From Sphingosinicella soli (GTDB taxonomy: Bacteria > Pseudomonadota > Alphaproteobacteria > Sphingomonadales > Sphingomonadaceae): 64,000 bases of DNA. Below are positions 1 through 64,000 of the stretch, in pieces. Each line of letters begins with the position of its first letter. The first letter of the stretch is position 1. The stretch spans positions 1 to 64,000 of the forward strand of contig NZ_JACHNZ010000015.1 in assembly GCF_014199685.1 (NCBI RefSeq), read 5' to 3'. Made by a program: the position numbers and the translations under genes. The notes beneath the pieces were generated by a model. It was given only the letters and a program-made list of their open reading frames with translations. It had not been told where the DNA came from and ran no database searches.

Positions 1-2
1 GC

Positions 3-77
3 TGCCTCAAGCGATACATCGTCCGCGAAATCTTCGCCCACCTGTGTCGCTCACAAACACCCCTGGCCATCGCTTGA
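3..77 (+). pseudogene. IS110-type transposase, C-terminal remnant
   Basis: Reading frame 3 from the window edge gives a short tail beginning CLKRYIVREIFAHL and stopping at a TGA. It resembles the basic C-terminal end of IS110/IS116-type transposases. The rest of the gene, if present, lies outside the window. It is followed at once by a fragment of a different IS family, so it is probably debris. Only about 24 residues support the call. Confidence 0.35.
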
Positions 78-90
78 CAAATATAGGAGC

Positions 91-309
91 CTCAACGCTT
101 TAGCTGAGACGATCAACGGCCTCTACAAGGCCGAGGTCATCCATCGCCGTGGACCCTGGCGATCCTTCGAGGCGGTGGAATACGCGACCCTCGAATGGGT
201 CGACTGGTTTAACCATCGCCGGCTGCTGGAGCCCATCGGCAACATCCCGCCTGCCGAAGCCGAAAATCAATATTATGCTGCCGCGGACAACATCGATATG
301 GCAGCATGA
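91..309 (+). pseudogene. IS3-family transposase OrfB, C-terminal fragment
   Basis: An open frame without a plausible start encodes the C-terminal part of an IS3-family OrfB integrase. It carries the run GLYKAEVIHRRGPWRS, then a DWFN-RRLLEPIG motif and a PPAEAE segment, which are typical of the end of these transposases. The catalytic D,D and the N-terminus are missing. The gene ends in TGA, and the ACCCGGCGCGGTTCA stretch just after it (about 335-349) looks like the outer end of such an element. It marks IS activity immediately upstream of the F420 operon. Confidence 0.75.
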
Positions 310-652
310 CTCACAACCCAACGCCTCCGGTAGACCCGGCGCGGTTCAGGCCGATTGCTCGGACCACGTTTCAACACCATGGTTCTGAAGGGACAGCCAC
401 CCAAGCTGGCTACTCTTGAGACGCCGGCCGATTACGGCATCTACGCAGGATCGAAACTAGAAGAAACTTAGTGGCGTTCATATTCAGTTAGGGTATGCTC
501 AAGGCGTCAGCTACGTTGGTTCGGTGTCACGCCGTTTTAATGATCCTTGTCACGGCCAACGTTGCTCGTGACAAAGAAATGCCGAAGAGTGAACAGAATC
601 GCTTTGATGAGGTGTGGCGGCATCCTTTGCCCGAATGAGCTAGCGCAATCCT
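310..652. other. Gap: IS end and a possible 47-codon ORF
   Basis: The first 40 bases are probably the terminal part of the IS3-type element. The rest shows no recognisable gene. A short ATG frame at 495-638 (47 residues, MLKASATLVRC... ending in WRHPLPE) ends 14 bases before cofE, but it lacks a clear ribosome-binding site and I do not recognise it. No convincing promoter for the cof operon was found. Confidence 0.4.
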
Positions 653-1432
653 ATGACTGACAATATGTTTAGCGTGACCGCTTTGCCGGGCGTGCCGGCT
701 ATTCGTCCAGGCGACGATCTGATCGGAATCATAATCGGCGCCATGAGCCGTTCCATTGGCAGCTTCAAAGACGGCGACGTTCTGGTGCTTGCGCAGAAGA
801 TCGTGTCGAAGTCCGAAGGGCGGCAAATTGCCTTGACCAGTATTTCCCCGTCTGCCCGCGCCAAAGAGCTGGCGCGGGAAACAGGCAAGGATCCCCGCAT
901 CGTCGAACTCATCCTTTCCGAGGCGCAGCAAGTGGTGCGTGTCCGCCAGGATCTAATCATCGTGCGTCACAGGCTTGGGCTCACGCTTGCCAACGCAGGT
1001 ATAGACCAGTCGAACGTGGGCATTGGTGAGGGATATGGCAGCGAAGACCAAGTTATCCTTCTGCCTGTCGACCCGGACTCCAGTGCAGCCACTCTACATG
1101 AGGGTATATATGCCGCCACTGGAAGGTCGGTGGCCGTTCTTATCATCGACAGTATCGGCCGGGCGTGGCGGATGGGTACGATCGGCACTGCAATCGGCGT
1201 TGCCGGAATGCCTGCCCTCGTCGATCTGCGCGGCAGGAAAGACCTGAATGGCCGTGCGCTTCAGTCCAGTGAACTGGCCTGGGCCGACGAGATCGCTGCC
1301 GCGGCATCTCTCGCGATGGGCCAGGCCAACGAGGGATACCCCGTCGTCCTCGTGCGGGGCCTCCCCATCCTGCTGGCGAAAGGAGCGGCGGCCGACTTGA
1401 TCCGGCCGTTGCAAATGGACTTGTTCCAATGA
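653..1432 (+). CDS. cofE: Coenzyme F420-0:L-glutamate ligase (CofE)
   Basis: CofE adds L-glutamate to F420-0 through a GTP-dependent gamma-linkage, the last step in making F420. The 259-residue protein has the family landmarks: PGVPAIRPGDD near residues 12-22, QKIVSKSEG at 48-56, ANAGIDQSN at 113-121, and a DSIGRAWR-GT-G-AIG block near 168-185. Its length fits the single-domain archaeal-type CofE. The C-terminal FMN-reductase domain of mycobacterial FbiB is absent. A second in-frame ATG at 665 is an equally possible start. Its stop overlaps cofD (ATGA), so it heads a translationally coupled cofE-cofD-cofC operon. Confidence 0.9.
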   Translation: MTDNMFSVTALPGVPAIRPGDDLIGIIIGAMSRSIGSFKDGDVLVLAQKIVSKSEGRQIALTSISPSARAKELARETGKDPRIVELILSEAQQVVRVRQDLIIVRHRLGLTLANAGIDQSNVGIGEGYGSEDQVILLPVDPDSSAATLHEGIYAATGRSVAVLIIDSIGRAWRMGTIGTAIGVAGMPALVDLRGRKDLNGRALQSSELAWADEIAAAASLAMGQANEGYPVVLVRGLPILLAKGAAADLIRPLQMDLFQ

Positions 1433-2370
1433 TTCTCGCCCTCGCGGGCGGCGTCGGCGGCGCGCGGCTTGCCAACGGTCTCGCGCATGCGGTTGCCCCC
1501 GGTCGGTTAACGGTGGCCGTGAACGTCGGCGACGATTTCACCCATCTCGGGCTAGCAATCTGCCCGGACATAGACACGGTCATCTATACCCTTGCCGGCT
1601 GCAACAACCGAGACGTCGGGTGGGGCGTGGATGGTGAGACATGGGCGTTCATGGACGCGCTAAACGCGCTCGGCGGTCCGGGATGGTTCAACCTCGGCGA
1701 CCGAGATCTGGCAAAGCATGTCCTCCGCACGGAACGACTCCGCCAAGGTGCCACCCTCTCGCAGGTCACGGCCGATTTTGCCGAATGCTACGGCATTAGG
1801 CAGCATATCGTACCCATGAGCGACGATCCCGTGCGCAGTGTGCTGGAAACCGATGAGGGCGAGCTTTCCTTCCAGGACTATTTCGTGCGTCGACGCTGCG
1901 AACCGCGATATAGGGGAATACGATTCGACGGGGCCGACAGCGCCCGGATGGCACCGGGCCTGGCCGAGGCATTTGCCGATCCCTCCCTCGAAGCGATCGT
2001 CATCTGCCCGTCCAATCCTATCCTCAGCATCGGGCCGTTTCTCGCGGTAGAGGCGATTCATGGCGCTCTCATCAGCCGCCGGGTGCCATGCATCGCGGTT
2101 TCGCCGTTCATTGCCGGCGAAACGGTAAAGGGGCCCGCGGCCAAGATCATGCGAGAGTTGGGACTTGTCCCAGGGGCCGCGAGTCTGGCGTCGGCTTATG
2201 CCGGATTGGTCGATATCATCCTCTGCGACCTTGATGATCCCGCAGCCGGACGGCGTGTGCACGGTTTATCGTTTGTAGCCAGCGATACGCTGATGCGCGA
2301 CCTCCTTGAGCAGGAACGCCTTGCACACGACGTTCTGAACCTTGCCCTGAGCATCGGTTCTCGCACGTGA
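1429..2370 (+). CDS. cofD: 2-phospho-L-lactate (or analogue) transferase CofD
   Basis: CofD transfers the phospho-lactyl, phosphoenolpyruvyl or phosphoglyceryl group from its GDP-activated form to the deazaflavin Fo, giving F420-0 or its variant. The 313-residue protein opens with the ALAGGVGGAR loop (residues 5-13) and has NVGDDF at 32-37, followed by CPDIDTVIYTLAG, all characteristic of CofD. The start codon overlaps the cofE stop (ATGA), and the end overlaps cofC (GTGA). Which three-carbon donor it uses cannot be told from the sequence alone. Confidence 0.93.
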   Translation: MILALAGGVGGARLANGLAHAVAPGRLTVAVNVGDDFTHLGLAICPDIDTVIYTLAGCNNRDVGWGVDGETWAFMDALNALGGPGWFNLGDRDLAKHVLRTERLRQGATLSQVTADFAECYGIRQHIVPMSDDPVRSVLETDEGELSFQDYFVRRRCEPRYRGIRFDGADSARMAPGLAEAFADPSLEAIVICPSNPILSIGPFLAVEAIHGALISRRVPCIAVSPFIAGETVKGPAAKIMRELGLVPGAASLASAYAGLVDIILCDLDDPAAGRRVHGLSFVASDTLMRDLLEQERLAHDVLNLALSIGSRT

Positions 2371-2966
2371 CCGTCAGTATCGTCATCCCGGTGCGCCCTT
2401 TCGCGGAAGGCAAGACACGGCTCTCTCCCGCGATGTCTCCCGAACAACGGGCACAGTTCGGGGAATCGATGTTCCGTCATGTGTTCGCCTGCGCGCAGGC
2501 CGTAGGCGACACCTACGTGGTGACGCGCTGCCCCGCCATATTGGCGCTTAGCGCCCGTACGATCGCGGAGACGGCGTATGGCCTCAACCCGGCTCTTGAG
2601 CAGGCCGCGGCGGAGCTGGACAGAGAGAAGCCCATCCTGACGATTAGTGCCGACCTTCCGTTGTTAGCGGCAGACGACTTGCGCGCGATGCTTGCCCTTC
2701 TGGACGACGTCGACGTGGTCGCGGCGCCGGATCGTACCCATACAGGAACGAACGCTCTTCTCTTCCGCCAGCCACGGCTGATGCCCTATGTGTTCGGCGG
2801 CGCTAGTCTCGAGAAACATCGGTCCGCAGCTCTCGCGCGCGGACTTCACTTCACTACCTGCTGCCGAGAGGGGCTGGCGACGGACATGGATCGCCCTGCC
2901 GATCTACGCTTCCTCCGCAAAGCTGGCGCCCCGTGGTCCCGGAACCGCAAGGGAAGCACGCTCTGA
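2367..2966 (+). CDS. cofC: CofC guanylyltransferase
   Basis: CofC activates 2-phospho-L-lactate (or PEP/3-phosphoglycerate in bacterial variants) with GTP for CofD. The 199-residue protein has the nucleotidyltransferase N-terminus IVIPVRPFAEGKTRLSP (residues 5-21), the Mg-binding ISADLPLL near 92-99, and a late TDMDRPADL segment, as in CofC/FbiD. The start is GTG, overlapping the cofD stop by four bases. The C-terminal tail (about 20 residues, Arg/Ser rich) is not typical and runs towards IS debris, so the end may have been altered by an insertion. Confidence 0.88.
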   Translation: MTVSIVIPVRPFAEGKTRLSPAMSPEQRAQFGESMFRHVFACAQAVGDTYVVTRCPAILALSARTIAETAYGLNPALEQAAAELDREKPILTISADLPLLAADDLRAMLALLDDVDVVAAPDRTHTGTNALLFRQPRLMPYVFGGASLEKHRSAALARGLHFTTCCREGLATDMDRPADLRFLRKAGAPWSRNRKGSTL

Positions 2967-2994
2967 CTGGCTGCGTGGATCAGGCGAGGGCAGT

Positions 2995-3350
2995 GACGTG
3001 ACCCCCGTTTTTTTCCTTCAGTTGGAGCTAGAGTGCGACCCTGCAGAGGGGACGGACAGACGAAGCGGAAGCAGTTTTCGGAAGAGCAGATCATCGGCTA
3101 GAATTACGCTTGGTCATAAGCGGTCAGCCTCCAAAGGTTGTATCGACAACTTCACTTTAGAGACCTGCTGGCCGATCATGACTGCCTTGATGAAGTCGGC
3201 GGGCGGCTAAGCACCCTTGTCTCCATCAAGGCAATGTGGCCCTTCAATAGGCCGCTTCCCAATGTGCTATGGCAGCGAATTTACGGGCCGGCTCGTCGAT
3301 CTATGGGCCTACCATCATGGCGTCCGGATCCACCACCAATACCCAGCGCT
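2995..3350 (+). pseudogene. Decayed IS3-family (IS407-like) element
   Basis: Several pieces of one IS type survive in order. A GTGACCCCCGTTTT stretch near 2997-3012 looks like an IS end. The frame at 3060-3101 reads KRKQFSEEQIIG then a stop, which is the start of an IS3-family OrfA with its ATG changed to ACG. The frame at about 3265-3330 reads YGSEFTGRLVDLWAYHHGV, the OrfB region around the second catalytic Asp, with the usual DNGSEF changed to YGSEF. The middle is not readable in one frame. The element is dead and truncated. Nothing else is seen in this gene-free stretch. Confidence 0.65.
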
Positions 3351-3360
3351 TCAGAGCCGA

Positions 3361-4986
3361 TCAGCGGCGCAGCGCACGGCGCAGTATCTTGCCGGTGGGC
3401 GTTTTCGGCAGGTCGGGAAGAATCTCGACCTGCCTGGGATATTTATAGGCCGCCATGCGCGCCTTGCTGTAGCTGATGATCTGTTCAGCATCGACATCGC
3501 TACCAGGTTTGAGGCTGACGAAGGCTTTAACCGTCTCGCCGCGATAAGCGTCGGCGATGCCCACCACCGCCGCTTCGCGAACGGCAGTATGCCCGTAGAG
3601 GACATCCTCCACCTCACGCGGCCAGACTTTGTAGCCCGAACTGATGATCACGTCCTTCTTGCGATCAATGAGATAATACCAGCCGTCGCCATCGTAAAAG
3701 GCCATGTCGCCGGTTATGAAACCATCTTCGCCCATCGCGGTGCTGGTTTCGGCGGGATTGCGCCAATAACCTTTCGCCACCATCGGGCCTTCGATCATCA
3801 GTTCGCCGACCTCTCCCGGTGGCAGGCGCCTGCCGTCCTCGCCGACGACATGCGCCGAGACGCCGGGCCCGACCTTGCCAATCGACAATATCCCATCGTC
3901 GCTGACCCGCGCACGTTCGCCGAACGGTGTGATGTGCGTGGCTGAGGAGGTTTCGGTAAGACCATAGCAATTGTGAATATAATGACCGAACTTCGCCTCG
4001 AACTGCTCTACGAAGGCGGGTGGCACTGGAGCCCCCCCGGAAAATAGCTTGCCCAGCTTCGCCAGTCCCTCGCGGGTAGCGGCGGGGTGATTGTAGAGAG
4101 CGATGAAGGCAGTGATCGCCGCGACCACAAACCGTGGCTGCCAGCGTGCGATCACATCGAGCACGACGCCCGGTTCGAAGCGGAACGTCAGGATCAGCGG
4201 CGCGGCGAGCCTCAAGGCAGCGCCAAGGCACGCGACAGCTCCGGTAATATGGAAGAGCGGCGCGATGCCCAGAACCGCATCGCCATCCTGCAATGCGGCC
4301 GTGGTGCAAAATGCGCCGGCATTGAAACCGAACGCGCCGTGTGAAATCATCGCGCCCTTGGGCAGGCCGGTGGTACCCGACGTATAGACGATCATGGCCA
4401 GATCATCGGGACGAGGACGCGGTACGGCGGGCCGAGGGACATCGCGGCCTTCGAGCAGGGCGTCGAAGCGGGTCACATCGGACGCGGGCGCGGCGATGCC
4501 GGCAAAGATCCGAGGATCGTCGCCGGTCTGGAACTCGAGCGCCGATATCTTCAGCTGGATAGCCGGCACGAGCGCGGCGTCGACATTGACGATCACATCG
4601 TCGAACAGCTCTTGCATCGCCAGCAACGCCGCCGGCGTCGAGTCCGCGAAGATCAGGCTGACCTCGCGCGAGAGGTTCATTGGATTGATGGGCACGCAGA
4701 TACCGCCTGCCTTCCAGGCGGCGATCATACCGATCACGAAGTGCGGCGAATTCTGCAGGAACAGCGCCAACCTGTCGCCGGGGGCAAAGCCGCGTTCGAT
4801 CAGCAAGGACGCCAGCGCGTCGCTCATCCGGTCAAGTTCGGCATAGCTGATGGCCGTGTCGAGGTAGATGATTGCCGGCCCATCCCCGGCGCGCGCCAAC
4901 GCGGCGTCATAGATGTCGAGAATAGCCTCCACGGGTCCCGCATCGCGCATCGTGTCCGGGCGGTCGCTGGCCACGGGCGGAATCAT
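3361..4986 (-). CDS. Acyl-CoA ligase (AMP-forming)
   Basis: The 541-residue protein belongs to the ANL adenylation superfamily, which activates a carboxylic acid through an acyl-AMP and loads it onto CoA. Visible motifs are the P-loop MIVYTSGTTGLPKGAM, the A5-type YGLTETSS, the hinge DRKKDVIISSGYKVWPREVE, and the C-terminal PKTPTGKILRR with its catalytic lysine. It overlaps the 5717-4983 hydrolase gene by four bases (ATGA), so the two form an operon. A LacI-type operator lies in front of that operon. The substrate is unknown; the context suggests an organic acid from the degradation pathway rather than a housekeeping fatty acid. Confidence 0.88.
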   Translation of the reverse strand: MIPPVASDRPDTMRDAGPVEAILDIYDAALARAGDGPAIIYLDTAISYAELDRMSDALASLLIERGFAPGDRLALFLQNSPHFVIGMIAAWKAGGICVPINPMNLSREVSLIFADSTPAALLAMQELFDDVIVNVDAALVPAIQLKISALEFQTGDDPRIFAGIAAPASDVTRFDALLEGRDVPRPAVPRPRPDDLAMIVYTSGTTGLPKGAMISHGAFGFNAGAFCTTAALQDGDAVLGIAPLFHITGAVACLGAALRLAAPLILTFRFEPGVVLDVIARWQPRFVVAAITAFIALYNHPAATREGLAKLGKLFSGGAPVPPAFVEQFEAKFGHYIHNCYGLTETSSATHITPFGERARVSDDGILSIGKVGPGVSAHVVGEDGRRLPPGEVGELMIEGPMVAKGYWRNPAETSTAMGEDGFITGDMAFYDGDGWYYLIDRKKDVIISSGYKVWPREVEDVLYGHTAVREAAVVGIADAYRGETVKAFVSLKPGSDVDAEQIISYSKARMAAYKYPRQVEILPDLPKTPTGKILRRALRR

Positions 4987-5717
4987 TTGGAGGAGCCGAG
5001 CACTTCGGCGAACAGTTCGAGCATCGCCGCCCAGGATCGACGGTCCGCGTCCGGATGATAGCCGATGCCTGGATTGTTGCTGGCGAAAGGATTGGCGAAG
5101 GAATGCTTTGCCCCGCTATAGAGGATGATCTGGCAGTCGGCGTCCGCCTCCCGCATTTCCTGCTGGAATGCGACGACGTCCTCGATCGGCACGAGCGGAT
5201 CCTCGCTGCCCGTGCAGACGAGCAGCTTCGCCATGATGCCGCCGGCGGCGGCAGGAAGGCTGGTCTTCAGCAAGCCATGGAAGCTGACGATGCCGAGGCA
5301 AGGGGCGCCGGCACGCGCCATCTCGAGAACGGTCATTCCTCCGAAGCAATAACCGATCGCGAGAAGCTTTGAGGCGTCGACCTGCGGCAGGGCCGCCAGC
5401 GCGTCCAGGGCGGCACGCGCGCGATCGCGCAACAATTCTGGATCGACGCGGAATCTGTCAACCTGCTGCTGCGCCTGGCTAATGTCGGCCGGCCGCTGGC
5501 CGTCTCCATAGATATCCGCGCACAGAGCGACATAGCCGAGCCCGGCCAGCGTTTGCGCGCGCATCTTCACATTGTCGGCGATGCCCCAGGCATCATGGAC
5601 GATGAGGATGCCCGGTCGCGGCCCGTCCACCGTCTCGTCGAACGCCAGCAGGCCGGTAAACGGCTCGTCCAGGCATGTATAAGACAATGGCTGCAGCCGC
5701 AGCGCTTTGTGATCCAT
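4983..5717 (-). CDS. Dienelactone hydrolase family protein
   Basis: This alpha/beta hydrolase of 244 residues has the dienelactone hydrolase triad: Cys124 in GYCFGG, Asp173 in SEDPLVP, and His205 in GAKHSF. The family hydrolyses lactones and related esters, using Cys as nucleophile. It lies upstream of and overlaps the acyl-CoA ligase gene, which suggests hydrolysis of a lactone or ester whose acid is then activated with CoA. The promoter region between 5718 and 5845 carries a GAAGCGCTTC palindrome. Its true substrate is unknown. Confidence 0.85.
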   Translation of the reverse strand: MDHKALRLQPLSYTCLDEPFTGLLAFDETVDGPRPGILIVHDAWGIADNVKMRAQTLAGLGYVALCADIYGDGQRPADISQAQQQVDRFRVDPELLRDRARAALDALAALPQVDASKLLAIGYCFGGMTVLEMARAGAPCLGIVSFHGLLKTSLPAAAGGIMAKLLVCTGSEDPLVPIEDVVAFQQEMREADADCQIILYSGAKHSFANPFASNNPGIGYHPDADRRSWAAMLELFAEVLGSSK

Positions 5718-5780
5718 CGCTCATCCCCACTCTCTATTCCGGCCGAGAGTCATTCCACGTTGCGGTCAAATCCACGGTAC

Positions 5781-5793
5781 CGAAGCGCTTCAT
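5781..5793. promoter_or_regulatory. LacI-type operator (distant site)
   Basis: The sequence CGAAGCGCTTCAT contains the 10-bp perfect palindrome GAAGCGCTTC. It lies 64-76 bases upstream of the hydrolase-ligase operon and matches the operator family found repeatedly at 40-64 kb near the LacI gene. It is about 34 kb from the next copy. Confidence 0.6.
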
Positions 5794-5845
5794 TTTCGAA
5801 ATCGAGCAATCTTTCCCGTGTGGAAAGCCGACATATGCCCGGCAG

Positions 5846-7075
5846 CTATACGTCGGGCCCCGTCCAATGTTCGAGCAGCGTCGGCGCGACATCGGCCAGA
5901 ATATGCTGATCGACGAAAATATGCTGGGTGGCAACATGCATGTCCTGCATGCACCGCCCCAACGCAGTTGGCTTGCGGATCGACGCCGAGCCACCCCACA
6001 GATGGCAGAAGTCGACGATGCCGACCGCCATGTTATGCGACCAGGCCGTCGCCTGGCGAAGCCGCTGCCGCACCTCAGCCGGCACCGGCTGGCCGCTCTC
6101 CGCAAGGCGCTCGGCGTCGTCGAACGCCTTGAGGACATAGGCCCGCATGGCCTGATAATTGGCCTCCTGCACCGAAAATCCATGCCGGAAGATTGGCGAT
6201 TCCGAAATCAGGGACGACGATGCCACGCGCTTCTTGGACGTCGAGATCAGCGCGATTTCCTGCAGCGCGCGACGAGCGATACCCAGCGCTATTGCAGAAT
6301 GTCCGGCACATCCAAATGCTTGCAGGCCGAGATCGAACATCGCACCGCCGCGCTGCGGCGTTAGCTCGGCGCGTTCCATCGTGAAGGCTTCGGGCACGAA
6401 CTGGTCGGAGATTTCGTAATCGAAGCTGCCGGTACCCGATAGGCCCGTCACATTCCAGTTGCCAGTGAAGACGACCTTGTCGCGCGGCACGAAGCAGATC
6501 CGGACTTGCGGGGCGCCGTTCGGCAGGAGCTTGTTCGCGCCATCCTCCATAAGGAACATGCCGCCACCCATCCAGTTCGCATGGCCACATCCGCTGCCGA
6601 AGCTGTATTTCCCTGAACCACGATAACCGCCGTTGACCGCCTCGGCCTTTCCGCCGGGGCCGAACATGCCTGCCAAGATCGGGCGTTCGCTCCCGCCGAA
6701 TATCTCATGCGCGGCATCATCGCCGACAAAGGCGCCGGCCACCGCCGTGGCCAACTTATTGGCCATCAGCGACCAGCCGCTTGATCCGTCGGCGAAGGCG
6801 ACCTCTTCCATGATCTCGATAGCAGTGATGAGACGGCAGCCATGGCCGCCCACCTCGACCGGTACGACAGCCCAAAACAATTCGGTGTCACGCATCGCCG
6901 CGATGGACGCCGGCGATAATGTATTGCCCTGCTCGGTGTTGAGCGCCTCGGCCCTTATCAGGGGCGCGATCTGTCGCGCACGTGCTATCCACCCCTCGTG
7001 CGAAATGTTCGTCGTCTGCGGTGAAACCGGTGTGTGGGGAGGCGTTTTGACCGATGAAGCCATTGCGCTGCTCAT
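5846..7075 (-). CDS. HsaA-like flavin-dependent monooxygenase (module A)
   Basis: The 409-residue protein has the acyl-CoA dehydrogenase fold but resembles group D flavin monooxygenases (HsaA, hydroxyphenylacetate hydroxylase C2, DszC), which use reduced flavin from a separate reductase to hydroxylate aromatic or related rings. Supporting segments are FADGSSGWSLMAN near residue 95, a YSFGSGC-HANW block, GTGSFDYEI, and a C-terminal LGRCMQDMHVATQH segment. A close paralogue lies at 60884-62092. No flavin reductase gene is visible in the window. A second start at 7063 is possible. Its promoter region is shared with the divergent E1 operon. Confidence 0.78.
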   Translation of the reverse strand: MSSAMASSVKTPPHTPVSPQTTNISHEGWIARARQIAPLIRAEALNTEQGNTLSPASIAAMRDTELFWAVVPVEVGGHGCRLITAIEIMEEVAFADGSSGWSLMANKLATAVAGAFVGDDAAHEIFGGSERPILAGMFGPGGKAEAVNGGYRGSGKYSFGSGCGHANWMGGGMFLMEDGANKLLPNGAPQVRICFVPRDKVVFTGNWNVTGLSGTGSFDYEISDQFVPEAFTMERAELTPQRGGAMFDLGLQAFGCAGHSAIALGIARRALQEIALISTSKKRVASSSLISESPIFRHGFSVQEANYQAMRAYVLKAFDDAERLAESGQPVPAEVRQRLRQATAWSHNMAVGIVDFCHLWGGSASIRKPTALGRCMQDMHVATQHIFVDQHILADVAPTLLEHWTGPDV

Positions 7076-7484
7076 AATTGTTCATCCCAAATCCCTGCTG
7101 AGCAGCAGGCGAATCCAAATTATCGGTCGAAGACCTCGTCCTCCAATACAATTTGGACGGCCCGATGATGCTCCTTTGGTATCAATTACCTGCTTAGCCT
7201 ACAGCAATGGCACTAGGCCAAGGCCGAAGGGATGGCCGGCCGGCGAGTGGACTAATATACGTATACTCCACTACATATGTACGGTACCCGATGAATGCCC
7301 TACCGATTTTAGCGAATTTCGGGAGATTGATATGATAACGGCATCGCGCAGCCGTTAGAATTATATTGGACCGTGACGCTAGGCAGTGCGAAATTCGTGG
7401 TTGGTAATGGGGCCGGCGCGCGCCGGTCGCGTATTGGATCTCTGCGCGCTATTGGACGGCAAAAGTCGCAATTAAGGAGAGGTG
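7076..7484. promoter_or_regulatory. Divergent promoter region with conserved two-block element
   Basis: This 409-base gap separates divergent transcripts and contains no gene. Bases 7140-7152 (CCTCCAATACAAT) and 7178-7183 (GGTATC), 25 bases apart, recur with identical spacing at 37438-37450 and 37476-37481. The second block sits in GGTATCAATTACC, an imperfect inverted repeat. A TATACGTATA-like palindrome lies near 7257. The element probably drives or controls the minus-strand HsaA-like gene, the plus-strand E1 operon, or both. Confidence 0.5.
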
Positions 7485-8528
7485 ATGCAGACTGGTCAAT
7501 CTATAGCTGAAGGCCCGACCTCGTCTGGCGTATCCCATTATACAACTGCCGTCGGCGAGCCCGATCGCGCAACGCTGGTCGATATATTCACGCGTGCTAC
7601 TTTGATTCGGCTCTGCGGCAACCGCTTCGCTTCGGTGATCCGGTCCGGTCGTATCGCGGCGCCTTATTATTCGCCACGCGGACAGGAAATCGTGTCTGCA
7701 GCTATGGGTGTCGCGCTGAATTCCGACGATTATATGATCACCATCTATCGTGGTCTGCATGACCACCTAGCCAAGGGCGTGCCGCTTCGCGAGTTGTGGG
7801 CGGAATATGCCGGCCGGGCGACGGGTTCGTGCAAGGGCAAGGGCGGCCCGATGCACATAACCCATCCTGCCAGCGGTGTTGTGGTCACGACGGGCATCGT
7901 CGGTTCCGGGATCCCGATCGCCAACGGCCTCGGCTGGGCCTCGCTGGTTAGGGAAGACGGCAAGGTCACCGTGACATCCTTTGGCGACGGCGCGTCGAAC
8001 ATCGGCGCCTTCCATGAAGGGCTCAACCTTGCTTCGCTCTGGAAACTTCCGGTGATATTTCTCTGCCAGAACAATCGCTATGCCGAACATACCAGCTACG
8101 AGTTGGGCACGGCGAGCCCGACAATCGCTGGCCGCTCCACGTCCTATAGCATGCCTGGTGTGCGCGTGAACGGCAACGATCCGGTAGAGATGTGGAAGGC
8201 CTGCCGTGTCGCGATTGACCGCGCTCGCGCAGGGGAAGGGCCGACCCTGATCGAGGCGATGACCTTCCGCTTCGACGGCCATGTCTTCGGTGACTCAGGC
8301 GATTATATACCCAAGGAGGAATATGCCGAGGCACTGGCCAATGATCCGGTCCCGGCCTTTCGCAAATCGCTGCTAGAAGGCGGCTTGGCCGCCGAGGAGG
8401 AATTGGCTGCCATCGAAGCTGATATCGAAGCGCGGATCACCGACGCCGTCGAATTCGCGCTTGCCTCCCCTTATCCCGAGGACAGTGAATTGCGACTCGA
8501 TGTCCTGCTCGAAGAGGTCGAACCATGA
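7485..8528 (+). CDS. TPP-dependent 2-oxoacid/acyloin dehydrogenase E1 alpha (module A)
   Basis: This is the alpha subunit of a heterotetrameric E1 of the pyruvate/acetoin/branched-chain dehydrogenase type, which decarboxylates or cleaves its substrate with thiamine diphosphate and passes the acyl group to a lipoyl domain. The TPP motif begins GDGASNIG at residue 167 and ends with CQNN. YYSPRGQE and CKGKGGPMH are further family signatures. I chose ATG 7485 because AAGGAG ends five bases before it; a GTG directly upstream is too close. It overlaps E1 beta (ATGA). It is first in an operon with a lipoyl protein and a Rieske oxygenase. Confidence 0.88.
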   Translation: MQTGQSIAEGPTSSGVSHYTTAVGEPDRATLVDIFTRATLIRLCGNRFASVIRSGRIAAPYYSPRGQEIVSAAMGVALNSDDYMITIYRGLHDHLAKGVPLRELWAEYAGRATGSCKGKGGPMHITHPASGVVVTTGIVGSGIPIANGLGWASLVREDGKVTVTSFGDGASNIGAFHEGLNLASLWKLPVIFLCQNNRYAEHTSYELGTASPTIAGRSTSYSMPGVRVNGNDPVEMWKACRVAIDRARAGEGPTLIEAMTFRFDGHVFGDSGDYIPKEEYAEALANDPVPAFRKSLLEGGLAAEEELAAIEADIEARITDAVEFALASPYPEDSELRLDVLLEEVEP

Positions 8529-9541
8529 ATGCCGCTACCGACACCAACGTTCGCATGATCACCGGGCCCGAAGCGACGAACATGGCGCTGGACGAGGCTC
8601 TGGCCGCCGATCCCCACGTCCTTGTCTTCGGCGAGGATGTCGCCGATGGTCAGGGTGGCGGCATCGTTCATGGCACAAAGGGCCTGTCGGCCAAATATGG
8701 CGATCTGCGTGTGCGGTCGACCCCAATCTCCGAACAGGCGATCCTCGGCGCGGCGGTTGGCGCGGCGGTTGCGGGTATGCGCCCGGTGGCCGAGATCATG
8801 CTGATGAATTTCCTTACGGTGGGGATGGACCAGCTGGTCAACCACGCGGCGAAGATCCGCTTCATGTCAGGCGGCCAAACCGGCGTGCCGCTCACCATCC
8901 GTACAATGAGCGGTGCGGGCGGCGGCTTTGGCGGCCAGCATTCGGACATGCTCGAAGCCTGGCTCGCGCATGTCCCTGGCCTGAAGGTCGTGGTACCGTC
9001 GGACCCGACCGAATGGAAGGGCCTGCTCACGGCCTGCATCTTCGACGACAACCCCTGCGTGTTCATCGAGAGCACGATGATGGTGATGTCCGGCATGAAG
9101 ACACCGGCGCCGGAGCCGGGCTACAGCATCCCTCTGGGCAAGGCGAATGTCGCCCGCGTGGGCACCGATGTCAGCGTAATCGGCTATGGCCGCCCCATCG
9201 CCGATGTGCATTCGCTCGCCGAACGGCTGGGCAGGGAAGGCATCAGCGTCGAGGTCATTGATCTGCGCACGATCGCGCCGCTCGACATGAAGACCGTCCT
9301 CGCATCGGTCGCGAAGACAAAGCGCGCCGTAATCGTCCATGAGGCGGTTCGCAGTTTCGGGGTGGGGGCGGAAATCGCCGCTCATATCAATGAGGATTTG
9401 TTCGGCCAACTTGCCGCGCCGGTTAGACGTGTCGCTTCCAAGAATACCCCGGTGCCTTATTCTTCTACGCTGGAAAAGGCGTTCATGTGGAGCGAGGCGA
9501 ACTTGGAGTCCGCGGTTCGATCAACATTGACTGGAAAGTAG
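8525..9541 (+). CDS. TPP-dependent dehydrogenase E1 beta (module A)
   Basis: The 338-residue beta subunit pairs with the preceding E1 alpha. It shows the GEDV segment near the N-terminus, the TPI-EQAI and AEIMLMNF blocks, and the C-terminal transketolase-type domain (EVIDLRTIAPLDMKTVLASVAKTKRAVIVHEA). The length is normal for the family. It is coupled to E1 alpha by a four-base overlap. A paralogous beta subunit lies at 42018-43013. The natural 2-oxo or acyloin substrate is not evident. Confidence 0.88.
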   Translation: MNAATDTNVRMITGPEATNMALDEALAADPHVLVFGEDVADGQGGGIVHGTKGLSAKYGDLRVRSTPISEQAILGAAVGAAVAGMRPVAEIMLMNFLTVGMDQLVNHAAKIRFMSGGQTGVPLTIRTMSGAGGGFGGQHSDMLEAWLAHVPGLKVVVPSDPTEWKGLLTACIFDDNPCVFIESTMMVMSGMKTPAPEPGYSIPLGKANVARVGTDVSVIGYGRPIADVHSLAERLGREGISVEVIDLRTIAPLDMKTVLASVAKTKRAVIVHEAVRSFGVGAEIAAHINEDLFGQLAAPVRRVASKNTPVPYSSTLEKAFMWSEANLESAVRSTLTGK

Positions 9542-9549
9542 TTACAAGT

Positions 9550-9780
9550 ATGAGCACCGAAATATTACTGCCGAAACTCGGCTTCTCAATGGGCGAAGGC
9601 ATGCTCGCCGAATGGCTGGTCGCCGATGGCGGCGATGTAACGGAGGGCATGCCGCTCTATGCGCTGGAATCGGACAAGTCGACCCAGGAGGTCGAGGCGC
9701 CCGCGAGCGGAAAGTTGCGTATCGCGGTCGTACCCGGCGGCCCCTATCCGGTTGGCACCGTCTTGGGGTATATCGACTGA
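9550..9780 (+). CDS. Free-standing lipoyl-domain protein
   Basis: The 76-residue protein is a lone biotinyl/lipoyl attachment domain. It begins MSTEILLPKLGFSM and places the modifiable lysine at residue 43 in the ESDKST hairpin, as in E2 components of 2-oxoacid dehydrogenases. There is no linker, subunit-binding domain or acyltransferase domain. It follows E1 alpha/beta by eight bases, so it is presumably their lipoyl carrier. The only acyltransferase core in the window is also free-standing, at 36518-37273. A biotin carrier is less likely, since the lysine is not in an MKM motif. Confidence 0.85.
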   Translation: MSTEILLPKLGFSMGEGMLAEWLVADGGDVTEGMPLYALESDKSTQEVEAPASGKLRIAVVPGGPYPVGTVLGYID

Positions 9781-9849
9781 AACGACTTCAGCCATGCCGA
9801 TAGCCTCGACAAAGGGGGACGGCGAGATTTCATCACCAAGGAGCAGGGC

Positions 9850-11238
9850 ATGCCGGCATACCATCAGGACTCGTTTTTTTTTGACATGAAGGTACGGCCC
9901 GATTTCGTTCCGAAGGACAGTTATCTCCACCCCGAGTTCGTGAAGATCGAGGCGCGAGAATTATGGCCGAAGGTCTGGCAGGTTGCCTGCCGCGAGGAGG
10001 AGATTCCTAAGGTCGGCGATTATATCACCTACGATGTCGCCGATGAGTCGCTGATCGTCATCCGCACTGCGCCCGACACGATCAAGGCCTATCACAACAG
10101 CTGCCCGCATCGCGGACGGCGACTGATCGACGGCGAAGGCCGGTGTACCAAGATCGTGTGCGGCTTCCACGGCTGGAGCTGGAACCTGCAGGGCGATAAC
10201 ACGCTCGTCGTCGATCGCAAGGACTGGGGCGATCACCTGACCGACGAAGATGTCAGGCTCAGCGAAGCGCTGGTCAGCATCTGGGGCGGGTTCGTGTTCA
10301 TCAACATGGACCGGAATGCCGAACCGCTCGAGCGATTCCTCGATCCGGTCAACGAGCGCTGCAAGAATTACGAATTCGATAAGTTGCGCTTCCGCTGGTA
10401 CCGGACCGTCGTCCTGCCTTGCAACTGGAAGCTGGCGGTCGAAGCCTTCAATGAGTCCTACCATGTCCAGACCACCCACCGGCAGGTGCTGAACTGGCTG
10501 GAGGATTATTCCAATAGCGGGGGCTATGGCCGACATTCCGCCTTTTGGTATCCAATGGTGGAAAATGGCCCGCATCAGATGACCGGATCGTCCCGGCTCG
10601 GGCGCGAGCCCCAGCCTGACGCTCGCCAATATATCCTGGGTTTCGTCGAGCATTTCCATAAGGAGCTTGCGGCTATGATCACGCCGCGTGCTTACGAGGC
10701 AACCCAGCGGCTAAGGACCGAGGTGTCCGCGGACGCATCGCCCGACGAGGTGGTCGCGAAGTGGATTCAGTTCCAACAGGAAGCAGCGATCGCGGACGGT
10801 GCTGGATGGCCGCCAATCACGATGGAAGACATCGAACGGTCGCATGTCGACTGGCACGTGTTTCCCAACACCGTTTTTTTGCACTCGAGCGTCGATGGCG
10901 TGCTCTGGTACCGCGCGCGTCCCAATGGTGACAATCCGGAAAGCTGCATCTTCGATATCTGGTCCCTCGTACGCTATGCGCCGGGTGCCGAGCCGCAGCT
11001 CAAGCGCGAGTTCTACAAGGATTGGCACGACTGCAGCTGGGGGCAGATCCTGAGGCAGGATTTCATCAATCTTGAGAAGATGCAGCGCGGGATGAAGTCC
11101 ATGGGCTTTAAGGGATTGCGCACCAATCCAGTTCAGGAACAGGCAGTGTCCAACTTCCACCGGGCTCTTTACGAGTTCGTCTCGCCCGATCCGGATGGTG
11201 CGCGTTCGCAAGTGCCGACCGCGCACGCGGCCGAATGA
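9850..11238 (+). CDS. Rieske non-heme iron oxygenase alpha subunit (module A)
   Basis: The 462-residue oxygenase has a Rieske [2Fe-2S] site (C85, H87, C104, H107 in CPHRG and CGFHGW) and a mononuclear iron site (E202, H205, H210 in NESYHVQTTH). These proteins activate O2 to hydroxylate or dihydroxylate rings. No small subunit, ferredoxin or reductase gene is nearby. AAGGAG precedes the ATG by seven bases. It sits behind E1 alpha/beta and the lipoyl protein and overlaps the SnoaL-like gene by four bases. It is paralogous to 38794-40122. Confidence 0.88.
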   Translation: MPAYHQDSFFFDMKVRPDFVPKDSYLHPEFVKIEARELWPKVWQVACREEEIPKVGDYITYDVADESLIVIRTAPDTIKAYHNSCPHRGRRLIDGEGRCTKIVCGFHGWSWNLQGDNTLVVDRKDWGDHLTDEDVRLSEALVSIWGGFVFINMDRNAEPLERFLDPVNERCKNYEFDKLRFRWYRTVVLPCNWKLAVEAFNESYHVQTTHRQVLNWLEDYSNSGGYGRHSAFWYPMVENGPHQMTGSSRLGREPQPDARQYILGFVEHFHKELAAMITPRAYEATQRLRTEVSADASPDEVVAKWIQFQQEAAIADGAGWPPITMEDIERSHVDWHVFPNTVFLHSSVDGVLWYRARPNGDNPESCIFDIWSLVRYAPGAEPQLKREFYKDWHDCSWGQILRQDFINLEKMQRGMKSMGFKGLRTNPVQEQAVSNFHRALYEFVSPDPDGARSQVPTAHAAE

Positions 11239-11741
11239 CGGCCGCCGCAATGACAGGAGATGCAGGCATCGGCGGTACCGAACAGCTGGCCGCGCGCCTT
11301 GACCGTCTCGAAGCGGTCGAGGCGATCCTCAAGGTGAAGCATCGTTATGGCGAGCTGGTCGACCGGCTTGCCGACCGGATAGACCAGAACGATCTTGACG
11401 CACTGTGCGCGCTGTTCACCGTCGATGCCGAGATCGACTTCGCCTCGATGCAATTGTCGGGCCGTCAGGGCATAGTGGATCTTTATGGCGGCCAGATGCA
11501 GGAGAGCTTGTCCTGGTTGTGGCACAGCTTCCACAGCCCGATCGTGGATATCGACGGTGATAGGGCGTTGGGACGCTGGACCCTGCAGGGCATGACCATC
11601 GCCCGGGGCGCGACCCGTCCAGATACGATGTACGGCCGCTATGTCGACGAGTTGATGAGAGTTGATGGCCGCTGGCAGATCAGCAGACTGCAACTGGTGC
11701 TCGGCCCGGCCGGGCCGCAACCGGACCTGCAGAAGGGCTGA
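11235..11741 (+). CDS. SnoaL-like (NTF2-fold) protein
   Basis: The 168-residue protein looks like the SnoaL/NTF2-like superfamily, which forms small cone-shaped barrels used as cyclases, dehydratases, isomerases or ring-hydroxylating small subunits. It shows the usual pattern: an N-terminal helix (EAILKVKHRYGELVDRL), DLDALCALFTVDAEIDF, a central strand with ALGRWTLQG, and DGRWQISRL at the end. It overlaps the Rieske gene (ATGA), so it could serve as the beta subunit of that oxygenase or act on its product. Three relatives occur at 18799, 27602 and 62161. Confidence 0.75.
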   Translation: MTAAAMTGDAGIGGTEQLAARLDRLEAVEAILKVKHRYGELVDRLADRIDQNDLDALCALFTVDAEIDFASMQLSGRQGIVDLYGGQMQESLSWLWHSFHSPIVDIDGDRALGRWTLQGMTIARGATRPDTMYGRYVDELMRVDGRWQISRLQLVLGPAGPQPDLQKG

Positions 11742-11817
11742 GCTGCGCATCGCCACCGCCCGCCGGTGGCCATTGCGACAGCCACGTCGACAACAACATA
11801 GCTAGAAGGCAAACAGG

Positions 11818-12573
11818 ATGACCGAACGCTTCGCCGGCAAACGCGTAATCGTAACCGGAGGCGCTTCCGGCATAGGCGCCGCAGCCGCGCGCCGGTTCGC
11901 ATCCGAAGGTGCGAAGGTCGTCATCGCCGATCGCCAATATAAAGGCGAGGATGTTGCGCACAAAATCTGCGCCGCAGGCGGCGTGGCGGTGTTCCAGCCG
12001 GTCGATCTGGCGAGCGCCGCCGACTGCGAGACGATGGTGCGTCGCGCGATCGACAGCTTCGGCGGGCTTGATATCGCGTTCAACAACGGCGCGATCGCTG
12101 GCGCTGGCATGCTCGCTGCTGACGAACCGGAGGAGACCTGGGACCGAATCGTCGGCATCAACATGAAGAGCGTCTATCTCTCCATGAAATATGAGATCGC
12201 GGCGATGCTGAACAACGGCGGCGGCGTAATCGTCAACACCTCGTCGGTCGCCGGCCTGTTCGGTGAGCCCGGCGCCGCGTCCTATTCCGCCAGCAAACAC
12301 GGCGTCATCGGCATGAGTAAGTCGGCGGCGCTCGATTATATCGGGCAGGGTATCCGCATCAACGTCCTCTGTCCGGGCGGGACTAATACCGAGATGCTCG
12401 CCGAATGGATGCAGAATCCCGAGATCGCCGCAAAGGTGATGTCGGCGCAGCCAATCGGCCGGCTGGCATCGCCCGAGGAGATGGCCGGCGCGGCGCTGTT
12501 CCTGGCGTCGGAGGATTCCGCCTTCATGGTCGGACATGCCATGGTGGTCGATGGCGGGCTGACGATCCGATAA
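11818..12573 (+). CDS. SDR family oxidoreductase
   Basis: This classical short-chain dehydrogenase/reductase of 251 residues has the cofactor motif TGGASGIG (14-21), the catalytic Tyr156 and Lys160 in YSASK, and the C-terminal GHAMVVDGG typical of NAD(P)-dependent alcohol dehydrogenases. It has NNGA where NNAG is usual. It is the last gene of the module A operon, 76 bases after the SnoaL-like gene. It probably oxidises a hydroxyl produced by the oxygenase, but the substrate is unknown. Confidence 0.88.
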   Translation: MTERFAGKRVIVTGGASGIGAAAARRFASEGAKVVIADRQYKGEDVAHKICAAGGVAVFQPVDLASAADCETMVRRAIDSFGGLDIAFNNGAIAGAGMLAADEPEETWDRIVGINMKSVYLSMKYEIAAMLNNGGGVIVNTSSVAGLFGEPGAASYSASKHGVIGMSKSAALDYIGQGIRINVLCPGGTNTEMLAEWMQNPEIAAKVMSAQPIGRLASPEEMAGAALFLASEDSAFMVGHAMVVDGGLTIR

Positions 12574-12660
12574 CAGGCGGTTTCGACCGCCGGCTGCCGG
12601 CGTCCAGGCCGCCGTGTGCTCTTTCCCGACCGACCCCTCGCCGCCCGCCGCCAAGCCGCG

Positions 12661-13554
12661 TCACGCCTGTCGTTTCTCTACTTCCCGACGGGTATGGCCG
12701 ATGAAATTGGACACCGCCGACGAACTGCGTTCACCCTGCCAGACCAACATCAGTTCGACCGGGTGGGACATGCCTTCGATCGTGCGAACGACGACATCTC
12801 CGGAACCGGCCGCCTTTGGGATGATCGCGAGGCCCATGCCTGCCGCAACCAGGCTGATCATCGCTTCAAGACTGGTCAGCCCCTGATGCCAGATTTTTGG
12901 GATGAAACCGATGGCCGCACATGCGCTCATGATCGCGTCGCTGTGCGACCGGAAGGCAATGGTGTCGGCCCACAGAAACGGCTCGTTCCGTATGTCGTCG
13001 ACATAGATTTTCGGCTTGTTCGCCAACGGGTGGTCCGGACTTAGCGCAACCCCCAAATCGTCGTCGGCCAGCTTGATATGCTGCAGGCCGGCCATCGGCT
13101 GCTCCCAGCCATAGGCGAAGCCGAGATCGAGATCGTTGATGATCAGCGCCTCGAACTGATTTTGTGAGGATGATGAAATGAACCGGAAATGGACATTGGG
13201 AAATTCGGTACGAAAGCTCCTGAAGGCGGACTTGACCACCGGATAATGGTGCGCAGCATCGTGGAAGCCGACCCGCAGCGTCCCCATCTGGCCGCTTTCG
13301 ACCGCGATCGCCCGGCTGCGCGCTTGATCGGACAGCCGCAATATCTGGCGCGCGTCCTCCAGATAGGATATGCCCGCCGGAGAAAGCGCGATGCCGCGCG
13401 GCAGACGCACGAACAACGTTGTGCCGAGCTCCTCCTCGAGCAGCCTTATCTGGCGGGACAGGGCGGGCTGCGCGATGTGAAGGCGTGCCGATGCGCGGTG
13501 GATATTTTCCTCCTCCGCTACAGCCACGAAGTATCGCAAGCGTCGCAAATTCAT
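12661..13554 (-). CDS. LysR-family transcriptional regulator
   Basis: The 297-residue protein starts MNLRRLRYFVAVAEEENIHRAS with a winged helix-turn-helix (AQPALSRQIRLLEEELGTTLF) followed by a periplasmic-binding-like effector domain (LRVGFHDAAHH onward). The start is the ATG at 13554; an upstream extension lacks family similarity. The gene faces the module A operon tail-to-tail, and an IS630-type element sits about 120 bases upstream. It may control module A in response to a pathway acid or CoA ester. No operator was identified. Confidence 0.88.
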   Translation of the reverse strand: MNLRRLRYFVAVAEEENIHRASARLHIAQPALSRQIRLLEEELGTTLFVRLPRGIALSPAGISYLEDARQILRLSDQARSRAIAVESGQMGTLRVGFHDAAHHYPVVKSAFRSFRTEFPNVHFRFISSSSQNQFEALIINDLDLGFAYGWEQPMAGLQHIKLADDDLGVALSPDHPLANKPKIYVDDIRNEPFLWADTIAFRSHSDAIMSACAAIGFIPKIWHQGLTSLEAMISLVAAGMGLAIIPKAAGSGDVVVRTIEGMSHPVELMLVWQGERSSSAVSNFIGHTRREVEKRQA

Positions 13555-13676
13555 TTTTATAGTTCCGACGGTAAATGAGCATGACTTCGACACGCATACG
13601 CGGGATGCCACAGGATTGTCTCGATGAATCGGCTTCCCGTCAAGCGATGCTTCCGCGCAGCATCCGGCCAGATCTA

Positions 13677-14713
13677 GAGCGTCGGGCCTGAAATCTGAAT
13701 CGTGGGGATTCCCGTGAGCTAAGATTTATGATTCAGCTTTATTGGAGGTGGATTATGGGCAAGAGCAGTTCGGTTGATCTTCGGGTTCGGATTATCGGCG
13801 AGATTGAGCGGCCAATCGTGCCGTGCGGCGGCGCTGCGGTTTTGGGGTGCGCCGAGCACGGCGATCCGGATTGCGCAGCGCAAGGCGCAGACGTGGTCGC
13901 TGGCTCCTGCGCGGCAGGGCCGCCCTGCGGAGAGCGGTCTGCTTGCGGCCCATGTTGATGCGCTTGTGGGCTGGGTGGAAGCCGATGGCGACATCACTAT
14001 GCCGGAACTGGCAGCGCGGCTGCTGGCGGAGCGCGGGTGAAGGCGCACCCAGCCTCGCTGTCACGGTTGCTGATCCGGCACGGCTTACAGTCAAAAAAAA
14101 TGAACACTGCTGGCGAGCGAAACCGATCGCGGTGACATCGTCCGGAGGCGTCGGATATGGACAGTTCACCGCCAGCCGTGGATGAAGAAACGCCCGCAGC
14201 GGCCGGTGTTCATCGACGAGACCGGCACAACCACCAAGATGACCCGGCTGCCGGGGGGCGGGCACGCCGGGGGCAGCGGCTCAAGATGAAGGTGCCCTTC
14301 GGCCACTGCGGCCCCCAGACCTTTATTGCCGCCCTGCGTCATGACGCCTTGACCGCACCCTGGGTGATCGACCGCCCGATGAACCGCCAGATATTCGAAA
14401 CCTATGTCGAGACCCAGCTCGCTCCGACGCTGAAGCCCGGCGACATCGTCATCCTCGACAACCTCTCCAGCCACAGAAGCGAAAAAGCGGCCGCCAACCT
14501 CAAAGAGCGCGGCGCATGGTTCCTATTCCTGCCGCCCTACAGCCCAGATCTCAATCCCATCAAAATGGCCTTCGCCAAGCTCAAAGCGCACCTGCGAAAG
14601 GCCAATGCCCTGTGGCAGGTCATCGGATCGATCTGCGAACTCTACTCGCCAGACGAATGCTGGAATTACCTCAAACACGCCGGATACTTTTGCAGATTAA
14701 TGGCTAAATGCTC
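13677..14713 (+). mobile_element. IS630-family element, decayed
   Basis: The element is bounded by GAGC...GCTC ends, each next to a TA dinucleotide (13675-13676 and 14714-14715), as expected for IS630-type insertion at TA. The ends share GAGC followed, five bases on, by GCC. Inside is a frame-shifted transposase. The element sits between the LysR gene and the TonB receptor promoter. The end assignment rests on short matches and is tentative. Confidence 0.6.
13755..14700 (+). pseudogene. IS630-type DDE transposase, frame-shifted
   Basis: The parts of an IS630-like transposase are spread over several frames. MGKSSSVDLRVRIIGEIE starts at 13755. The helix-turn-helix region (GAPSTAIRIAQRKAQTW) and AHVDALVGWVEADGDITMPE follow in another frame. 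VKAHPASLSRLLIRHGLQS continues from 14037. [17 protein letters not shown] marks the first catalytic Asp, and [16 protein letters not shown] with [20 protein letters not shown] carries the rest of the DDE site. In the last motif the usual NPIE is NPIK, so a catalytic Glu is lost as well. It is clearly inactive. Confidence 0.85.
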
Positions 14714-14740
14714 TAGCCAGTCACGTTCATCACCAACTGA

Positions 14741-14772
14741 TATCAATTCGGCATCAAAAAGGCATATCAATT
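14741..14772 (+). repeat. Paired TATCAATT repeats upstream of TonB receptor
   Basis: The octamer TATCAATT occurs at 14741-14748 and 14765-14772, starts 24 bases apart, about 90-120 bases before the receptor start. The same octamer lies in the 7178-7190 inverted repeat of the divergent promoter region. This may be an operator pair; the match is short. Confidence 0.35.
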
Positions 14773-14861
14773 ATATTTGACGGTTGCTGTGCCGGATAGC
14801 AGACAGAAAACCAACCCGCGCTACAACGCTGGCAAATAGAAAATACATCGGGGAGAGGAAC

Positions 14862-17009
14862 ATGAACTCTATTTCTTTGCTGCGACTTTCGGTGCTGACT
14901 GGCGCCAGCGCACTCGCGCTGGTGCCGGCGGTCGCACTAGGCCAGACGACGGCTGCCGACATGGACGCCGAAACCTCCAACTCGGTCGAGGAAATCGTCG
15001 TTACCGCGCAGCGGCGCTCCGAACGACTGAGCGAGGTGCCGCTGACGGTCAACGTGCAGTCGCGTGAGCGGCTCGCCTCGTCGGGCGTCGTCTCGTTCAA
15101 GGAACTGGGTCAGGTTACTCCCGGCCTCAATTTCACTTTCATCGGCGGCGCGGCGCAGCCCACGATGCGGGGCATTTCCAGCCAGAGCACCGCTGCTGGC
15201 GCCGAGAACAACGTCGCGATCTATGTCGACGGCCTCTATCAGTCGAACATCTACGGCAACTCGTTCGATCTTCCGGACGTCGATCGCGTTGAAGTGCTGA
15301 AGGGTCCTCAGGGAACTCTGTACGGCCGCAACGCCACCGGCGGCGCTATTCTGGTGTACACGCGCAATCCCGAGTTCACAACGACCGGGAATGTCGAGAT
15401 CTCAAACGGCCGATTCGATGGTGGGGGAAATGATTTCCGCGTGAAGGGTTTCTTTACCACGCCGCTCTCGGAGCAACTGGCTCTTAGTGTTTCAGGCCAA
15501 TACGCCCATAATGACGGTTATTTCCGCGATGTGCTGCGCAACAAGCGCGCCGGCAAAATCACGTCCAAGAATTTTCGCGCCAAGATGCTTTTCGAACCCA
15601 GTGACGGCGTGAGCTTCCTGCTGAACGGTTTTTACAGCAAAAAGAACGATTACAGCGTGTTCGCGACCCAGAACCGTAACTCGCCGTTCCCGAACACGCC
15701 GACCAAGAAATATGACATCGCGAACGACACCGAAGGTTTCCTCAAGACGGAACAGTACGGCGTCAATCTCAGGGCCAGCATCGAGACCGATGCCGGTACC
15801 TTCACCAGCATCACCGGCTATGGCCGCGTGAAGCCGCAGGCGGTTGCGGATGCCGATGGTTCTCCCACGGCCGGTAACATCTACGATCTCAATCAGCCGG
15901 CCGAGACGATTTCCCAGGATCTGAGCTTCGCGTCCCGAGACTTCGGCATCTTCAGCTTCCTGGTCGGTGCCACCGCCTATCATGGCAAGGAAGAGTTCAC
16001 CCCCCTCGCCGTGCGTGCCGCGCTCCCCGGTCCCACGTTTTACGAGATCGTTTCGTCCTCGCGGACCGATGCCTTCGCGGGCTTCGTCGAGACCACCGCC
16101 AAGGTGACGCCGACGATCACCGTGACCGGCGGCGTTCGCTATAGCTACGAAAACCGTGAAGCTCGGGGCCGCTTGGTCGTACCGGTCGTGCCGGAACAGC
16201 GCGCTTCGGCAACGTTCCGCGACTGGACCCCGCGTGTCTCGATCCGCTACTCGCCCGATCGCGATTACAACTTCTATGTAAGCTATGGCGAAGGCTTCAA
16301 GAGCGGCCTGTTCGACACTTCGGGCCTGCCAGGTGTGCCCGTTGAGCCCGAAACGCTCAATGCCTGGGAGGCGGGCTTCAAGACGTCGCCATTCGCTGGT
16401 CTCCAGATCAACGGTGCGCTCTTCCGCTATACCGTCAGTGATCTGCAGACCCAGACGAACAACGAACAGGGTCTAGCCGTTCTGGCCAACGCCGGCAAGG
16501 CGCGGATCGAGGGCGGCGAACTCGAGATCAACTACCGCATCACCCCCGAATTCCGGGTCAGCGGCAGCGGTTCCTATATCCCTACGGCCAAATATCTCGA
16601 CTATGAGAATGCTGCGTTCGTGGCACCGGTCGCCGGCGGCGGGGGTGTCGACACGATCGTTCCCAACCTTGCAGGAACCCGCATCGCCAAAACGCCGAAA
16701 TGGCAGCTCAACGCGTTGGCCGCCTATGAGACCAGCGTCTCCTTCGGCACGATTGGCGCCTCGGCAAACGTCAGCTATTCGTCCTACTTCTTCTACGAGC
16801 TCTCGCGCTTCGTGCATCAGGACCGCTATGCTCTCGTCAACGGCCAAGTCTACTGGTCGCCCGAGAATAGCGGCCTGAAGGTCAGTGTCTGGGGCAAGAA
16901 CCTGACGAACAAGACCACGATCAACAATTATCTTGTCAACGCGACCGGTTTCAATGTGGTCTATCAGGCCCCGCTCGAAATCGGTCTCAGCGTCGGCTAC
17001 GAGTTTTAA
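14862..17009 (+). CDS. TonB-dependent outer-membrane receptor (module A)
   Basis: The 715-residue protein has an N-terminal signal peptide (SLLRLSVLTGASALALVPAVALG), a TonB-box-like EEIVVTAQRRSE, a plug domain (PTMRGI, VDRVEVLKGPQGTLYGRNATGGA), and a C-terminal beta-barrel ending in aromatic Phe (SVGYEF). It belongs to the broad sphingomonad receptor type used for energised import of hydrophobic or glycosidic compounds. The start is the ATG at 14862, preceded by GGGAGAGGA. It heads a run of ten plus-strand genes to 25555. Its paralogue is at 44047-46362. Confidence 0.92.
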   Translation: MNSISLLRLSVLTGASALALVPAVALGQTTAADMDAETSNSVEEIVVTAQRRSERLSEVPLTVNVQSRERLASSGVVSFKELGQVTPGLNFTFIGGAAQPTMRGISSQSTAAGAENNVAIYVDGLYQSNIYGNSFDLPDVDRVEVLKGPQGTLYGRNATGGAILVYTRNPEFTTTGNVEISNGRFDGGGNDFRVKGFFTTPLSEQLALSVSGQYAHNDGYFRDVLRNKRAGKITSKNFRAKMLFEPSDGVSFLLNGFYSKKNDYSVFATQNRNSPFPNTPTKKYDIANDTEGFLKTEQYGVNLRASIETDAGTFTSITGYGRVKPQAVADADGSPTAGNIYDLNQPAETISQDLSFASRDFGIFSFLVGATAYHGKEEFTPLAVRAALPGPTFYEIVSSSRTDAFAGFVETTAKVTPTITVTGGVRYSYENREARGRLVVPVVPEQRASATFRDWTPRVSIRYSPDRDYNFYVSYGEGFKSGLFDTSGLPGVPVEPETLNAWEAGFKTSPFAGLQINGALFRYTVSDLQTQTNNEQGLAVLANAGKARIEGGELEINYRITPEFRVSGSGSYIPTAKYLDYENAAFVAPVAGGGGVDTIVPNLAGTRIAKTPKWQLNALAAYETSVSFGTIGASANVSYSSYFFYELSRFVHQDRYALVNGQVYWSPENSGLKVSVWGKNLTNKTTINNYLVNATGFNVVYQAPLEIGLSVGYEF

Positions 17010-17017
17010 TAGGGGCG

Positions 17018-17037
17018 GGCGGCGCGAGAGCGCCGCC
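17018..17037 (+). terminator. GC-rich hairpin after TonB receptor
   Basis: GGCGGCGC, a GAGA loop and GCGCCGCC form a perfect 8-bp stem directly after the receptor stop. No T-run follows. It could be a weak terminator, or a processing or stability hairpin that separates receptor mRNA from the downstream catabolic genes. Confidence 0.4.
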
Positions 17038-17100
17038 GGTCTTGTCCGTCCCGACGGAGGATGTTCTGGACCTCGGATTCGGTCTGACGGGAGGAAGTGA

Positions 17101-18771
17101 GTGACGAAAGCAAGCCTGCCTTGGGATCACGAGGTCGATCTGGTGATCGTCGGCAGCGGCGCGGGCGCCGTGACCGCGGCGTTGCGCGCGAGAAAATGGG
17201 GCAAGACGGCGCTGATCGTCGAAAAGGCCGAGTTCTTTGGAGGATCGACCGCACTATCGGGCGGCGTGACATGGATCCCCAATGCAGCCCCTCTATTGCG
17301 AGCTGGTGCGGATGACAGCATCGAAAAGGGCCGTGCCTATCTGGACGCCTGCGCGGGCCCCTACGCTGCTGGCACCACGCGTGAGCGCCGTGAAGCCTAT
17401 CTGAGCAAAGGCCCCGAAATGATCAGCTTCCTCGAATCCGAGGGAATGGAATTCGCCTATCTCGACGGCTTTTCGGACTATCATGAAGGTGAATATCCCG
17501 GTGGTCTGGCACGCGGACGATCTCTGGGCGGCAAGCTGTTCGCGTTGAACCGGCTCGGGGACTGGCTTCCCAAGATGCGCCGCGCCTCGGGCATACAGGA
17601 AATCCCGGCCACGGTTCCCGAAATCGGCCAGCTCGTGCTGAGCGGACGGACCTGGAAAAGCCGCATCACCTTCGTCAAGGTCGGCTGGCGCATGATCCAG
17701 CGCAAGCTCGGACGGCTGTTGGTGGCAGCCGGCGCGTCGTTGCAGGGTCGGCTTTTCCTGCTCGCCAAAAATGCTGGCCAGGAAATCTGGCTTGGTTCGC
17801 CGTTGACCGACTTGATCCGCGAGGATGGCAGGGTCGTCGGCGTGGTCGTGCGGCAGAATGGCCGCGACGTCCGTGTGCGAGCCCGCTACGGCGTGCTGCT
17901 CGACGCCGGAGGATTCGCCCGCAATCCCGACATGCGCGCGAATATGTCTCGTGTCCCGCACAGCCGATGGACCGTGGCGAACGAAGGCGACACCGGCGAA
18001 GTCATGCAGATGGCGACCGGTCTCGGCGCCGATACCGCTATGACGCAGGAAGCCTGGTGGATTCCCGCGTCTTTCCTGCCCGATGGATCGATTTCGTGGC
18101 ATAATCCTATCGATATGGGCAAACCCCATGCAATTGTCGTCGATCAGGGCGGCTCACGCTATGTCAACGAATCCACCTCCTATGTGACGGTCGGGCTTGC
18201 GATGTTCGAGCGCGACAAGACCGTCCCTGCCGTGCCGAGCTGGTTCATCGTCGAGAGCCGGCATCGCGATCGTTACCGGATGGGGATCGCGCCGGCGGGC
18301 AAGACCCCCGAAGACTGGATTACCAGCGGCTATATGAAGCGCGCCGACACGATCGACGATCTGGCCCGGCAGTGCGATATTCCGCCCGAGCAACTGCGCA
18401 AGACCGTCGACCGCTTCAACGGCTTTGCCGAGGCCGGGCACGATGCCGATTTCGGGAAGGGAGAGAGCGCCTATAACCGCGTCTGGGGAGATCCAACCAA
18501 TAAGCCGAACCCCAGCCTCGGCAAGATCGAGATCGGCCCGTTTTACGCGGTGAAGGTCTTCCCTGCCGATGTCGGAACCTGCGGCGGCCTGGTCGCAGAT
18601 GAATATGCCCGCGTTCTCGACAAGGCTGGCCAGCCGATCCCCGGGCTTTACGCCGCCGGTAACATCACCGCGTCGGTGATGGGCCCATCCTATCCTGGTG
18701 CCGGCGCGAGCATCGGGGCGTCGATGGTGTTTTCCTATATCGCGGCCGACCACGCGCTGAGAGGCAGCTAG
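17101..18771 (+). CDS. KstD-like FAD-dependent dehydrogenase (module A)
   Basis: The 556-residue flavoprotein is related to 3-ketosteroid delta1-dehydrogenases and flavocytochrome-c-type FAD proteins. An FAD-binding VDLVIVGSGAGA lies at residues 12-23, and FFGGSTALSGG follows. Near the C-terminus SYPGAGASIG has Tyr531 and Gly535, at the spacing of the catalytic Tyr/Gly pair in KstD. The start is GTG after a GGGAGGA site. It would desaturate a cyclic ketone next to the carbonyl. Whether the substrate is a steroid cannot be decided. The module B counterpart is at 40245-41924. Confidence 0.82.
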   Translation: MTKASLPWDHEVDLVIVGSGAGAVTAALRARKWGKTALIVEKAEFFGGSTALSGGVTWIPNAAPLLRAGADDSIEKGRAYLDACAGPYAAGTTRERREAYLSKGPEMISFLESEGMEFAYLDGFSDYHEGEYPGGLARGRSLGGKLFALNRLGDWLPKMRRASGIQEIPATVPEIGQLVLSGRTWKSRITFVKVGWRMIQRKLGRLLVAAGASLQGRLFLLAKNAGQEIWLGSPLTDLIREDGRVVGVVVRQNGRDVRVRARYGVLLDAGGFARNPDMRANMSRVPHSRWTVANEGDTGEVMQMATGLGADTAMTQEAWWIPASFLPDGSISWHNPIDMGKPHAIVVDQGGSRYVNESTSYVTVGLAMFERDKTVPAVPSWFIVESRHRDRYRMGIAPAGKTPEDWITSGYMKRADTIDDLARQCDIPPEQLRKTVDRFNGFAEAGHDADFGKGESAYNRVWGDPTNKPNPSLGKIEIGPFYAVKVFPADVGTCGGLVADEYARVLDKAGQPIPGLYAAGNITASVMGPSYPGAGASIGASMVFSYIAADHALRGS

Positions 18772-18798
18772 GCGGGCCGGGCGGAAAGGGACCACGAC

Positions 18799-19260
18799 AT
18801 GGACGACATGGCCCGGCTGGTCGCAGCGGAGCATATCAAAGAACTGAAGGCTCGCTATTTCCGGTTCGTCGACACAAAAGATTGGGCCGGATTGCGCGGC
18901 TTGTTTTGCGACCATGCGACGCTCCATTATACCGATTCCAATCCCGACACGGGTCCCCAGCCCGTCGATCAGGCCATGGTATTCATCGGCGAGACTCTGG
19001 CCGATGCGGCCACGATCCATCATGGCCACATGCCCGAGATCGAGATACTCACTTCGGACACCGCCAGAGCCATTTGGGCGATGGAGGACCGTGTCTTTTG
19101 GCCGGAGGGTTCGCGCAATCCCTACGGCTTGTATCAAATGCAGGGGTGGGGCCATTATCATGAAACCTATGAACGGCACGGCGAACAATGGCTGATCGCC
19201 ACACTCAAACTGACCAGATTACGGCGATTGATCGAGCTGCAACCCGCGCGCGCGCTCTGA
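18799..19260 (+). CDS. SnoaL-like (NTF2-fold) protein
   Basis: The 153-residue protein carries the SnoaL/NTF2-like pattern: EHIKELKARYFRFVDTKDW, GLFCDHATLHY, a HHGHMPEIEIL strand containing candidate acid-base histidines, and WAMEDRVFW. The fold is shared by dehydratases and ketosteroid isomerases. It lies 27 bases after the KstD-like gene in the same run, so a role in isomerising or hydrating the desaturated ring is plausible but unproven. Confidence 0.72.
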   Translation: MDDMARLVAAEHIKELKARYFRFVDTKDWAGLRGLFCDHATLHYTDSNPDTGPQPVDQAMVFIGETLADAATIHHGHMPEIEILTSDTARAIWAMEDRVFWPEGSRNPYGLYQMQGWGHYHETYERHGEQWLIATLKLTRLRRLIELQPARAL

Positions 19261-19275
19261 TAATTGGGAATTGAC

Positions 19276-20055
19276 ATGGCTGGACTATTCGATCTTTCGG
19301 GCCAAGTGGCGATCGTCACTGGCTCTTCGCGCGGCATCGGTCGCGCCATCGCGATCCGCCTTGCCGAACAAGGCGCGCGGGTTGCCGTCTCCTCGCGCAA
19401 GGCGGCCGCGTGTGACGCGGTGGTCGAGAAGATTAATGCTGCGCACCCTGGTCATGCCGTCGCCATTCCAGCCAGTATCTCCTCCAAGCCGGATCTCGAA
19501 CGGCTGGTCAGCGAGACGCGCGCGGCCTTTGGCCCGATCAGCATCTTGGTCTGCAACGCCGCCAGCAATATCCATTTCGGTTCGATGTCGGACATCAGCG
19601 ACGAGATGATCCGCAAGATTTTCGAGAACAACGTGATGGCCAATCACTGGCTCGCACAGATGGTGTTGCCCGAAATGATCGAACGCAGGGACGGTGCCAT
19701 CATCCTGGTCTCGTCGATCGGCGGCCTTCGCGGTTCGGAGGTGCTAGGCGCGTACAACGTCACCAAGGCGGCGGACATGCAGCTGGCGCGAAACCTGGCG
19801 GTCGAACATGGCCGCCACAACATCCGTACCAATTGCATCGCTCCGGGCCTTATCCGTACCGATTTCTCGAAGGCGCTGTGGGAAGATCCCGACAATCACG
19901 CGCGGGCCATGCAAGCCATGCCGATGAAACGGCTCGGCGAGGCGGACGATATCGCGGGCGCGGCGGTGTTCCTGGCATCGGCTGCGGGACGTTATGTGAA
20001 CGGCGAAACCATTGTCATCGACGGTGGCCTGACGATCTCCACCAATGGCATCTAG
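19276..20055 (+). CDS. SDR family oxidoreductase
   Basis: This 259-residue classical SDR has TGSSRGIG in the cofactor-binding region, NAAS in place of NNAG, the catalytic Tyr160 and Lys164 (YNVTK), and GETIVIDGG near the end. The ATG at 19276 is preferred to a TTG four codons upstream because the family starts with the short MAGLFDLSGQVAIVTG segment. The next gene begins directly after its stop codon, which indicates co-translation. Confidence 0.87.
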   Translation: MAGLFDLSGQVAIVTGSSRGIGRAIAIRLAEQGARVAVSSRKAAACDAVVEKINAAHPGHAVAIPASISSKPDLERLVSETRAAFGPISILVCNAASNIHFGSMSDISDEMIRKIFENNVMANHWLAQMVLPEMIERRDGAIILVSSIGGLRGSEVLGAYNVTKAADMQLARNLAVEHGRHNIRTNCIAPGLIRTDFSKALWEDPDNHARAMQAMPMKRLGEADDIAGAAVFLASAAGRYVNGETIVIDGGLTISTNGI

Positions 20056-20802
20056 ATGGACTATCTGACCGTTGATCAGGCGCGCGAGGCCGATGGCCTG
20101 CGGCTTGTTCTGACAGCGGGCGTGCCGGGGCCGTGGAGCGAATCCGCAAAGCAGATATTCGCTTATAAGCGCATTGCCTTTCTGCCGGTCGCGCAGCAGC
20201 TGTTCGGCGAGAATGCCGAGCTGCTGGACTGGGTAGGCGCCCGCAATGCGCCGGTCGCGATCTATCCCGGCGAGGTTCCGAAGACAGGTTGGCGCGAGAT
20301 ACTGGCGCTCGCCGAGCAGCTGGCTCCAGAGCCCGCGCTTTTGCCGGCCGATGCCAAGGCGTGCGCCGACGTGCTCGCGCTGTCCGAAGCGATCTGCGGC
20401 CACGACGGCTTCGGTTGGAACCGCCGGTTGACGTTGTTCGTGGCAAGCGGCGGCGGCGCCAATGATCTCCAGCGCTCATACGGACTGGAACCCGAGACCG
20501 CCGCGCAGGCTCCGGCCCGCACGGCAACGATATTGCGCCTACTGGCTGAAACGCTGCACCGCCAATATGCGGCGGGACGACGAGCGTTCGTCGGCGACGG
20601 CATTACCGCCTGTGATCTCTACTGGGCTTGCTTTTCGCTGATGGTGCGGCCGGTGCGCCGCGACTGGGCCGCAATTCCCGATTTCGTCCACGATCTTTAC
20701 GCCCAACTGCCGCCCGAGGTCGACGACGCCCTCGACGACCTGCTGATCGAGCATCGCGACCATGTTTTCGAAACATATGTGCGACTGCCGTTGGATTTCT
20801 GA
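20056..20802 (+). CDS. GST-like protein of unknown substrate
   Basis: The 248-residue protein looks like a divergent glutathione S-transferase-type fold. The N-terminal part GVPGPWSESAKQIFAYKRI fits a thioredoxin-like domain, and a helical C-terminal half ends with GDGITACDLYWACFSLMV, which resembles the conserved GST-C DIxxxD-type region. It starts immediately at the preceding SDR stop and lies 18 bases before a clearer GST. The two could work together, or this one could be a non-catalytic partner. The assignment is tentative. Confidence 0.5.
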   Translation: MDYLTVDQAREADGLRLVLTAGVPGPWSESAKQIFAYKRIAFLPVAQQLFGENAELLDWVGARNAPVAIYPGEVPKTGWREILALAEQLAPEPALLPADAKACADVLALSEAICGHDGFGWNRRLTLFVASGGGANDLQRSYGLEPETAAQAPARTATILRLLAETLHRQYAAGRRAFVGDGITACDLYWACFSLMVRPVRRDWAAIPDFVHDLYAQLPPEVDDALDDLLIEHRDHVFETYVRLPLDF

Positions 20803-20820
20803 CGTCGATTGGAGACGCGC

Positions 20821-21486
20821 GTGATCGACCTCTACTACTTTCCCAGTCCGAACACCTGGAAGGTGTCGATCATGCTCGAGGAATGCGGGCTACCCTATCG
20901 CATCGTCCCGATCGACACGCTGGCCGGCGACCAGTTCAAAGCCGAATTCCTCAGGATAAGTCCGAACAACAAGGTGCCCGCCATCATCGATCATGACGGC
21001 GACAGCGGCGAGGTGAGTCTGTTCGAATCCGGGGCGATCCTGCTCTATCTCGCCGAAAAGACCGGCAAGCTGCTTCCCCCCGCGGGATCTGCACGCGCTC
21101 GCGCGCTCGAATGGCTTTTCTGGCAGATCGGCGGGCTTGGACCGATGGCGGGACAGACCCATTATTTTCGCAGAAACGCGCCCGAGAATATACAGGCCGT
21201 AGAGCGTTTCACTAGCGAAACGACCCGCCTTTACCGCGTGATGGACAGCCGTCTCGATGGCCGTGACTATCTGGCGGACACATACAGCATCGCCGACATC
21301 GCCTGCTGGGGATGGGTCTGGTTCTACGACATGCATGCGCAGGACCTCTCGGCTCATCCGAACGTCGCCCGCTGGTACGCGAGTGTCGGCGACCGACCGG
21401 CGGTAATCGCTGGACGCAAGGCGGGTCTGGATCTCGTCCCCGCCGAGCATCGCGGCATATTAGAAAGGGACGACCATGGCCACTGA
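20821..21486 (+). CDS. Glutathione S-transferase (YfcG/Nu-like)
   Basis: The 221-residue GST starts at GTG 20821, six bases after GGAG. The N-terminal thioredoxin-like domain reads YYFPSPNTWKVSIMLEECGLPY, with the SPN-x-K pattern of bacterial Nu-class GSTs, and ESGAILLYLAEKTG binds the glutathione gamma-glutamyl group. The helical domain has DTYSIADIACWGW. It may catalyse a glutathione-dependent addition, ether cleavage or isomerisation of a pathway intermediate. It resembles the protein at 57640-58389 and overlaps the following OYE gene by 11 bases. Confidence 0.85.
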   Translation: MIDLYYFPSPNTWKVSIMLEECGLPYRIVPIDTLAGDQFKAEFLRISPNNKVPAIIDHDGDSGEVSLFESGAILLYLAEKTGKLLPPAGSARARALEWLFWQIGGLGPMAGQTHYFRRNAPENIQAVERFTSETTRLYRVMDSRLDGRDYLADTYSIADIACWGWVWFYDMHAQDLSAHPNVARWYASVGDRPAVIAGRKAGLDLVPAEHRGILERDDHGH

Positions 21487-22588
21487 CCAGCGGCATCTCT
21501 TCACACCGATCAGCCTGGGACGGCTGACCCTTCCCAACCGGATCGTTATGGCGCCGATGACCCGGGCGCGCGCTTCTCAGCCCGGCGACGTGCCGACGTC
21601 GGTGATGGCCACGCATTATGCGCAGCGCGCCGGCGCGGGGCTCATCGTCACCGAGGCGAGCCAGATATCGCCCGAGGGCAAGGGCTACACTGGCACGCCG
21701 GGAATCTACAGCGCCGCCCAGCGTGAAGGCTGGATACTGACGACCGACGCAGTTCATGCCGCAGGAGGGCACATCTTCCTGCAGATATGGCATGTCGGGC
21801 GCGTCTCGCACGTCTCGCTCCAGCCCGACGGCCAGCCGCCGGTATCGGCGTCGGCCATCGCCGCGCAGGATACCAGTGTTTATATCGTCGACGAGCAGGG
21901 CGTCGCCGGCTTCGTGCTGTGCAGCGCGCCCCGCATGCTCGGCCTTGCTGAGATCGCGCGCGTCGTCGCCGACTATCGCCGGGCCGCGGCGCTGGCGATC
22001 GAAGCTGGCTTCGACGGCGTCGAGATACACGCCGCGAACGGCTATCTTATCGAGCAGTTTCTACGCAGCAACTCCAACCATCGCGACGATGACTATGGCG
22101 GCTCGCCCGAACGGCGCGTGCGCTTTCTCGACGAGGTAGCCTCGGCCGTGGCGTCCGAGATAGGCGCCGATCGGGTTGGCGTGCGACTGTCGCCGTTTAT
22201 CACCTTCAAGGACATGGACGATCCCGAAATATTGGGCACGATCGGGCTGGCGCTCGATCGCCTCGATGCGATCGGCATCGCTTATGTCCATCTCGGCGAA
22301 GCCGACTGGGACGATGCGCCCACGATCCCGGACTCCGCGCGCATCGACTATCGCCGGCGCTTCCGCAACCGGCTGATCGTCGCGGGCCGCTATACCGTCG
22401 ACAGCGCCGAGGCCGTGGTCGCCAACGGTCATGCCGATCTGGTCGCTTTCGGACGGCCATTCATCGCCAATCCCGATCTGCCGCACCGGCTGTCGATCGG
22501 CGCTCCGCTGGCCGAATATGAGATGGCCACGCTCTTCGGCGGCGATGAACGCGGCTATGTCGACTATCCAGCGCTCGACGCCAGCTGA
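21476..22588 (+). CDS. Old yellow enzyme family NADH:flavin oxidoreductase
   Basis: The 370-residue TIM-barrel flavoprotein begins LFTPISLGRLTLPNRIVMAPMTRARA and has the active-site pair His185/Asn188 in EIHAANGYLIEQFL. NHRDDDYGGSPERR and VAFGRPFIANPDL complete the NemA/OYE pattern. Such enzymes reduce activated C=C bonds of enones using NAD(P)H and FMN. It sits between a GST and an F420-type oxidoreductase in the long plus-strand operon. A second OYE, less similar, is at 37620-38789. Confidence 0.9.
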   Translation: MATDQRHLFTPISLGRLTLPNRIVMAPMTRARASQPGDVPTSVMATHYAQRAGAGLIVTEASQISPEGKGYTGTPGIYSAAQREGWILTTDAVHAAGGHIFLQIWHVGRVSHVSLQPDGQPPVSASAIAAQDTSVYIVDEQGVAGFVLCSAPRMLGLAEIARVVADYRRAAALAIEAGFDGVEIHAANGYLIEQFLRSNSNHRDDDYGGSPERRVRFLDEVASAVASEIGADRVGVRLSPFITFKDMDDPEILGTIGLALDRLDAIGIAYVHLGEADWDDAPTIPDSARIDYRRRFRNRLIVAGRYTVDSAEAVVANGHADLVAFGRPFIANPDLPHRLSIGAPLAEYEMATLFGGDERGYVDYPALDAS

Positions 22589-22681
22589 GCCCTTCACATC
22601 GGTTATCGGCCGCCACCTTTTATTATATTGGTTGCGCAGCCGGTGTTTCCCTATCCTGCACCAGAAAGAGGGGAGAGAGAT

Positions 22682-23590
22682 TTGCGGCTTCTGATCAATC
22701 CGTTCCGGACGGAGGCATGGTATGGCGAAAAGCTGCTACCGGTCCTTGACCTCATCCAGATCGCCGATCGCAAGGGTATCTATGGCGTGGACCTGCCCGA
22801 GCATGTTGTGATGGGCACCCGCGACCTCGACGATTATCCCTATGCGCCAAGCGCCAAGGCGCGCGATGCGATGTTCACCGCCCGCACCGATTTTCCCGAA
22901 CCGATCGTGCTGCTGTCGGTGATCGGCGCGATGACGAAAAATCTGCGCCTGTCGACAGGCGTGCTGCTCGCCGCGCTGCGGCCCGCGGCGCTCCTCGCCA
23001 AGCAACTGGCGACGCTCGACGTACTCACCAACGGTCGTGTCGAGATGTCGATCGGCACCGGCTGGCAGAAGATCGAATATGATGCCGAGGGCATACCCTG
23101 GGAAGGCCGCTTCGGCCGCCTGTTCGAAACCGCTGAGGCCTGCCGCGTGCTGTGGACCCAGGCGCCCGCGAGTTTCCAGGGCAAGCATGTCGCCTTCGAC
23201 GACATCTATTGCATGCCCTTTCCGGTCCAGCCCGGCGGGCCGCCGCTGATGTTCGGCCTCGCCCCGTCGGATCTCAACATTGAGCGCATGGCGAAATGGG
23301 CCGATGGCTGGACGCCGCTGGGCATGCCGCCGGCGGCCGTCGGCCAGGCGCTCGACCGCATCAAGCGCCGCATGGAGGAGCTCGGTCGGGATCCGACCAA
23401 ATTCCGCCTGCGCCTCAACCCCGATCCGGTGATCCGCGACGGCAGACTCGACGTCGACGCGACCCTCGCCGGCATTCCGGACCTGGCCAAGATCGGCTGC
23501 ACCGACGTGTCGGTGTTCATCTCGGCCTTCTGCAGCGGGCCCGACGATTTCGAGCCTTTCCTCGACAAATATCTCGCTTATGGCGAGTAG
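22682..23590 (+). CDS. LLM-class F420-dependent oxidoreductase
   Basis: The 302-residue protein is a luciferase-like TIM barrel of the type found in F420-dependent families such as Rv2161c. It shows LSTGVLLAALRPAALLAKQ, LDVLTNGRVEMSIGTGWQKIEYDAEGI, and GGPPLMFGL. The start is probably the TTG at 22682 after an AGGGGAG site; a TTG 18 codons upstream lacks one. It is the only clear F420-family consumer in the window, between the two F420 biosynthesis loci, and is probably the reason the cofactor genes are carried. FMN use cannot be excluded. Confidence 0.85.
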   Translation: MRLLINPFRTEAWYGEKLLPVLDLIQIADRKGIYGVDLPEHVVMGTRDLDDYPYAPSAKARDAMFTARTDFPEPIVLLSVIGAMTKNLRLSTGVLLAALRPAALLAKQLATLDVLTNGRVEMSIGTGWQKIEYDAEGIPWEGRFGRLFETAEACRVLWTQAPASFQGKHVAFDDIYCMPFPVQPGGPPLMFGLAPSDLNIERMAKWADGWTPLGMPPAAVGQALDRIKRRMEELGRDPTKFRLRLNPDPVIRDGRLDVDATLAGIPDLAKIGCTDVSVFISAFCSGPDDFEPFLDKYLAYGE

Positions 23591-23621
23591 CCCGAGGGCT
23601 GAGCTAAGGGGAGCAAACGTC

Positions 23622-24521
23622 GTGGGCTTTCTCGACGAACGCTGCGCGCTGGCCGGCAGGATCGCGGTCGTGATCGGCGGCGGGGCCGGCATCGGCGAGG
23701 CGGTCAGTCTCGCGCTGGCGTCAGCGGGAGTCGAGCTGGCGATCTGCGACCGGGACGCTGAGGCGGTCGCCGCGACCGCCGTCAAGGCGCGGGCACTAGG
23801 CGGTCGCGTCCATCATGCCACCGCCGACGTACTCGATCCGGCGTCGATCGAGGCCTTCTACGTCGAGGTCGAAGCTGCGTTCGACCATGTCGATATCCTC
23901 GTCAATCTCGCCGGGGGGACGACGCGCCGCCCCTTCATGGATACGCGCCCCGACCATTGGGAGCATGATATCCAGCGCAATTATCGCTATGTGCTGCAAT
24001 CGTGCCAGCGCGCCGTGCCGCTGATCCGCAAGAGTGGGCGCGGCGGCAGCATCATTAACTTCACGACGATCGAGGCGCATCGCGGCGCCGGCACCTTCGC
24101 GGTCTATGCCGGCGCCAAGGCCGGGCTCGAGAATTTCTCCCGCGCCCTGGCGGTCGAGCTCGGCCCCGAAAGGATCCGGGTCAACACCATCGCGCCAGAC
24201 CAGACCCCCAGCATGGGCAATTGGAACGCCATGCGCGAAATGGGGCTGGATGCGATCGAGTCGCTTCCACCGGGCTATTTCGAGGCAGCGTGAAAAATGT
24301 ATATACCAATGGGCGCACCGCCGCCCCCCGAGGAGCTCGGCAATGCGGTACTCTTTCTTGCCGGCGATCTCGCGGCCTTCGTGACAGGCACGACCCTGCA
24401 CGTCGACGGCGGTTGTCACGCGTCGATGGGCTTCAACAACTGGCCTTATGGCGATAGCTGGGTTCCCGTCCCGATCGGCGGCACCCTACCGCGCATGTTC
24501 GGCGAGATGATCGAGAAGTGA
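23622..24521 (+). pseudogene. SDR interrupted by in-frame TGA
   Basis: A continuous reading frame for an SDR carries GGGAGIG, NLAGG, and the active-site Tyr162/Lys166 (YAGAK). It is broken by TGA at 24291-24293 (codon 224). Three bases later an ATG (24297) resumes the same frame with PPPEELGNAVLFLAGDLAAF and TGTTLHVDGG, which is exactly the missing C-terminal part. It is either a nonsense pseudogene or a stop-restart pair making two fragments. The start is GTG 23622 after AAGGGGAG; an ATG at 23580 also reads in frame. Confidence 0.82.
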
Positions 24522-25555
24522 CGGTGGAACAGGTTTCCGAGCATCAGGAAGAGATTCTCGACCCCGCTCTCGAAATCTGCGACCCCCACCATCATCTCTG
24601 GCATCTCGACGAGCATGGCAGTTCGGAGCTGCTGCGGTCGATCAAGGTGCGCCGCTATCTGTTGCCCGAACTGCTCGAAGATCTGGAGGCCGGCCACAAT
24701 ATCGTCAGCACGGTCTTCCTGGACGCCCGCGCTTTCTATCGGGCCTCGGGCACGGCGGCGCTGGCGCCGGTTGGCGAAACCGAGGTCGTCAACGGCGTGG
24801 CGGCCATGGCTGCCAGCGGTCGCTATGGCGACCGGCGAATCTGCGCCGGCATCGTCGGGCGCGCCTATCTCGCCGATGGCGACGCCGTGACGGAAACGCT
24901 GGCCGCGCATGTCGCGGCCGGCGGCGGTCGCTTCCGGGGTATCCGCCTGAGCGCTTCGCTCGATCCGACCGGTTCCGTGCCCAGGCTGGCGGTCGAGCCG
25001 CCCGAGCATCTTTACACCTTGCCGGCCTTCCAGCGGGGTTTCGCCCGCCTGCGCGAGTTCGACCTGTCGTTCGACGCTTGGCTCTATCATCCGCAGATAC
25101 CCGACCTGATCGCGCTCGCCCGCAACTTCCCGGACCAGCCGATCGTCCTCGACCATGTTGGCACGCCGATCGGCCTCGGTACCTATGCTGGCAAGCGCGC
25201 CGAGGTGTTCGAGATATGGCGGCAGTCGATCCGCGAGCTCGCGACCTGCCCCAATGTCTCGATCAAGCTGGGCGGGCTCGGCATGAGCATCTTCGGCTTC
25301 GAATATGGCGATGCGCCACTGTCGTCCGAAATCCTGGCCGACGCCTGGCGGCCCTATATCGAAACCGCGATCGAGGCGTTCGGCGTCGAGCGCAGCATGT
25401 TCGAGAGCAATTATCCGGTCGATAGCTTCACCTGCAGCTACCCGATGCTCTGGAACGCCCTCAAGCGCATAGCCGGGGGCGCCTCCGCCGACGAGAAGAG
25501 CTGGCTGTTTCGTCGCACCGCGGAGCGCTTCTACCGGATCGAGCCGGCCAGCTGA
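24518..25555 (+). CDS. Amidohydrolase-family metal-dependent hydrolase
   Basis: The 345-residue protein belongs to the amidohydrolase-2 family (lactonases, decarboxylases). CDPHHHLWH gives the metal-binding HxH at its N-terminus, VLDHVGTP provides a barrel His, and ESNYPVDS carries the C-terminal acidic residue in the position typical of sugar-lactone and pyrone hydrolases. The GTG start overlaps the broken SDR by four bases (GTGA). It ends the long plus-strand operon. It probably hydrolyses a lactone or cleaves a C-C bond; the substrate is unknown. Confidence 0.83.
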   Translation: MTVEQVSEHQEEILDPALEICDPHHHLWHLDEHGSSELLRSIKVRRYLLPELLEDLEAGHNIVSTVFLDARAFYRASGTAALAPVGETEVVNGVAAMAASGRYGDRRICAGIVGRAYLADGDAVTETLAAHVAAGGGRFRGIRLSASLDPTGSVPRLAVEPPEHLYTLPAFQRGFARLREFDLSFDAWLYHPQIPDLIALARNFPDQPIVLDHVGTPIGLGTYAGKRAEVFEIWRQSIRELATCPNVSIKLGGLGMSIFGFEYGDAPLSSEILADAWRPYIETAIEAFGVERSMFESNYPVDSFTCSYPMLWNALKRIAGGASADEKSWLFRRTAERFYRIEPAS

Positions 25556-25583
25556 GCGCCCCGCGCGCGGCGACGCGGCTCAG
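25552..25583. terminator. Possible bidirectional terminator
   Basis: CTGAGC and GCTCAG flank a GC-rich CCGCGCGCGG palindrome between two convergent genes and include both stop-codon regions. The pairing is imperfect and no T-run is present, so this is a weak candidate. Confidence 0.3.
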
Positions 25584-26590
25584 ATCGTGATGCAGATCTT
25601 GCCGAAATGGCGGCCCGTTTCCTGATAGCGGAACGCATCGGCCAGCTCCTCGAGCGGGAAGCTGCGATCGATGACGGGCAGGATGCCGGTCGCCTCAACG
25701 GCCTGAATAAGTTCGAGCTGGTGCGCGCGGCTGCCGACGGTCAGGCCGACCAGGCGGATCTGCTTGCGCATGATCAGCGCGGTCGGCACCGCACCCTCGC
25801 GCCCGGTGAGCGCGCCGATCAGGGCGATGTGCCCGCCGTTGCGCGCGGCGACGATCGATTGGCTCAAGGTGCCGACGCCGCCCACCTCGACGACGTGATC
25901 GACACCGCCTTTCCCGGTCAGCGCTGCAGCGGTCGTGCCCCATTCGGGGGTTGTGCGATAGTTGATCAGATGGTCTGCCCCGAGCGCTTTCAGCCGGGCG
26001 AGCTTCTCGTCGGACGACGAGGTGGCGATCACCGTCGCACCGCCGGCTTTGGCCAGTTGCAACGCGAAGATCGACACGCCGCCCGTGCCCTGCACCAGCA
26101 CCGTCTCGCCAGCCTTCATCCGGTCATTGACCATGAGCGCGCGCCAGGCGGTGACGCCAGCGCAGGGCAGGGTCGCGGACTGCACGAAATCATAGCCGGC
26201 GGGCATGCGGGTGAGGGCGCATGCCGGCATCAGCACATGACGCGCCGCGAAACCGTCGCAGCCATCGCCGGGGACCGGCCGGAAGCCGCCGTCCAGCAGC
26301 GTGCCGTCCTGCCAGTTGGTGAAGAAGGTCCCCAGCACATGATCGCCGACCGCGAATTCGTCTACCGCGCTGCCGACTGCCACGACCTCGCCGGCGCCGT
26401 CAGACATCGGGATGCGGCCGTCCTCGCTGCGCAGGCCGCCAGTGACGACCAGATAGTCGTGATGGTTGAGCGAACTGGCCCGCACCCGTATCAGCACGTC
26501 GCGCGGGCCCGGCTCCGGAACCTCGAAGGTGGCGAGACGGAGGCTGTCGAGCGTGGCCGGGTTCTTGATCCGAATGGCATCGGTTTTCAT
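25580..26590 (-). CDS. MDR zinc-independent alcohol dehydrogenase/quinone reductase
   Basis: This medium-chain dehydrogenase/reductase of 336 residues starts at MKTDAIRIKNPATLDS (ATG 26590). It has the GroES-like N-terminal domain with SSLNHHDY and DGAGEVVAVG, then a Rossmann domain with GTGGVSIFALQLAKAGGATVIAT. The structural-zinc cysteine cluster is not apparent. It probably reduces or oxidises an enone, aldehyde or alcohol with NADP(H). It is downstream of another MDR gene on the same strand (31-base gap) and convergent with the amidohydrolase. Confidence 0.85.
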   Translation of the reverse strand: MKTDAIRIKNPATLDSLRLATFEVPEPGPRDVLIRVRASSLNHHDYLVVTGGLRSEDGRIPMSDGAGEVVAVGSAVDEFAVGDHVLGTFFTNWQDGTLLDGGFRPVPGDGCDGFAARHVLMPACALTRMPAGYDFVQSATLPCAGVTAWRALMVNDRMKAGETVLVQGTGGVSIFALQLAKAGGATVIATSSSDEKLARLKALGADHLINYRTTPEWGTTAAALTGKGGVDHVVEVGGVGTLSQSIVAARNGGHIALIGALTGREGAVPTALIMRKQIRLVGLTVGSRAHQLELIQAVEATGILPVIDRSFPLEELADAFRYQETGRHFGKICITI

Positions 26591-26621
26591 GTGCAGGCGT
26601 TCTTGACAGGACCGCAACCGG

Positions 26622-27605
26622 TCAGGGAATGACGATCAGCTTGCCGACCGCCTTGCGATCGGCGAGCCGGCGAATGGCCTCGCCGCCACGTTCGAGCGGA
26701 AAACGCTCCGAGATCAGCGGTTTGATCAGGCCATCGCGATACATCTGCAACAGGGCCTGATTGTTGTGCTGGTGCTGGCCCGCATTGCGCTCCAGCCAGG
26801 CACCCCAGAAGATACCGATGATCGAACAGCCCTTGAGCAAGGCCAGGTTGAACGGCGGTGCCGGAATGCCAGCCGCGAACCCAATCACCAGATAGCGTCC
26901 TTCCCAGGCGATGCTGCGCAGCGCGGGCTCGGCATAGCCTCCACCGACGGCGTCGTAGATCACGTCCGCGCCGGACGGTAGCGCTGACTTGAACAGCGCT
27001 GCAAGCGCTCGCGGATCGTCGGGAGTCGTCGGATAGATCACGACGTCCGACGCGCCAGCTGCACGTGCGATCTCCGCCTTTTCGGGGGTCGAGACCCCGG
27101 CGACGACGCGCGCGCCGAGCGCACGCCCGATTTCGACCGCGGCGAGACCGACGCCGCCGGAAGCCCCGAGCACGAACAGCGTCTCGCCTGGCGCGATGGC
27201 CGCCTTGTCGACGAGCGCGTGATAGCTCGTACCATAGGTGACAAGCAGCGATGCCCCGACGTCGAACGGCACGTCGTCGGGCATCGACACGCATTTGCCG
27301 ACTTCGGCATTGACCTTTTCGGCCAGTCCGCCCCAGCCCACGCTCGCGATCACCCGCTGCCCGACCGTCAGACCATCGACATCGGGACCCAGCGCCTCGA
27401 CGATGCCCGACACCTCGACGCCCGGCGAGAAGGGCCGCTCGGGTTTGAACTGGTAGCGATCCTCGATGATCAGCACGTCTGGATAATTGATCGCGCAGGC
27501 CCGCACCGCCAGGCGCACTTCACCGACTCCCGGCACCGGATCGGGACGTTCGCCGATGGCAAGACTTTCAGGCCCTCCCGGCACGCTGCTGAGCAGCGCC
27601 TTCAC
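26622..27605 (-). CDS. NADPH:quinone oxidoreductase-like MDR protein
   Basis: The 327-residue MDR protein begins MKALLSSVPGGPESL and has ACAINYPDVLIIEDRYQ and PGVEVSGIVEALG in the catalytic domain. Its Rossmann motif is LGASGGVGLAAVEIG, and a late FNLALLKGCSIIGIFWGAW segment is typical of the quinone oxidoreductase/enoyl reductase branch. Lack of zinc ligands fits an enone or acyl-CoA reductase. It overlaps the upstream SnoaL-like gene by four bases. Confidence 0.86.
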   Translation of the reverse strand: MKALLSSVPGGPESLAIGERPDPVPGVGEVRLAVRACAINYPDVLIIEDRYQFKPERPFSPGVEVSGIVEALGPDVDGLTVGQRVIASVGWGGLAEKVNAEVGKCVSMPDDVPFDVGASLLVTYGTSYHALVDKAAIAPGETLFVLGASGGVGLAAVEIGRALGARVVAGVSTPEKAEIARAAGASDVVIYPTTPDDPRALAALFKSALPSGADVIYDAVGGGYAEPALRSIAWEGRYLVIGFAAGIPAPPFNLALLKGCSIIGIFWGAWLERNAGQHQHNNQALLQMYRDGLIKPLISERFPLERGGEAIRRLADRKAVGKLIVIP

Positions 27606-28123
27606 GACCGGCTCTCCCTCAGATTGGCGAAGATCGCATAGGAGGGATCGTCGTCGCCATGACGCCCGACGGTCAACCTCTCGATATCGGCGAGCCGCGA
27701 TGCGCCATCCCCATGCTCCCGCAGGAAATCGATCACCACCAGCCGTCGGAATATCTTCCAGACGCCATCGCGGCGCTGCAGCCGATCGACATATCGCCCG
27801 TCCACCGCCTCGATCCGGGCTTCATCGTCGCGCAGGCGATGCTGTGAGGCAAAATAAGTTTCGGCGACGGCCTCGTCCCCGGAGAATTCGATATAGGACT
27901 GGCCGAGCCTGTGCGCCGTTCTCGAATAGGCATCGGCCATGTAGCGCAATATGAACGGCACGAAATCGGTGGCGGTGCCGGCGAAGATGCCATGGTCGTC
28001 GATCGCGTCCGGCCAATAGGCATCGGCTATCCTGTCTCCTTCGAGCCGATCGATACCGCGACAATAGCTGCTCAGTACGCTTTGGATCGCAAGCCGATCC
28101 GCCAGCTCCGCGTCGAAATCCAT
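27602..28123 (-). CDS. SnoaL-like (NTF2-fold) protein
   Basis: The 173-residue protein has the SnoaL-like pattern: LADRLAIQSVLSSYCRGIDRL at the start, PDAIDDHGIF as the early strand, RTAHRLGQSYIEF in the core, and DGVWKIFRRLVVIDF near the end. The family includes dehydratases and beta subunits of ring-hydroxylating oxygenases. It is first in a three-gene minus-strand operon with two MDR reductases. Its promoter region faces the acyl-CoA dehydrogenase operon. Confidence 0.75.
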   Translation of the reverse strand: MDFDAELADRLAIQSVLSSYCRGIDRLEGDRIADAYWPDAIDDHGIFAGTATDFVPFILRYMADAYSRTAHRLGQSYIEFSGDEAVAETYFASQHRLRDDEARIEAVDGRYVDRLQRRDGVWKIFRRLVVIDFLREHGDGASRLADIERLTVGRHGDDDPSYAIFANLRESRS

Positions 28124-28294
28124 ATGCCCCTCCGAATAGCAGCGGACCTCTTGGCACTGCCGCGCTTTTAACCTTCATCGAGCAATAAGACTGAACACTC
28201 CAATAGCAATATTTGCCGCATTCGATGCCCGAAAAGCATTACCGTCATGCGTGCGTCACGCACCTTTCAACAGAAGCGGCTTGTTGGACTAGGA

Positions 28295-28316
28295 CAAAAA
28301 ATGTAGGACGTTTTAT
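28295..28316. promoter_or_regulatory. GntR-associated operator, copy 1
   Basis: The core AAAATGTAGGACGTTTTAT lies 21-42 bases before the acyl-CoA dehydrogenase start. A 22-bp block that includes it matches the reverse complement of 32259-32280 at 21 positions. The core is a near palindrome (AAAATGT-AGG-ACRTTTT). The GntR gene between the two copies is the likely binder. Confidence 0.65.
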
Positions 28317-28336
28317 CATCTCCAGAGGATTTTGAA

Positions 28337-29644
28337 ATGGATATCAGCCGCAGCGCACGAAGCCTCGAACTTGCCGACAAGCTCGAGGCCTTCATGGCGG
28401 AGCACATCTATCCCAACGAACGCCGCTATTATCTGGAGGCCGAGCGACTCGGCCCCTGGGCGATCTATCCGGTCGTCGAGGAGCTGAAGCCGCTCGCAAA
28501 GGCGGCGGGGCTGTGGAACCTGTTCGTGCCGATTGCCGAATCGCGCGACGGGCTGAGCAATGTCGATTATGCGCCGCTATGCGAGATCATGGGCCGCTCG
28601 CTGTTCGCCCCCGAAATCTTCAACTGCGCGGCGCCTGACACGGGCAATATGGAAACCATCCTGCGCTACGGCACTGACGAGCAGAAGGCCCGCTGGCTGG
28701 AGCCGCTATTGGCTGGCGAAGCGCGTTCCTCCTTCGCGATGACAGAGCCCGAGGTGGCGTCGTCCGATGCCACCAACATCGGCAGCTCGATCGTCCGCGA
28801 CGGCGACTCGTATGTCCTCAACGGTCGCAAATGGTACACGACTGGCGCAACCGATCCGCGTTGTCGCGTCATAATCTTCATGGGCAAGAGCGATCCCTAC
28901 AATGCGGACAGCTATCGCCGTCAGTCTATGATCCTTGTGCCCAAGGACGCGCCCGGCGTCCGCGTCGTCCGCGCGCTGCCGGTGTTCGGCTATTACGGCG
29001 TGCCCGATCGCGCTGCCGAAGTGACCTTCGACAATGTGCGTGTGCCCGCGACGAACATGCTGCTCGGCGAGGGCTGCGGCTTCGAGATCGCACAGGGCCG
29101 GCTCGGGCCGGGCCGTATCCACCACTGCATGCGCCTGATCGGGCTGAGCGAGCGGGTCCTGGAGCGGATGTGCCGCCGGTCGGCAGAGCGCACCGCCTTC
29201 GGCCGCCTGCTGTCGGAGCAGACCGTGACGCTCGAGCGGATCGCCGAGGCGCGGATCATGATCGAGCAGGCGCGGCTGCTGACTATGAAAGCGGCGTGGA
29301 TGATGGATACCGTCGGCAACAAGGCCGCCCGTCAGGAAATCGCGATGATTAAGGTTGCGGCACCGATGATGGCGCAGGAGATCATCGACTGGGCGATCCA
29401 GATGTTCGGCGGCGGCGGCACTGGCAACGATCATCTGCTCGGGGCCGCCGCGGCCAACGCCCGGCTGCTGCGCCTCGCCGACGGGCCCGACGAGGTGCAC
29501 CGCAATCAGATCGGCCGCCTCGAGATCCGCCGCCACCAGAACATCGATCCGGCGCGCACCGGTGGCGATGCCGACGTGCTGTCGCTCGTGCAGGCCGAAA
29601 GGATGGCCGCCGAAGGCCTGTGGCCGAACCCCACCCATCAATAG
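28337..29644 (+). CDS. Acyl-CoA dehydrogenase (ACAD10/11-like)
   Basis: The 435-residue flavoprotein has the long bacterial ACAD form resembling the dehydrogenase domain of ACAD10/11. It shows [17 protein letters not shown] near the start, [15 protein letters not shown] at the FAD/substrate site, [13 protein letters not shown]-like helices, and [12 protein letters not shown] near the C-terminus. In ACAD10/11 systems the partner is an APH-type kinase. One is encoded at 31193-32218 under an apparently identical operator. It leads an operon with a 3-hydroxyacyl-CoA dehydrogenase and GntR. Confidence 0.87.
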
Positions 29645-29663
29645 CGGATTCGGATTCGGAGCC

Positions 29664-30452
29664 ATGGAAAAGATAGGCGTCGTCGGAGCAGGACTGATGG
29701 GTGCGGAAATCGCACTCGTCTTCGCGCTCGCCGGCCATGACGTGCTGCACAACGATCGCAACGAAGCCAGCCTCGAGCGCGCGACGGCGAGGCTGGCGAT
29801 ACTGCTGCAAAAAGGCGTGGAGCGGGGGTTCTATACCGCCGACACAATCGCGCGGGCGCTGCAGCGTATCCGCACCACCACCAGGCTCGACGACTATGCC
29901 GGGGTCGACATGGTGACCGAGGCGGTGTTCGAGGCACAGGACGTCAAGGCCGCCATACTCGCCGAGCTCGATTGCGTGTGCCGCCCCGATTGCCTCATCG
30001 CGAGCAACACGTCGACGATTCCGATATCGACACTCGCCGGCCTCTTGCCGCAAGCGCGGCGGCCCTATTTCGTCGGCACCCATTATTTTTCGCCGGTATC
30101 TCGCATGAAGCTGGTCGAAGTGATTCCGGGCTTCGAGACCGCGCCGGCAACGATAAGCATTGCGATGCGGTTGATGGCAGCCGTGGGCAAGACGCCGATC
30201 CGCGTCAAGGATGTTGCGGGCTTTGCTGTCAATCGTATGCTGCACATGTTTATCATTGAGGCGGTCCGTTTGGTGGAGGAAGGCGTCGCGACTCCAGAGG
30301 ATATCGATACCGCATGCCGATTGGGGCTGGGCCATCCGATGGGCCCGTTCGCGCTGATGGACGCGGTCACCTTGAGCTTGTGCGTTCAGGCGCAAGAGAT
30401 CATGCAGGAAGCTTATGGCGAGCGATTCCGTCCCCCCGCGCTTCTCAAGTAA
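29664..30452 (+). CDS. 3-hydroxyacyl-CoA dehydrogenase
   Basis: The 262-residue protein oxidises L-3-hydroxyacyl-CoA with NAD. It shows the Rossmann loop GVVGAGLMGAEIA, SNTSTIPIS, the catalytic His in THYFSPVSRMKLVEVI, and the C-terminal domain signature VAGFAVNRML with GLGHPMGPFALMD. Its start is the ATG at 29664, 19 bases after the ACAD stop. Its end overlaps the GntR start by 38 bases. It is the beta-oxidation step after the dehydrogenase/kinase pair. Confidence 0.9.
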   Translation: MEKIGVVGAGLMGAEIALVFALAGHDVLHNDRNEASLERATARLAILLQKGVERGFYTADTIARALQRIRTTTRLDDYAGVDMVTEAVFEAQDVKAAILAELDCVCRPDCLIASNTSTIPISTLAGLLPQARRPYFVGTHYFSPVSRMKLVEVIPGFETAPATISIAMRLMAAVGKTPIRVKDVAGFAVNRMLHMFIIEAVRLVEEGVATPEDIDTACRLGLGHPMGPFALMDAVTLSLCVQAQEIMQEAYGERFRPPALLK

Positions 30453-31149
30453 CGAGTCCGCGCCGGCTTTGCCGGTGGCAAGGGAAAGCCAGGCTGGCGC
30501 ACCGCACCGGGTGGATGATGACAGTCGCAGCCCGCGCGAGCAGGTCGTCCGCAGTATCATCTGCGGGCTGTACGACGGGCGCTACACACCAGGACAACGA
30601 TTGAAAGAAATCGACCTGACCAAGAGTATGCACGTGAGCCGGGGCCCCGTGCGTGAGGCGCTCAATCGCCTCGCCGCAAGCGGTATCGTCTCGCTGACGC
30701 TTCAACGCGGTGCCCAGGTCCGCCGATTGTCCCGGGACGAGGCGATCGGAATATTGGTGATCGTTCAGTCGCTGGTCGGGATAGCGGCACGGTTCGCTGC
30801 CGAGCGCGCGGGCGTGGAGGATTCGGAGCGACTTAACGCCGCGCTCAATCGGCTGGTGCATTTCGATCCGGCCAGCAACGCCCCCGAACATGCGCTGGCG
30901 CGCGACCATTTCTATGCAACGCTGACCGATGTGTCTGGCAATGCTGAACTCAAGCGAATTCTTCCGACGGTGCAGATCCACCTGATCCGTACGCAGTTCC
31001 GCGCTGAGATGGCGGTGACGCACCGCCATCGTCATGATGATTATCGTCGGATCACCAAGGGGGTGATGGCAGGCAAACCGGCCGCTGCAGAAAATGCCGC
31101 CAAGGCCCATATCGCGCGGGCGATCGCTGCACTGCGGGCAGCCATCTAA
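30415..31149 (+). CDS. GntR-family (FCD-type) regulator
   Basis: The 244-residue regulator has a low-complexity N-terminus, then a winged helix-turn-helix (GQRLKEIDLTKSMHVSRGPVR and EALNRLAASGIVSL), and a helical FCD-like effector domain (ARDHFYATLTDVSGNAELKRIL). It overlaps the preceding dehydrogenase gene by 38 bases, so it is co-transcribed with its presumed target operon. The duplicated operator at 28295 and 32259 brackets the gene, which makes autoregulated control of both flanking units likely. The ligand is probably an acid or CoA ester. Confidence 0.87.
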   Translation: MASDSVPPRFSSNESAPALPVARESQAGAPHRVDDDSRSPREQVVRSIICGLYDGRYTPGQRLKEIDLTKSMHVSRGPVREALNRLAASGIVSLTLQRGAQVRRLSRDEAIGILVIVQSLVGIAARFAAERAGVEDSERLNAALNRLVHFDPASNAPEHALARDHFYATLTDVSGNAELKRILPTVQIHLIRTQFRAEMAVTHRHRHDDYRRITKGVMAGKPAAAENAAKAHIARAIAALRAAI

Positions 31150-31192
31150 AAGGATCGTGACCGATCCGGCGACACAAAGCTCATAACTATGC

Positions 31193-32218
31193 TTAACTCC
31201 CGGCGATTTCCCAACCGATCGCGGCCAGCGGCGCCGCCTTCCCGCCCACTTCAGCTGCGTCGTCTGAGCTTGCATTGCCGTTCTGCGCCCGACGCGATAC
31301 CCCCTGCAAAATGGCCGCGACCCGGAACAGGCTGAACGCCAAGTAGAATTTCCAGTGCGGGAGTTCAGAACGGCTGGTACGTTCGCAGTAGCGCCTTAAA
31401 TAATCCGCCTCTTCGGGAATGCCGAGCGATGCTCGATCGAGATCAGCAAAGCCGCGAAACAGATCTGCGCCGATCCGCCAGACCATCATGTGATAGGCGA
31501 AGTCGGCGACCGGATCGCCGAGCGTCGATAGTTCCCAATCTAGCAATGCTACTACCCGCGGTTCGGTCGGGTGGAAGATCATATTGTCGAGGCGCAAATC
31601 GCCGTGGAAGATGCGGACGGGCTGCTCGCGGGGCAGATGGCGGGGCAGCCAGTCGATGAGCCTCTCCATCGCGGGGATGGCCTCCCCCTCGCTTGCCCGA
31701 TATTGGCGCGTCCAGATCGACACCTGACGCTCGACGAAATTGTCGGGCCGACCATAGCCTTCCAGTCCGATCGCAAAGGGATCGATGCTGTGGAGACCGG
31801 CAACCGCCGCATTCATACCGTCAAAAATCGCTACGCGTTCGTCGGGTGCGACGCCCGGCAGTCGCTGATCGTAGAAGATCCGCCCCTCTGCAAAATCCAT
31901 CACGAAGAAGGGGGCGCCGAGTAGCGAGGGATCTTCGCACAGTGCATGTGCCCGCGGTACCGGGACGGTTCCGCCGTCGAGCGCTCTCAATACGCGAAAT
32001 TCACGCTCGATCGCATGGGCCTTGGCCAGTAACCTGCCCAAGGGCTTGCGGCGAAGCACATAGTCACCCGAGGCCGTCGATAGCCGGAACGTCGGATTGG
32101 ACTGGCCGAAGCCGAATTTGGTTAGGACGCCCGGGCCGCTATATCCGTCGACATGCCGTTCCAACCAGGCCTCAGCAGCGGGCGACAGAGGCGCGTCGGC
32201 CGGATCCGAAGTCATCAT
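31193..32218 (-). CDS. APH-type phosphotransferase (ACAD10/11-kinase-like)
   Basis: The 341-residue kinase-fold protein has the Brenner motif with His205 and Asp207 in HGDLRLDN and the metal-binding LLDWELSTLGDP. These are features of the aminoglycoside-phosphotransferase branch fused to ACAD10/11 in animals and of LvaA in levulinate catabolism, which phosphorylate 4-hydroxyacyl-CoA. The start is set at 32218 (or 32215), because the longer open frame upstream is cupin debris. It faces the GntR gene tail-to-tail and carries operator copy 2 in its promoter. It is not likely to be an antibiotic-resistance enzyme. Confidence 0.82.
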   Translation of the reverse strand: MMTSDPADAPLSPAAEAWLERHVDGYSGPGVLTKFGFGQSNPTFRLSTASGDYVLRRKPLGRLLAKAHAIEREFRVLRALDGGTVPVPRAHALCEDPSLLGAPFFVMDFAEGRIFYDQRLPGVAPDERVAIFDGMNAAVAGLHSIDPFAIGLEGYGRPDNFVERQVSIWTRQYRASEGEAIPAMERLIDWLPRHLPREQPVRIFHGDLRLDNMIFHPTEPRVVALLDWELSTLGDPVADFAYHMMVWRIGADLFRGFADLDRASLGIPEEADYLRRYCERTSRSELPHWKFYLAFSLFRVAAILQGVSRRAQNGNASSDDAAEVGGKAAPLAAIGWEIAGS

Positions 32219-32258
32219 CCGTGATCGCTCTTTCGAATCTTCGCCATTGTCGAATGTT

Positions 32259-32280
32259 ATAAAATGTCCTACATTTTTTG
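32259..32280. promoter_or_regulatory. GntR-associated operator, copy 2
   Basis: The core ATAAAATGTCCTACATTTTT is a near-perfect inverted repeat (AAAATGT-CCT-ACATTTT), 41-62 bases upstream of the phosphotransferase start. It matches the 28295-28316 copy on the opposite strand with one difference in 22. Confidence 0.65.
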
Positions 32281-32394
32281 CAACACCGTAGACGCGGACA
32301 GGAGGACAGCCGCCCGGCCTGCCAGATGATCGTCGCGGAGCCCGTTTCTGGACTGTGCCGCTAACGCACGAAGCGGTGGGCGTAGTCGGCGCCC

Positions 32395-32719
32395 CGCCCA
32401 ATGCGTTTCCCCAGGGGTCGATATAGGTATAGCCGCCCGTGACGTGGAACAGGGTTGCCATTTTCGCGATATCCTCGGGGACGATCAGCGTGTGAGTCTC
32501 GCCTGCGGGTTCGAACGTATAGTCGCCGGCCGACGCGACCCAATCATGCTCAAGATAGCGCCAGCCACCGCGCAACGTGAAAGCATGGACTGGGCCGCTC
32601 TACCGGTGATGGGAAGGTACGCCCGAGCGGCGCGCGCGCAGAATGCTGAGATAATAGCTCTGACTGAGGTTCAGGATCAGCGGTTTGAACGAAACGTCGT
32701 CCGACTGTGGAACCCAGTC
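32395..32719 (-). pseudogene. Cupin (dihydroxyacetophenone dioxygenase-like) remnant
   Basis: One minus-strand frame reads VPQSDDVSFKPLILNLSQ, LRARRSGVPSHHR, then a TAG (32600-32602), then SGPVHAFTLRGGWRYLEHDW, GDYTFEPAGETHTLIVPED and VTGGYTYIDPWGN. These are consecutive blocks of a ChrR/2,4'-dihydroxyacetophenone dioxygenase-like cupin. The metal-binding HRH segment is where the stop falls, and the C-terminus is lost. The remaining open frame runs by chance into the kinase gene. It is a dead oxygenase or cupin. Confidence 0.75.
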
Positions 32720-32924
32720 CCGGCTCCAGGTCCAACCCGCCGGACGTGAAGATATCGGCGATCATACCGCCCGGTTGTGGCAGCTGATATGCCACTTTGC
32801 TGATGTCTTGTGCCATGAGCCGGGTGTTGCAGCTACGGTGCGCGGTGACCACCCCGCACCACGCGAAGCTGCTATGATGATCGGTCACAAATGGCGCCGC
32901 CATGGAGGGATGTTGCCATCTTTG

Positions 32925-32958
32925 CTCAGGTCGTAGCTGAACTCAGGTCGTAGCTGAA
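32925..32958 (+). repeat. 17-bp perfect tandem duplication
   Basis: CTCAGGTCGTAGCTGAA occurs twice head to tail (32925-32941 and 32942-32958), directly before the LysR remnant. It looks like a slippage or insertion scar in decayed DNA. Confidence 0.8.
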
Positions 32959-32961
32959 GGA

Positions 32962-33195
32962 GATTTTTCGTCCGCTGCGCGGGCATTGTCGTTAAAGCCC
33001 TCCACCGTCAGCAAGGCTATTTCTCGGCTCGAGGGAGTGCTCGGCCGCCGCCTATTCGACCGCTCATCGCGCTCGATGGAGCTAACCTCTGAGGGGAGCC
33101 GGTGCGGCGAAGCGACTGCGCGGCTGCTCGCCGCGGTGGACGATGCCTGGTCCGTTCTCGCACCCGACGATCCTAAGGGAACTTTGCGCGTGTGA
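32962..33195 (+). pseudogene. LysR-family regulator, N-terminal remnant
   Basis: The frame reads FSSAARALSLKPSTVSKAIS, then RLEGVLGRRLFDRSSRSMEL and DDPKGTLRV, followed by TGA. That is a LysR winged helix-turn-helix and the linker into the effector domain, without the first 15-20 residues and with the effector domain lost. The DNA from 33196 to 33455 reads in several frames without recognisable protein. No intact gene is seen between 32281 and 33455. Confidence 0.75.
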
Positions 33196-33455
33196 CGCGC
33201 AAGATCGCCACGAGCCGTTGGATCACGGCCTGTGCACATATGGGACAGCGGGTGCGGCCATCGTCGATGCTCTCTGCGACGGACGGTAACAGGCTGCGTC
33301 GCCTTGACGCGCGGTTTTCGGCGTCAGTATTGCCGAGCGAGCGAATCAGCACATCGATATGGCGGCTAGGACCGAACAAGGGGAGCTACCGCTGCCTTTT
33401 CTGAGCCCGGATCGTGATTGACAACGGCTATGCGGGCCTCGATTGAGCGACCGTC

Positions 33456-34097
33456 TCAGATGCCGGTAATTTGGATCCCGCCTCCATCGATCTGATAGGT
33501 TTTGTTGAGGAAGATTAGAACCGACGTCATCGCCTCGGCTGCGGCCGAATTGACCAAGGCGCCGCCGTGCAGCCCGCGAAGGCCCATCTCGGTGGCGAGC
33601 GCCACGACCTTCTCCCGTGCTTCCTTGTCGTCCCCAAACACCAATACGTCGCATTGGATCTCGGCGTTGGTGATGAGCTTGTGGGCCGCGACATTGTGAA
33701 ACGCTGATACGACCGTTACCTGATCACCGAGCAATGTCTGCGCCCGCACCGCGGCGCTGCCTTCGGGCGGTAACTGAACGCGCATCACTTTGGGCGGCAT
33801 CAACGGCACTGTCGTGTCGACGACGATCTTGCCGACGACATCCGCCGCGATCTCGGCGAGCGTATCCTTCTGCGCCGCGAAAGGTACTGCTACAATCACG
33901 ATCTCCGCGGCGGCGGCGGCATCGCGATTAGTGCGGCCCGCTAGCCCGAGGCCTAGCTTCGAAGCCATCTGCTCGGCGGCTTCCGCCGACCTTGAGCCAA
34001 TGATGACCTCACGCCCAGCTTTTGCAAGGCGTCCGGCGATCGCTGCGCCGAGCTTTCCAGTGCCGCCCACGATGGCGATGATTTCGCGCTTTTCCAA
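33456..34097 (-). CDS. fno: NADPH:F420 reductase (Fno)
   Basis: The 213-residue protein moves hydride between NADPH and coenzyme F420. The dinucleotide-binding motif AIVGGTGKLGAAIAGRLAKAG is followed by VIIGSRSAEAA, whose Ser-Arg suits the NADP phosphate. VIVAVPF, VSAFHNVAAHKL and the C-terminal VNSAAAEAMTSVLIFLNK are as in archaeal and actinobacterial Fno. I chose TTG at 34097, 11 bases after the fbiC stop, because it gives the usual family length. It completes an F420 synthesis-and-reduction unit with fbiC. Confidence 0.88.
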   Translation of the reverse strand: MEKREIIAIVGGTGKLGAAIAGRLAKAGREVIIGSRSAEAAEQMASKLGLGLAGRTNRDAAAAAEIVIVAVPFAAQKDTLAEIAADVVGKIVVDTTVPLMPPKVMRVQLPPEGSAAVRAQTLLGDQVTVVSAFHNVAAHKLITNAEIQCDVLVFGDDKEAREKVVALATEMGLRGLHGGALVNSAAAEAMTSVLIFLNKTYQIDGGGIQITGI

Positions 34098-34107
34098 TGA
34101 ACTTTTC

Positions 34108-36459
34108 CTATCGTGAACTGTGCATGGCGAAGGTCGGCGAGGCTGCGCCTCGATTGACGCGACCATATGATGTCGTTCGCTGGTGGGCTATCCGTCCGGC
34201 CAATAGCGCGACCTCAGTCATCCAGGTGGGATCGCACTCCTGACCGTTCACGCCGCCCGCAGCGCGAGTGATCGACTCGTTCATCAAAGTGCCGCCCATG
34301 TCGTTGGCACCAGCTTGCAATCCCGCGATAACGCCCTCGCGGCCGAGCTTAACCCAGCTGACCTGGATGTTCGGTATGAGCGGATGCAACACGAGTCGCG
34401 CGACGGCATGCATCAGTAACGTTTCGCGTGCGCTGGGCCCAGATCGGGCCAGACCCTTTTGCCATATCGGAGTGTTCATGTGCACGAAGGGCAACGGCAC
34501 GAATTCGGTGAAACCGCCGGTTTCCTGCTGGAGATCGCGGATGGCGAGCAGATGGCGGGCCCAATGCGCATAGCTGTCGACATGGCCAAACATAATTGTG
34601 GCAGTCGAACGCAGGCCTATACAATGCGCGGTTCGCATCACCTCGAGCCATTCCGCGACGCTCAGCTTGTCCGGACAGACGATGGCTCGGACATCATCGT
34701 CGAGGATTTCGGCTGCCGTACCCGGTAGGGTCGAAAGCCCTGCCTGTTTCGCGCGGTTGAGAAAGTCTTCCAGGGGTATGCCGAGCGTCCTCGCGCCGTG
34801 GCTTATCTCCAGCGGCGAAAAGGCATGGATATGTATGTCGGGCGCCACACCTCGGACGGCGCGCAGTACGTCGATATAGGTGTTGCCGTCATAGCTCGGA
34901 TGGATCCCGCCCTGAAGGCAGATTTCGGTCGCACCTTTTTCCACCGCTTCTGTGACGCGCCGCGCCACTTCATCGAGATCGAGCCGATAGGCAGTGCCGC
35001 GCTGGCTGCGCGTGCTTCCCTTCGAAAAGCCGCAGAAGCCGCACTTGTATACGCAGATATTGGTATAGTTGATGTTCCGGTTGACGACGAAGGTCACGTC
35101 GTCGCCGACCACCGATCGGCGCAACTCGTCTGCCGCCCCCGCGATTAGCGAGACATCGGCGCCCTCGGCTTCGAACAGCCTGACGATCGCTGGGACCGTC
35201 AGCCGCTCGCCGGCGCGTGCCGCCGCGACGATATCCTTGAGCAGCTTCGTCGCGATCGTCCGGCCCGAAGGTAACGGCACCGCCATCGGCACTGCGTTCC
35301 CCGGGTGCCATACATCGGTTACCGGCAGGCCCCGCCCATCGATGGTTCGCCGGACGACCGATCGCAATGAGGGGTCGAGCCACCGATCGGGCTCAACAGC
35401 ATGACGCGGACCAATCGCCAGCCGCTCGCGGAGGACGCGTCCCGCCGCCAATGTGGCGCGGTCGAGCGTCTCTAGGTTCGGCCAGGGGGCCTCGGGATTG
35501 ACATGATCCGGCGTTACCGGGGAGACGCCGCCCCAGTCGTTCACCCCGGCGCGCAATATGGCTGCCAGTTCATCGGGCGCGCGAAGATTGGGCGGCGCCT
35601 GTATCGTCATTTCCGGGCCCAGCACCAACCGCGCCATCGCGATCGTCCAGAGATGCTCGGCGAGGGACGGTTCGGGATGCTGCGCCATCCGCGTACCGCT
35701 CTTGGCACGGAAGTTCTGGACAATGACTTCCTGAATGTGCCCGTAGCGCGCATGGAGATCGCGGATCGCGATCAGCGCCTCGATCCGCTCGAGCCGGGTT
35801 TCGCCGATCCCGATCAGCAGCCCGGTGGTGAACGGAACTGCGGCTCGTCCGGCTGCAGCAATGGCCTCCATCCGCCGCGCGGGTTCTTTATCGGGAGATC
35901 CGAAATGCGGGCCGCCAGGGTGCGACAATCGGTCGGAAGCCGTTTCCAGCATCAGTCCCATCGATGCCGATACCGGACGCAGCGCCGCATAATCGGCATC
36001 GCCGATCAACCCGGCGTTGAGGTGCGGTAGCAACCCGGTCTCGGCGAGCACCTCGCCGGCGATCTCGCGAAGATAGGACAGCGTGCTCAGATGTCCCAGC
36101 GCGTCCAGTGCCGCCCGCGCTGCCGCGTAGCGGTCCTCCGGCCGGTCGCCGAGAGTGAACAGCGCCTCGCGGCAGCCGGCCGCCTGGCCCGCCCGCGCGA
36201 TCGCCAGAACTTCTTCCCGCGTCAGAAAGCTCTTTGCGTTGCGGCGCGGCGTGGTTGCGAAGGTGCAATAGTGGCAGACGTTCCGGCATAGCTGGGTTAG
36301 CGGTACGAATATCTTCCGCGAATAGGTCACCAGCGGGCCATGCGCCTCGATGGTCATTGCTTCGCTGACGCTCAGCAACTCTGCAAGAGGAATCGCCGCC
36401 GTCGTCTCGGCGAGCTCCACCGCTTCAAGCGACGCCAGTTCACCGCCGAATAGCTTCAT
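34108..36459 (-). CDS. fbiC: Fused CofG-CofH (FbiC) Fo synthase
   Basis: The 783-residue protein makes the deazaflavin Fo from tyrosine and a ribityl-diaminouracil. It has two radical-SAM domains: a CofG-like half with C58, C62 and C65 in CRNVCHYC, and a CofH-like half with C469, C473 and C476 in CVYKCGFC. The order and length match FbiC of actinobacteria rather than separate archaeal genes. It is followed by fno. CofE, CofD and CofC lie 31 kb away, so the pathway is split over two loci in one window. The gene looks intact. Confidence 0.95.
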   Translation of the reverse strand: MKLFGGELASLEAVELAETTAAIPLAELLSVSEAMTIEAHGPLVTYSRKIFVPLTQLCRNVCHYCTFATTPRRNAKSFLTREEVLAIARAGQAAGCREALFTLGDRPEDRYAAARAALDALGHLSTLSYLREIAGEVLAETGLLPHLNAGLIGDADYAALRPVSASMGLMLETASDRLSHPGGPHFGSPDKEPARRMEAIAAAGRAAVPFTTGLLIGIGETRLERIEALIAIRDLHARYGHIQEVIVQNFRAKSGTRMAQHPEPSLAEHLWTIAMARLVLGPEMTIQAPPNLRAPDELAAILRAGVNDWGGVSPVTPDHVNPEAPWPNLETLDRATLAAGRVLRERLAIGPRHAVEPDRWLDPSLRSVVRRTIDGRGLPVTDVWHPGNAVPMAVPLPSGRTIATKLLKDIVAAARAGERLTVPAIVRLFEAEGADVSLIAGAADELRRSVVGDDVTFVVNRNINYTNICVYKCGFCGFSKGSTRSQRGTAYRLDLDEVARRVTEAVEKGATEICLQGGIHPSYDGNTYIDVLRAVRGVAPDIHIHAFSPLEISHGARTLGIPLEDFLNRAKQAGLSTLPGTAAEILDDDVRAIVCPDKLSVAEWLEVMRTAHCIGLRSTATIMFGHVDSYAHWARHLLAIRDLQQETGGFTEFVPLPFVHMNTPIWQKGLARSGPSARETLLMHAVARLVLHPLIPNIQVSWVKLGREGVIAGLQAGANDMGGTLMNESITRAAGGVNGQECDPTWMTEVALLAGRIAHQRTTSYGRVNRGAASPTFAMHSSR

Positions 36460-36517
36460 ATCGCTTCTCCGCTGAAGTGACCGGCGTCAGCCATCGAGAG
36501 CGCCAATGATCGCATGT

Positions 36518-37273
36518 TCATTGATAGAGCGTGTCGTCGTTCACCAGTTCGCCCAGCAGCCGGACGAACCGGGCGGCATCGGCCCCGTTGATGACGCGGT
36601 GATCATAGCTCAGCGAGAGCGGCAGCATCGTCTGCCATGCGATCGCGCCGCCGTCTCCCGGAAACGGCGTGCTCCGGTTGCGCGATACACCCAATATGGC
36701 GACGTCGGGCGCGTTGATGATCGGCGTGAACGCGGTGCCACCGATATGGCCGAGCGACGAGAGCGCGATCGAACTGCCGGACATGTCCGACATGGACAGA
36801 CCCTTCGTGCGTGCCTTGTCCGACAAGGCGGTCAGTTCGGTTGCAATCTCCCCAAGCGACTTGGCGTCGCAGCCGCGTATCACCGGCACCAACAGACCCT
36901 TGGGCGTATCGACCGCGACACCGATGTTGAAATACCGTTTGAGGATCAGCGTTTTGCCGTCGTCACCGAGCGACGCGTTGAAATGCGGATAGCCTCGTAA
37001 AGCTTCGGCCAGCGCCTTGATCAGCACGACGACCGGCGTGAGCTTCGCTCCCGGATGAGCTTGCTCCCACGCGACCTTGCGTGCACCGATCCCATCGATG
37101 TCGATATCGTCATGGTGAGTGACGTGCGGGATGGTCACCCAGTTCCTGCCGAGAAAAGCCCCGGAGAGCTGCTGATAGCGCGTCAACGGCACGACCTCGA
37201 CATCGCCGAACTCTGAAAATTCGCTGGGAGGTAACGGGGCTAGCCGCGCGAGGGTTTCCGCTACTGTCGACAT
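36518..37273 (-). CDS. Stand-alone 2-oxoacid dehydrogenase E2 catalytic domain
   Basis: The 251-residue protein is an acyltransferase core without a lipoyl or subunit-binding domain. It starts near the domain boundary (VEVVPLTRYQQLSGAFLGRNW), has IPHVTHHDDIDI and PHFNASL, and ends with SYDHRVINGADAARF. His225 is the catalytic base. The usual Asp of the HxxxDG motif is Asn229, a change also known in active E2 proteins. AGGAG precedes the ATG. It is probably the partner of the lipoyl protein at 9550 and one or both E1 pairs. An independent chloramphenicol-acetyltransferase-like enzyme is the alternative. Confidence 0.83.
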   Translation of the reverse strand: MSTVAETLARLAPLPPSEFSEFGDVEVVPLTRYQQLSGAFLGRNWVTIPHVTHHDDIDIDGIGARKVAWEQAHPGAKLTPVVVLIKALAEALRGYPHFNASLGDDGKTLILKRYFNIGVAVDTPKGLLVPVIRGCDAKSLGEIATELTALSDKARTKGLSMSDMSGSSIALSSLGHIGGTAFTPIINAPDVAILGVSRNRSTPFPGDGGAIAWQTMLPLSLSYDHRVINGADAARFVRLLGELVNDDTLYQ

Positions 37274-37619
37274 GCTGATCTCCTGTCATCCATTTTTTGC
37301 CAGCCGCCACTATGTGTCGACACAGAGTTCCGACGAGCGGCCGCATGCGTTATGCGTAGCCGGAGCGTTGTCGATGCCCGCTTGATCTGCTGCGCTCGCG
37401 ACGCTGTTGCCAGCAGCCTATCGGCGAACCACGACCGCCTCCAATACAATCCACACTGGATCCCAATGCCGCTTCGGTATCGAACTGCCTATATGGTGTC
37501 GATCGGTGACAACCATGTAACGACCATGATGCGGTCCCTTGGCGACAAGATGAGATTGGCGAAGGCGCTCGGCGCGTCGGGCTACCGCAGACGAGGTGCA
37601 GTTCGCACTGCGAGCCAGA
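37274..37619. promoter_or_regulatory. E2 promoter region with element shared with 7140-7183
   Basis: This gap has no gene. CCTCCAATACAAT at 37438-37450 and GGTATC at 37476-37481 repeat the blocks at 7140-7152 and 7178-7183 with the same 25-base spacing, on the same strand and in the same orientation relative to a minus-strand gene. Weaker similarity begins at a TATCGG around 37420. This suggests common control of the E2 gene and the HsaA/E1 locus. Confidence 0.5.
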
Positions 37620-38789
37620 TCAGATGAGTTCGGTTAAAGTTTCCATGCGATAGGGTTTGAGCTCGGCTAACTGGCCATCGCGCACCTTGTTCGCGAAATC
37701 GGGATTGGCAATGAGCGCCCGCCCGACGGCAATCAGGTCGAAATCGCCGCGATTGAACATGTGCATCAACTTCGCGAACTGCTCCGCCGAGGCGGATGAT
37801 CCGGTGCGGGCCGCGCCGTCCTGGCCATATGCATGATGCGATGTGACGTCCAACGCATCGCTCAAACCGACCGAACCGACGGTGATCGCCGTTTTGCCGG
37901 TGATCTTCTTCGTCCATCCCGCCAGATTCATATCGGAACCCGATTGGGGAAACTCTGCCTCCCAGAAACGCCTGGTGGAACAGTCGAAGAAGCTCAGCCC
38001 TGCATCCGAGAGCGGCGTAAGCAGGGTTTCCAACTCGGCAGGCGTCTCGGCGAGGCGGGTGTCATAGAAATCGGGTGATTTCCATTGCGAAAAGCGCAGC
38101 CCGATCGGGAAGTCCGGGCCGACGTTGTCGCGGATGGCCTTGATCAGGTCGATACCGAAGCGCGCACGCTCGGCGAGATTTTGACCACCGAATCCGTCGG
38201 TGCGTTTGTTCGTTTCGTTCCACAGGAACTGATCGATCAGATAGCCGTGACCGCCGTGGAGCTCCACGCCATCGAAGCCGAGGCGTTGGGCGGAAAGAGC
38301 CGCAGCGACATATTGGTCGATCGTTTCGCCGATTTCCGCTTCGCTCAGCGCGCGAAAGGGCGGGGCAGGCTGTCCGGAGACATCTCCGACGGTAGGATGA
38401 ACCATCGACGGACCAACGGACGGCAGGTCCTGATCGGCGCTCTGATTGCGAATTCTCGCTAGGCCCGCATGCCATAGCTGTGGCATCATCCGGCCTCCGG
38501 CCGCATGGACCGCGTCGATGATCGTCTTCCACTTGGAAAGCGCGGCATCGCCATAAAAATGCGGCACCGCAGCGGAATAGGCACCGATTCCGTTGATCGC
38601 CGCGCCTTCGGAGATGATCAACCCGACGCCGCCTTCGACGCGTCGCCGATAATAATCGACGACGCGGTCTTCGAGGACCCCGTCCTTGGCGAACATCCGT
38701 GTCATGGCCGACATGACGATACGGTTAGGCAGTTCGCAAGTGCCCAGTCGATAGGGCTGGAAAAGCGGCGCAGCGATATCCGGCATCAT
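37620..38789 (-). CDS. Old yellow enzyme family oxidoreductase (module B)
   Basis: The 389-residue FMN enzyme begins LFQPYRLGTCELPNRIVMSAMTRM and has ELHGGHGYLIDQFLWNETNK in the active site, using a His/His pair rather than the His/Asn of the 21476 OYE. It also has TDGFGGQNLAERARFG and AVGRALIANPDF. It is closer to the xenobiotic reductase and 2,4-dienoyl reductase-like branch without an iron-sulfur domain. It would reduce an enone or enal of the pathway. It lies four bases after the Rieske stop, so it is probably co-transcribed. Confidence 0.88.
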   Translation of the reverse strand: MMPDIAAPLFQPYRLGTCELPNRIVMSAMTRMFAKDGVLEDRVVDYYRRRVEGGVGLIISEGAAINGIGAYSAAVPHFYGDAALSKWKTIIDAVHAAGGRMMPQLWHAGLARIRNQSADQDLPSVGPSMVHPTVGDVSGQPAPPFRALSEAEIGETIDQYVAAALSAQRLGFDGVELHGGHGYLIDQFLWNETNKRTDGFGGQNLAERARFGIDLIKAIRDNVGPDFPIGLRFSQWKSPDFYDTRLAETPAELETLLTPLSDAGLSFFDCSTRRFWEAEFPQSGSDMNLAGWTKKITGKTAITVGSVGLSDALDVTSHHAYGQDGAARTGSSASAEQFAKLMHMFNRGDFDLIAVGRALIANPDFANKVRDGQLAELKPYRMETLTELI

Positions 38790-38793
38790 GCCC

Positions 38794-40122
38794 TCACGCC
38801 TTTAGCATGTCGTAAAGGTGACTGTGAAAGTTGGTCAGCGTCGCTTCCGCGAGCGGGTTGGGACGGCCACCCTTGAAATAGTCGGACTTCATGCCCTTCT
38901 GCACGTCGGGCAGGTTGATGAAGTCCTGTGTGTAGATACGCGGCCACGGGCCGTCCTGCCACTTTTCGTAAATCTCCTGCTTCGCCTTGGGCTCCTTGCC
39001 TGGGGCGAAAGACTCGATCGACCAGATATCAAGGACGCAGGTATCCGGATCGTCGCTGTCGGGGCGTGCGCGATACATCAATAGGCCGTCATGGGTAGCG
39101 AGCAGGGAGATGTTCGGGAAAATGTGCCAGGCTGCCCCGATCATATTGATGTCGTCGAAGTTCAGATCGGGCCATGCGACGCCATCGGCTTCGGCCAGCT
39201 CGCGATGGATCTCGATATAGGTGACCATCGCCTCCATGATTGTCGCCGACTCGGTGAGCTTTTCCTTCATCCTCCGGGCCGCCTCCACCGCGCGCTTGGT
39301 GACTAGTGCGTCCAGCTCGACATTGAGCTGCTCGAGATTGCCTAGAAGCGCTTCACGCATGTCGGTCGGCGCTGCCATCTTCAGCCGCGGCGACGGGTGA
39401 CCCGGCAGGCGATCCGCAGAGCGGAAGCGGAATAGCGAATGGGGGCCGAAGGATTCGCACAAGAATCGATCGTCGCCCGAATAGTTGAGCGTCTGCCGGT
39501 GCGTGGTCGTGGCGTGATAGCCTTCGATGAAGGCTTCGAGGGCGACCTTCCAATTGCAGGGAAGCGATACCGTCCGATACCATCCATAGCGAAAATTCTC
39601 GAGATCATGCTTGCGGAAAACATCGGGCAGTGGGCCGAGCCATTCGAGAAGCGGCTTTGCGTCCGGATCCATATTGATGAAAAGCCAACCGCCCCAACTG
39701 TCGATCTGCACCTCGCCGAGGCGCAGATTTTCGTCGTTGAGGATGGTGCCCCAATCCGCGCGATCGACCACTTCATCGTTGGTTCCGTCGAGATTCCATT
39801 GCCAGCCATGATAGCGGCAGAAAAACTTTTTGGTCCGGCCGCAACCGTTGGTCAGGCGCCGTCCACGATGCAGACAGACATTGTAATAGGCCTTGATATT
39901 GTCTTCGGCGCTGCGGACGACGATGATGGACTCATCGGCGATATTGTAGGTCAGATAGTCGCCAACGCGGCTAAGCTCTTCCTCGCGGCCGACGATCTGC
40001 CAGACCTTGCCCCACATATGCTTGCGCTCGCGCTTTGCGAATTCGCGGCTGAGATAGGCTTCCTTGGGCAGGAAGGATTCGCTAGGCAGCGGCGTGATGT
40101 GATCCTGACGGAGAGTGGCCAT
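38794..40122 (-). CDS. Rieske non-heme iron oxygenase alpha subunit (module B)
   Basis: The 442-residue oxygenase is a paralogue of 9850-11238. Its Rieske ligands are C83, H85, C102 and H105 (CLHRG and CRYHGW), and its mononuclear iron ligands are probably E200, H203 and H208 (IEGYHATTTH). The real start is ATG 40122 (MATLRQDHITP); the longer open frame upstream has no similarity. A LacI-type operator lies at 40227, about 105 bases before the start. No ferredoxin or reductase gene accompanies it. Confidence 0.88.
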   Translation of the reverse strand: MATLRQDHITPLPSESFLPKEAYLSREFAKRERKHMWGKVWQIVGREEELSRVGDYLTYNIADESIIVVRSAEDNIKAYYNVCLHRGRRLTNGCGRTKKFFCRYHGWQWNLDGTNDEVVDRADWGTILNDENLRLGEVQIDSWGGWLFINMDPDAKPLLEWLGPLPDVFRKHDLENFRYGWYRTVSLPCNWKVALEAFIEGYHATTTHRQTLNYSGDDRFLCESFGPHSLFRFRSADRLPGHPSPRLKMAAPTDMREALLGNLEQLNVELDALVTKRAVEAARRMKEKLTESATIMEAMVTYIEIHRELAEADGVAWPDLNFDDINMIGAAWHIFPNISLLATHDGLLMYRARPDSDDPDTCVLDIWSIESFAPGKEPKAKQEIYEKWQDGPWPRIYTQDFINLPDVQKGMKSDYFKGGRPNPLAEATLTNFHSHLYDMLKA

Positions 40123-40226
40123 CTCTATATCCTCATATCTTCCACAAGTGGGTCGTAGCGGCAAGCGTCGTGCTCTTTGGGAGCAAAGTGCCTTCCAGTC
40201 CTTGGAAACCAAGTTTGCGCGAAACT

Positions 40227-40238
40227 TGAATCGCTTCA
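40227..40238. promoter_or_regulatory. LacI-type operator (Rieske, module B)
   Basis: TGAATCGCTTCA reads TGAAGCGATTCA on the other strand, identical to the site beside the LacI gene at 54927. It is extended to an inverted CTTGAA...TTCAAG arrangement. It lies between the flavoprotein stop and the Rieske start. Confidence 0.65.
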
Positions 40239-40244
40239 AGAGCA

Positions 40245-41924
40245 TTATTGGCAAATAAAAGAGCCGGCGCGCCGGCCGGAGAAAATCCCATCGGCGAGCG
40301 ACAGCCCGCTGATGTAGCTCTTCGAGCATAATCCGACGGCCGACCTCCCGGCAGCAAAAAGGCCGGCAATGGGCTTGTTGTCGGTCCCGAGCACGGCACC
40401 GGTGTTTTCGTCGATTGCCAGTCCGCCGAGGCTGATCGCCAGGATCGGCGAGCCGGCGACATCTGATGAAACATCGACGGCATAAAATGGCCCGGTCAAC
40501 AATGGAGCACATAGGTCCCGCGATTTTCCGAATTCGTCGGGCGCAGACGCGGCGATATCCTGATTGTAGCGCTCGACAGCCTTCTGCAGCCCACCATCGG
40601 TGATCTCGAGCTGCTTCTCGAGATCGGCCACAGTCACGGCCTTCTTTCCGTTTTTCAGCATCGCGCGGGCGATCATTCGCTGGAATATCCAAGTCTCGGG
40701 TAGCTTTAGTTCACGCTCGCCGTCTTCGACGATCTTGCTGTCGAGAATCAGCCAGCCGCGACCTTCGGCCTTTTCGAACAATGCGGCGCCGAGCCGAGCG
40801 CCATATTGCTCTTCATTGGTCAGCCGCTCGCCACGGCGAGAAATCATAATTCCGCGCATCCAGACATAGGGTGGATTGATGAAGCGCCATGCCGACACGC
40901 TATCCATATAGGCGGTAACACCACCGACGCCCTGACCAAGCCTGATGCCCGATCCTACATCGCCTTGTGCGCCGAGCGGCGTTGCGTCGAGATAAGTTGC
41001 GGCATGGTGCTGCACCATTGCGCGGTTGCGCATGAAGCCGCCGGCGGCCAGGATCGTGCGCTCTCTGACAGTGATCGTACGGCGGCGCGCGTGACGCTTC
41101 TCTATCGAAGCCGCTTTGCGCCACGCCCATTTCGCGAGCTTGCTGTCGCCCAGCGCGATATGCGAACTGATACGTTGCAGCTTGCCATGGCGCCAGGCGT
41201 TGAAGCCGACCGGGATCTGATAGACATCGACGCCGACGACACGCCCGGCCTTGTCAACGACCAGGCGGTCGACCCGGCAATGGAGTATCTCGCGGACGCC
41301 CGGCGCTGCGCGCAAAGCGCGGATGAGCGTCATCATCAGGCTGGCGCCGCCCCGGTACAGGAAGCGCTCTGACAGATTGGGGGCAGCAACGACGCGATGG
41401 CCGCGGGGGGCAGCGGGGATATGATCGGCATAAACTTGCACAGTTTCATTGCCCGACAGGTAAAGATAGCCGTCGCGCGTCGGATAGGATGCCTTGCGCG
41501 GCGCGACCTTTGAGGAAAAGCGCACGCCATGGCCTTCGAGCCATTCGATCATTTCGGGCGAAGTGGTGCAGAAGCGGCGCAGTGTCTCCGTGCTGACAGC
41601 ACCGCCGGTTTCCTCGACCAGATAAGCCAGCATCGCCTCGGTCGGATCGTCGACGCCGGCTTCGCGCTGCACCTTGGTGCCACCGCCGGCATAAACTACG
41701 CCACCACTCAGGCTACTCGACCCGCCGCCATTGAACCTGTCGATCACCAGAACCGACCTTCCGCCGCCGGTTTCGGAGGTCGCGAGAGCGGCAGAGACGC
41801 CGGCGATGCCCATGCCGACGACTAGGACATCGCAGGCTTCATCCCACCGTTCCTGGTCTGCCGCATCGGTAATCCGCGGAGCGATAGCATCATAGCCGAG
41901 GTCGAAATTGGCCGGGGGGTTCAT
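40245..41924 (-). CDS. KstD-like FAD-dependent oxidoreductase (module B)
   Basis: The 559-residue flavoprotein starts at MNPPANFDLGYDAIAP (ATG 41924, after GAGAGGAGC). VLVVGMGIAGVSAALA and GGGSSSLSGGVVYAGGGT bind FAD. RTILAAGGFMRN and the C-terminal GLFAAGRSAVG with SYISGLSLADGIFSG resemble 3-ketosteroid-dehydrogenase and fumarate-reductase-like proteins. The YPGxG of classic KstD is replaced by YISG, so delta1-dehydrogenation is less secure than for 17101-18771. It lies between E1 beta and Rieske on the same strand. Confidence 0.8.
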   Translation of the reverse strand: MNPPANFDLGYDAIAPRITDAADQERWDEACDVLVVGMGIAGVSAALATSETGGGRSVLVIDRFNGGGSSSLSGGVVYAGGGTKVQREAGVDDPTEAMLAYLVEETGGAVSTETLRRFCTTSPEMIEWLEGHGVRFSSKVAPRKASYPTRDGYLYLSGNETVQVYADHIPAAPRGHRVVAAPNLSERFLYRGGASLMMTLIRALRAAPGVREILHCRVDRLVVDKAGRVVGVDVYQIPVGFNAWRHGKLQRISSHIALGDSKLAKWAWRKAASIEKRHARRRTITVRERTILAAGGFMRNRAMVQHHAATYLDATPLGAQGDVGSGIRLGQGVGGVTAYMDSVSAWRFINPPYVWMRGIMISRRGERLTNEEQYGARLGAALFEKAEGRGWLILDSKIVEDGERELKLPETWIFQRMIARAMLKNGKKAVTVADLEKQLEITDGGLQKAVERYNQDIAASAPDEFGKSRDLCAPLLTGPFYAVDVSSDVAGSPILAISLGGLAIDENTGAVLGTDNKPIAGLFAAGRSAVGLCSKSYISGLSLADGIFSGRRAGSFICQ

Positions 41925-42017
41925 GATGCTCCTCTCAGTCGTCTGCCTGGCACTGGCGCCCGTTGTTCCGCATACGTCACGGGGAGGACGGGTGCCGTGA
42001 CGCGCCACCGTCCTAAT

Positions 42018-43013
42018 TCATTTATAAGCGACAAGGGCCTTTGCCGCCGCGACGATTTCCTTGCTTCCCACCATAAACGCGTCTTCGAGAGGCTTGGAAA
42101 AGGGAACGGGAGTGGTAGGGGCGCCAAGCCGGCTCACCGGGGCCTTGAGGCTCGAAAACAGTTCCTCGTTGATCGTCGAGGCGATTTCGCCGCCGGGACC
42201 GAAATAACGCAGCGCTTCGTGCGCTACGATGGCCCGCTTGGTCTTCGCGACCGAAGCCAGCACGGTCTTCTTGTCCCAGGGCGAGATGGTCCGCAGATCG
42301 ATGACTTCCGCCGAGATTCCCTCCCCGGAGAGGGCCTCGGCCGCAGCCAGCGCTTCCCTGGCGACGCGTGAATAGGAAACGATCGTGACATCGGTCCCTT
42401 CGCGTGTCACCTTCGCTTGGCCTAGCAGTGTGCGGCTACCGGACTCGGGTGGCGTATCAGGCAGCCAGTAGGTCGGGATGTTCTCGATGAACAGGCAGGG
42501 ATCGGGATCGTCGATGCACGAACGCATCAGGCCATAAGCATCGGCGGCGGTCGACGGCGCGACCACCTTCATGCCGGCGGTGTGCGCGAACCAGCCTTCA
42601 ACATAGTCGCTGTGCTGTCCGCCGCTGGAGAAGCCCGCGCCGGTCATCGTGCGGATGACGATCGGGACGCTCGTCTGTCCACCCGACATGTAACGAAGCT
42701 TGGCGGCATGATTAACGATCATGTCCATCGCCACGGCCGTAAAGTTCATCAGCATGATCTCGGCAACGGGCTTGTAGCCCACGAGCGAGGCGCCGATCGC
42801 CGCACCGATGATTGCCTGTTCCGCGATCGGCGTCGAGCGGCAGCGCGCCTCGCCGAACCGCGTCGACAGGCCCCGGGTAATTCCGATAACGCCGCCGCCT
42901 TCGGGATCCCCGACATCTTCGCCAAGCACGACGACCTTGACGTCGTCGGCCATGGCGTCGGCAAGGGCTAAGTTAACCGCCTGCAGAATATTGATTTTTT
43001 CAGCGGCGCTCAT
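42018..43013 (-). CDS. TPP-dependent dehydrogenase E1 beta (module B)
   Basis: The 331-residue beta subunit shows GEDVGDPEGGG, TPIAEQAIIG, AEIMLMNFTAV and EVIDLRTISPWDKKTVLASV, closely following the module A subunit at 8525-9541. Its start overlaps the E1 alpha stop by four bases (ATGA). No lipoyl, E2 or E3 gene accompanies this pair, so it must borrow these from elsewhere, possibly 9550 and 36518. Confidence 0.88.
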   Translation of the reverse strand: MSAAEKINILQAVNLALADAMADDVKVVVLGEDVGDPEGGGVIGITRGLSTRFGEARCRSTPIAEQAIIGAAIGASLVGYKPVAEIMLMNFTAVAMDMIVNHAAKLRYMSGGQTSVPIVIRTMTGAGFSSGGQHSDYVEGWFAHTAGMKVVAPSTAADAYGLMRSCIDDPDPCLFIENIPTYWLPDTPPESGSRTLLGQAKVTREGTDVTIVSYSRVAREALAAAEALSGEGISAEVIDLRTISPWDKKTVLASVAKTKRAIVAHEALRYFGPGGEIASTINEELFSSLKAPVSRLGAPTTPVPFSKPLEDAFMVGSKEIVAAAKALVAYK

Positions 43014-44023
43014 GCTGCGATCTCCCCAGCGAAGACATCTCGCTCCAGTTCCTCGAGTCCGGGGAAGGCCGATGTCTCGGCAAATGATACGGCGTCGTCC
43101 AGATCGGCCTCGATCGCCCTCTCGATCGCGCCGAGATGCTCGTCCGTGGCAATTCCTTCTGAAATCAGCCAGGACCGGAAACGCGGCACCGGATCGGCGG
43201 CGACATATTCGGCTTTCACGACAGGGTCCATATAGGCGTCGTCATCGCCATAGACATGGCCGGAGAAGCGGAAGGTCATCGCTTCGATCAGCGTCGGGCC
43301 TCCGCCGGCGCGGGCACGGTCGATCGCTTCCTTCGCGGCCTGGTACATCTCGACCGGCGAATTGCCGTCGACCCGCACGCCGGGCATGTTGTAGCCGATC
43401 GCGCGATCCGCGATCCGGTCGGCGGCGGTGCTCTTGTTATAGGCGGTATGCTCGGCGAAACGGTTGTTTTGGCATACGAACACCACCGGAAGCTTCCAAA
43501 GACCTGCGAGGTTGAGCGCCTCGTGAAACGCGCCGATGTTTGAGGCGCCATCGCCGAAATAGGCGACCGTCACCTTGTCGTTACCGTCCATCTGCGATGC
43601 CCAGGCGAGGCCATTGGCGATAGGCATCGAGCTGCCTACGATGCCGGTGGTGACCATGATGCCCTTGTCCGGATAGGTTAGGTGCATCGGGCCGCCCTTG
43701 CCTTTGCAGATGCCGGTGACGCGACCCGCAATTTCCGCCCACAGATCGCGAAGCGGCATGCCCTTCGCGAGCATGTCGTGGATGCCGCGATAAATGGTGC
43801 AGATATAGTCGTCATCCCGCAGCGCGGTTGATACCGAGGAGGGAATCACTTCCTGCCCGCGCGGGCTATAATAGGGCATCGACAGCCGACCTGCCTTGAG
43901 CACAGCGACCGAGCGGTTGTCATTTTGGCGGATCAGCGTGACCTTCTTGTAAATTTTGAGAAGAATTTCGTCGGTTGGGCGCGCTCCGCCCGTTCCTGCT
44001 CTAGGCTCGTTGACTGTGGCCAC
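43010..44023 (-). CDS. TPP-dependent dehydrogenase E1 alpha (module B)
   Basis: The alpha subunit has about 337 residues, with YYSPRGQE, CKGKGGPMH and the TPP motif FGDGASNIGAFHE...CQNN, nearly superimposable on the module A subunit. GTG 44023 is chosen because AAAGGAG stands ten bases before it. An upstream TTG at 44050 overlaps the TonB receptor stop but has no such site. It is co-transcribed with the receptor, E1 beta and probably the flavoprotein. Confidence 0.87.
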   Translation of the reverse strand: MATVNEPRAGTGGARPTDEILLKIYKKVTLIRQNDNRSVAVLKAGRLSMPYYSPRGQEVIPSSVSTALRDDDYICTIYRGIHDMLAKGMPLRDLWAEIAGRVTGICKGKGGPMHLTYPDKGIMVTTGIVGSSMPIANGLAWASQMDGNDKVTVAYFGDGASNIGAFHEALNLAGLWKLPVVFVCQNNRFAEHTAYNKSTAADRIADRAIGYNMPGVRVDGNSPVEMYQAAKEAIDRARAGGGPTLIEAMTFRFSGHVYGDDDAYMDPVVKAEYVAADPVPRFRSWLISEGIATDEHLGAIERAIEADLDDAVSFAETSAFPGLEELERDVFAGEIAA

Positions 44024-44046
44024 GCTCGTCCCACTCCTTTGGTTGA

Positions 44047-46362
44047 TCAAAAACGATATGTTGCCTCGATGCCGTAGCGGCGTGGCGGTGCGGACTGCTG
44101 GTTGACCAAGCCCAACCCGAACGGGACCAGATCTTCCTTATAATCGTCATATTTCTTGTTGGCGAGGTTGCGGGCGAACACTGCGAGCTCCAGGCCACTG
44201 TCCATCGCATAGGACACCCGGGTCGAGATCAGGCCATAGCCTGCCATGACTACCTTGCTGGCGGAGATCGCCGTTGCATCGGGATCATCGGCGCGGACGC
44301 CGAACAGTCCGTAGCGTTTCGAGATGTAGGAATAGTCGATGAAGGCGTTGAAGGTTCCGGAACCGATTGTGCGGTTATAGTTGATGCTGCCACCGAGCGT
44401 CCATTTGGGAATGTTCTGGAAGGGCTCGTTGGAGCGATCGAGGACGGTGATGACACCCAACGGGTCGATCTGGTTGTAGGGATATTCGTCATATTTGGCG
44501 TTGGTGTATCCGGCGCGGCCGGAAAGGCGCAGTTCGTCGGCGACCAGCACGGTGAGTTCCGCTTCGCCGCCACTGACATGGCCGCTGGCGGCGTTGCCGA
44601 CGATCGTGCCGATCGCGCCGCCGGCGAGCGCCACCGGGGTCGAACGCTGGATGTTCTTATAGTCCGAGTAGAAGGCTGCGAGGTTCAGGCGGACGCGGCG
44701 ATCGAACAGGTCGGACTTGAAGCCGAGTTCATAGTCGGTGACCTCCTCGGGCTCGAACCCGGCGAAGGTTTCGATGAAAGTCGAACCACGCTGGTTGAAG
44801 CCGCCCGAGCGGAAACCCCGGCTGGTCTTGCCGTAGATGAGGATGCCGGCGACGGGCTTATATTCGAGACCGGCGGTGTAAGAGACGCCATTGTCCCTGC
44901 GCTTGAAGGTGGTGCGGCAATTATCGCCCTGAAAGCCGATCGGCAGGACGCAGGCTTCAAGCGGGGTGCCGACATTGTTCCTGACGGTGGGGGACATCGT
45001 CTTGTGATCGGTCGAATAGCGGATGCCGCCCGTGAAGGAGAATTGGTCGGTGAAGCTGAACGTGCCCTGGAAGTAAGCTGCATAGGAGGTCGCGGTGACA
45101 TCGACGTAGGTGTCGCTGGTACCTGGCGAGAACAACGGCAGGGCGATGGTTGATGAACCGTCATTGCCGCTTTCGTAGAAGGCGAAGAGGCCAGTGGTGA
45201 AGACCAGCTTGTCGTTAAACGCCGCGGACGTCAGATTCAGCTCACCAGAATATTGCTCGAAACCCTTGATGCGAGTCCTCGTATCTAGGATCTGATAGGG
45301 CGTGGCGTCGAGATCGATGCTCGAATGGGCATCGGTAGCACGATAGCCGACGATGCTCTTGAACGTGCCGATGCCGGTATCGAGCGTCGACGTCAACTGG
45401 GCGTTGGTCGCCCGCGCATAGGACTTATGCGGAAAACCCAGGCTGGTCTGATAGAAAGGCAGGTTGACGTAGTTGGCGATGTCATCGGTGCCGCCGCTTA
45501 CCAGGCCGACATAGATTTCGGCGATGCCGCCGGGCTCGAACTCGATGAGGCGCTGCGGGTTGGTTGCCTGGTTGACGCGGAAATGGCTGACCGAAAGCAC
45601 CATGTCGAGGGCGTCGGCCGGCTGTGCGCGCAGCTTGCCGCGTACGCTGAAGCTATTGTCCGAGCCGAGGCGCTTGCCGTCGAAGAGGTTCTTGGCGAAA
45701 CCCTTATTATGGGCATATTGCCCCGCGCCGCGGAACGAGATCTTATCGCTGAGCGGGACGTTGAGCACGACTTCGCCATTGGTCTGCTCGTAATTGCCAT
45801 AGGTTGCGCGAACCAGTCCGGAGAACTCGCCCATCTTGGGGTCCGCGGTGATGATGTTGAGCGCGCCGCCGGTCGTGTTGCGGCCGAACAAGGTGCCCTG
45901 CGGTCCCTTGAGTACTTCCACCCGCTCGACGTCGACCAGATCGATATTGGCGCCATAAGGCCGTGCCAGATAGATACCATCGACATAGGTGCCTACCGAG
46001 GGATCGAGCGTCGAGATGATGTCGGTCTGGACCTGGCCGCGGATCGCGATGATCGTCGAGGTGGCGCTGCCGTTCGGGTTGCTGACGGTGAGATTGGGCG
46101 TCGTGGTCGTCAGATCGGTGACGCGCTGGATGCTCTGCGCGCGCAGACTTTCGTTGCTCAGCGCGGTCACGGATACCGGAACGCTTTGAAGCGATTCCGT
46201 TCTACGGCGCGCGGTCACTAAAATTTCGTCCAACCCAAGCGCCTCTTCGGCCTGCGGCAGGGCTACGGGTGCCTCCTGCTGCGCCCACGCGGCGGAGCTT
46301 AGTAGGCTCGCACCAGCCATCAGAACGATACGGCCGACGTTGGTATTATTGTTGTAGGACAT
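44047..46362 (-). CDS. TonB-dependent outer-membrane receptor (module B)
   Basis: The 771-residue receptor starts at MSYNNNTNVGRIVLMAGASL with a signal peptide ending near AWAQ. It has DEILVTARRRTESLQSVPVSV, a plug domain with VERVEVLKGPQGTLFGRNTTGGA, and a barrel ending in ATYRF. GGGGGAGGGG precedes the ATG. It heads the module B operon, and its promoter region contains a LacI-type operator at 46442. Presumably it imports the substrate degraded by the enzymes behind it. Confidence 0.92.
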   Translation of the reverse strand: MSYNNNTNVGRIVLMAGASLLSSAAWAQQEAPVALPQAEEALGLDEILVTARRRTESLQSVPVSVTALSNESLRAQSIQRVTDLTTTTPNLTVSNPNGSATSTIIAIRGQVQTDIISTLDPSVGTYVDGIYLARPYGANIDLVDVERVEVLKGPQGTLFGRNTTGGALNIITADPKMGEFSGLVRATYGNYEQTNGEVVLNVPLSDKISFRGAGQYAHNKGFAKNLFDGKRLGSDNSFSVRGKLRAQPADALDMVLSVSHFRVNQATNPQRLIEFEPGGIAEIYVGLVSGGTDDIANYVNLPFYQTSLGFPHKSYARATNAQLTSTLDTGIGTFKSIVGYRATDAHSSIDLDATPYQILDTRTRIKGFEQYSGELNLTSAAFNDKLVFTTGLFAFYESGNDGSSTIALPLFSPGTSDTYVDVTATSYAAYFQGTFSFTDQFSFTGGIRYSTDHKTMSPTVRNNVGTPLEACVLPIGFQGDNCRTTFKRRDNGVSYTAGLEYKPVAGILIYGKTSRGFRSGGFNQRGSTFIETFAGFEPEEVTDYELGFKSDLFDRRVRLNLAAFYSDYKNIQRSTPVALAGGAIGTIVGNAASGHVSGGEAELTVLVADELRLSGRAGYTNAKYDEYPYNQIDPLGVITVLDRSNEPFQNIPKWTLGGSINYNRTIGSGTFNAFIDYSYISKRYGLFGVRADDPDATAISASKVVMAGYGLISTRVSYAMDSGLELAVFARNLANKKYDDYKEDLVPFGLGLVNQQSAPPRRYGIEATYRF

Positions 46363-46441
46363 ATGGATTCCCCTCCCCCAGTATGAATGCGGCCGGTGAC
46401 TCACCCACCAAGCTCACGGCGAACAATATTTGCGCTTTTTT

Positions 46442-46453
46442 GTTATCGCTTCA
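46442..46453. promoter_or_regulatory. LacI-type operator (TonB receptor, module B)
   Basis: GTTATCGCTTCA, or TGAAGCGATAAC on the other strand, keeps the left half-site TGAAGCG and its ATTTGAAGCGATA context matches the 60848 site. It lies 80-91 bases upstream of the receptor start. Confidence 0.5.
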
Positions 46454-46789
46454 AATCTGAGGTACAGTTAAACCAACCTCAGTGAGAGGCAAGCCAAAAA
46501 TTACGTGAGACGAACAAAATTTGGCCATTCGGCCCTGTTTTTTCTGGCGTATGCGGCCTAATTTTCACTCTGCATTCTGCGGTGGGCGCTCGGCAGAATC
46601 CCGAGTTATTGAGCTCATTATGGCCGGATTACCGGTGTGCAGCGTGCTGTTCCAACGCAAACTGGAGCAATTCCTGTACGTCCTGATCGGTCGGATGGTG
46701 CTTTGAACCGGAATGTAGTTGCCGTTAGGGGGGAATTAGTGTTTTTCGCGACTTTCAGAATCGTTGCAAACGGCATTGCAGCATATTAA
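46454..46789. other. Gap between divergent receptor and GMC genes
   Basis: No gene is recognisable here. Small open frames have no family similarity and no good ribosome-binding site. The region ends in the GMC promoter: a TTGCAG (46776) and TATAAT (46802) pair with a long 20-base spacer is the best -35/-10 candidate. Confidence 0.4.
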
Positions 46790-46801
46790 TGAAGCGCTTT
46801 A
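46790..46801. promoter_or_regulatory. LacI-type operator (GMC oxidoreductase)
   Basis: TGAAGCGCTTTA differs from the perfect palindrome at one position. It abuts a TATAAT (46802-46807), so a bound repressor would block the likely -10 region. It lies 78-89 bases before the GMC start. Confidence 0.65.
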
Positions 46802-46878
46802 TATAATACGGCACGCGTGGTGGGTTGCTCGACCGCGATGGCTTGGCGTCGAGAGGTCTGCGAAAATGAGGATGCTGA

Positions 46879-48594
46879 ATGACCCATAAGCTGGTTGGAC
46901 CGGCGCGTATCGCCGCCGGGGCATTTGACTTCATTATCGTGGGGGCAGGGTCGGCAGGCTGCGTGCTCGCAAATAGGTTGTCGGCTTCCGGTAAATATTC
47001 AGTTCTGCTGCTCGAGGCCGGCGGGGAAGACTCATCGCCCTGGATCCGCATTCCTCTCGGCTACGGAAAATTGTTCGATCATGCGACGCTGAACTGGCGT
47101 TACCAGACGACACCACAATCCTTCCTGGCCGACCGCAAGGTGCCCCAGCCGCGGGGCAAGGTGCTTGGCGGCTCGAGCTCGATTAACGGCCTGGTCTACG
47201 TACGCGGCCAGCGCGAAGATTACGATTCCTGGCGGGATTTGGGTGGAGAGGGATGGGGATGGGACGATGTCCTTCCCTATTTCCGTAAGAGCGAACGGCA
47301 GGTGCGTGGCGCCGATGCGCTGCATGGCGCGGACGGCCCCATCCCGGTTTCAGACGCAACGGAGCCACACGAGCTGTGCGATGCTTTTATCGGGGCGACG
47401 ACGAGCCTGGGTTATCCCGAGAATGAGGATTTCAATGGTCCCAGCCAGGAAGGCGTCGGCTATTATCAGATGACGGCAGAGCGAGGCCGGAGGGTCAGCG
47501 CCGCCGCCGGATATCTGCGTCCGGCAAGAGGTCGGCGAAACCTGCAAGTCATCGTCAAGGCGCATGTCACCAGAGTCGTGGCCGAAGCTGGCCGCGCGGT
47601 CGCGGTCGAATGGCACAAGGGCGGCCGGGATTATTCGGCCACGGCCAATGGCGAGATCATTCTGTCGGCCGGCGCGATCAATACCCCACAGATCATGCAG
47701 CTGTCGGGATTTGGGCCACTCGAACTGCTCAAATCGCTCGGAATCCCGGTACTAGCCGACCGGAAGGAAATCGGGGAAAATCTTCAGGATCACTTCCAGG
47801 TCCGCAATGTACTCAAGTCCTCGAAGCGGTTCACCCTAAACGACGACATGAGCAATATCGTCAGAATGGCGGGGATCAGTCTTCGCTATCTGCTGTTGTC
47901 GAAAGGGCCGCTGACCGTCAGCGCGGGATATGCTGGCGCATTTCTGAAGAGCCTTCCCTCGCTCCCAACGCCCGACATCCAGCTTTTGTGCATCAACTTC
48001 AGCACGGATCGGATGGGCAACAGCTTGCACGACTTCTCCGGTTTCACGATCAGCGCTTCCCAGTTGCGGCCCGAGAGCCGCGGTTCGGTAAAGGCGACGA
48101 GCGCCGATCCTTTTGCGGCACCGGCGATCGACCCGAATTTCCTGGCGGCAGACGAAGACATGCAGGTGATGGTAAGGGGCTTCAAGCTCATTCGCCAGAT
48201 CACCGGCGCCCGGCCATTGAGCAACTTCATCGTGGACGAGGTGTCGCCGGGGCGGAGCGTGTCCGATGATGCCAGCATAGCCGAGTATATTCGCGCCACG
48301 GGCGGGTCGCTGTACCATTCATGCGGCACGATGCGAATGGGTGCCGACGTGAATTCGGTGGTCGACTCGCGGCTGCGCGTTCGCGGCATAGACCGGCTGA
48401 GAGTGGTCGACGGCTCGATCATGCCGCACGTCGTATCGGGCAACACCCATGCCGCCATCGTGATGATCGGTGAAAAGGGCGCAGACATGATTTTGGAGGA
48501 CGCGGCGCGCGGATATGATGGGGCAGTCGGCGTGCAGGGCGTCGCATCGGCACTCGCCCCGCTCGGCGAACTGCAGTCTTCTGCCCATAAGTGA
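46879..48594 (+). CDS. GMC-family FAD oxidoreductase
   Basis: The 571-residue flavoprotein belongs to the glucose-methanol-choline family, which oxidises alcohols to aldehydes or ketones. FDFIIVGAGSAGCVLANRLS lies near residue 16, and RGKVLGGSSSINGLVYVRG is the second signature. The catalytic pair is His480 in HSCGTMRMG and His524 in SGNTHA. It is the first gene of a plus-strand operon that continues with two SDRs and a crotonase. A LacI-type operator overlaps its likely promoter. The alcohol substrate is unknown. Confidence 0.9.
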   Translation: MTHKLVGPARIAAGAFDFIIVGAGSAGCVLANRLSASGKYSVLLLEAGGEDSSPWIRIPLGYGKLFDHATLNWRYQTTPQSFLADRKVPQPRGKVLGGSSSINGLVYVRGQREDYDSWRDLGGEGWGWDDVLPYFRKSERQVRGADALHGADGPIPVSDATEPHELCDAFIGATTSLGYPENEDFNGPSQEGVGYYQMTAERGRRVSAAAGYLRPARGRRNLQVIVKAHVTRVVAEAGRAVAVEWHKGGRDYSATANGEIILSAGAINTPQIMQLSGFGPLELLKSLGIPVLADRKEIGENLQDHFQVRNVLKSSKRFTLNDDMSNIVRMAGISLRYLLLSKGPLTVSAGYAGAFLKSLPSLPTPDIQLLCINFSTDRMGNSLHDFSGFTISASQLRPESRGSVKATSADPFAAPAIDPNFLAADEDMQVMVRGFKLIRQITGARPLSNFIVDEVSPGRSVSDDASIAEYIRATGGSLYHSCGTMRMGADVNSVVDSRLRVRGIDRLRVVDGSIMPHVVSGNTHAAIVMIGEKGADMILEDAARGYDGAVGVQGVASALAPLGELQSSAHK

Positions 48595-48647
48595 GCCGAA
48601 TCGGCGCGGCAGGATGCCCGGCGCGGGAAGACAGTTGGAGAGTTGAA

Positions 48648-49463
48648 ATGGACTTAGGATATGCGGGTGCCAAATCGGTCGTCGTCGGTGGATCGCGCGG
48701 CCTGGGGCGCGCGATCGCAATCGCATTGGCACGCGAGGGCAGCGATGTCGTTGTGTTTGGGCGAAACGCCAATGGGCTCGACAAGACGGTCGAGGCGTGC
48801 CGCGCCGAAGGAGTCGATGCCTTCAGCCTGGTCGTTGACATGTCGGAAAATGAAGGCATCGATGCCGCATTTCGCGAGATCGGTGAGAGATGGGGTCATA
48901 TCAACGTCATCATTAACAACGCCGCCAATTCCTTCGGCACCCAGGGACAGTTTGAGACCATTACCGACGAGGTCTGGCAGGAGGCCTTCAACCGTATCAC
49001 CATTGGGTATGCGCGCACGATCCGTGCCGGTCTGCCGTGGATGCGCAAGGCCGATTGGGCGCGCGTGGTCAACCTGGCGACAGCATCGACCCGGCTCTTC
49101 ATGTCCAAGGTCGGGGTCTATAATGTCACGAAATCCGCCGTGACTGCGCTCAGCAAGCATCTTGCGCTCGATCTCGCGCCCGAAGGCATATTGGTGAACA
49201 CGTTGTCGCCCGGTGGAATCATGGTCTCAGGCGGCAATTGGGGGCCGTTGATCAACAAGGGCTTCGAAGACGCCGGGCTCGACAGCGCGAACCCCTATCA
49301 CGCGACCCAGGTGATGGAGTCGTTGTTCGGCAACGAGCCTTCGCGCCTCGGCCGCCACGGCAAGATTGAGGAATATGTCGCCGTGCTGTTGTTCGTGGCG
49401 TCGCGCGCCAACGGTTATATGACCGGCGCGGACATCAACGTCGATGGAGGCACTAATTTCTAA
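48648..49463 (+). CDS. SDR family oxidoreductase
   Basis: The 271-residue SDR starts at MDLGYAGAKSVVVGGSRG (ATG 48648 after TTGGAGAG). The cofactor loop is GGSRGLG, NNAANSF follows, and Tyr158/Lys162 form YNVTK. TGADINVDGG closes the fold. The usual catalytic Ser is in the VNLATAS segment (Ala-Thr-Ala-Ser), so its exact placement is uncertain. It lies between the GMC gene and another SDR. Confidence 0.87.
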   Translation: MDLGYAGAKSVVVGGSRGLGRAIAIALAREGSDVVVFGRNANGLDKTVEACRAEGVDAFSLVVDMSENEGIDAAFREIGERWGHINVIINNAANSFGTQGQFETITDEVWQEAFNRITIGYARTIRAGLPWMRKADWARVVNLATASTRLFMSKVGVYNVTKSAVTALSKHLALDLAPEGILVNTLSPGGIMVSGGNWGPLINKGFEDAGLDSANPYHATQVMESLFGNEPSRLGRHGKIEEYVAVLLFVASRANGYMTGADINVDGGTNF

Positions 49464-49477
49464 TAGGGAGCGAAGAC

Positions 49478-50329
49478 ATGCCGCATCCGAACGATATCCT
49501 GCTTACCGGCCATGTCGCTATGATCACCGGCGGTGGGCAGGGCCTCGGCGAAGCCATGGGGCGCGCCTTCGCGCGTTTCGGAGCGAAAGTCGTGCTGCTC
49601 GATCGCAAGCAGGGGAAGGCGGCGGCGGTTGCCAAGTCGCTTGAAGACGAAGGTTATGAAGCGCTGGGCCTCGAAACCGACGTTCGCGATACGCCGCAGG
49701 TTGAGCAGGCGCTCCAGGCGACATTGGATCGCTTTGGTCAGGTCGACATCCTAGTAAACAACGCGGCGGGCGTACGGCAGACGCCGTTCATCAAACTCGA
49801 CACGGACAAGTGGCGTCGTCAGATCGAGACGAATTTCGGCGCCCTCTTCACGCCCACCGAAGTTATTTCGCGCGAAATGGTCAGGGCGGGGCGGGGCGGT
49901 AACATCCTGAACATCACCAGCATCGAAGGGCTTCGTGCAGCACCGCTGTTCGCGGCCTATGCCGCCTGCAAGGCCGGCATGGTCAGCCTGACTCGGACGC
50001 TCGCGATCGAACTATCGGATCACGATATCCGCGTAAATTGCCTAGCGCCGGACATCATAGACACGCCCGGCATCAATTTCTTTTCCGAGGGCCAGCAAGG
50101 GTTCACAACCAACGAAGCCTTTGAGCGCTACATTCCGTTGAAGCGCGTTGGTACGCCGGAAGAGTTTGCCTCGGCGGCGATTTTTCTATGTTCCAAGATG
50201 GCGAGCTACATAACGGGCGTCACGCTCAGCGTGGATGGCGGTACATTTGCGGCATCGGGATGGTCGCGCAGCCCGAGCCGCGAATGGACTTTAGTTCATC
50301 CGCACTCGGCTCCGGCAGTCGCCGAATAG
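49478..50329 (+). CDS. SDR family oxidoreductase
   Basis: The 283-residue SDR has TGGGQGLG, NNAAG, and the catalytic Tyr161/Lys165 in YAACK. ITSIEGL supplies the Ser, and TGVTLSVDGG is near the end. The C-terminus is extended by about 25 residues (WSRSPSREWTLVHPHS). The same WxxxPxxxGG-like tail style occurs in the broken SDR at 23622. It lies 14 bases after the previous SDR. Confidence 0.88.
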   Translation: MPHPNDILLTGHVAMITGGGQGLGEAMGRAFARFGAKVVLLDRKQGKAAAVAKSLEDEGYEALGLETDVRDTPQVEQALQATLDRFGQVDILVNNAAGVRQTPFIKLDTDKWRRQIETNFGALFTPTEVISREMVRAGRGGNILNITSIEGLRAAPLFAAYAACKAGMVSLTRTLAIELSDHDIRVNCLAPDIIDTPGINFFSEGQQGFTTNEAFERYIPLKRVGTPEEFASAAIFLCSKMASYITGVTLSVDGGTFAASGWSRSPSREWTLVHPHSAPAVAE

Positions 50330-50440
50330 CGGCGGCCTCGCGACGGGACAGGGTGCTCGGCAGCGGGTATCGCCGTCTGCTGGCGTCGCCCGATCAGCTA
50401 CGGTAAGCACATAACCAGTCATCAGCATCGGGAGCGGGGC

Positions 50441-51241
50441 ATGGCACCAACCTATGAATATGAGACAATCCTGGTGGAAAAGGCCGAGGATCTCGTTGCT
50501 ACCGTAACCATCAATCGGCCGAAGGCGTTGAATAGCTTCAACAAGCTGATGATGGATGAGTTTCGGGATCTTTGGGCCGATCTCGCGCACGATCCCAAGG
50601 TTAACGCGGTGTTCCTGCGGGCGGCGGCAGGCCGGGCATTCTGTACCGGCGTCGATGTAAAGGAGCCGGGTGACATCACCGGCTCGAACGATGCTTGGCA
50701 TGCCGCCGACCCTGGCGAGAGCCTTGGACCCAAATATAACCGCTGCTGGAAGCCAGTTGTCACCGCGGTTCACGGCATGGCGGCCGGTGGCGCCTTTTAC
50801 TGGCTGAACGAGAGCGACATCATCATCTGTTCGCCCGAGGCGACCTTCTTCGATCCGCACGTCACTTATGGCATGACCGCGGCGGTGGAGCCGGTGGGGG
50901 CGGTATACCGGATGCCTCTCGGAGACGTGCTGCGGATGACCTTGCTCGGGAACGACGAACGCATCTCGGCGGAGACCGCGCTGCGCCTCGGTCTCGTTAC
51001 GGAAATCGTGGCCGAGGAGCAGCTTTGGGCGCACGGCAGGAGTCTGGCAGCCCTGATCGCAGCCAAGCCGCCGGCGGCGATCCAGGGATCGGTCAGGGCG
51101 ATTTGGGAGTCGCTCGACATGCCGAGATCGATAGCGCTCCAAAATGCGCTCAGCTACACGCAAATCGGCAATGCGGGCGCAATGAGCCAGGTCGATCGCG
51201 GGGCGATCATGAACAAACCCCAGCCATTCCGGGTCAGGTAG
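50441..51241 (+). CDS. Enoyl-CoA hydratase/isomerase (crotonase) family protein
   Basis: The 266-residue crotonase has the two oxyanion-hole segments RAFCTGVDVKE and HGMAAGGAFYWLNESD, and a VTYGMTAAVEPVG loop where the catalytic acids would sit. A Glu is present (AVEPVG), but the classical E-x-x-x-G-x-x-P-x-x-G pattern is loose. It hydrates, isomerises or cleaves a CoA ester. It ends the GMC-SDR-SDR operon and precedes the amidohydrolase unit. Confidence 0.83.
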   Translation: MAPTYEYETILVEKAEDLVATVTINRPKALNSFNKLMMDEFRDLWADLAHDPKVNAVFLRAAAGRAFCTGVDVKEPGDITGSNDAWHAADPGESLGPKYNRCWKPVVTAVHGMAAGGAFYWLNESDIIICSPEATFFDPHVTYGMTAAVEPVGAVYRMPLGDVLRMTLLGNDERISAETALRLGLVTEIVAEEQLWAHGRSLAALIAAKPPAAIQGSVRAIWESLDMPRSIALQNALSYTQIGNAGAMSQVDRGAIMNKPQPFRVR

Positions 51242-51316
51242 GCGCCCGTCACGTATGTGTCGGAAAATTCTGCTTGCCTGTACTTACTCTTGGCACAGCA
51301 TGCTCTTTGCCAAAAA

Positions 51317-51330
51317 ATGAAGCGCTTCAT
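51317..51330. promoter_or_regulatory. LacI-type operator (amidohydrolase)
   Basis: ATGAAGCGCTTCAT is a perfect 14-bp palindrome and the strongest member of the operator set. It lies 102-115 bases before the amidohydrolase ATG at 51432. Confidence 0.75.
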
Positions 51331-51431
51331 GAGATTCAGTAGGTTGCAAAATCGGTGTTTTCGGCTATGTGTTCCTGTAGTGGGCCGCTGCGAATGCGCA
51401 TGGACCCGGAAGATATTCAGGAGAAATCGTC

Positions 51432-52625
51432 ATGGCCACGCAGGTCGCGGAATTGAGTGCCCAGGAAGCATCGCGGGCCGACCCTCTCTTCGGCAAGATG
51501 CTCGACATCGACGGCCACATCTACCTTCCGGTCGAGGTCTATGAAGACCTCACCAAAGGAATGGGTCCAAATCCCTCTCTCGATTTCTACAAACGGCATT
51601 TGCAGTCGGACGAGTATAAGGACGGCCTCGCCCGCAACAAGACGGATATCTTCGGTGTCAAGGGCATGGCGGCGCTCGGCGCTACCGATGTCGAGGGCCG
51701 ACTCGAGGCGCTCGACCTTATGGGAGTCAAGGCTCAGCTCGCCTTCTCGCAGGCGATCGGTAACGAGATGCGCGTCAATTCGCATGTAGCGCGTGCCACC
51801 AACCGTGGCATCAATGACTATTATCTACAGTGGGCGAAGGGGGCCAGCGGCCGTGTGTGGCCGGCGATCAACCTCAATATGACTGAAGTCGACTGGGCGA
51901 TAGAAGAACTCGATCGCGTCCTCAAGATCGGCAACGTCGGCGGCATCAACATGCCATGCGCAGCTCCTCCCGGCGGCACCTCGCCGGCCCATTCGCAGTG
52001 GGATCCCTTCTGGGCCCGGCTCGAGGAAGCCAATGTGCCGGCGCTGATCCACCTAGGTGGTGGCGGACTCATCTCGCAGCCCGATCCGGACCCGATGTTC
52101 CCCGAGCGGGCGTGGGGCAATGCGGAATCGCTGAAAGGTGCGCCCGCTGAACGCGGCGGCGGCGAAGAGGCGATCAGCCCCTATTTCCTTCTGGTCGCGC
52201 ATATGCCGGCCGAACTTTATCTGCAGACGATGGTGATGGGCCGCGTGTTCGAGCGCTTCCCCAACCTGCGTTTCGGCGTGCTCGAATTCGGCACGACCTG
52301 GCTCGGCGAGTGCGCGCGCCGCATGGACCAGTGGGCGGATTTCCAGGTTCGCGTTGTCGGCCGGCACTTCGACATGAAGCCAAGCGAATATCTGCGCAAG
52401 AATGTCCGCGTCGGGCCGTTTTTCCACGAACCTCTCGCCGATATGATCAATCATTACGGCATGAAAGAGCTCTATTGCTACAACACCGACTTCCCGCATC
52501 TGGAAGGGAGTAAGGATCCAATCCGCAAGTTCCGCCAGCGCTTGGCGAGCCTGCCCGAAGATTATGCGCAGGACTTCTTCGTCGATAACGGCCGCTGGCT
52601 GATGCCGTACGTCGACGCCGCCTGA
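51432..52625 (+). CDS. Amidohydrolase-2 family protein
   Basis: The 397-residue TIM-barrel protein is of the kind that includes ACMSD-like decarboxylases and C-C hydrolases. MLDIDGHIYLP replaces the usual HxH with DGH, VPALIHLGGGG and FLLVAHMPAEL give barrel histidines, RFPNLRFGVLEFG is the family hallmark, and YNTDFPHLEG carries the catalytic Asp. The start follows AGGAGAAATCGTC. It is a single-gene unit with its own operator. A decarboxylation or ring-fission hydrolysis role is inferred only from the family. Confidence 0.83.
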   Translation: MATQVAELSAQEASRADPLFGKMLDIDGHIYLPVEVYEDLTKGMGPNPSLDFYKRHLQSDEYKDGLARNKTDIFGVKGMAALGATDVEGRLEALDLMGVKAQLAFSQAIGNEMRVNSHVARATNRGINDYYLQWAKGASGRVWPAINLNMTEVDWAIEELDRVLKIGNVGGINMPCAAPPGGTSPAHSQWDPFWARLEEANVPALIHLGGGGLISQPDPDPMFPERAWGNAESLKGAPAERGGGEEAISPYFLLVAHMPAELYLQTMVMGRVFERFPNLRFGVLEFGTTWLGECARRMDQWADFQVRVVGRHFDMKPSEYLRKNVRVGPFFHEPLADMINHYGMKELYCYNTDFPHLEGSKDPIRKFRQRLASLPEDYAQDFFVDNGRWLMPYVDAA

Positions 52626-52864
52626 GCATTAAGACGAAGTGTGACTGTCTGAGATGTCCAAGCGGCGTCTCCAATAGTTTGCTGTCCGGGTTACCTCGGC
52701 CTTCGTCTAATGCGGCGGCCGTTCGACCTTATCGGGCTACTTCCAAATGGCTGGAGCCAGGCACCTAACTGGGGACCGGAGCGCACGGCCAAGGATGGCA
52801 TTGCGAATTGTCCTGCGGATATTGGCGGGGATGGTTATACTTGTTCGGCGCGGCAGGTGCCCTA

Positions 52865-53653
52865 TCAGCGCCCCTGATAGACCGGCGGGCGCTTTTCGCG
52901 CAACGCTGCGATGCCTTCTTTGAAATCTTCGGTGCCGGCCAGCGCCGAGCCAATATCCAGTTCGGCGCGCATCGCGTCCTGCCAGGTCGAGATGCCGTCG
53001 GCGAGCACCGACTTGATATAGCCGATAGCCAGCGGCGACCCGTCGGCGAGCTTTTCCGCCAACGCTCGGGCGCCAACCATAGCGCTTTCGCTATTGAGTT
53101 CGTCTGCTAGGCCGAGGGCAAAGGCACGTTCGGCCAATACCGGCTCGCATAGCATCATCATCCGCTTGGCCGCCGTCATGCCCACCCGCAGCGGCAGATA
53201 ATGCAGCATGCCCAGGTCGGGCAACAGGCCGATCTTGGCGAAGGCGGTTCCAAAACGTGCGCCGGGCCCGGCCACGAGGAAGTCGCAGGCGATGGCAAGC
53301 GACATGCCGGCACCGAAGGCATCGCCGTCGACCGACGCGACATAGGGCTTGGGCGCGGTCACGATCGCCTGGAGAAGGTGGTTCACCTCCTTGGTGTTTT
53401 CGCGGATTTGGACGGTTGTGCGCGGGGCAGCTCCCGCGCCCATCGCAGAGACATCGGCCCCCGCGCAAAAATGTTTCTCCTCGCCAGTCAGCACCACGGC
53501 CCTTACCTCCACAGTCCGGTTCAGCTCGGTTAAAGTACCCGTCAGGGATCGGCGCATGTCGGGAGTAAAGGCATTGCGCTTTTCGGGATTGGATAGGGTC
53601 ACGATGGCAACGCCGCCGTGGCGCTCCGTTTTGATGATACCCTGCGACGTCAT
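52865..53653 (-). CDS. Enoyl-CoA hydratase/isomerase family protein
   Basis: The 262-residue crotonase has HFCAGADVSAMGAG as the first oxyanion-hole segment, VDGDAFGAGMSLAIACDFL as the second, and FAKIGLLPDLGMLHYLP with an Asp in the place of the second catalytic Glu, as in many isomerase/hydratase subfamilies. It lies alone on the minus strand between the amidohydrolase and lacI, with its own LacI-type operator. The 240-base gap after it shows no gene. Confidence 0.88.
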   Translation of the reverse strand: MTSQGIIKTERHGGVAIVTLSNPEKRNAFTPDMRRSLTGTLTELNRTVEVRAVVLTGEEKHFCAGADVSAMGAGAAPRTTVQIRENTKEVNHLLQAIVTAPKPYVASVDGDAFGAGMSLAIACDFLVAGPGARFGTAFAKIGLLPDLGMLHYLPLRVGMTAAKRMMMLCEPVLAERAFALGLADELNSESAMVGARALAEKLADGSPLAIGYIKSVLADGISTWQDAMRAELDIGSALAGTEDFKEGIAALREKRPPVYQGR

Positions 53654-53703
53654 AGTCTCTCCACAGCTCGAATTCGCCGGCTACAACCCGACACATCTAG
53701 AAT

Positions 53704-53715
53704 TGAAGCGCTTCG
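53704..53715. promoter_or_regulatory. LacI-type operator (crotonase 52865-53653)
   Basis: TGAAGCGCTTCG, one mismatch from the palindrome, lies 51-62 bases before the crotonase start and 63 bases beyond the lacI stop. Confidence 0.65.
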
Positions 53716-53777
53716 ATTAACTTTCGAGTTCGCGTCATAGTAGCGTTTCATAGTAGCGTTGCCGCAGCGCCGTCGTG

Positions 53778-54833
53778 CTATTTTGGCGCAGGGCCGGTGC
53801 TGCCGCGGACAACAAGGCGGGTGGGGAAGGGTGCCCGTTCGATGCTCTTGCCCGCCATCGCCGCGAGGATCGCATCGCCGGCGGCGGTGCCGATCTCGAC
53901 CGTAGGTACGTCGACGGTGGTCAGCTGTGGCGTGAGCAGCGCAGAAAATTCGATGTTGTCGAACCCAGTTATCGACAGTTCTTCGGGCACCTTGATGCCC
54001 ATGATCGCGGCTTCGGAAAGTGCGCCTGCCGCCATCAGGTCGGTCGAACAAATGAGCGCTGTGGGCCGAGGCGTCTTGGCCATTGCCTCGCGTAGCCCGT
54101 GTCGTCCAGCCTCGACGGAAAACTCGCTGAATATTGTGGTTGGCGCGTCCAGCCCGGCAAGCGATGTAGTGTCCAGCACGCCATCAAGCCGCGCCCGGGC
54201 GCGCTCGTTATATTCGGTGTGCCCCGACAGCAGCGTGATGCGCCTGTGGCCCAGTTGGATTAAGTGCTGGGTAACCTGTTGCATCGCGCGGCGGTTCGAA
54301 AAACCGACGGATATCCGGCTGTTTTCTTCGGACGACCACGCGAAGATATGCGGCACTTCGGCGCGCGCTATCTGGCCCATCGCCTTGCGATCCTGATCGG
54401 TTCCGAGCAGGACCAGGCCGTCGACACTACGCTGTAGCAATCGCTCGACAATCAGCGTTTCGGCGTCGCGGCTATATTCGTGCGCCGACACAAATAGCGA
54501 GTAGTTGTCTTCGCTCAGCCGCTGTTGCAGCGCATGGACGAAATCGGCGAAAATGGGATTGTTGATCGTCGGCAATATCACGCCGACCGACAGACTGCGA
54601 CGGAGCGCTAGCGACCGAGCCGCGCCATCGACGACATAGGAGAGATGCGCTGCCGCGAGTCGTACGGCTTCGCGCGTTTTCGGCTTGACCAGCTCGGGCG
54701 CGCTGAGGGCGCGCGATGCGCTGCCCAAGGATACGCCGGCGAGCCGGGCTACGTCGACCAGGCGCGGACGACGCGAACGCGTTACTACTTTCGATTTGCT
54801 TGGCGCCTCTTCCGAGTTGTCGCTCGCACCCAC
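53778..54833 (-). CDS. LacI-family transcriptional regulator
   Basis: The 351-residue regulator has the LacI helix-turn-helix RLVDVARLAGVSLGSASRAL (residues 25-44) with the hinge helix SYVVDGAARSLALRR, then a periplasmic-binding-like effector domain (LSVGVILPTINNPIFADF, GFDNIEFSALLTPQLTTVDVP). The fold binds a small molecule and operators with a central CG. The palindrome TGAAGCGCTTCA, with central CG, recurs through the surrounding genes and beside this one (54927), so this protein is the prime candidate for controlling module B. Confidence 0.9.
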   Translation of the reverse strand: MGASDNSEEAPSKSKVVTRSRRPRLVDVARLAGVSLGSASRALSAPELVKPKTREAVRLAAAHLSYVVDGAARSLALRRSLSVGVILPTINNPIFADFVHALQQRLSEDNYSLFVSAHEYSRDAETLIVERLLQRSVDGLVLLGTDQDRKAMGQIARAEVPHIFAWSSEENSRISVGFSNRRAMQQVTQHLIQLGHRRITLLSGHTEYNERARARLDGVLDTTSLAGLDAPTTIFSEFSVEAGRHGLREAMAKTPRPTALICSTDLMAAGALSEAAIMGIKVPEELSITGFDNIEFSALLTPQLTTVDVPTVEIGTAAGDAILAAMAGKSIERAPFPTRLVVRGSTGPAPK

Positions 54834-54926
54834 TCCGTATCTCCTAACCTACCGCATTCGGCATATATGACTCGACCGACGTTGCCAACAGGCAGCACCG
54901 TACGAATCTTGACGCGTAATCATTTT

Positions 54927-54938
54927 TGAAGCGATTCA
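54927..54938. promoter_or_regulatory. LacI-type operator in lacI/ligase divergent region
   Basis: TGAAGCGATTCA lies 94-105 bases before the lacI start and 112-123 bases before the acyl-CoA ligase start. It could serve both autoregulation and control of the ligase operon. Confidence 0.65.
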
Positions 54939-55049
54939 TACTTGACCTCGGAGGGTGGCCGCTGCACAGGAAATCAACGACAGCCCGCAACCCATAGCGG
55001 GACCGTCACGCCCGTCATTCGACCAGGGCTGGATGAGAGCCGAGGGCTA

Positions 55050-56681
55050 ATGACTGAGATATTTCCAGACGCCGCTCCGACAACGGTCGCCATGTTGCGT
55101 CGGGGAACGAAATATTTTGGCACGACAGCGCAGGTAATCCAGGGCGCGAACATACTGACCTTCGACGACGTCGAGCGGCGGTCCGCCGAAGTCGCTCGTG
55201 GGCTGCTCGCTGCAGGGGTAGGAAAAGGCACGCGCGTCGGGCTGCTGATGCCTAACGAACCCGATTGGGCCGTAATATTCTTTGCGATCACGCGGATCGG
55301 CGCGGTCGCGGTGCTGATCAGCACCTTCGCACGGGGCGCGGAGCTGGCCTATGTGATCCGGCACTCCGATATCGATACGCTGATAACCGCCGACAAGTTC
55401 CTGCAATATGATTACGTCGAACGCCTGGCCGAGGCGCTGCCGTCTTTGGGTACCACCGATGGCGGACGCCAGCTCCGTTTGCCCAATGCGCCGATGCTGC
55501 GGTCGATCTGGTTCTGGGCGGATCAGGCCCCGTCTTTTGCGCGAGGCGGCAGGACGGAACTTGCCAGGCTTGGCGATAGTGAGGGATTCACCGACGCGCT
55601 GCTGAACGAAGTCGAGCAGGAAATCACGCCGGCGGATCTTGCGTTGATCATCTATACGTCCGGCAGTACTTCTCGGCCCAAGGGCGTGGTGCACACCCAT
55701 GGCTCGGTCGTCCGCCAATCCTATGTACTCAGCACCTATATGACGTTCGTCCGGGGTGACCGGCTGCTCACCACGCAACCCTTTTTCTGGGTTGGCGGGC
55801 TATCGACGTCATTGCTGGCGGCCAATCACAGCGGGGCGGCCGTCGTCTGTCCGGATATGCCGTCCCCGGCGTCTATGATGGTCTCGCTGCAACGCGACGG
55901 GGTGACGCATTTGGCGCTATGGCCGGCGCAGATTGCCAATCTCCGTTCGCTGCCAGAATTCCGCGAAGAATATCTGACTAACCTCAAGCCTTTTGCCATG
56001 CAGCAATATGCGATGGTCGGGCTTGCCACGCCCGAGCAGACGCCGAACTCTCTCGGCATGACGGAAACCTTCGGCCCGCACAGCAAGGAGCATCTCGATT
56101 GCTTTCTGCCGCCGGACAAGGTGGGATCATTTGGTCGTGCGGTGCCTGGCGTCGAACGCAAGATCATCGATCCTGAGACCGGCGAGACGCTAGCGAACGG
56201 AGAACCGGGGGAGTTGCTGGTACGCGGGCCGGGCCTGATGAACGGCTTCTACAAGCGCGAGCGCGACGAGGTGTTCGACGCCGATGGCTTCTATCATAGC
56301 GGCGACTTATGCCGGATTTGCCCGGATGGCCACCTGTTCTTCGATGGGCGCAGTACCGAGCTTGTCAAAACGGGTGGCGCGAATGTCGCGCCGCGCGAGG
56401 TCGAATTGGCGCTTATGCAAAATCCGATGGTAGGCGAGGCCGCCGTGCTTGGCTTGCCCCATAAGGATCTTGGCGAGATCGTCGTTGCGGTTGCAGTGTT
56501 GCGGGCCAACCAGAATTCGACCGAACAAGAACTTCTGGACGGCCTGCGCAAGCAGCTTTCGTCTTACAAGGTTCCGAAAAAAATCTGGGTCGTGAAGGAC
56601 GCGGACGTGCCGCGTACCGACAGTAACAAAATCAACAAGCCTTCGCTCCGGAACGTCATATTGTCCGGCGCGCTGGACTGA
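55050..56681 (+). CDS. Acyl-CoA ligase (AMP-forming)
   Basis: The 543-residue ANL enzyme starts at MTEIFPDAAPTTVAML (ATG 55050). ALIIYTSGSTSRPKGVVHTH is the nucleotide-binding loop, GMTETFGPHS the A5 motif, and GGANVAPREVELAL the hinge region. VPRTDSNKINKPSLR holds the C-terminal catalytic lysine. It probably activates a pathway acid with CoA. It heads an operon with a crotonase, a GST and a fused acyl-CoA dehydrogenase, consistent with beta-oxidation-like breakdown. Confidence 0.87.
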   Translation: MTEIFPDAAPTTVAMLRRGTKYFGTTAQVIQGANILTFDDVERRSAEVARGLLAAGVGKGTRVGLLMPNEPDWAVIFFAITRIGAVAVLISTFARGAELAYVIRHSDIDTLITADKFLQYDYVERLAEALPSLGTTDGGRQLRLPNAPMLRSIWFWADQAPSFARGGRTELARLGDSEGFTDALLNEVEQEITPADLALIIYTSGSTSRPKGVVHTHGSVVRQSYVLSTYMTFVRGDRLLTTQPFFWVGGLSTSLLAANHSGAAVVCPDMPSPASMMVSLQRDGVTHLALWPAQIANLRSLPEFREEYLTNLKPFAMQQYAMVGLATPEQTPNSLGMTETFGPHSKEHLDCFLPPDKVGSFGRAVPGVERKIIDPETGETLANGEPGELLVRGPGLMNGFYKRERDEVFDADGFYHSGDLCRICPDGHLFFDGRSTELVKTGGANVAPREVELALMQNPMVGEAAVLGLPHKDLGEIVVAVAVLRANQNSTEQELLDGLRKQLSSYKVPKKIWVVKDADVPRTDSNKINKPSLRNVILSGALD

Positions 56682-56721
56682 CGACCTTCGATTACAACAT
56701 CATAGCATTAGGAGGTGATAG

Positions 56722-57600
56722 GTGGGAAAGTGGATAGATGACGTTCCGATGACGATTGCGTTCGAGGTCCGCAATTCAGTAGCTTATATCACTTTGAACC
56801 GTCCTGAGCGACGCAATGCCCAGAACATGCGTGCATTGATGGATCTGCACGGCGCGATGCTCGAAGCCGACGATCTCAAGGAGGTGCGCGTCATCGTCCT
56901 GCAGGGTGCGGGCAAGGATTTTTGCGCAGGCGGCGACCTCGAACAGGGCATGGATTCGGGCGAGGGTCGGACTTTCGATCCGGTCGATTACCGTGGCCGC
57001 GATAATTTCGACGACGACGCCTGGGGCACCGAGCGTAGCTCGACCCTGCGGCTGATCATCCAAGAGATTCACAAGCCGGTCATCGCCAAGATCCACGGCC
57101 ATTGCCTGGCGGTGGGGACCGATATTGCGCTCAACTGCGACTTCCTGATCGCCGCGGACGACGCCCGCATCGGCTTCCCGGCGACGCGCGGTCTCGGGTC
57201 GCCAGCCAACCATATGTGGCTTTATCATCTCGGCCCACAATGGACGAAGCGCATGTTGATGACGGGCGACATGCTGCTTGGCAAGGATGCCGAGCGCCTC
57301 GGACTGGTTCTCAAGTCGGTTCCGCGCGACAAGCTCGATGAGGAAGTCGATGCCTTGGCGGCCCGGCTCGCGCTGGTCGAGCCGGGGCTGCAGGCGACGC
57401 ACAAGCGTATTGTCAATCTGGGCGTCGAGTTGATGGGGCGTGGGACGCTCCAGCGCCTCGCTGCCGAAAACGATGCGCGTGCACATCAGTCGCCCGCCTT
57501 CTCGGAGTTTTTCGGTAATGTGAAGTCACTGGGGCTCAAGGAGGCTTTGCGGATCCGCGACGAGCCGTTCGGCGACAGCATCATCAGGTTCGATGACTAG
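56722..57600 (+). CDS. Crotonase-family protein lacking the usual acids
   Basis: The 292-residue crotonase has KDFCAGGDLEQGM and HGHCLAVGTDIALNCDFLIA as oxyanion-hole segments. The region that normally supplies catalytic Glu residues reads IGFPATRGLGSPANHMWLY, with neither acid, so a reaction other than simple hydration is likely (hydrolysis, isomerisation or C-C cleavage). The GTG start follows a nearly ideal AGGAGGTGA site. Its stop is adjacent to the GST frame. Confidence 0.83.
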   Translation: MGKWIDDVPMTIAFEVRNSVAYITLNRPERRNAQNMRALMDLHGAMLEADDLKEVRVIVLQGAGKDFCAGGDLEQGMDSGEGRTFDPVDYRGRDNFDDDAWGTERSSTLRLIIQEIHKPVIAKIHGHCLAVGTDIALNCDFLIAADDARIGFPATRGLGSPANHMWLYHLGPQWTKRMLMTGDMLLGKDAERLGLVLKSVPRDKLDEEVDALAARLALVEPGLQATHKRIVNLGVELMGRGTLQRLAAENDARAHQSPAFSEFFGNVKSLGLKEALRIRDEPFGDSIIRFDD

Positions 57601-57639
57601 ATGCTCCGGCAGGCGGCCACCGTTGGGAGATCACGATTC

Positions 57640-58389
57640 ATGATTCCCGATCGCCGACCGCTGCTGCTTGGCTCGGGCAGCCCGAATGTGACCAAAGTCA
57701 TGATCATGCTGGAAGAGATCGACATGCCCTGCCACCGGGTGTGGATCGACGTGATGAAGGGAGAGCAGCGCGAAGATGCGTTCCTGGCGCTAAACCCGAA
57801 TGCGAAGGTTCCCGTCTTCGTCGATGTGGTCGACGGTCGGGACCAGGTGATCGCCGAATCCGGCGCGATCCTGCATTATCTCGCCGAACAGTCGGCCATG
57901 TTGCTCGGCTCGTCCGTCCGCGCGCGTACGGCGGTGCTGAGCTGGTTGATGTTCCAGATGGCGAGCGTGGGCCCGATGTTCGGCCAGTATCTCCATTTCC
58001 GTTTCGTCTCGCGCGACGAGCCCTATGCGTTGCACCGTTTCACGACTGAGATGAATCGGATCGTCGCGGTCATTGAGGGGCAACTGGGGCGACACCGTCA
58101 TATCGCCGGCGAGAATTATTCGATCGCTGACATCGCGACCTTCTCCTGGATTCGAACCATGACGAGTTTCCCGTCGGACATTCTGGAGAAGCCGAATATG
58201 GCGCGCTGGTACGCGGACATCGCGCAGCGCCCGGCGGTCGCGCGCGCACTCGAATATGCCGAGGAATTCGCCTCGCGGGACCGCGAGCGGATGGTGAGTG
58301 CGACGAGGGCTGAGCGGGACGTCTATTTTAGCCGTCCTGCCCCGACGGATGCCGGCGTGCAGGACGCAGCCCCGCGAGCACAGATCTAA
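57640..58389 (+). CDS. Glutathione S-transferase (YfcG/Nu-like)
   Basis: A GST of about 249 residues, paralogous to 20821-21486: LLLGSGSPNVTKVMIMLEEIDMPC in the thioredoxin-like domain, NPNAKVPVFVD, ESGAILHYLAEQ for glutathione binding, and ENYSIADIATFSW in the helical domain. ATG 57640 has GGGAG upstream; ATG 57601 is in frame but has no site. A C-terminal extension of about 35 residues is unusual. Its place among CoA enzymes suggests glutathione-dependent isomerisation or conjugation. Confidence 0.85.
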   Translation: MIPDRRPLLLGSGSPNVTKVMIMLEEIDMPCHRVWIDVMKGEQREDAFLALNPNAKVPVFVDVVDGRDQVIAESGAILHYLAEQSAMLLGSSVRARTAVLSWLMFQMASVGPMFGQYLHFRFVSRDEPYALHRFTTEMNRIVAVIEGQLGRHRHIAGENYSIADIATFSWIRTMTSFPSDILEKPNMARWYADIAQRPAVARALEYAEEFASRDRERMVSATRAERDVYFSRPAPTDAGVQDAAPRAQI

Positions 58390-58448
58390 ATGGTCATGTC
58401 TCGGCTCCTCGCATGACGGCGTGCGCCTGACGATTTAAGGAGTGATTG

Positions 58449-60638
58449 GTGGATCTCAGCCTTACCGAGGAGCAACTGCTGCTGCAGGACTCATTCCGGA
58501 AATTCTTTCTTAAGGAATCGACGCCCGAGCGGGTCCGCGCCGCGGCGCAGGATGGGGTCGACCGCACGCTGTGGCTGGCTCTGATCGAAATGGGTGCGCT
58601 GCACATTCGAATTCCCGAGTCCGCGGGCGGGATCGGCGGCTCGCTGTTCGACGCAGCGCTGATTTGCGAAGAAGCTGGCAAACGGCTTGCTTCCGCGCCG
58701 CTGGCCGAGGCCATCGTCGTGGCGCAGGTGCTGGCATCGCTCGACAGTGAGGTTGCGGCTAAGCGGCTTGAAGCGGTACTCTCCGGCGAGCAGATTATCG
58801 TGCCGGCATTGCATCCGCTTGAGCGAGGCGGGCAGATCATGCCGGCCGGCGCGGCGGCTACTGCCGCGATCGGTCTGCACGATGGCGAACTCATCCTGAT
58901 CGAACGCGCATCCGATAATGAGGGTCGGCAGCATTGGCGACTGAGCCAGGAGGAGCTTCGCGACCGCAGGACACTGCTCGCATCGGGGGAGGGCGCGCAA
59001 ACAGCGTTCCTCGCTGCAGTGGAGGAGTGGAAGCTGCTGTCGAGCGCGATGCTCGGCTCGCTGGCGCACGAGGCACTCGAGCAGGCGGCGGCCTATGCAC
59101 GCGAGAGAATCCAGTTCGGTCGCCCGATCGGAAGCTTTCAGGGCGTGGCACATCCGCTTGCCGATGCCGTGACCGACGTCGAGGCGGGGCAGTTGTTGGT
59201 ACGGCGGGCGATCTGGGCAGTCTCGTCCCGACGTCCCGACGCTGCAGCATTCGTGTCGATGAGCTGGTGGTGGCAGACGCAGGCGGCGGCCACGGCCGTT
59301 CGGCGCGCGGTGCGAGCGTTTGGCGGATATGGCCTGTCCGTCGAATATGACATCCATCTGTTCAACTTGCGCGCCAATCAACTCATTTTGGCAAATGGCG
59401 ACCCCTATCGCGAGCTAGAAATCGCGGGCGAACGGCTGTTCAAGGGTGCCACCGGGCCGCTGCCCGACGCGGGGGAGATCGGTATTACCTTCGATCTCGA
59501 CGAGAAGTCGGCGGCCTTCAAGGACAAGACGCGCGCTTTCTTCAAGGCGAATTACACGCCGGAAATGGCCACAAAGGCGCATCACTCGACCGCAAGCCAC
59601 GATGCGGACTTTCACCGCAAGATGGCCGAGGAAGGTTTGTTGTTCGCCAATTGGCCGGTCGAATATGGCGGGGAGGGCCGCGGCTCGCGCGAGATGTACG
59701 CCTCGTCCGAGATCTACGAGGAGTTCAACTACACGACGCACGTTCTTGGTACGACCACGGTGGTGGGCCAGATGGTCGCACAATTCGCGACGGCGGAGGC
59801 AAGGGCTGAGATCGTCCCGCGGATCCTGGCGGGCACTGCGCTGTGCAGCCTGGGTTTCAGCGAGCCGGGATCGGGGTCCGACGTCTTCTCGGCGCAAACC
59901 AGCGCGACCCGTGACGGCGACGACTGGATCGTTCGCGGACAGAAGATGTTCACCACCGGAGCGCATCTGGCCGATTATGTCATTTTACTGACGCGCACGC
60001 GCAGCGGCGGCGCTAAGCATGAGGGGCTGACCCTGTTCGTCGTCCCCACCGCGTTGCCGGGCTTTAGCTATCAGCCAGTCCATACCTATCAGGACGAAAA
60101 GACCACCATCACTTATTATGACGAGATCCGCCTGCCGGATCGTTATCGGCTGGGCGAGGTCGATCGCGGCATCGACGTCATGGGGGCGGCCCTGTCGCTC
60201 GAACATGGCAGCGGCAGCCTGTATCTGGGGCAGGTGCGGATGCTCGAAAATGCGCTGCTCTGGGCGCATTCAACGGAATATGGTGAAGCGCCGATCGAGC
60301 GGTCGTCGGTTCGCGCGAGGCTCGCCATCGTGCGAACCCGCTTCGAGGCGGCCGCAGCCATGGTGGCAAGGCTGGTCTGGGCCGACGACGCGGGACGCCA
60401 CAATCGCGCCTGGGGACCGATGACCAAGATGTTCATCACCGAGACCTATGTAAAAAGCGCGTGGGAAATCATGGAAATGGGCGGGCCCGACGCCATGGAG
60501 CGTGGAACGCACCCGCTCGGCATGGTCGAACTGGGTCATCGCCGGGCCTATGCGACCACGATCTATGGCGGCACAAGCGAAATCCACCGCAGCATCGTTG
60601 CCGAGAAGGCGCTTGGTTTGCCCAAAAGCCGGAGCTAA
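58449..60638 (+). CDS. Double-domain acyl-CoA dehydrogenase (FadE34-like layout)
   Basis: The 729-residue protein contains two ACAD domains in tandem. The N-terminal half (about 1-340) reads LSLTEEQLLLQDSFRKFF, ARERIQFGRPIGSFQGV and RAFGGYGLSVEYDIH. The C-terminal half reads EGLLFANWPVEYGGEG, GFSEPGSGSDVFSAQT and YGGTSEIHRSIVAEKALGL. Such fused dimers are known for steroid side-chain dehydrogenation (FadE34). The likely start is GTG 58449, six bases after AAGGAG; a TTG one codon upstream is closer. It shares an operon with ligase, crotonase and GST. Confidence 0.87.
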   Translation: MDLSLTEEQLLLQDSFRKFFLKESTPERVRAAAQDGVDRTLWLALIEMGALHIRIPESAGGIGGSLFDAALICEEAGKRLASAPLAEAIVVAQVLASLDSEVAAKRLEAVLSGEQIIVPALHPLERGGQIMPAGAAATAAIGLHDGELILIERASDNEGRQHWRLSQEELRDRRTLLASGEGAQTAFLAAVEEWKLLSSAMLGSLAHEALEQAAAYARERIQFGRPIGSFQGVAHPLADAVTDVEAGQLLVRRAIWAVSSRRPDAAAFVSMSWWWQTQAAATAVRRAVRAFGGYGLSVEYDIHLFNLRANQLILANGDPYRELEIAGERLFKGATGPLPDAGEIGITFDLDEKSAAFKDKTRAFFKANYTPEMATKAHHSTASHDADFHRKMAEEGLLFANWPVEYGGEGRGSREMYASSEIYEEFNYTTHVLGTTTVVGQMVAQFATAEARAEIVPRILAGTALCSLGFSEPGSGSDVFSAQTSATRDGDDWIVRGQKMFTTGAHLADYVILLTRTRSGGAKHEGLTLFVVPTALPGFSYQPVHTYQDEKTTITYYDEIRLPDRYRLGEVDRGIDVMGAALSLEHGSGSLYLGQVRMLENALLWAHSTEYGEAPIERSSVRARLAIVRTRFEAAAAMVARLVWADDAGRHNRAWGPMTKMFITETYVKSAWEIMEMGGPDAMERGTHPLGMVELGHRRAYATTIYGGTSEIHRSIVAEKALGLPKSRS

Positions 60639-60649
60639 TTACATAATCT

Positions 60650-60663
60650 ATGAAGCGCTTCAT
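60650..60663. promoter_or_regulatory. LacI-type operator (upstream copy, HsaA-like gene)
   Basis: ATGAAGCGCTTCAT is a perfect 14-bp palindrome, identical to 51317-51330. It lies 12 bases after the ACAD stop and about 220 bases upstream of the HsaA-like start. Confidence 0.72.
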
Positions 60664-60847
60664 TAATTTTTAGGCCGCAAGTCGTTCAACTGTTCGATTG
60701 CTAGGCACGGCGGGTGTCTATGCAGATTGGGCATCAAACTGATCCAATTTCCTTACAGATAGAGGCTTCAGGGAAGAATATTGAGCTCTCCCCTCGATGG
60801 TGGGAGCATATATTCTTGGCTCCCTCCCAAAACGCGTATAAGAAATT

Positions 60848-60859
60848 TGAAGCGATACT
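60848..60859. promoter_or_regulatory. LacI-type operator (proximal copy, HsaA-like gene)
   Basis: TGAAGCGATACT keeps only the left half-site. It lies 25-36 bases before the HsaA-like ATG and 198 bases from the perfect upstream copy, a spacing that would allow repressor-mediated looping. Confidence 0.45.
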
Positions 60860-60883
60860 AATTTTAGCTAATCGGAGAATTCC

Positions 60884-62092
60884 ATGAATCAGGCAGTCCC
60901 GTTGAGCCGGAAAGTTAGCGGCGCGGACGTGGAGGGTCCCGTCGCGCGGGCCCGCCGTCTGGTCCCGCTGATCAAGGCAGAGGCCGAGACCACTGACAAG
61001 CTGGGTACGCTGTCTCCCAACGCGGTCCAGGCGTTCAAGGACGCCGAGCTTTTCTGGATGCTGGTCCCGCGCGATTATGGCGGGCTGGGCTGCGATATCG
61101 TCGAACTGGTCGAGACGCTCGAAGAGGTCAGCTATGCCGACGGCTCGAGCGGCTGGTCCTTGATGGCAAATTCGCTTGCCACGGGTCAGGCTGCCGTCTT
61201 CCTGCAGGAGGATGCCGTCGAGACGATGTTCGGCGATTGCGCCAGGCCGATCGCTGCCGGCATGCCTGGCCCCGGCGGTACCGCCGATATCGTTGACGGC
61301 GGCTATGAGGTGCAGGGCAGTTTTCGTTTCGGCAGCGGTTGCGCCCATGCTAATTGGTTGATTTCCGGCATGCTCGTTCGGGAGGGCGGCAAGCAGCGCG
61401 AAGTCGCACCGGGCCAGCCCGAAGTCGCGGCCTGCTACACGCGGCGGGAAAACGTCGAATTCGTCGGCAACTGGGAAGTCATGGGCCTTAAGGGCACGGG
61501 CAGCTATGATTATCGTGTGCCCGAGCAGTTCGTGCCATTCTCCTTTGCGCTCGAACGGACGGTTAACGTCCCGTTGCGAGGTGGCGATCATTTCAAGGTT
61601 GGTGCGATGGGCCTCGGCGCGGCCGGCCACGCAGGCGTGGCGCTGGGTCTCATGAAGCGCGCGCTCGAAGAGATCGCCGTGATCGCCTCGTACAAGAAGC
61701 GGCCGGCCTATCCGGGCGTCGTCGGCGACAGCCCGGTATTCAAGTCGGACTTCGTCTCGCTCGAGGCGCAATATATCGCCGCCCGCCTGATGGTGCTGAA
61801 GGCCTTTGGCGATGCTCAAGAATATGGCCGAAACAATGTCGCACTCGACGTCGAGCAGAACCAGCGGATGCGCCAGGCAGCGACGTTTGCCCATATCGTC
61901 GCATCCGATGTGGTCCGTAAATGCCATATGTGGAGCGGCTCTGAGGGACTACGCGTGCCGAGCGCGATGGGGCGGTGCCTCACCGACATGTATGTCGCTA
62001 CCAACCACGTCTTCGTAGACCCGCAGACGCTGGTCAATGCGGCCGAGGCGATCGTGCAAAGCTGGGTCCGGCGCGCCGCGGTAAAGGGCTGA
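60884..62092 (+). CDS. HsaA-like flavin-dependent monooxygenase (module B)
   Basis: The 402-residue protein parallels 5846-7075: SYADGSSGWSLMANSLATG, FRFGSGCAHANW, GLKGTGSYDYRVPEQFVP and AMGRCLTDMYVATNHVFVDP. It has the acyl-CoA dehydrogenase fold of group D flavin monooxygenases, which need a reductase partner not seen here. Two LacI-type sites lie in front of it. The following SnoaL-like gene is close behind. A dehydrogenase-like function on a non-CoA substrate is the alternative. Confidence 0.78.
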   Translation: MNQAVPLSRKVSGADVEGPVARARRLVPLIKAEAETTDKLGTLSPNAVQAFKDAELFWMLVPRDYGGLGCDIVELVETLEEVSYADGSSGWSLMANSLATGQAAVFLQEDAVETMFGDCARPIAAGMPGPGGTADIVDGGYEVQGSFRFGSGCAHANWLISGMLVREGGKQREVAPGQPEVAACYTRRENVEFVGNWEVMGLKGTGSYDYRVPEQFVPFSFALERTVNVPLRGGDHFKVGAMGLGAAGHAGVALGLMKRALEEIAVIASYKKRPAYPGVVGDSPVFKSDFVSLEAQYIAARLMVLKAFGDAQEYGRNNVALDVEQNQRMRQAATFAHIVASDVVRKCHMWSGSEGLRVPSAMGRCLTDMYVATNHVFVDPQTLVNAAEAIVQSWVRRAAVKG

Positions 62093-62160
62093 CGCGAGCG
62101 ACCGGCCATTCCGCATGCGCATATCCAAGTGCGCACTGGTCGAAATGGGGGGGCAGAAAG

Positions 62161-62610
62161 TTGGAATTATCCGAGCTGATCGATCGCGAGAAGATCCGGC
62201 AGTTAATGCTCGCCTATGCATCCGCAGGCGATCGCGGCAAGCTGGACGGGCTGGCGAATTCCTTCGCCCCCGACGGGGTGCTCGAAACCAACCTGTTCAA
62301 GCTGACTGGCCCGCAGGCGATCAAGGAAGGCCTGATGCGCCAGGTCGGCCTCAAGCCGCTGGGCGAGAACGTAAGACCGATCGTCCACCATCACGTTACC
62401 CCGCCCGACATCCAGTTGCTGGGCAATGGGCAGGCGCGGTCACGTTCTTATTTCACGGTGATGACCAATGTGGGCCTCGATCATCACGGAAGCTATGTCG
62501 ACACGCTGGTCTTCCTGGATGGTCAATGGCTGTTCAAGCACCGCATCGCGCGACTGGACTGGCAGTCGCCGGACTCGATATTTCCGTCTGCAGGCGTCGA
62601 TAATGCCTGA
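62161..62610 (+). CDS. SnoaL-like (NTF2-fold) protein
   Basis: The 149-residue protein begins with TTG 62161 (MELSELIDREKIRQLMLAYA), behind a G-rich stretch. SFAPDGVLETNLFKLTG, VHHHVTPPDIQL and VDTLVFLDGQWLFKHR follow the NTF2-like pattern. Two or three consecutive His residues in the core strand may be catalytic. The longer open frame upstream of this start overlaps the HsaA-like gene in another frame and has no similarity. Confidence 0.72.
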   Translation: MELSELIDREKIRQLMLAYASAGDRGKLDGLANSFAPDGVLETNLFKLTGPQAIKEGLMRQVGLKPLGENVRPIVHHHVTPPDIQLLGNGQARSRSYFTVMTNVGLDHHGSYVDTLVFLDGQWLFKHRIARLDWQSPDSIFPSAGVDNA

Positions 62611-62717
62611 AGCCGCAGTGCGGAGAGCGGCGTCATGCGCTCTTCCCCAACATTATAGGACGATGCGGCAGGTTGGGAATGTCGCGTTGGCCAGCCGGAC
62701 AGAGCCGGCCGGACTGG

Positions 62718-63545
62718 TCACATCATCTCGAACGCGTCGGGATGCGGGCCGAAACGCCCGTCCTCGGCATGCAATTTTGCCATCGTCGCCATCGCTTGGT
62801 CGTCGAGCGTGAAATCGAAGCTCGCGATATTCTCACGCAAATGACCTGCCGAAGATGCCTTCGGTATGACGACGATATCAAGTTGCGTAAGCCAGCGAAG
62901 GATTACCTGGGAAGGCGAGCGATTGATCGCGGCGGCAATTTCCGTAACAGGCGGATTGTCGAGTGCACTTCCGCGCCCGAGCGGGCTCCACGCCTGCGTC
63001 ACGATACCGTGCCTTTCGTGATAGGCGCGCAGTTCGGGCTGCTGCCAGCGCGGATGAAGCTCGATCTGGTTGATGGCAGGCACGACGCCGGTCTCTCCGA
63101 TAATCCGATCGAGATGCGCCACGGTGAAGTTGGACACACCGATCGCGCGGGCCCGTCCCTCTTCTTGCAGGCGGATCAGCGCACGCCAACTGTCGAGATA
63201 GCGGCCGAGCTTGGGCACCGGCCAATGGATCAGGTAGAGGTCGATATAATCGAGCCCGAGCGCTGCCAGGCTATCGTCGAACGCGCGGAGCGTTTCGTCA
63301 TAGCCTTGGCGCGCGTTCCACAATTTGGTGGTGATGGCGATGTCGGCCCGCTCCAATCCGCAATCGCGCATGCCGTTTCCTACACCGATTTCGTTAGCAT
63401 AGACGGGAGCCGTATCGAAGGCCCGATAACCGGCCGACACGGCAGCCAGCATCGCGGCCGGCACGGCGTCGTCGGCAATTTTCATGACGCCCATGCCCAG
63501 GAGGGGAAATGGGATCCCATCGGCAAATGTCGTCATCATTGTCAT
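62718..63545 (-). CDS. Aldo/keto reductase
   Basis: The 275-residue AKR has the catalytic tetrad Asp44, Tyr49, Lys74 and His107 (FDTAPVYANE, TTKLWN, YLIHWPVPK), GVSNFTVAHL, and NADPH-binding IPKASSAGHLRENI near the end. It reduces aldehydes or ketones with NADPH. ATG 63545 follows GAGGGAG; an earlier start adds 11 unrelated residues. The gene is divergent from the last gene of the window, with two LacI-type half-sites between them. Confidence 0.9.
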   Translation of the reverse strand: MTMMTTFADGIPFPLLGMGVMKIADDAVPAAMLAAVSAGYRAFDTAPVYANEIGVGNGMRDCGLERADIAITTKLWNARQGYDETLRAFDDSLAALGLDYIDLYLIHWPVPKLGRYLDSWRALIRLQEEGRARAIGVSNFTVAHLDRIIGETGVVPAINQIELHPRWQQPELRAYHERHGIVTQAWSPLGRGSALDNPPVTEIAAAINRSPSQVILRWLTQLDIVVIPKASSAGHLRENIASFDFTLDDQAMATMAKLHAEDGRFGPHPDAFEMM

Positions 63546-63600
63546 GCGTCGCTCCCTCAGACCGATCTGCGTGTTCAAAACCGACTATCGTGTAAGAATG

Positions 63601-63612
63601 TGAAGCGCTATC
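63601..63612. promoter_or_regulatory. LacI-type operator (aldo/keto reductase)
   Basis: TGAAGCGCTATC has the left half and the central CGCT of the palindrome. It lies 56-67 bases upstream of the aldo/keto reductase start. Confidence 0.5.
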
Positions 63613-63696
63613 ATTTCTTGAGTTGAAGGAAAGGTTCTGGTGATGCAGTCATATTGGGCAACGTGAGGACATCGCAATTTGCGCGCAGCGTGCTGA

Positions 63697-63708
63697 TGAA
63701 GCGAACTA
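63697..63708. promoter_or_regulatory. LacI-type half-site before the last gene
   Basis: TGAAGCGAACTA retains only TGAAGCG. It lies 19-30 bases before the ATG at 63727 and 96 bases from the 63601 copy. Confidence 0.35.
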
Positions 63709-63726
63709 TTATATGATCGGCAGACG

Positions 63727-64000
63727 ATGATGCACAGGAGCGGGGTAATAGGGCTGGGGCAAATCGGCGCCGGCGTGTCCACCTGCCTGGCGCGTGCGGG
63801 CCTTCTTGAAGCGGTATATGACGTGCGCCCCGATGCTGCCGGCCGGCTGGAAGGTGTGCCGCCCGTGCTGGGTTCCCCAGCCAAGCTGGCTTCATGCTGC
63901 GACGTCATTCTCCTGGCGGTGATATCGGCGCAGCAAGTCCTGGATGTGCTGACGGGCCCGTCGGGCATTGTGTCGGCCGCCCGCCCGGGTCTGAACATCG
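63727..64000 (+). CDS. NAD-binding 6-phosphogluconate/3-hydroxyisobutyrate dehydrogenase-like (partial)
   Basis: The gene runs off the window. The visible 91 residues start MMHRSGVIGLGQIGAGVSTC, a GxGxxG Rossmann loop near the N-terminus. VYDVRPDAAGRL and CCDVILLAVISAQQVLDVL follow, typical of beta-hydroxyacid dehydrogenases. The start is uncertain (two adjacent ATGs, no clear ribosome-binding site). It would oxidise a hydroxyacid intermediate. It is divergent from the aldo/keto reductase and probably shares its control. Confidence 0.78.
   Translation, partial: MMHRSGVIGLGQIGAGVSTCLARAGLLEAVYDVRPDAAGRLEGVPPVLGSPAKLASCCDVILLAVISAQQVLDVLTGPSGIVSAARPGLNI

Follow-up and report, generated by a model that had tools for sequence, protein, structure and literature searches.

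The palindrome GAAGCGCTTC that precedes a hydrolase-ligase gene pair in Sphingosinicella soli is probably an outlying operator, of low affinity, for the LacI-family regulator encoded at 53778-54833, a reading to which, from sequence comparisons, we assign a probability of about 0.6. The original prediction had placed this pair in the LacI regulon. The part of that claim concerning the regulon stands: computation firmly supports the existence of a LacI regulon that uses this motif, the genome appears to have a single LacI, and a chance intergenic copy of the motif is unlikely. The membership of the pair is less secure, as the site ranks last in its set and no promoter-like sequence was found beside it. 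Hereafter, the window denotes the whole stretch of 64,000 nucleotides that was analysed.

The site and its neighbouring genes

5780-5793, no strand: the reported site, CCGAAGCGCTTCAT, in which the core is perfect, the flank CAT is good and the flank CC is poor, with a position weight matrix (PWM) score of 18.6 bits
4983-5717, minus strand: DLH-family hydrolase (Pfam DLH, 1.1e-44)
3361-4986, minus strand: AMP-forming acyl-CoA ligase, with 4 bases shared between its start and the hydrolase stop
5846-7075, minus strand: ACAD-fold gene, flavin monooxygenase-like (HsaA-like, under that model's cut-off), ending 128 bases upstream of the hydrolase

By inspection, GAAGCGCTTC is a perfect palindrome at 5782-5791. 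The slightly longer CGAAGCGCTTCAT spans 5781-5793, just where the original prediction had put it, and it lies the predicted 64-76 bases before the next minus-strand start codon, an ATG ending at 5717. The core itself is 65-74 bases ahead of the hydrolase start. More than 75% of LacI-family sites fall within 30-140 bases of a start codon, according to PMC4052901, and this spacing therefore counts in favor of the operator reading. The site has two features expected of an operator of this LacI: its core follows the palindrome GAAKCGMTTC with a central CG, and it is intergenic, 30-140 bases ahead of a start codon, in the 128-base gap that separates the two minus-strand genes 5846-7075 and 4983-5717. 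It departs from the accepted sites in its flanks. The pattern WTGAA..TTCAW (A/T and then T outside both halves) is present on one side only, the other side being CC. Thus the right half is a complete match, whereas the left half has C at the outer flank base, where A or T stands in all 24 accepted half-sites, and C again at the inner flank base, where C occurs in 1/24 accepted half-sites and T in 23/24.

No sigma-70-like promoter was detected in a scan of 5600-5900, around the reported site. We also considered whether the palindrome might be a terminator and rejected this reading: it has no loop, and the two terminator-like stems from the scan (one per strand, at the same place) fall inside the hydrolase gene. 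A second candidate palindrome, TTTCGAAA, occupies 5794-5801, its centre 11 bases from that of the reported site.

In the hydrolase, C124, D173 and H205 occupy the positions of a Cys-Asp-His triad. Its nearest solved relatives are the DLH-family structures 7jiz, 8vb3, 7jka (m3DLH), 4zi5 (P91) and 9n2w (E 1.3e-56 to 1e-53), whereas 1din, the entry for dienelactone hydrolase, matches far more weakly (2.9e-05). With relatives of the 7jiz/4zi5 type nearest and 1din so distant, lactone hydrolysis is no more than a putative activity of this enzyme. The gene at 5846-7075, missing from the original prediction, is on the same strand as the hydrolase and ends just 128 bases upstream of it, and the pair could therefore be transcribed from an upstream promoter. 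An IS3-like transposase remnant suspected at 3061-3345 was discarded, as two overlapping ORFs there gave no Pfam match.

A single LacI-family regulator and its operators

The regulator and the operator-like sites are listed below. The sites have no strand, and scores are leave-one-out unless stated otherwise.

53778-54833, minus strand: LacI-family regulator, the sole LacI-family gene found in the genome, with recognition helix VSLGSASR
40226-40239: operator ahead of the Rieske gene 38794-40122 (minus strand) and the OYE gene 37620-38789 (minus strand), 22.3 bits
46789-46802: operator ahead of the GMC oxidoreductase gene 46879-48594, 25.0 bits; the LacI-GMC pairing is kept in another genus
51317-51330: perfect operator ahead of the amidohydrolase gene 51432-52625, 25.7 bits
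53703-53716: operator ahead of the enoyl-CoA hydratase-family gene 52865-53653 (minus strand), 23.3 bits
54926-54939: operator between the divergent lacI and ligase 54942-56681, 22.7 bits
60650-60663: perfect operator ahead of the ACAD-type monooxygenase-like gene 60884-62092, 24.7 bits
60847-60860: another operator-like site for the same gene, of lower score (18.6 bits) and 23 bases from its start at 60884; outside the training set

The product of 53778-54833 combines a LacI HTH with a periplasmic-binding-protein-like domain, and a Pfam LacI search of the home genome returned this gene only. A further operator, ATGAATCGCTTCAA, lies past the window at contig position 65959, about 38 bases before an APH-fold gene that is followed by an SDR gene; thus, the regulon reaches beyond the window. 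The sites at 60650 and 60847 are 197 bases apart and possibly form a two-operator loop. The TTG start of the ligase at 54942 is probably too early, 55092 being likelier by the codon model.

We built a symmetric matrix from seven home sites (40226, 46789, 51317, 53703, 54926, 60650 and 65959) and five ortholog sites, keeping the reported site out of training and scoring accepted sites leave-one-out. The reported site, at 18.6 bits, falls below all 12 accepted operators (22.3-32.3 bits), a comparison that is partly circular for the seven home operators, which were picked partly for their intergenic position, and free of this for the five ortholog sites. The 60847 site also scores 18.6 bits, and beyond these two the next match on the contig scores 12.0. 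The score of the reported site is low because its left flank is CC, and flank and score together lead us to expect weaker LacI binding there. The nearest operator-grade site is that at 40226, at a distance of 34.4 kb, in agreement with the 34 kb first proposed. An exact core also occurs at 39345, within the coding sequence of the Rieske gene.

The motif can be linked to its regulator through relatives. LacI relatives at E<=1e-55 were found in 4 of 396 other genomes of the family, and three of these, all from one genus, are 49-52% identical and have an identical recognition helix, VSLGSASR. Perfect copies of TGAAGCGCTTCA number 2, 2 and 1 in these three genomes; all five sit 4-7 kb from the LacI gene and adjoin an ortholog of the GMC gene (54-59% identical to 46879-48594). 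When one mismatch is allowed, TGAAGCGCTTCA occurs 16, 11 and 13 times, versus 5, 4 and 1 for a reversed control. Such comparisons provide good evidence that the motif belongs to the LacI encoded at 53778-54833. In the fourth genome, where the LacI relative is 34% identical and has a different helix, no such site was found in the 20 kb fetched around the LacI gene; two perfect copies of TGAAGCGCTTCA lie elsewhere, away from the LacI stretch.

Outside the family, two plasmid LacI relatives, from Acidovorax and Comamonadaceae (betaproteobacterial), are about 45% identical and have the same recognition helix and a GMC gene alongside. Copies of TGAAGCGCTTCA with at most one mismatch are absent from the 17 kb fetched per plasmid, and these two nulls count against wide conservation of the motif, though the promoters may lie beyond the fetched stretch. 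A LacI relative on a Bradyrhizobium plasmid (42%) has a different helix, no annotated GMC neighbor and no such site, and a scan of genome contigs for LacI brought up 35 relatives, none exceeding 38% identity. The nearness of LacI to a GMC oxidoreductase gene (46879-48594; 53778-54833) is thus seen again in a second genus of the family as well as on the two betaproteobacterial plasmids. This recurring pairing suggests an old, non-sugar LacI-GMC partnership.

The best-scoring named LacI-family model for 53778-54833 is the HTH-type regulator GntR (NCBIfam NF052440), at 229 bits, far under that model's cut-off of 400 bits. In PMC4052901, LacI-family local regulators resemble the S. soli system in their even palindromes with a central CG, in sites mostly 30-140 bases upstream and in the position of LacI beside its targets. 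The AglR motif given there, nnntcAAAGCGCTTTgannn, has the AAGCGCTT centre in common with the S. soli motif and differs in having AAAGCGCTTT versus GAAGCGCTTC here. In that survey, 176 of the 182 groups with assigned pathways belong to carbohydrate metabolism, whereas the S. soli cluster encodes Rieske, GMC, acyl-CoA and enoyl-CoA enzymes. The cluster that LacI appears to control here is catabolic but not for sugars, an uncommon situation in this family by the same survey. A literature search on the pathway yielded no matching paper, and the six papers listed as containing the 12-mer were unrelated, as judged by their titles.

Could the palindrome be a site for a regulator of another family? 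The exclusion described above covered further LacI-family genes only, and the second candidate palindrome, TTTCGAAA, is centred 11 bases off. Against this, the same core precedes the LacI cluster genes here and adjoins LacI orthologs elsewhere, and we consider the idea very improbable.

Rarity of the core in intergenic DNA

The exact core occurs 32 times in the 3.76 Mb home genome, versus 26 times for the reversed control. The 10-mer taken alone is weak evidence; it is the intergenic location that makes the reported copy unusual. All 26 off-contig copies are coding, while on the contig four of six are intergenic (5782, 51319, 53705 and 60652) and two are coding (39345 and 68405). Three of the four intergenic copies lie in the LacI cluster and the fourth is the reported site, the only intergenic exact copy found outside that cluster by gene calls from a codon-usage model. 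Looser searches gave similar results. Off-contig sites with at most two mismatches to ATGAAGCGCTTCAT are coding in 37 of 37 cases, as are all seven off-contig matches to the pattern GAAKCGMTTCWW; on the contig, 7 of 9 distinct matches to GAAKCGMTTCWW are intergenic, the reported site among them. The coding calls were made with the codon-usage model on stretches of 2.4-5 kb, in which a few ORFs had low scores (14.6-25.5). Of 23,359 14-mers sampled as a control from these 57 loci, 1,489 were judged intergenic, a fraction that is not representative of the genome because the loci were picked around sites.

In simulated intergenic DNA, sites scoring at least as high as the reported one arose 0.83-1.0 times per Mb, so that about 0.005-0.006 are expected by chance in the window's 6,421 annotated intergenic bases. 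For the exact core with any flank, the expectation is 2.1-2.4 per Mb of intergenic DNA, or about 0.014 in the window. When applied to coding DNA, the chance model predicted 3.6 exact cores per Mb, and 28 were counted in roughly 3.4 Mb. Because the model under-predicts coding cores about 2.3-fold, we widened the chance figure to 0.006-0.015, which left the odds unaltered.

These figures bear on the simplest alternative, that the core arose here by coincidence and LacI does not act on the palindrome. Several observations are in keeping with such a coincidence: the site has the worst flank of the set, it scores under all accepted operators, and the core is common in coding DNA, where the chance model errs low. 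Yet the expectation in the intergenic DNA of the window is only about 0.006-0.015, and of the 12 perfect 10-base palindromes among 6,144 intergenic 10-mers, four are this very core. On balance, coincidence seems unlikely to us, if well short of negligible.

Conservation of the pair in relatives

No close ortholog of the hydrolase-ligase pair emerged at E<=1e-70 from 396 other genomes of the family, and a search of 395 more from the order at E<=1e-65 yielded a single 52% homolog, both sets being samples from larger groups. The locus of the 52% homolog has no operator before the homolog, and none of 12 examined loci has an operator before the DLH homolog (homologs there are 39-51% identical). 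An E1-E2 gene set lies near the 52% homolog and is found in none of the 11 remaining loci; seen in one locus, this association is treated here as a lead. Among the plasmid matches listed, the hydrolase reached 48% identity at best, the ligase 51% and the monooxygenase-like gene upstream of them 46%. Stretches of 40-60 kb surrounding the three LacI orthologs contain no hydrolase ortholog and, in one genome, one ligase relative of about 28% identity, which places the pair outside the conserved core of the regulon. On this side, then, the proposed membership of the pair did not gain support: no examined relative has the pair together with an operator, and the neighborhoods of the LacI orthologs are without a hydrolase ortholog.

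Relationship between modules A and B

Modules A and B contain paralogs of E1-alpha (60% identical), E1-beta (53%), Rieske (47%) and ACAD-type monooxygenase (47%) proteins. Module B owns a ligase, 54942-56681, with its own operator and 25% identity to the 3361-4986 ligase. The earlier statement that CoA activation by the pair belongs to module B is, as worded, unsupported. In contrast to the ligase, a search of the home genome at E<=0.001 revealed no second DLH-family gene on the contig. Since the modules are paralogous and no second DLH gene was found, the hydrolase is a more plausible shared part than the ligase, and a functional site would make better sense as a way to share the hydrolase. 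One hydrolase might then serve both modules: E1, Rieske, monooxygenase and CoA ligase genes are present in module B, the search showed no DLH gene there, and the gain of one operator would let the module B repressor draw on the copy in module A, at a distance of 48 kb. We offer this scenario with considerable doubt, and any role for the pair in the module B pathway is speculative.

Several features of module A were also observed. A LysR gene is located at 12661-13611, and a DDE_3 transposase gene (Pfam) at 14157-14780, inside the module, is a sign of a mosaic region. The divergent promoter region at 7076-7481 contains the palindromes TATACGTATA (7256) and TACATATGTA (7272), 16 bases apart, which are possible sites of a module A regulator. 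F420-type genes lie in and around the module, at 653-2966, 22628-23590, 33456-34166 and 34108-36459, and comprise cofE, cofD, cofC, a radical-SAM gene with a CofH domain, an F420-oxidoreductase-like gene and a luciferase-like monooxygenase gene. The F420 ligase is present in 55 of 397 family genomes, S. soli included, with two copies in the S. soli genome.

The reported site could also be vestigial or minor. The block may derive from a LacI-controlled ancestor or from a rearrangement, with the pair now transcribed mostly from the promoter ahead of 5846-7075, which would answer to module A control (perhaps through LysR 12661-13611), and LacI having little effect or doing no more than slowing read-through. 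Such a history would be consistent with the 47-60% identity of paralogs shared by the two modules, the same-strand gene 128 bases upstream, the failure to find promoter-like sequence beside the site, and the presence of the LysR and transposase genes. However, module A contains no other operator-like sequence: its other entries among the contig's 25 best matrix matches are all coding and score below 10 bits. We regard a vestigial site as distinctly unlikely.

Discussion

Our preferred reading remains that of a low-affinity operator, and most likely LacI would weakly repress the hydrolase-ligase pair through this site. In the proposed mechanism, LacI would occupy the site when no inducer is present and hinder transcription of the pair; with the module B inducer, LacI would release, and expression of the pair would rise along with that of module B. 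Operator-type control of this sort is ordinary gene regulation. The combination of a single LacI-family repressor, a compact set of sites and a low intergenic background makes S. soli a clean test of how poor a working operator may be, and the case is also suited to watching a regulon extend into a neighboring paralogous pathway.
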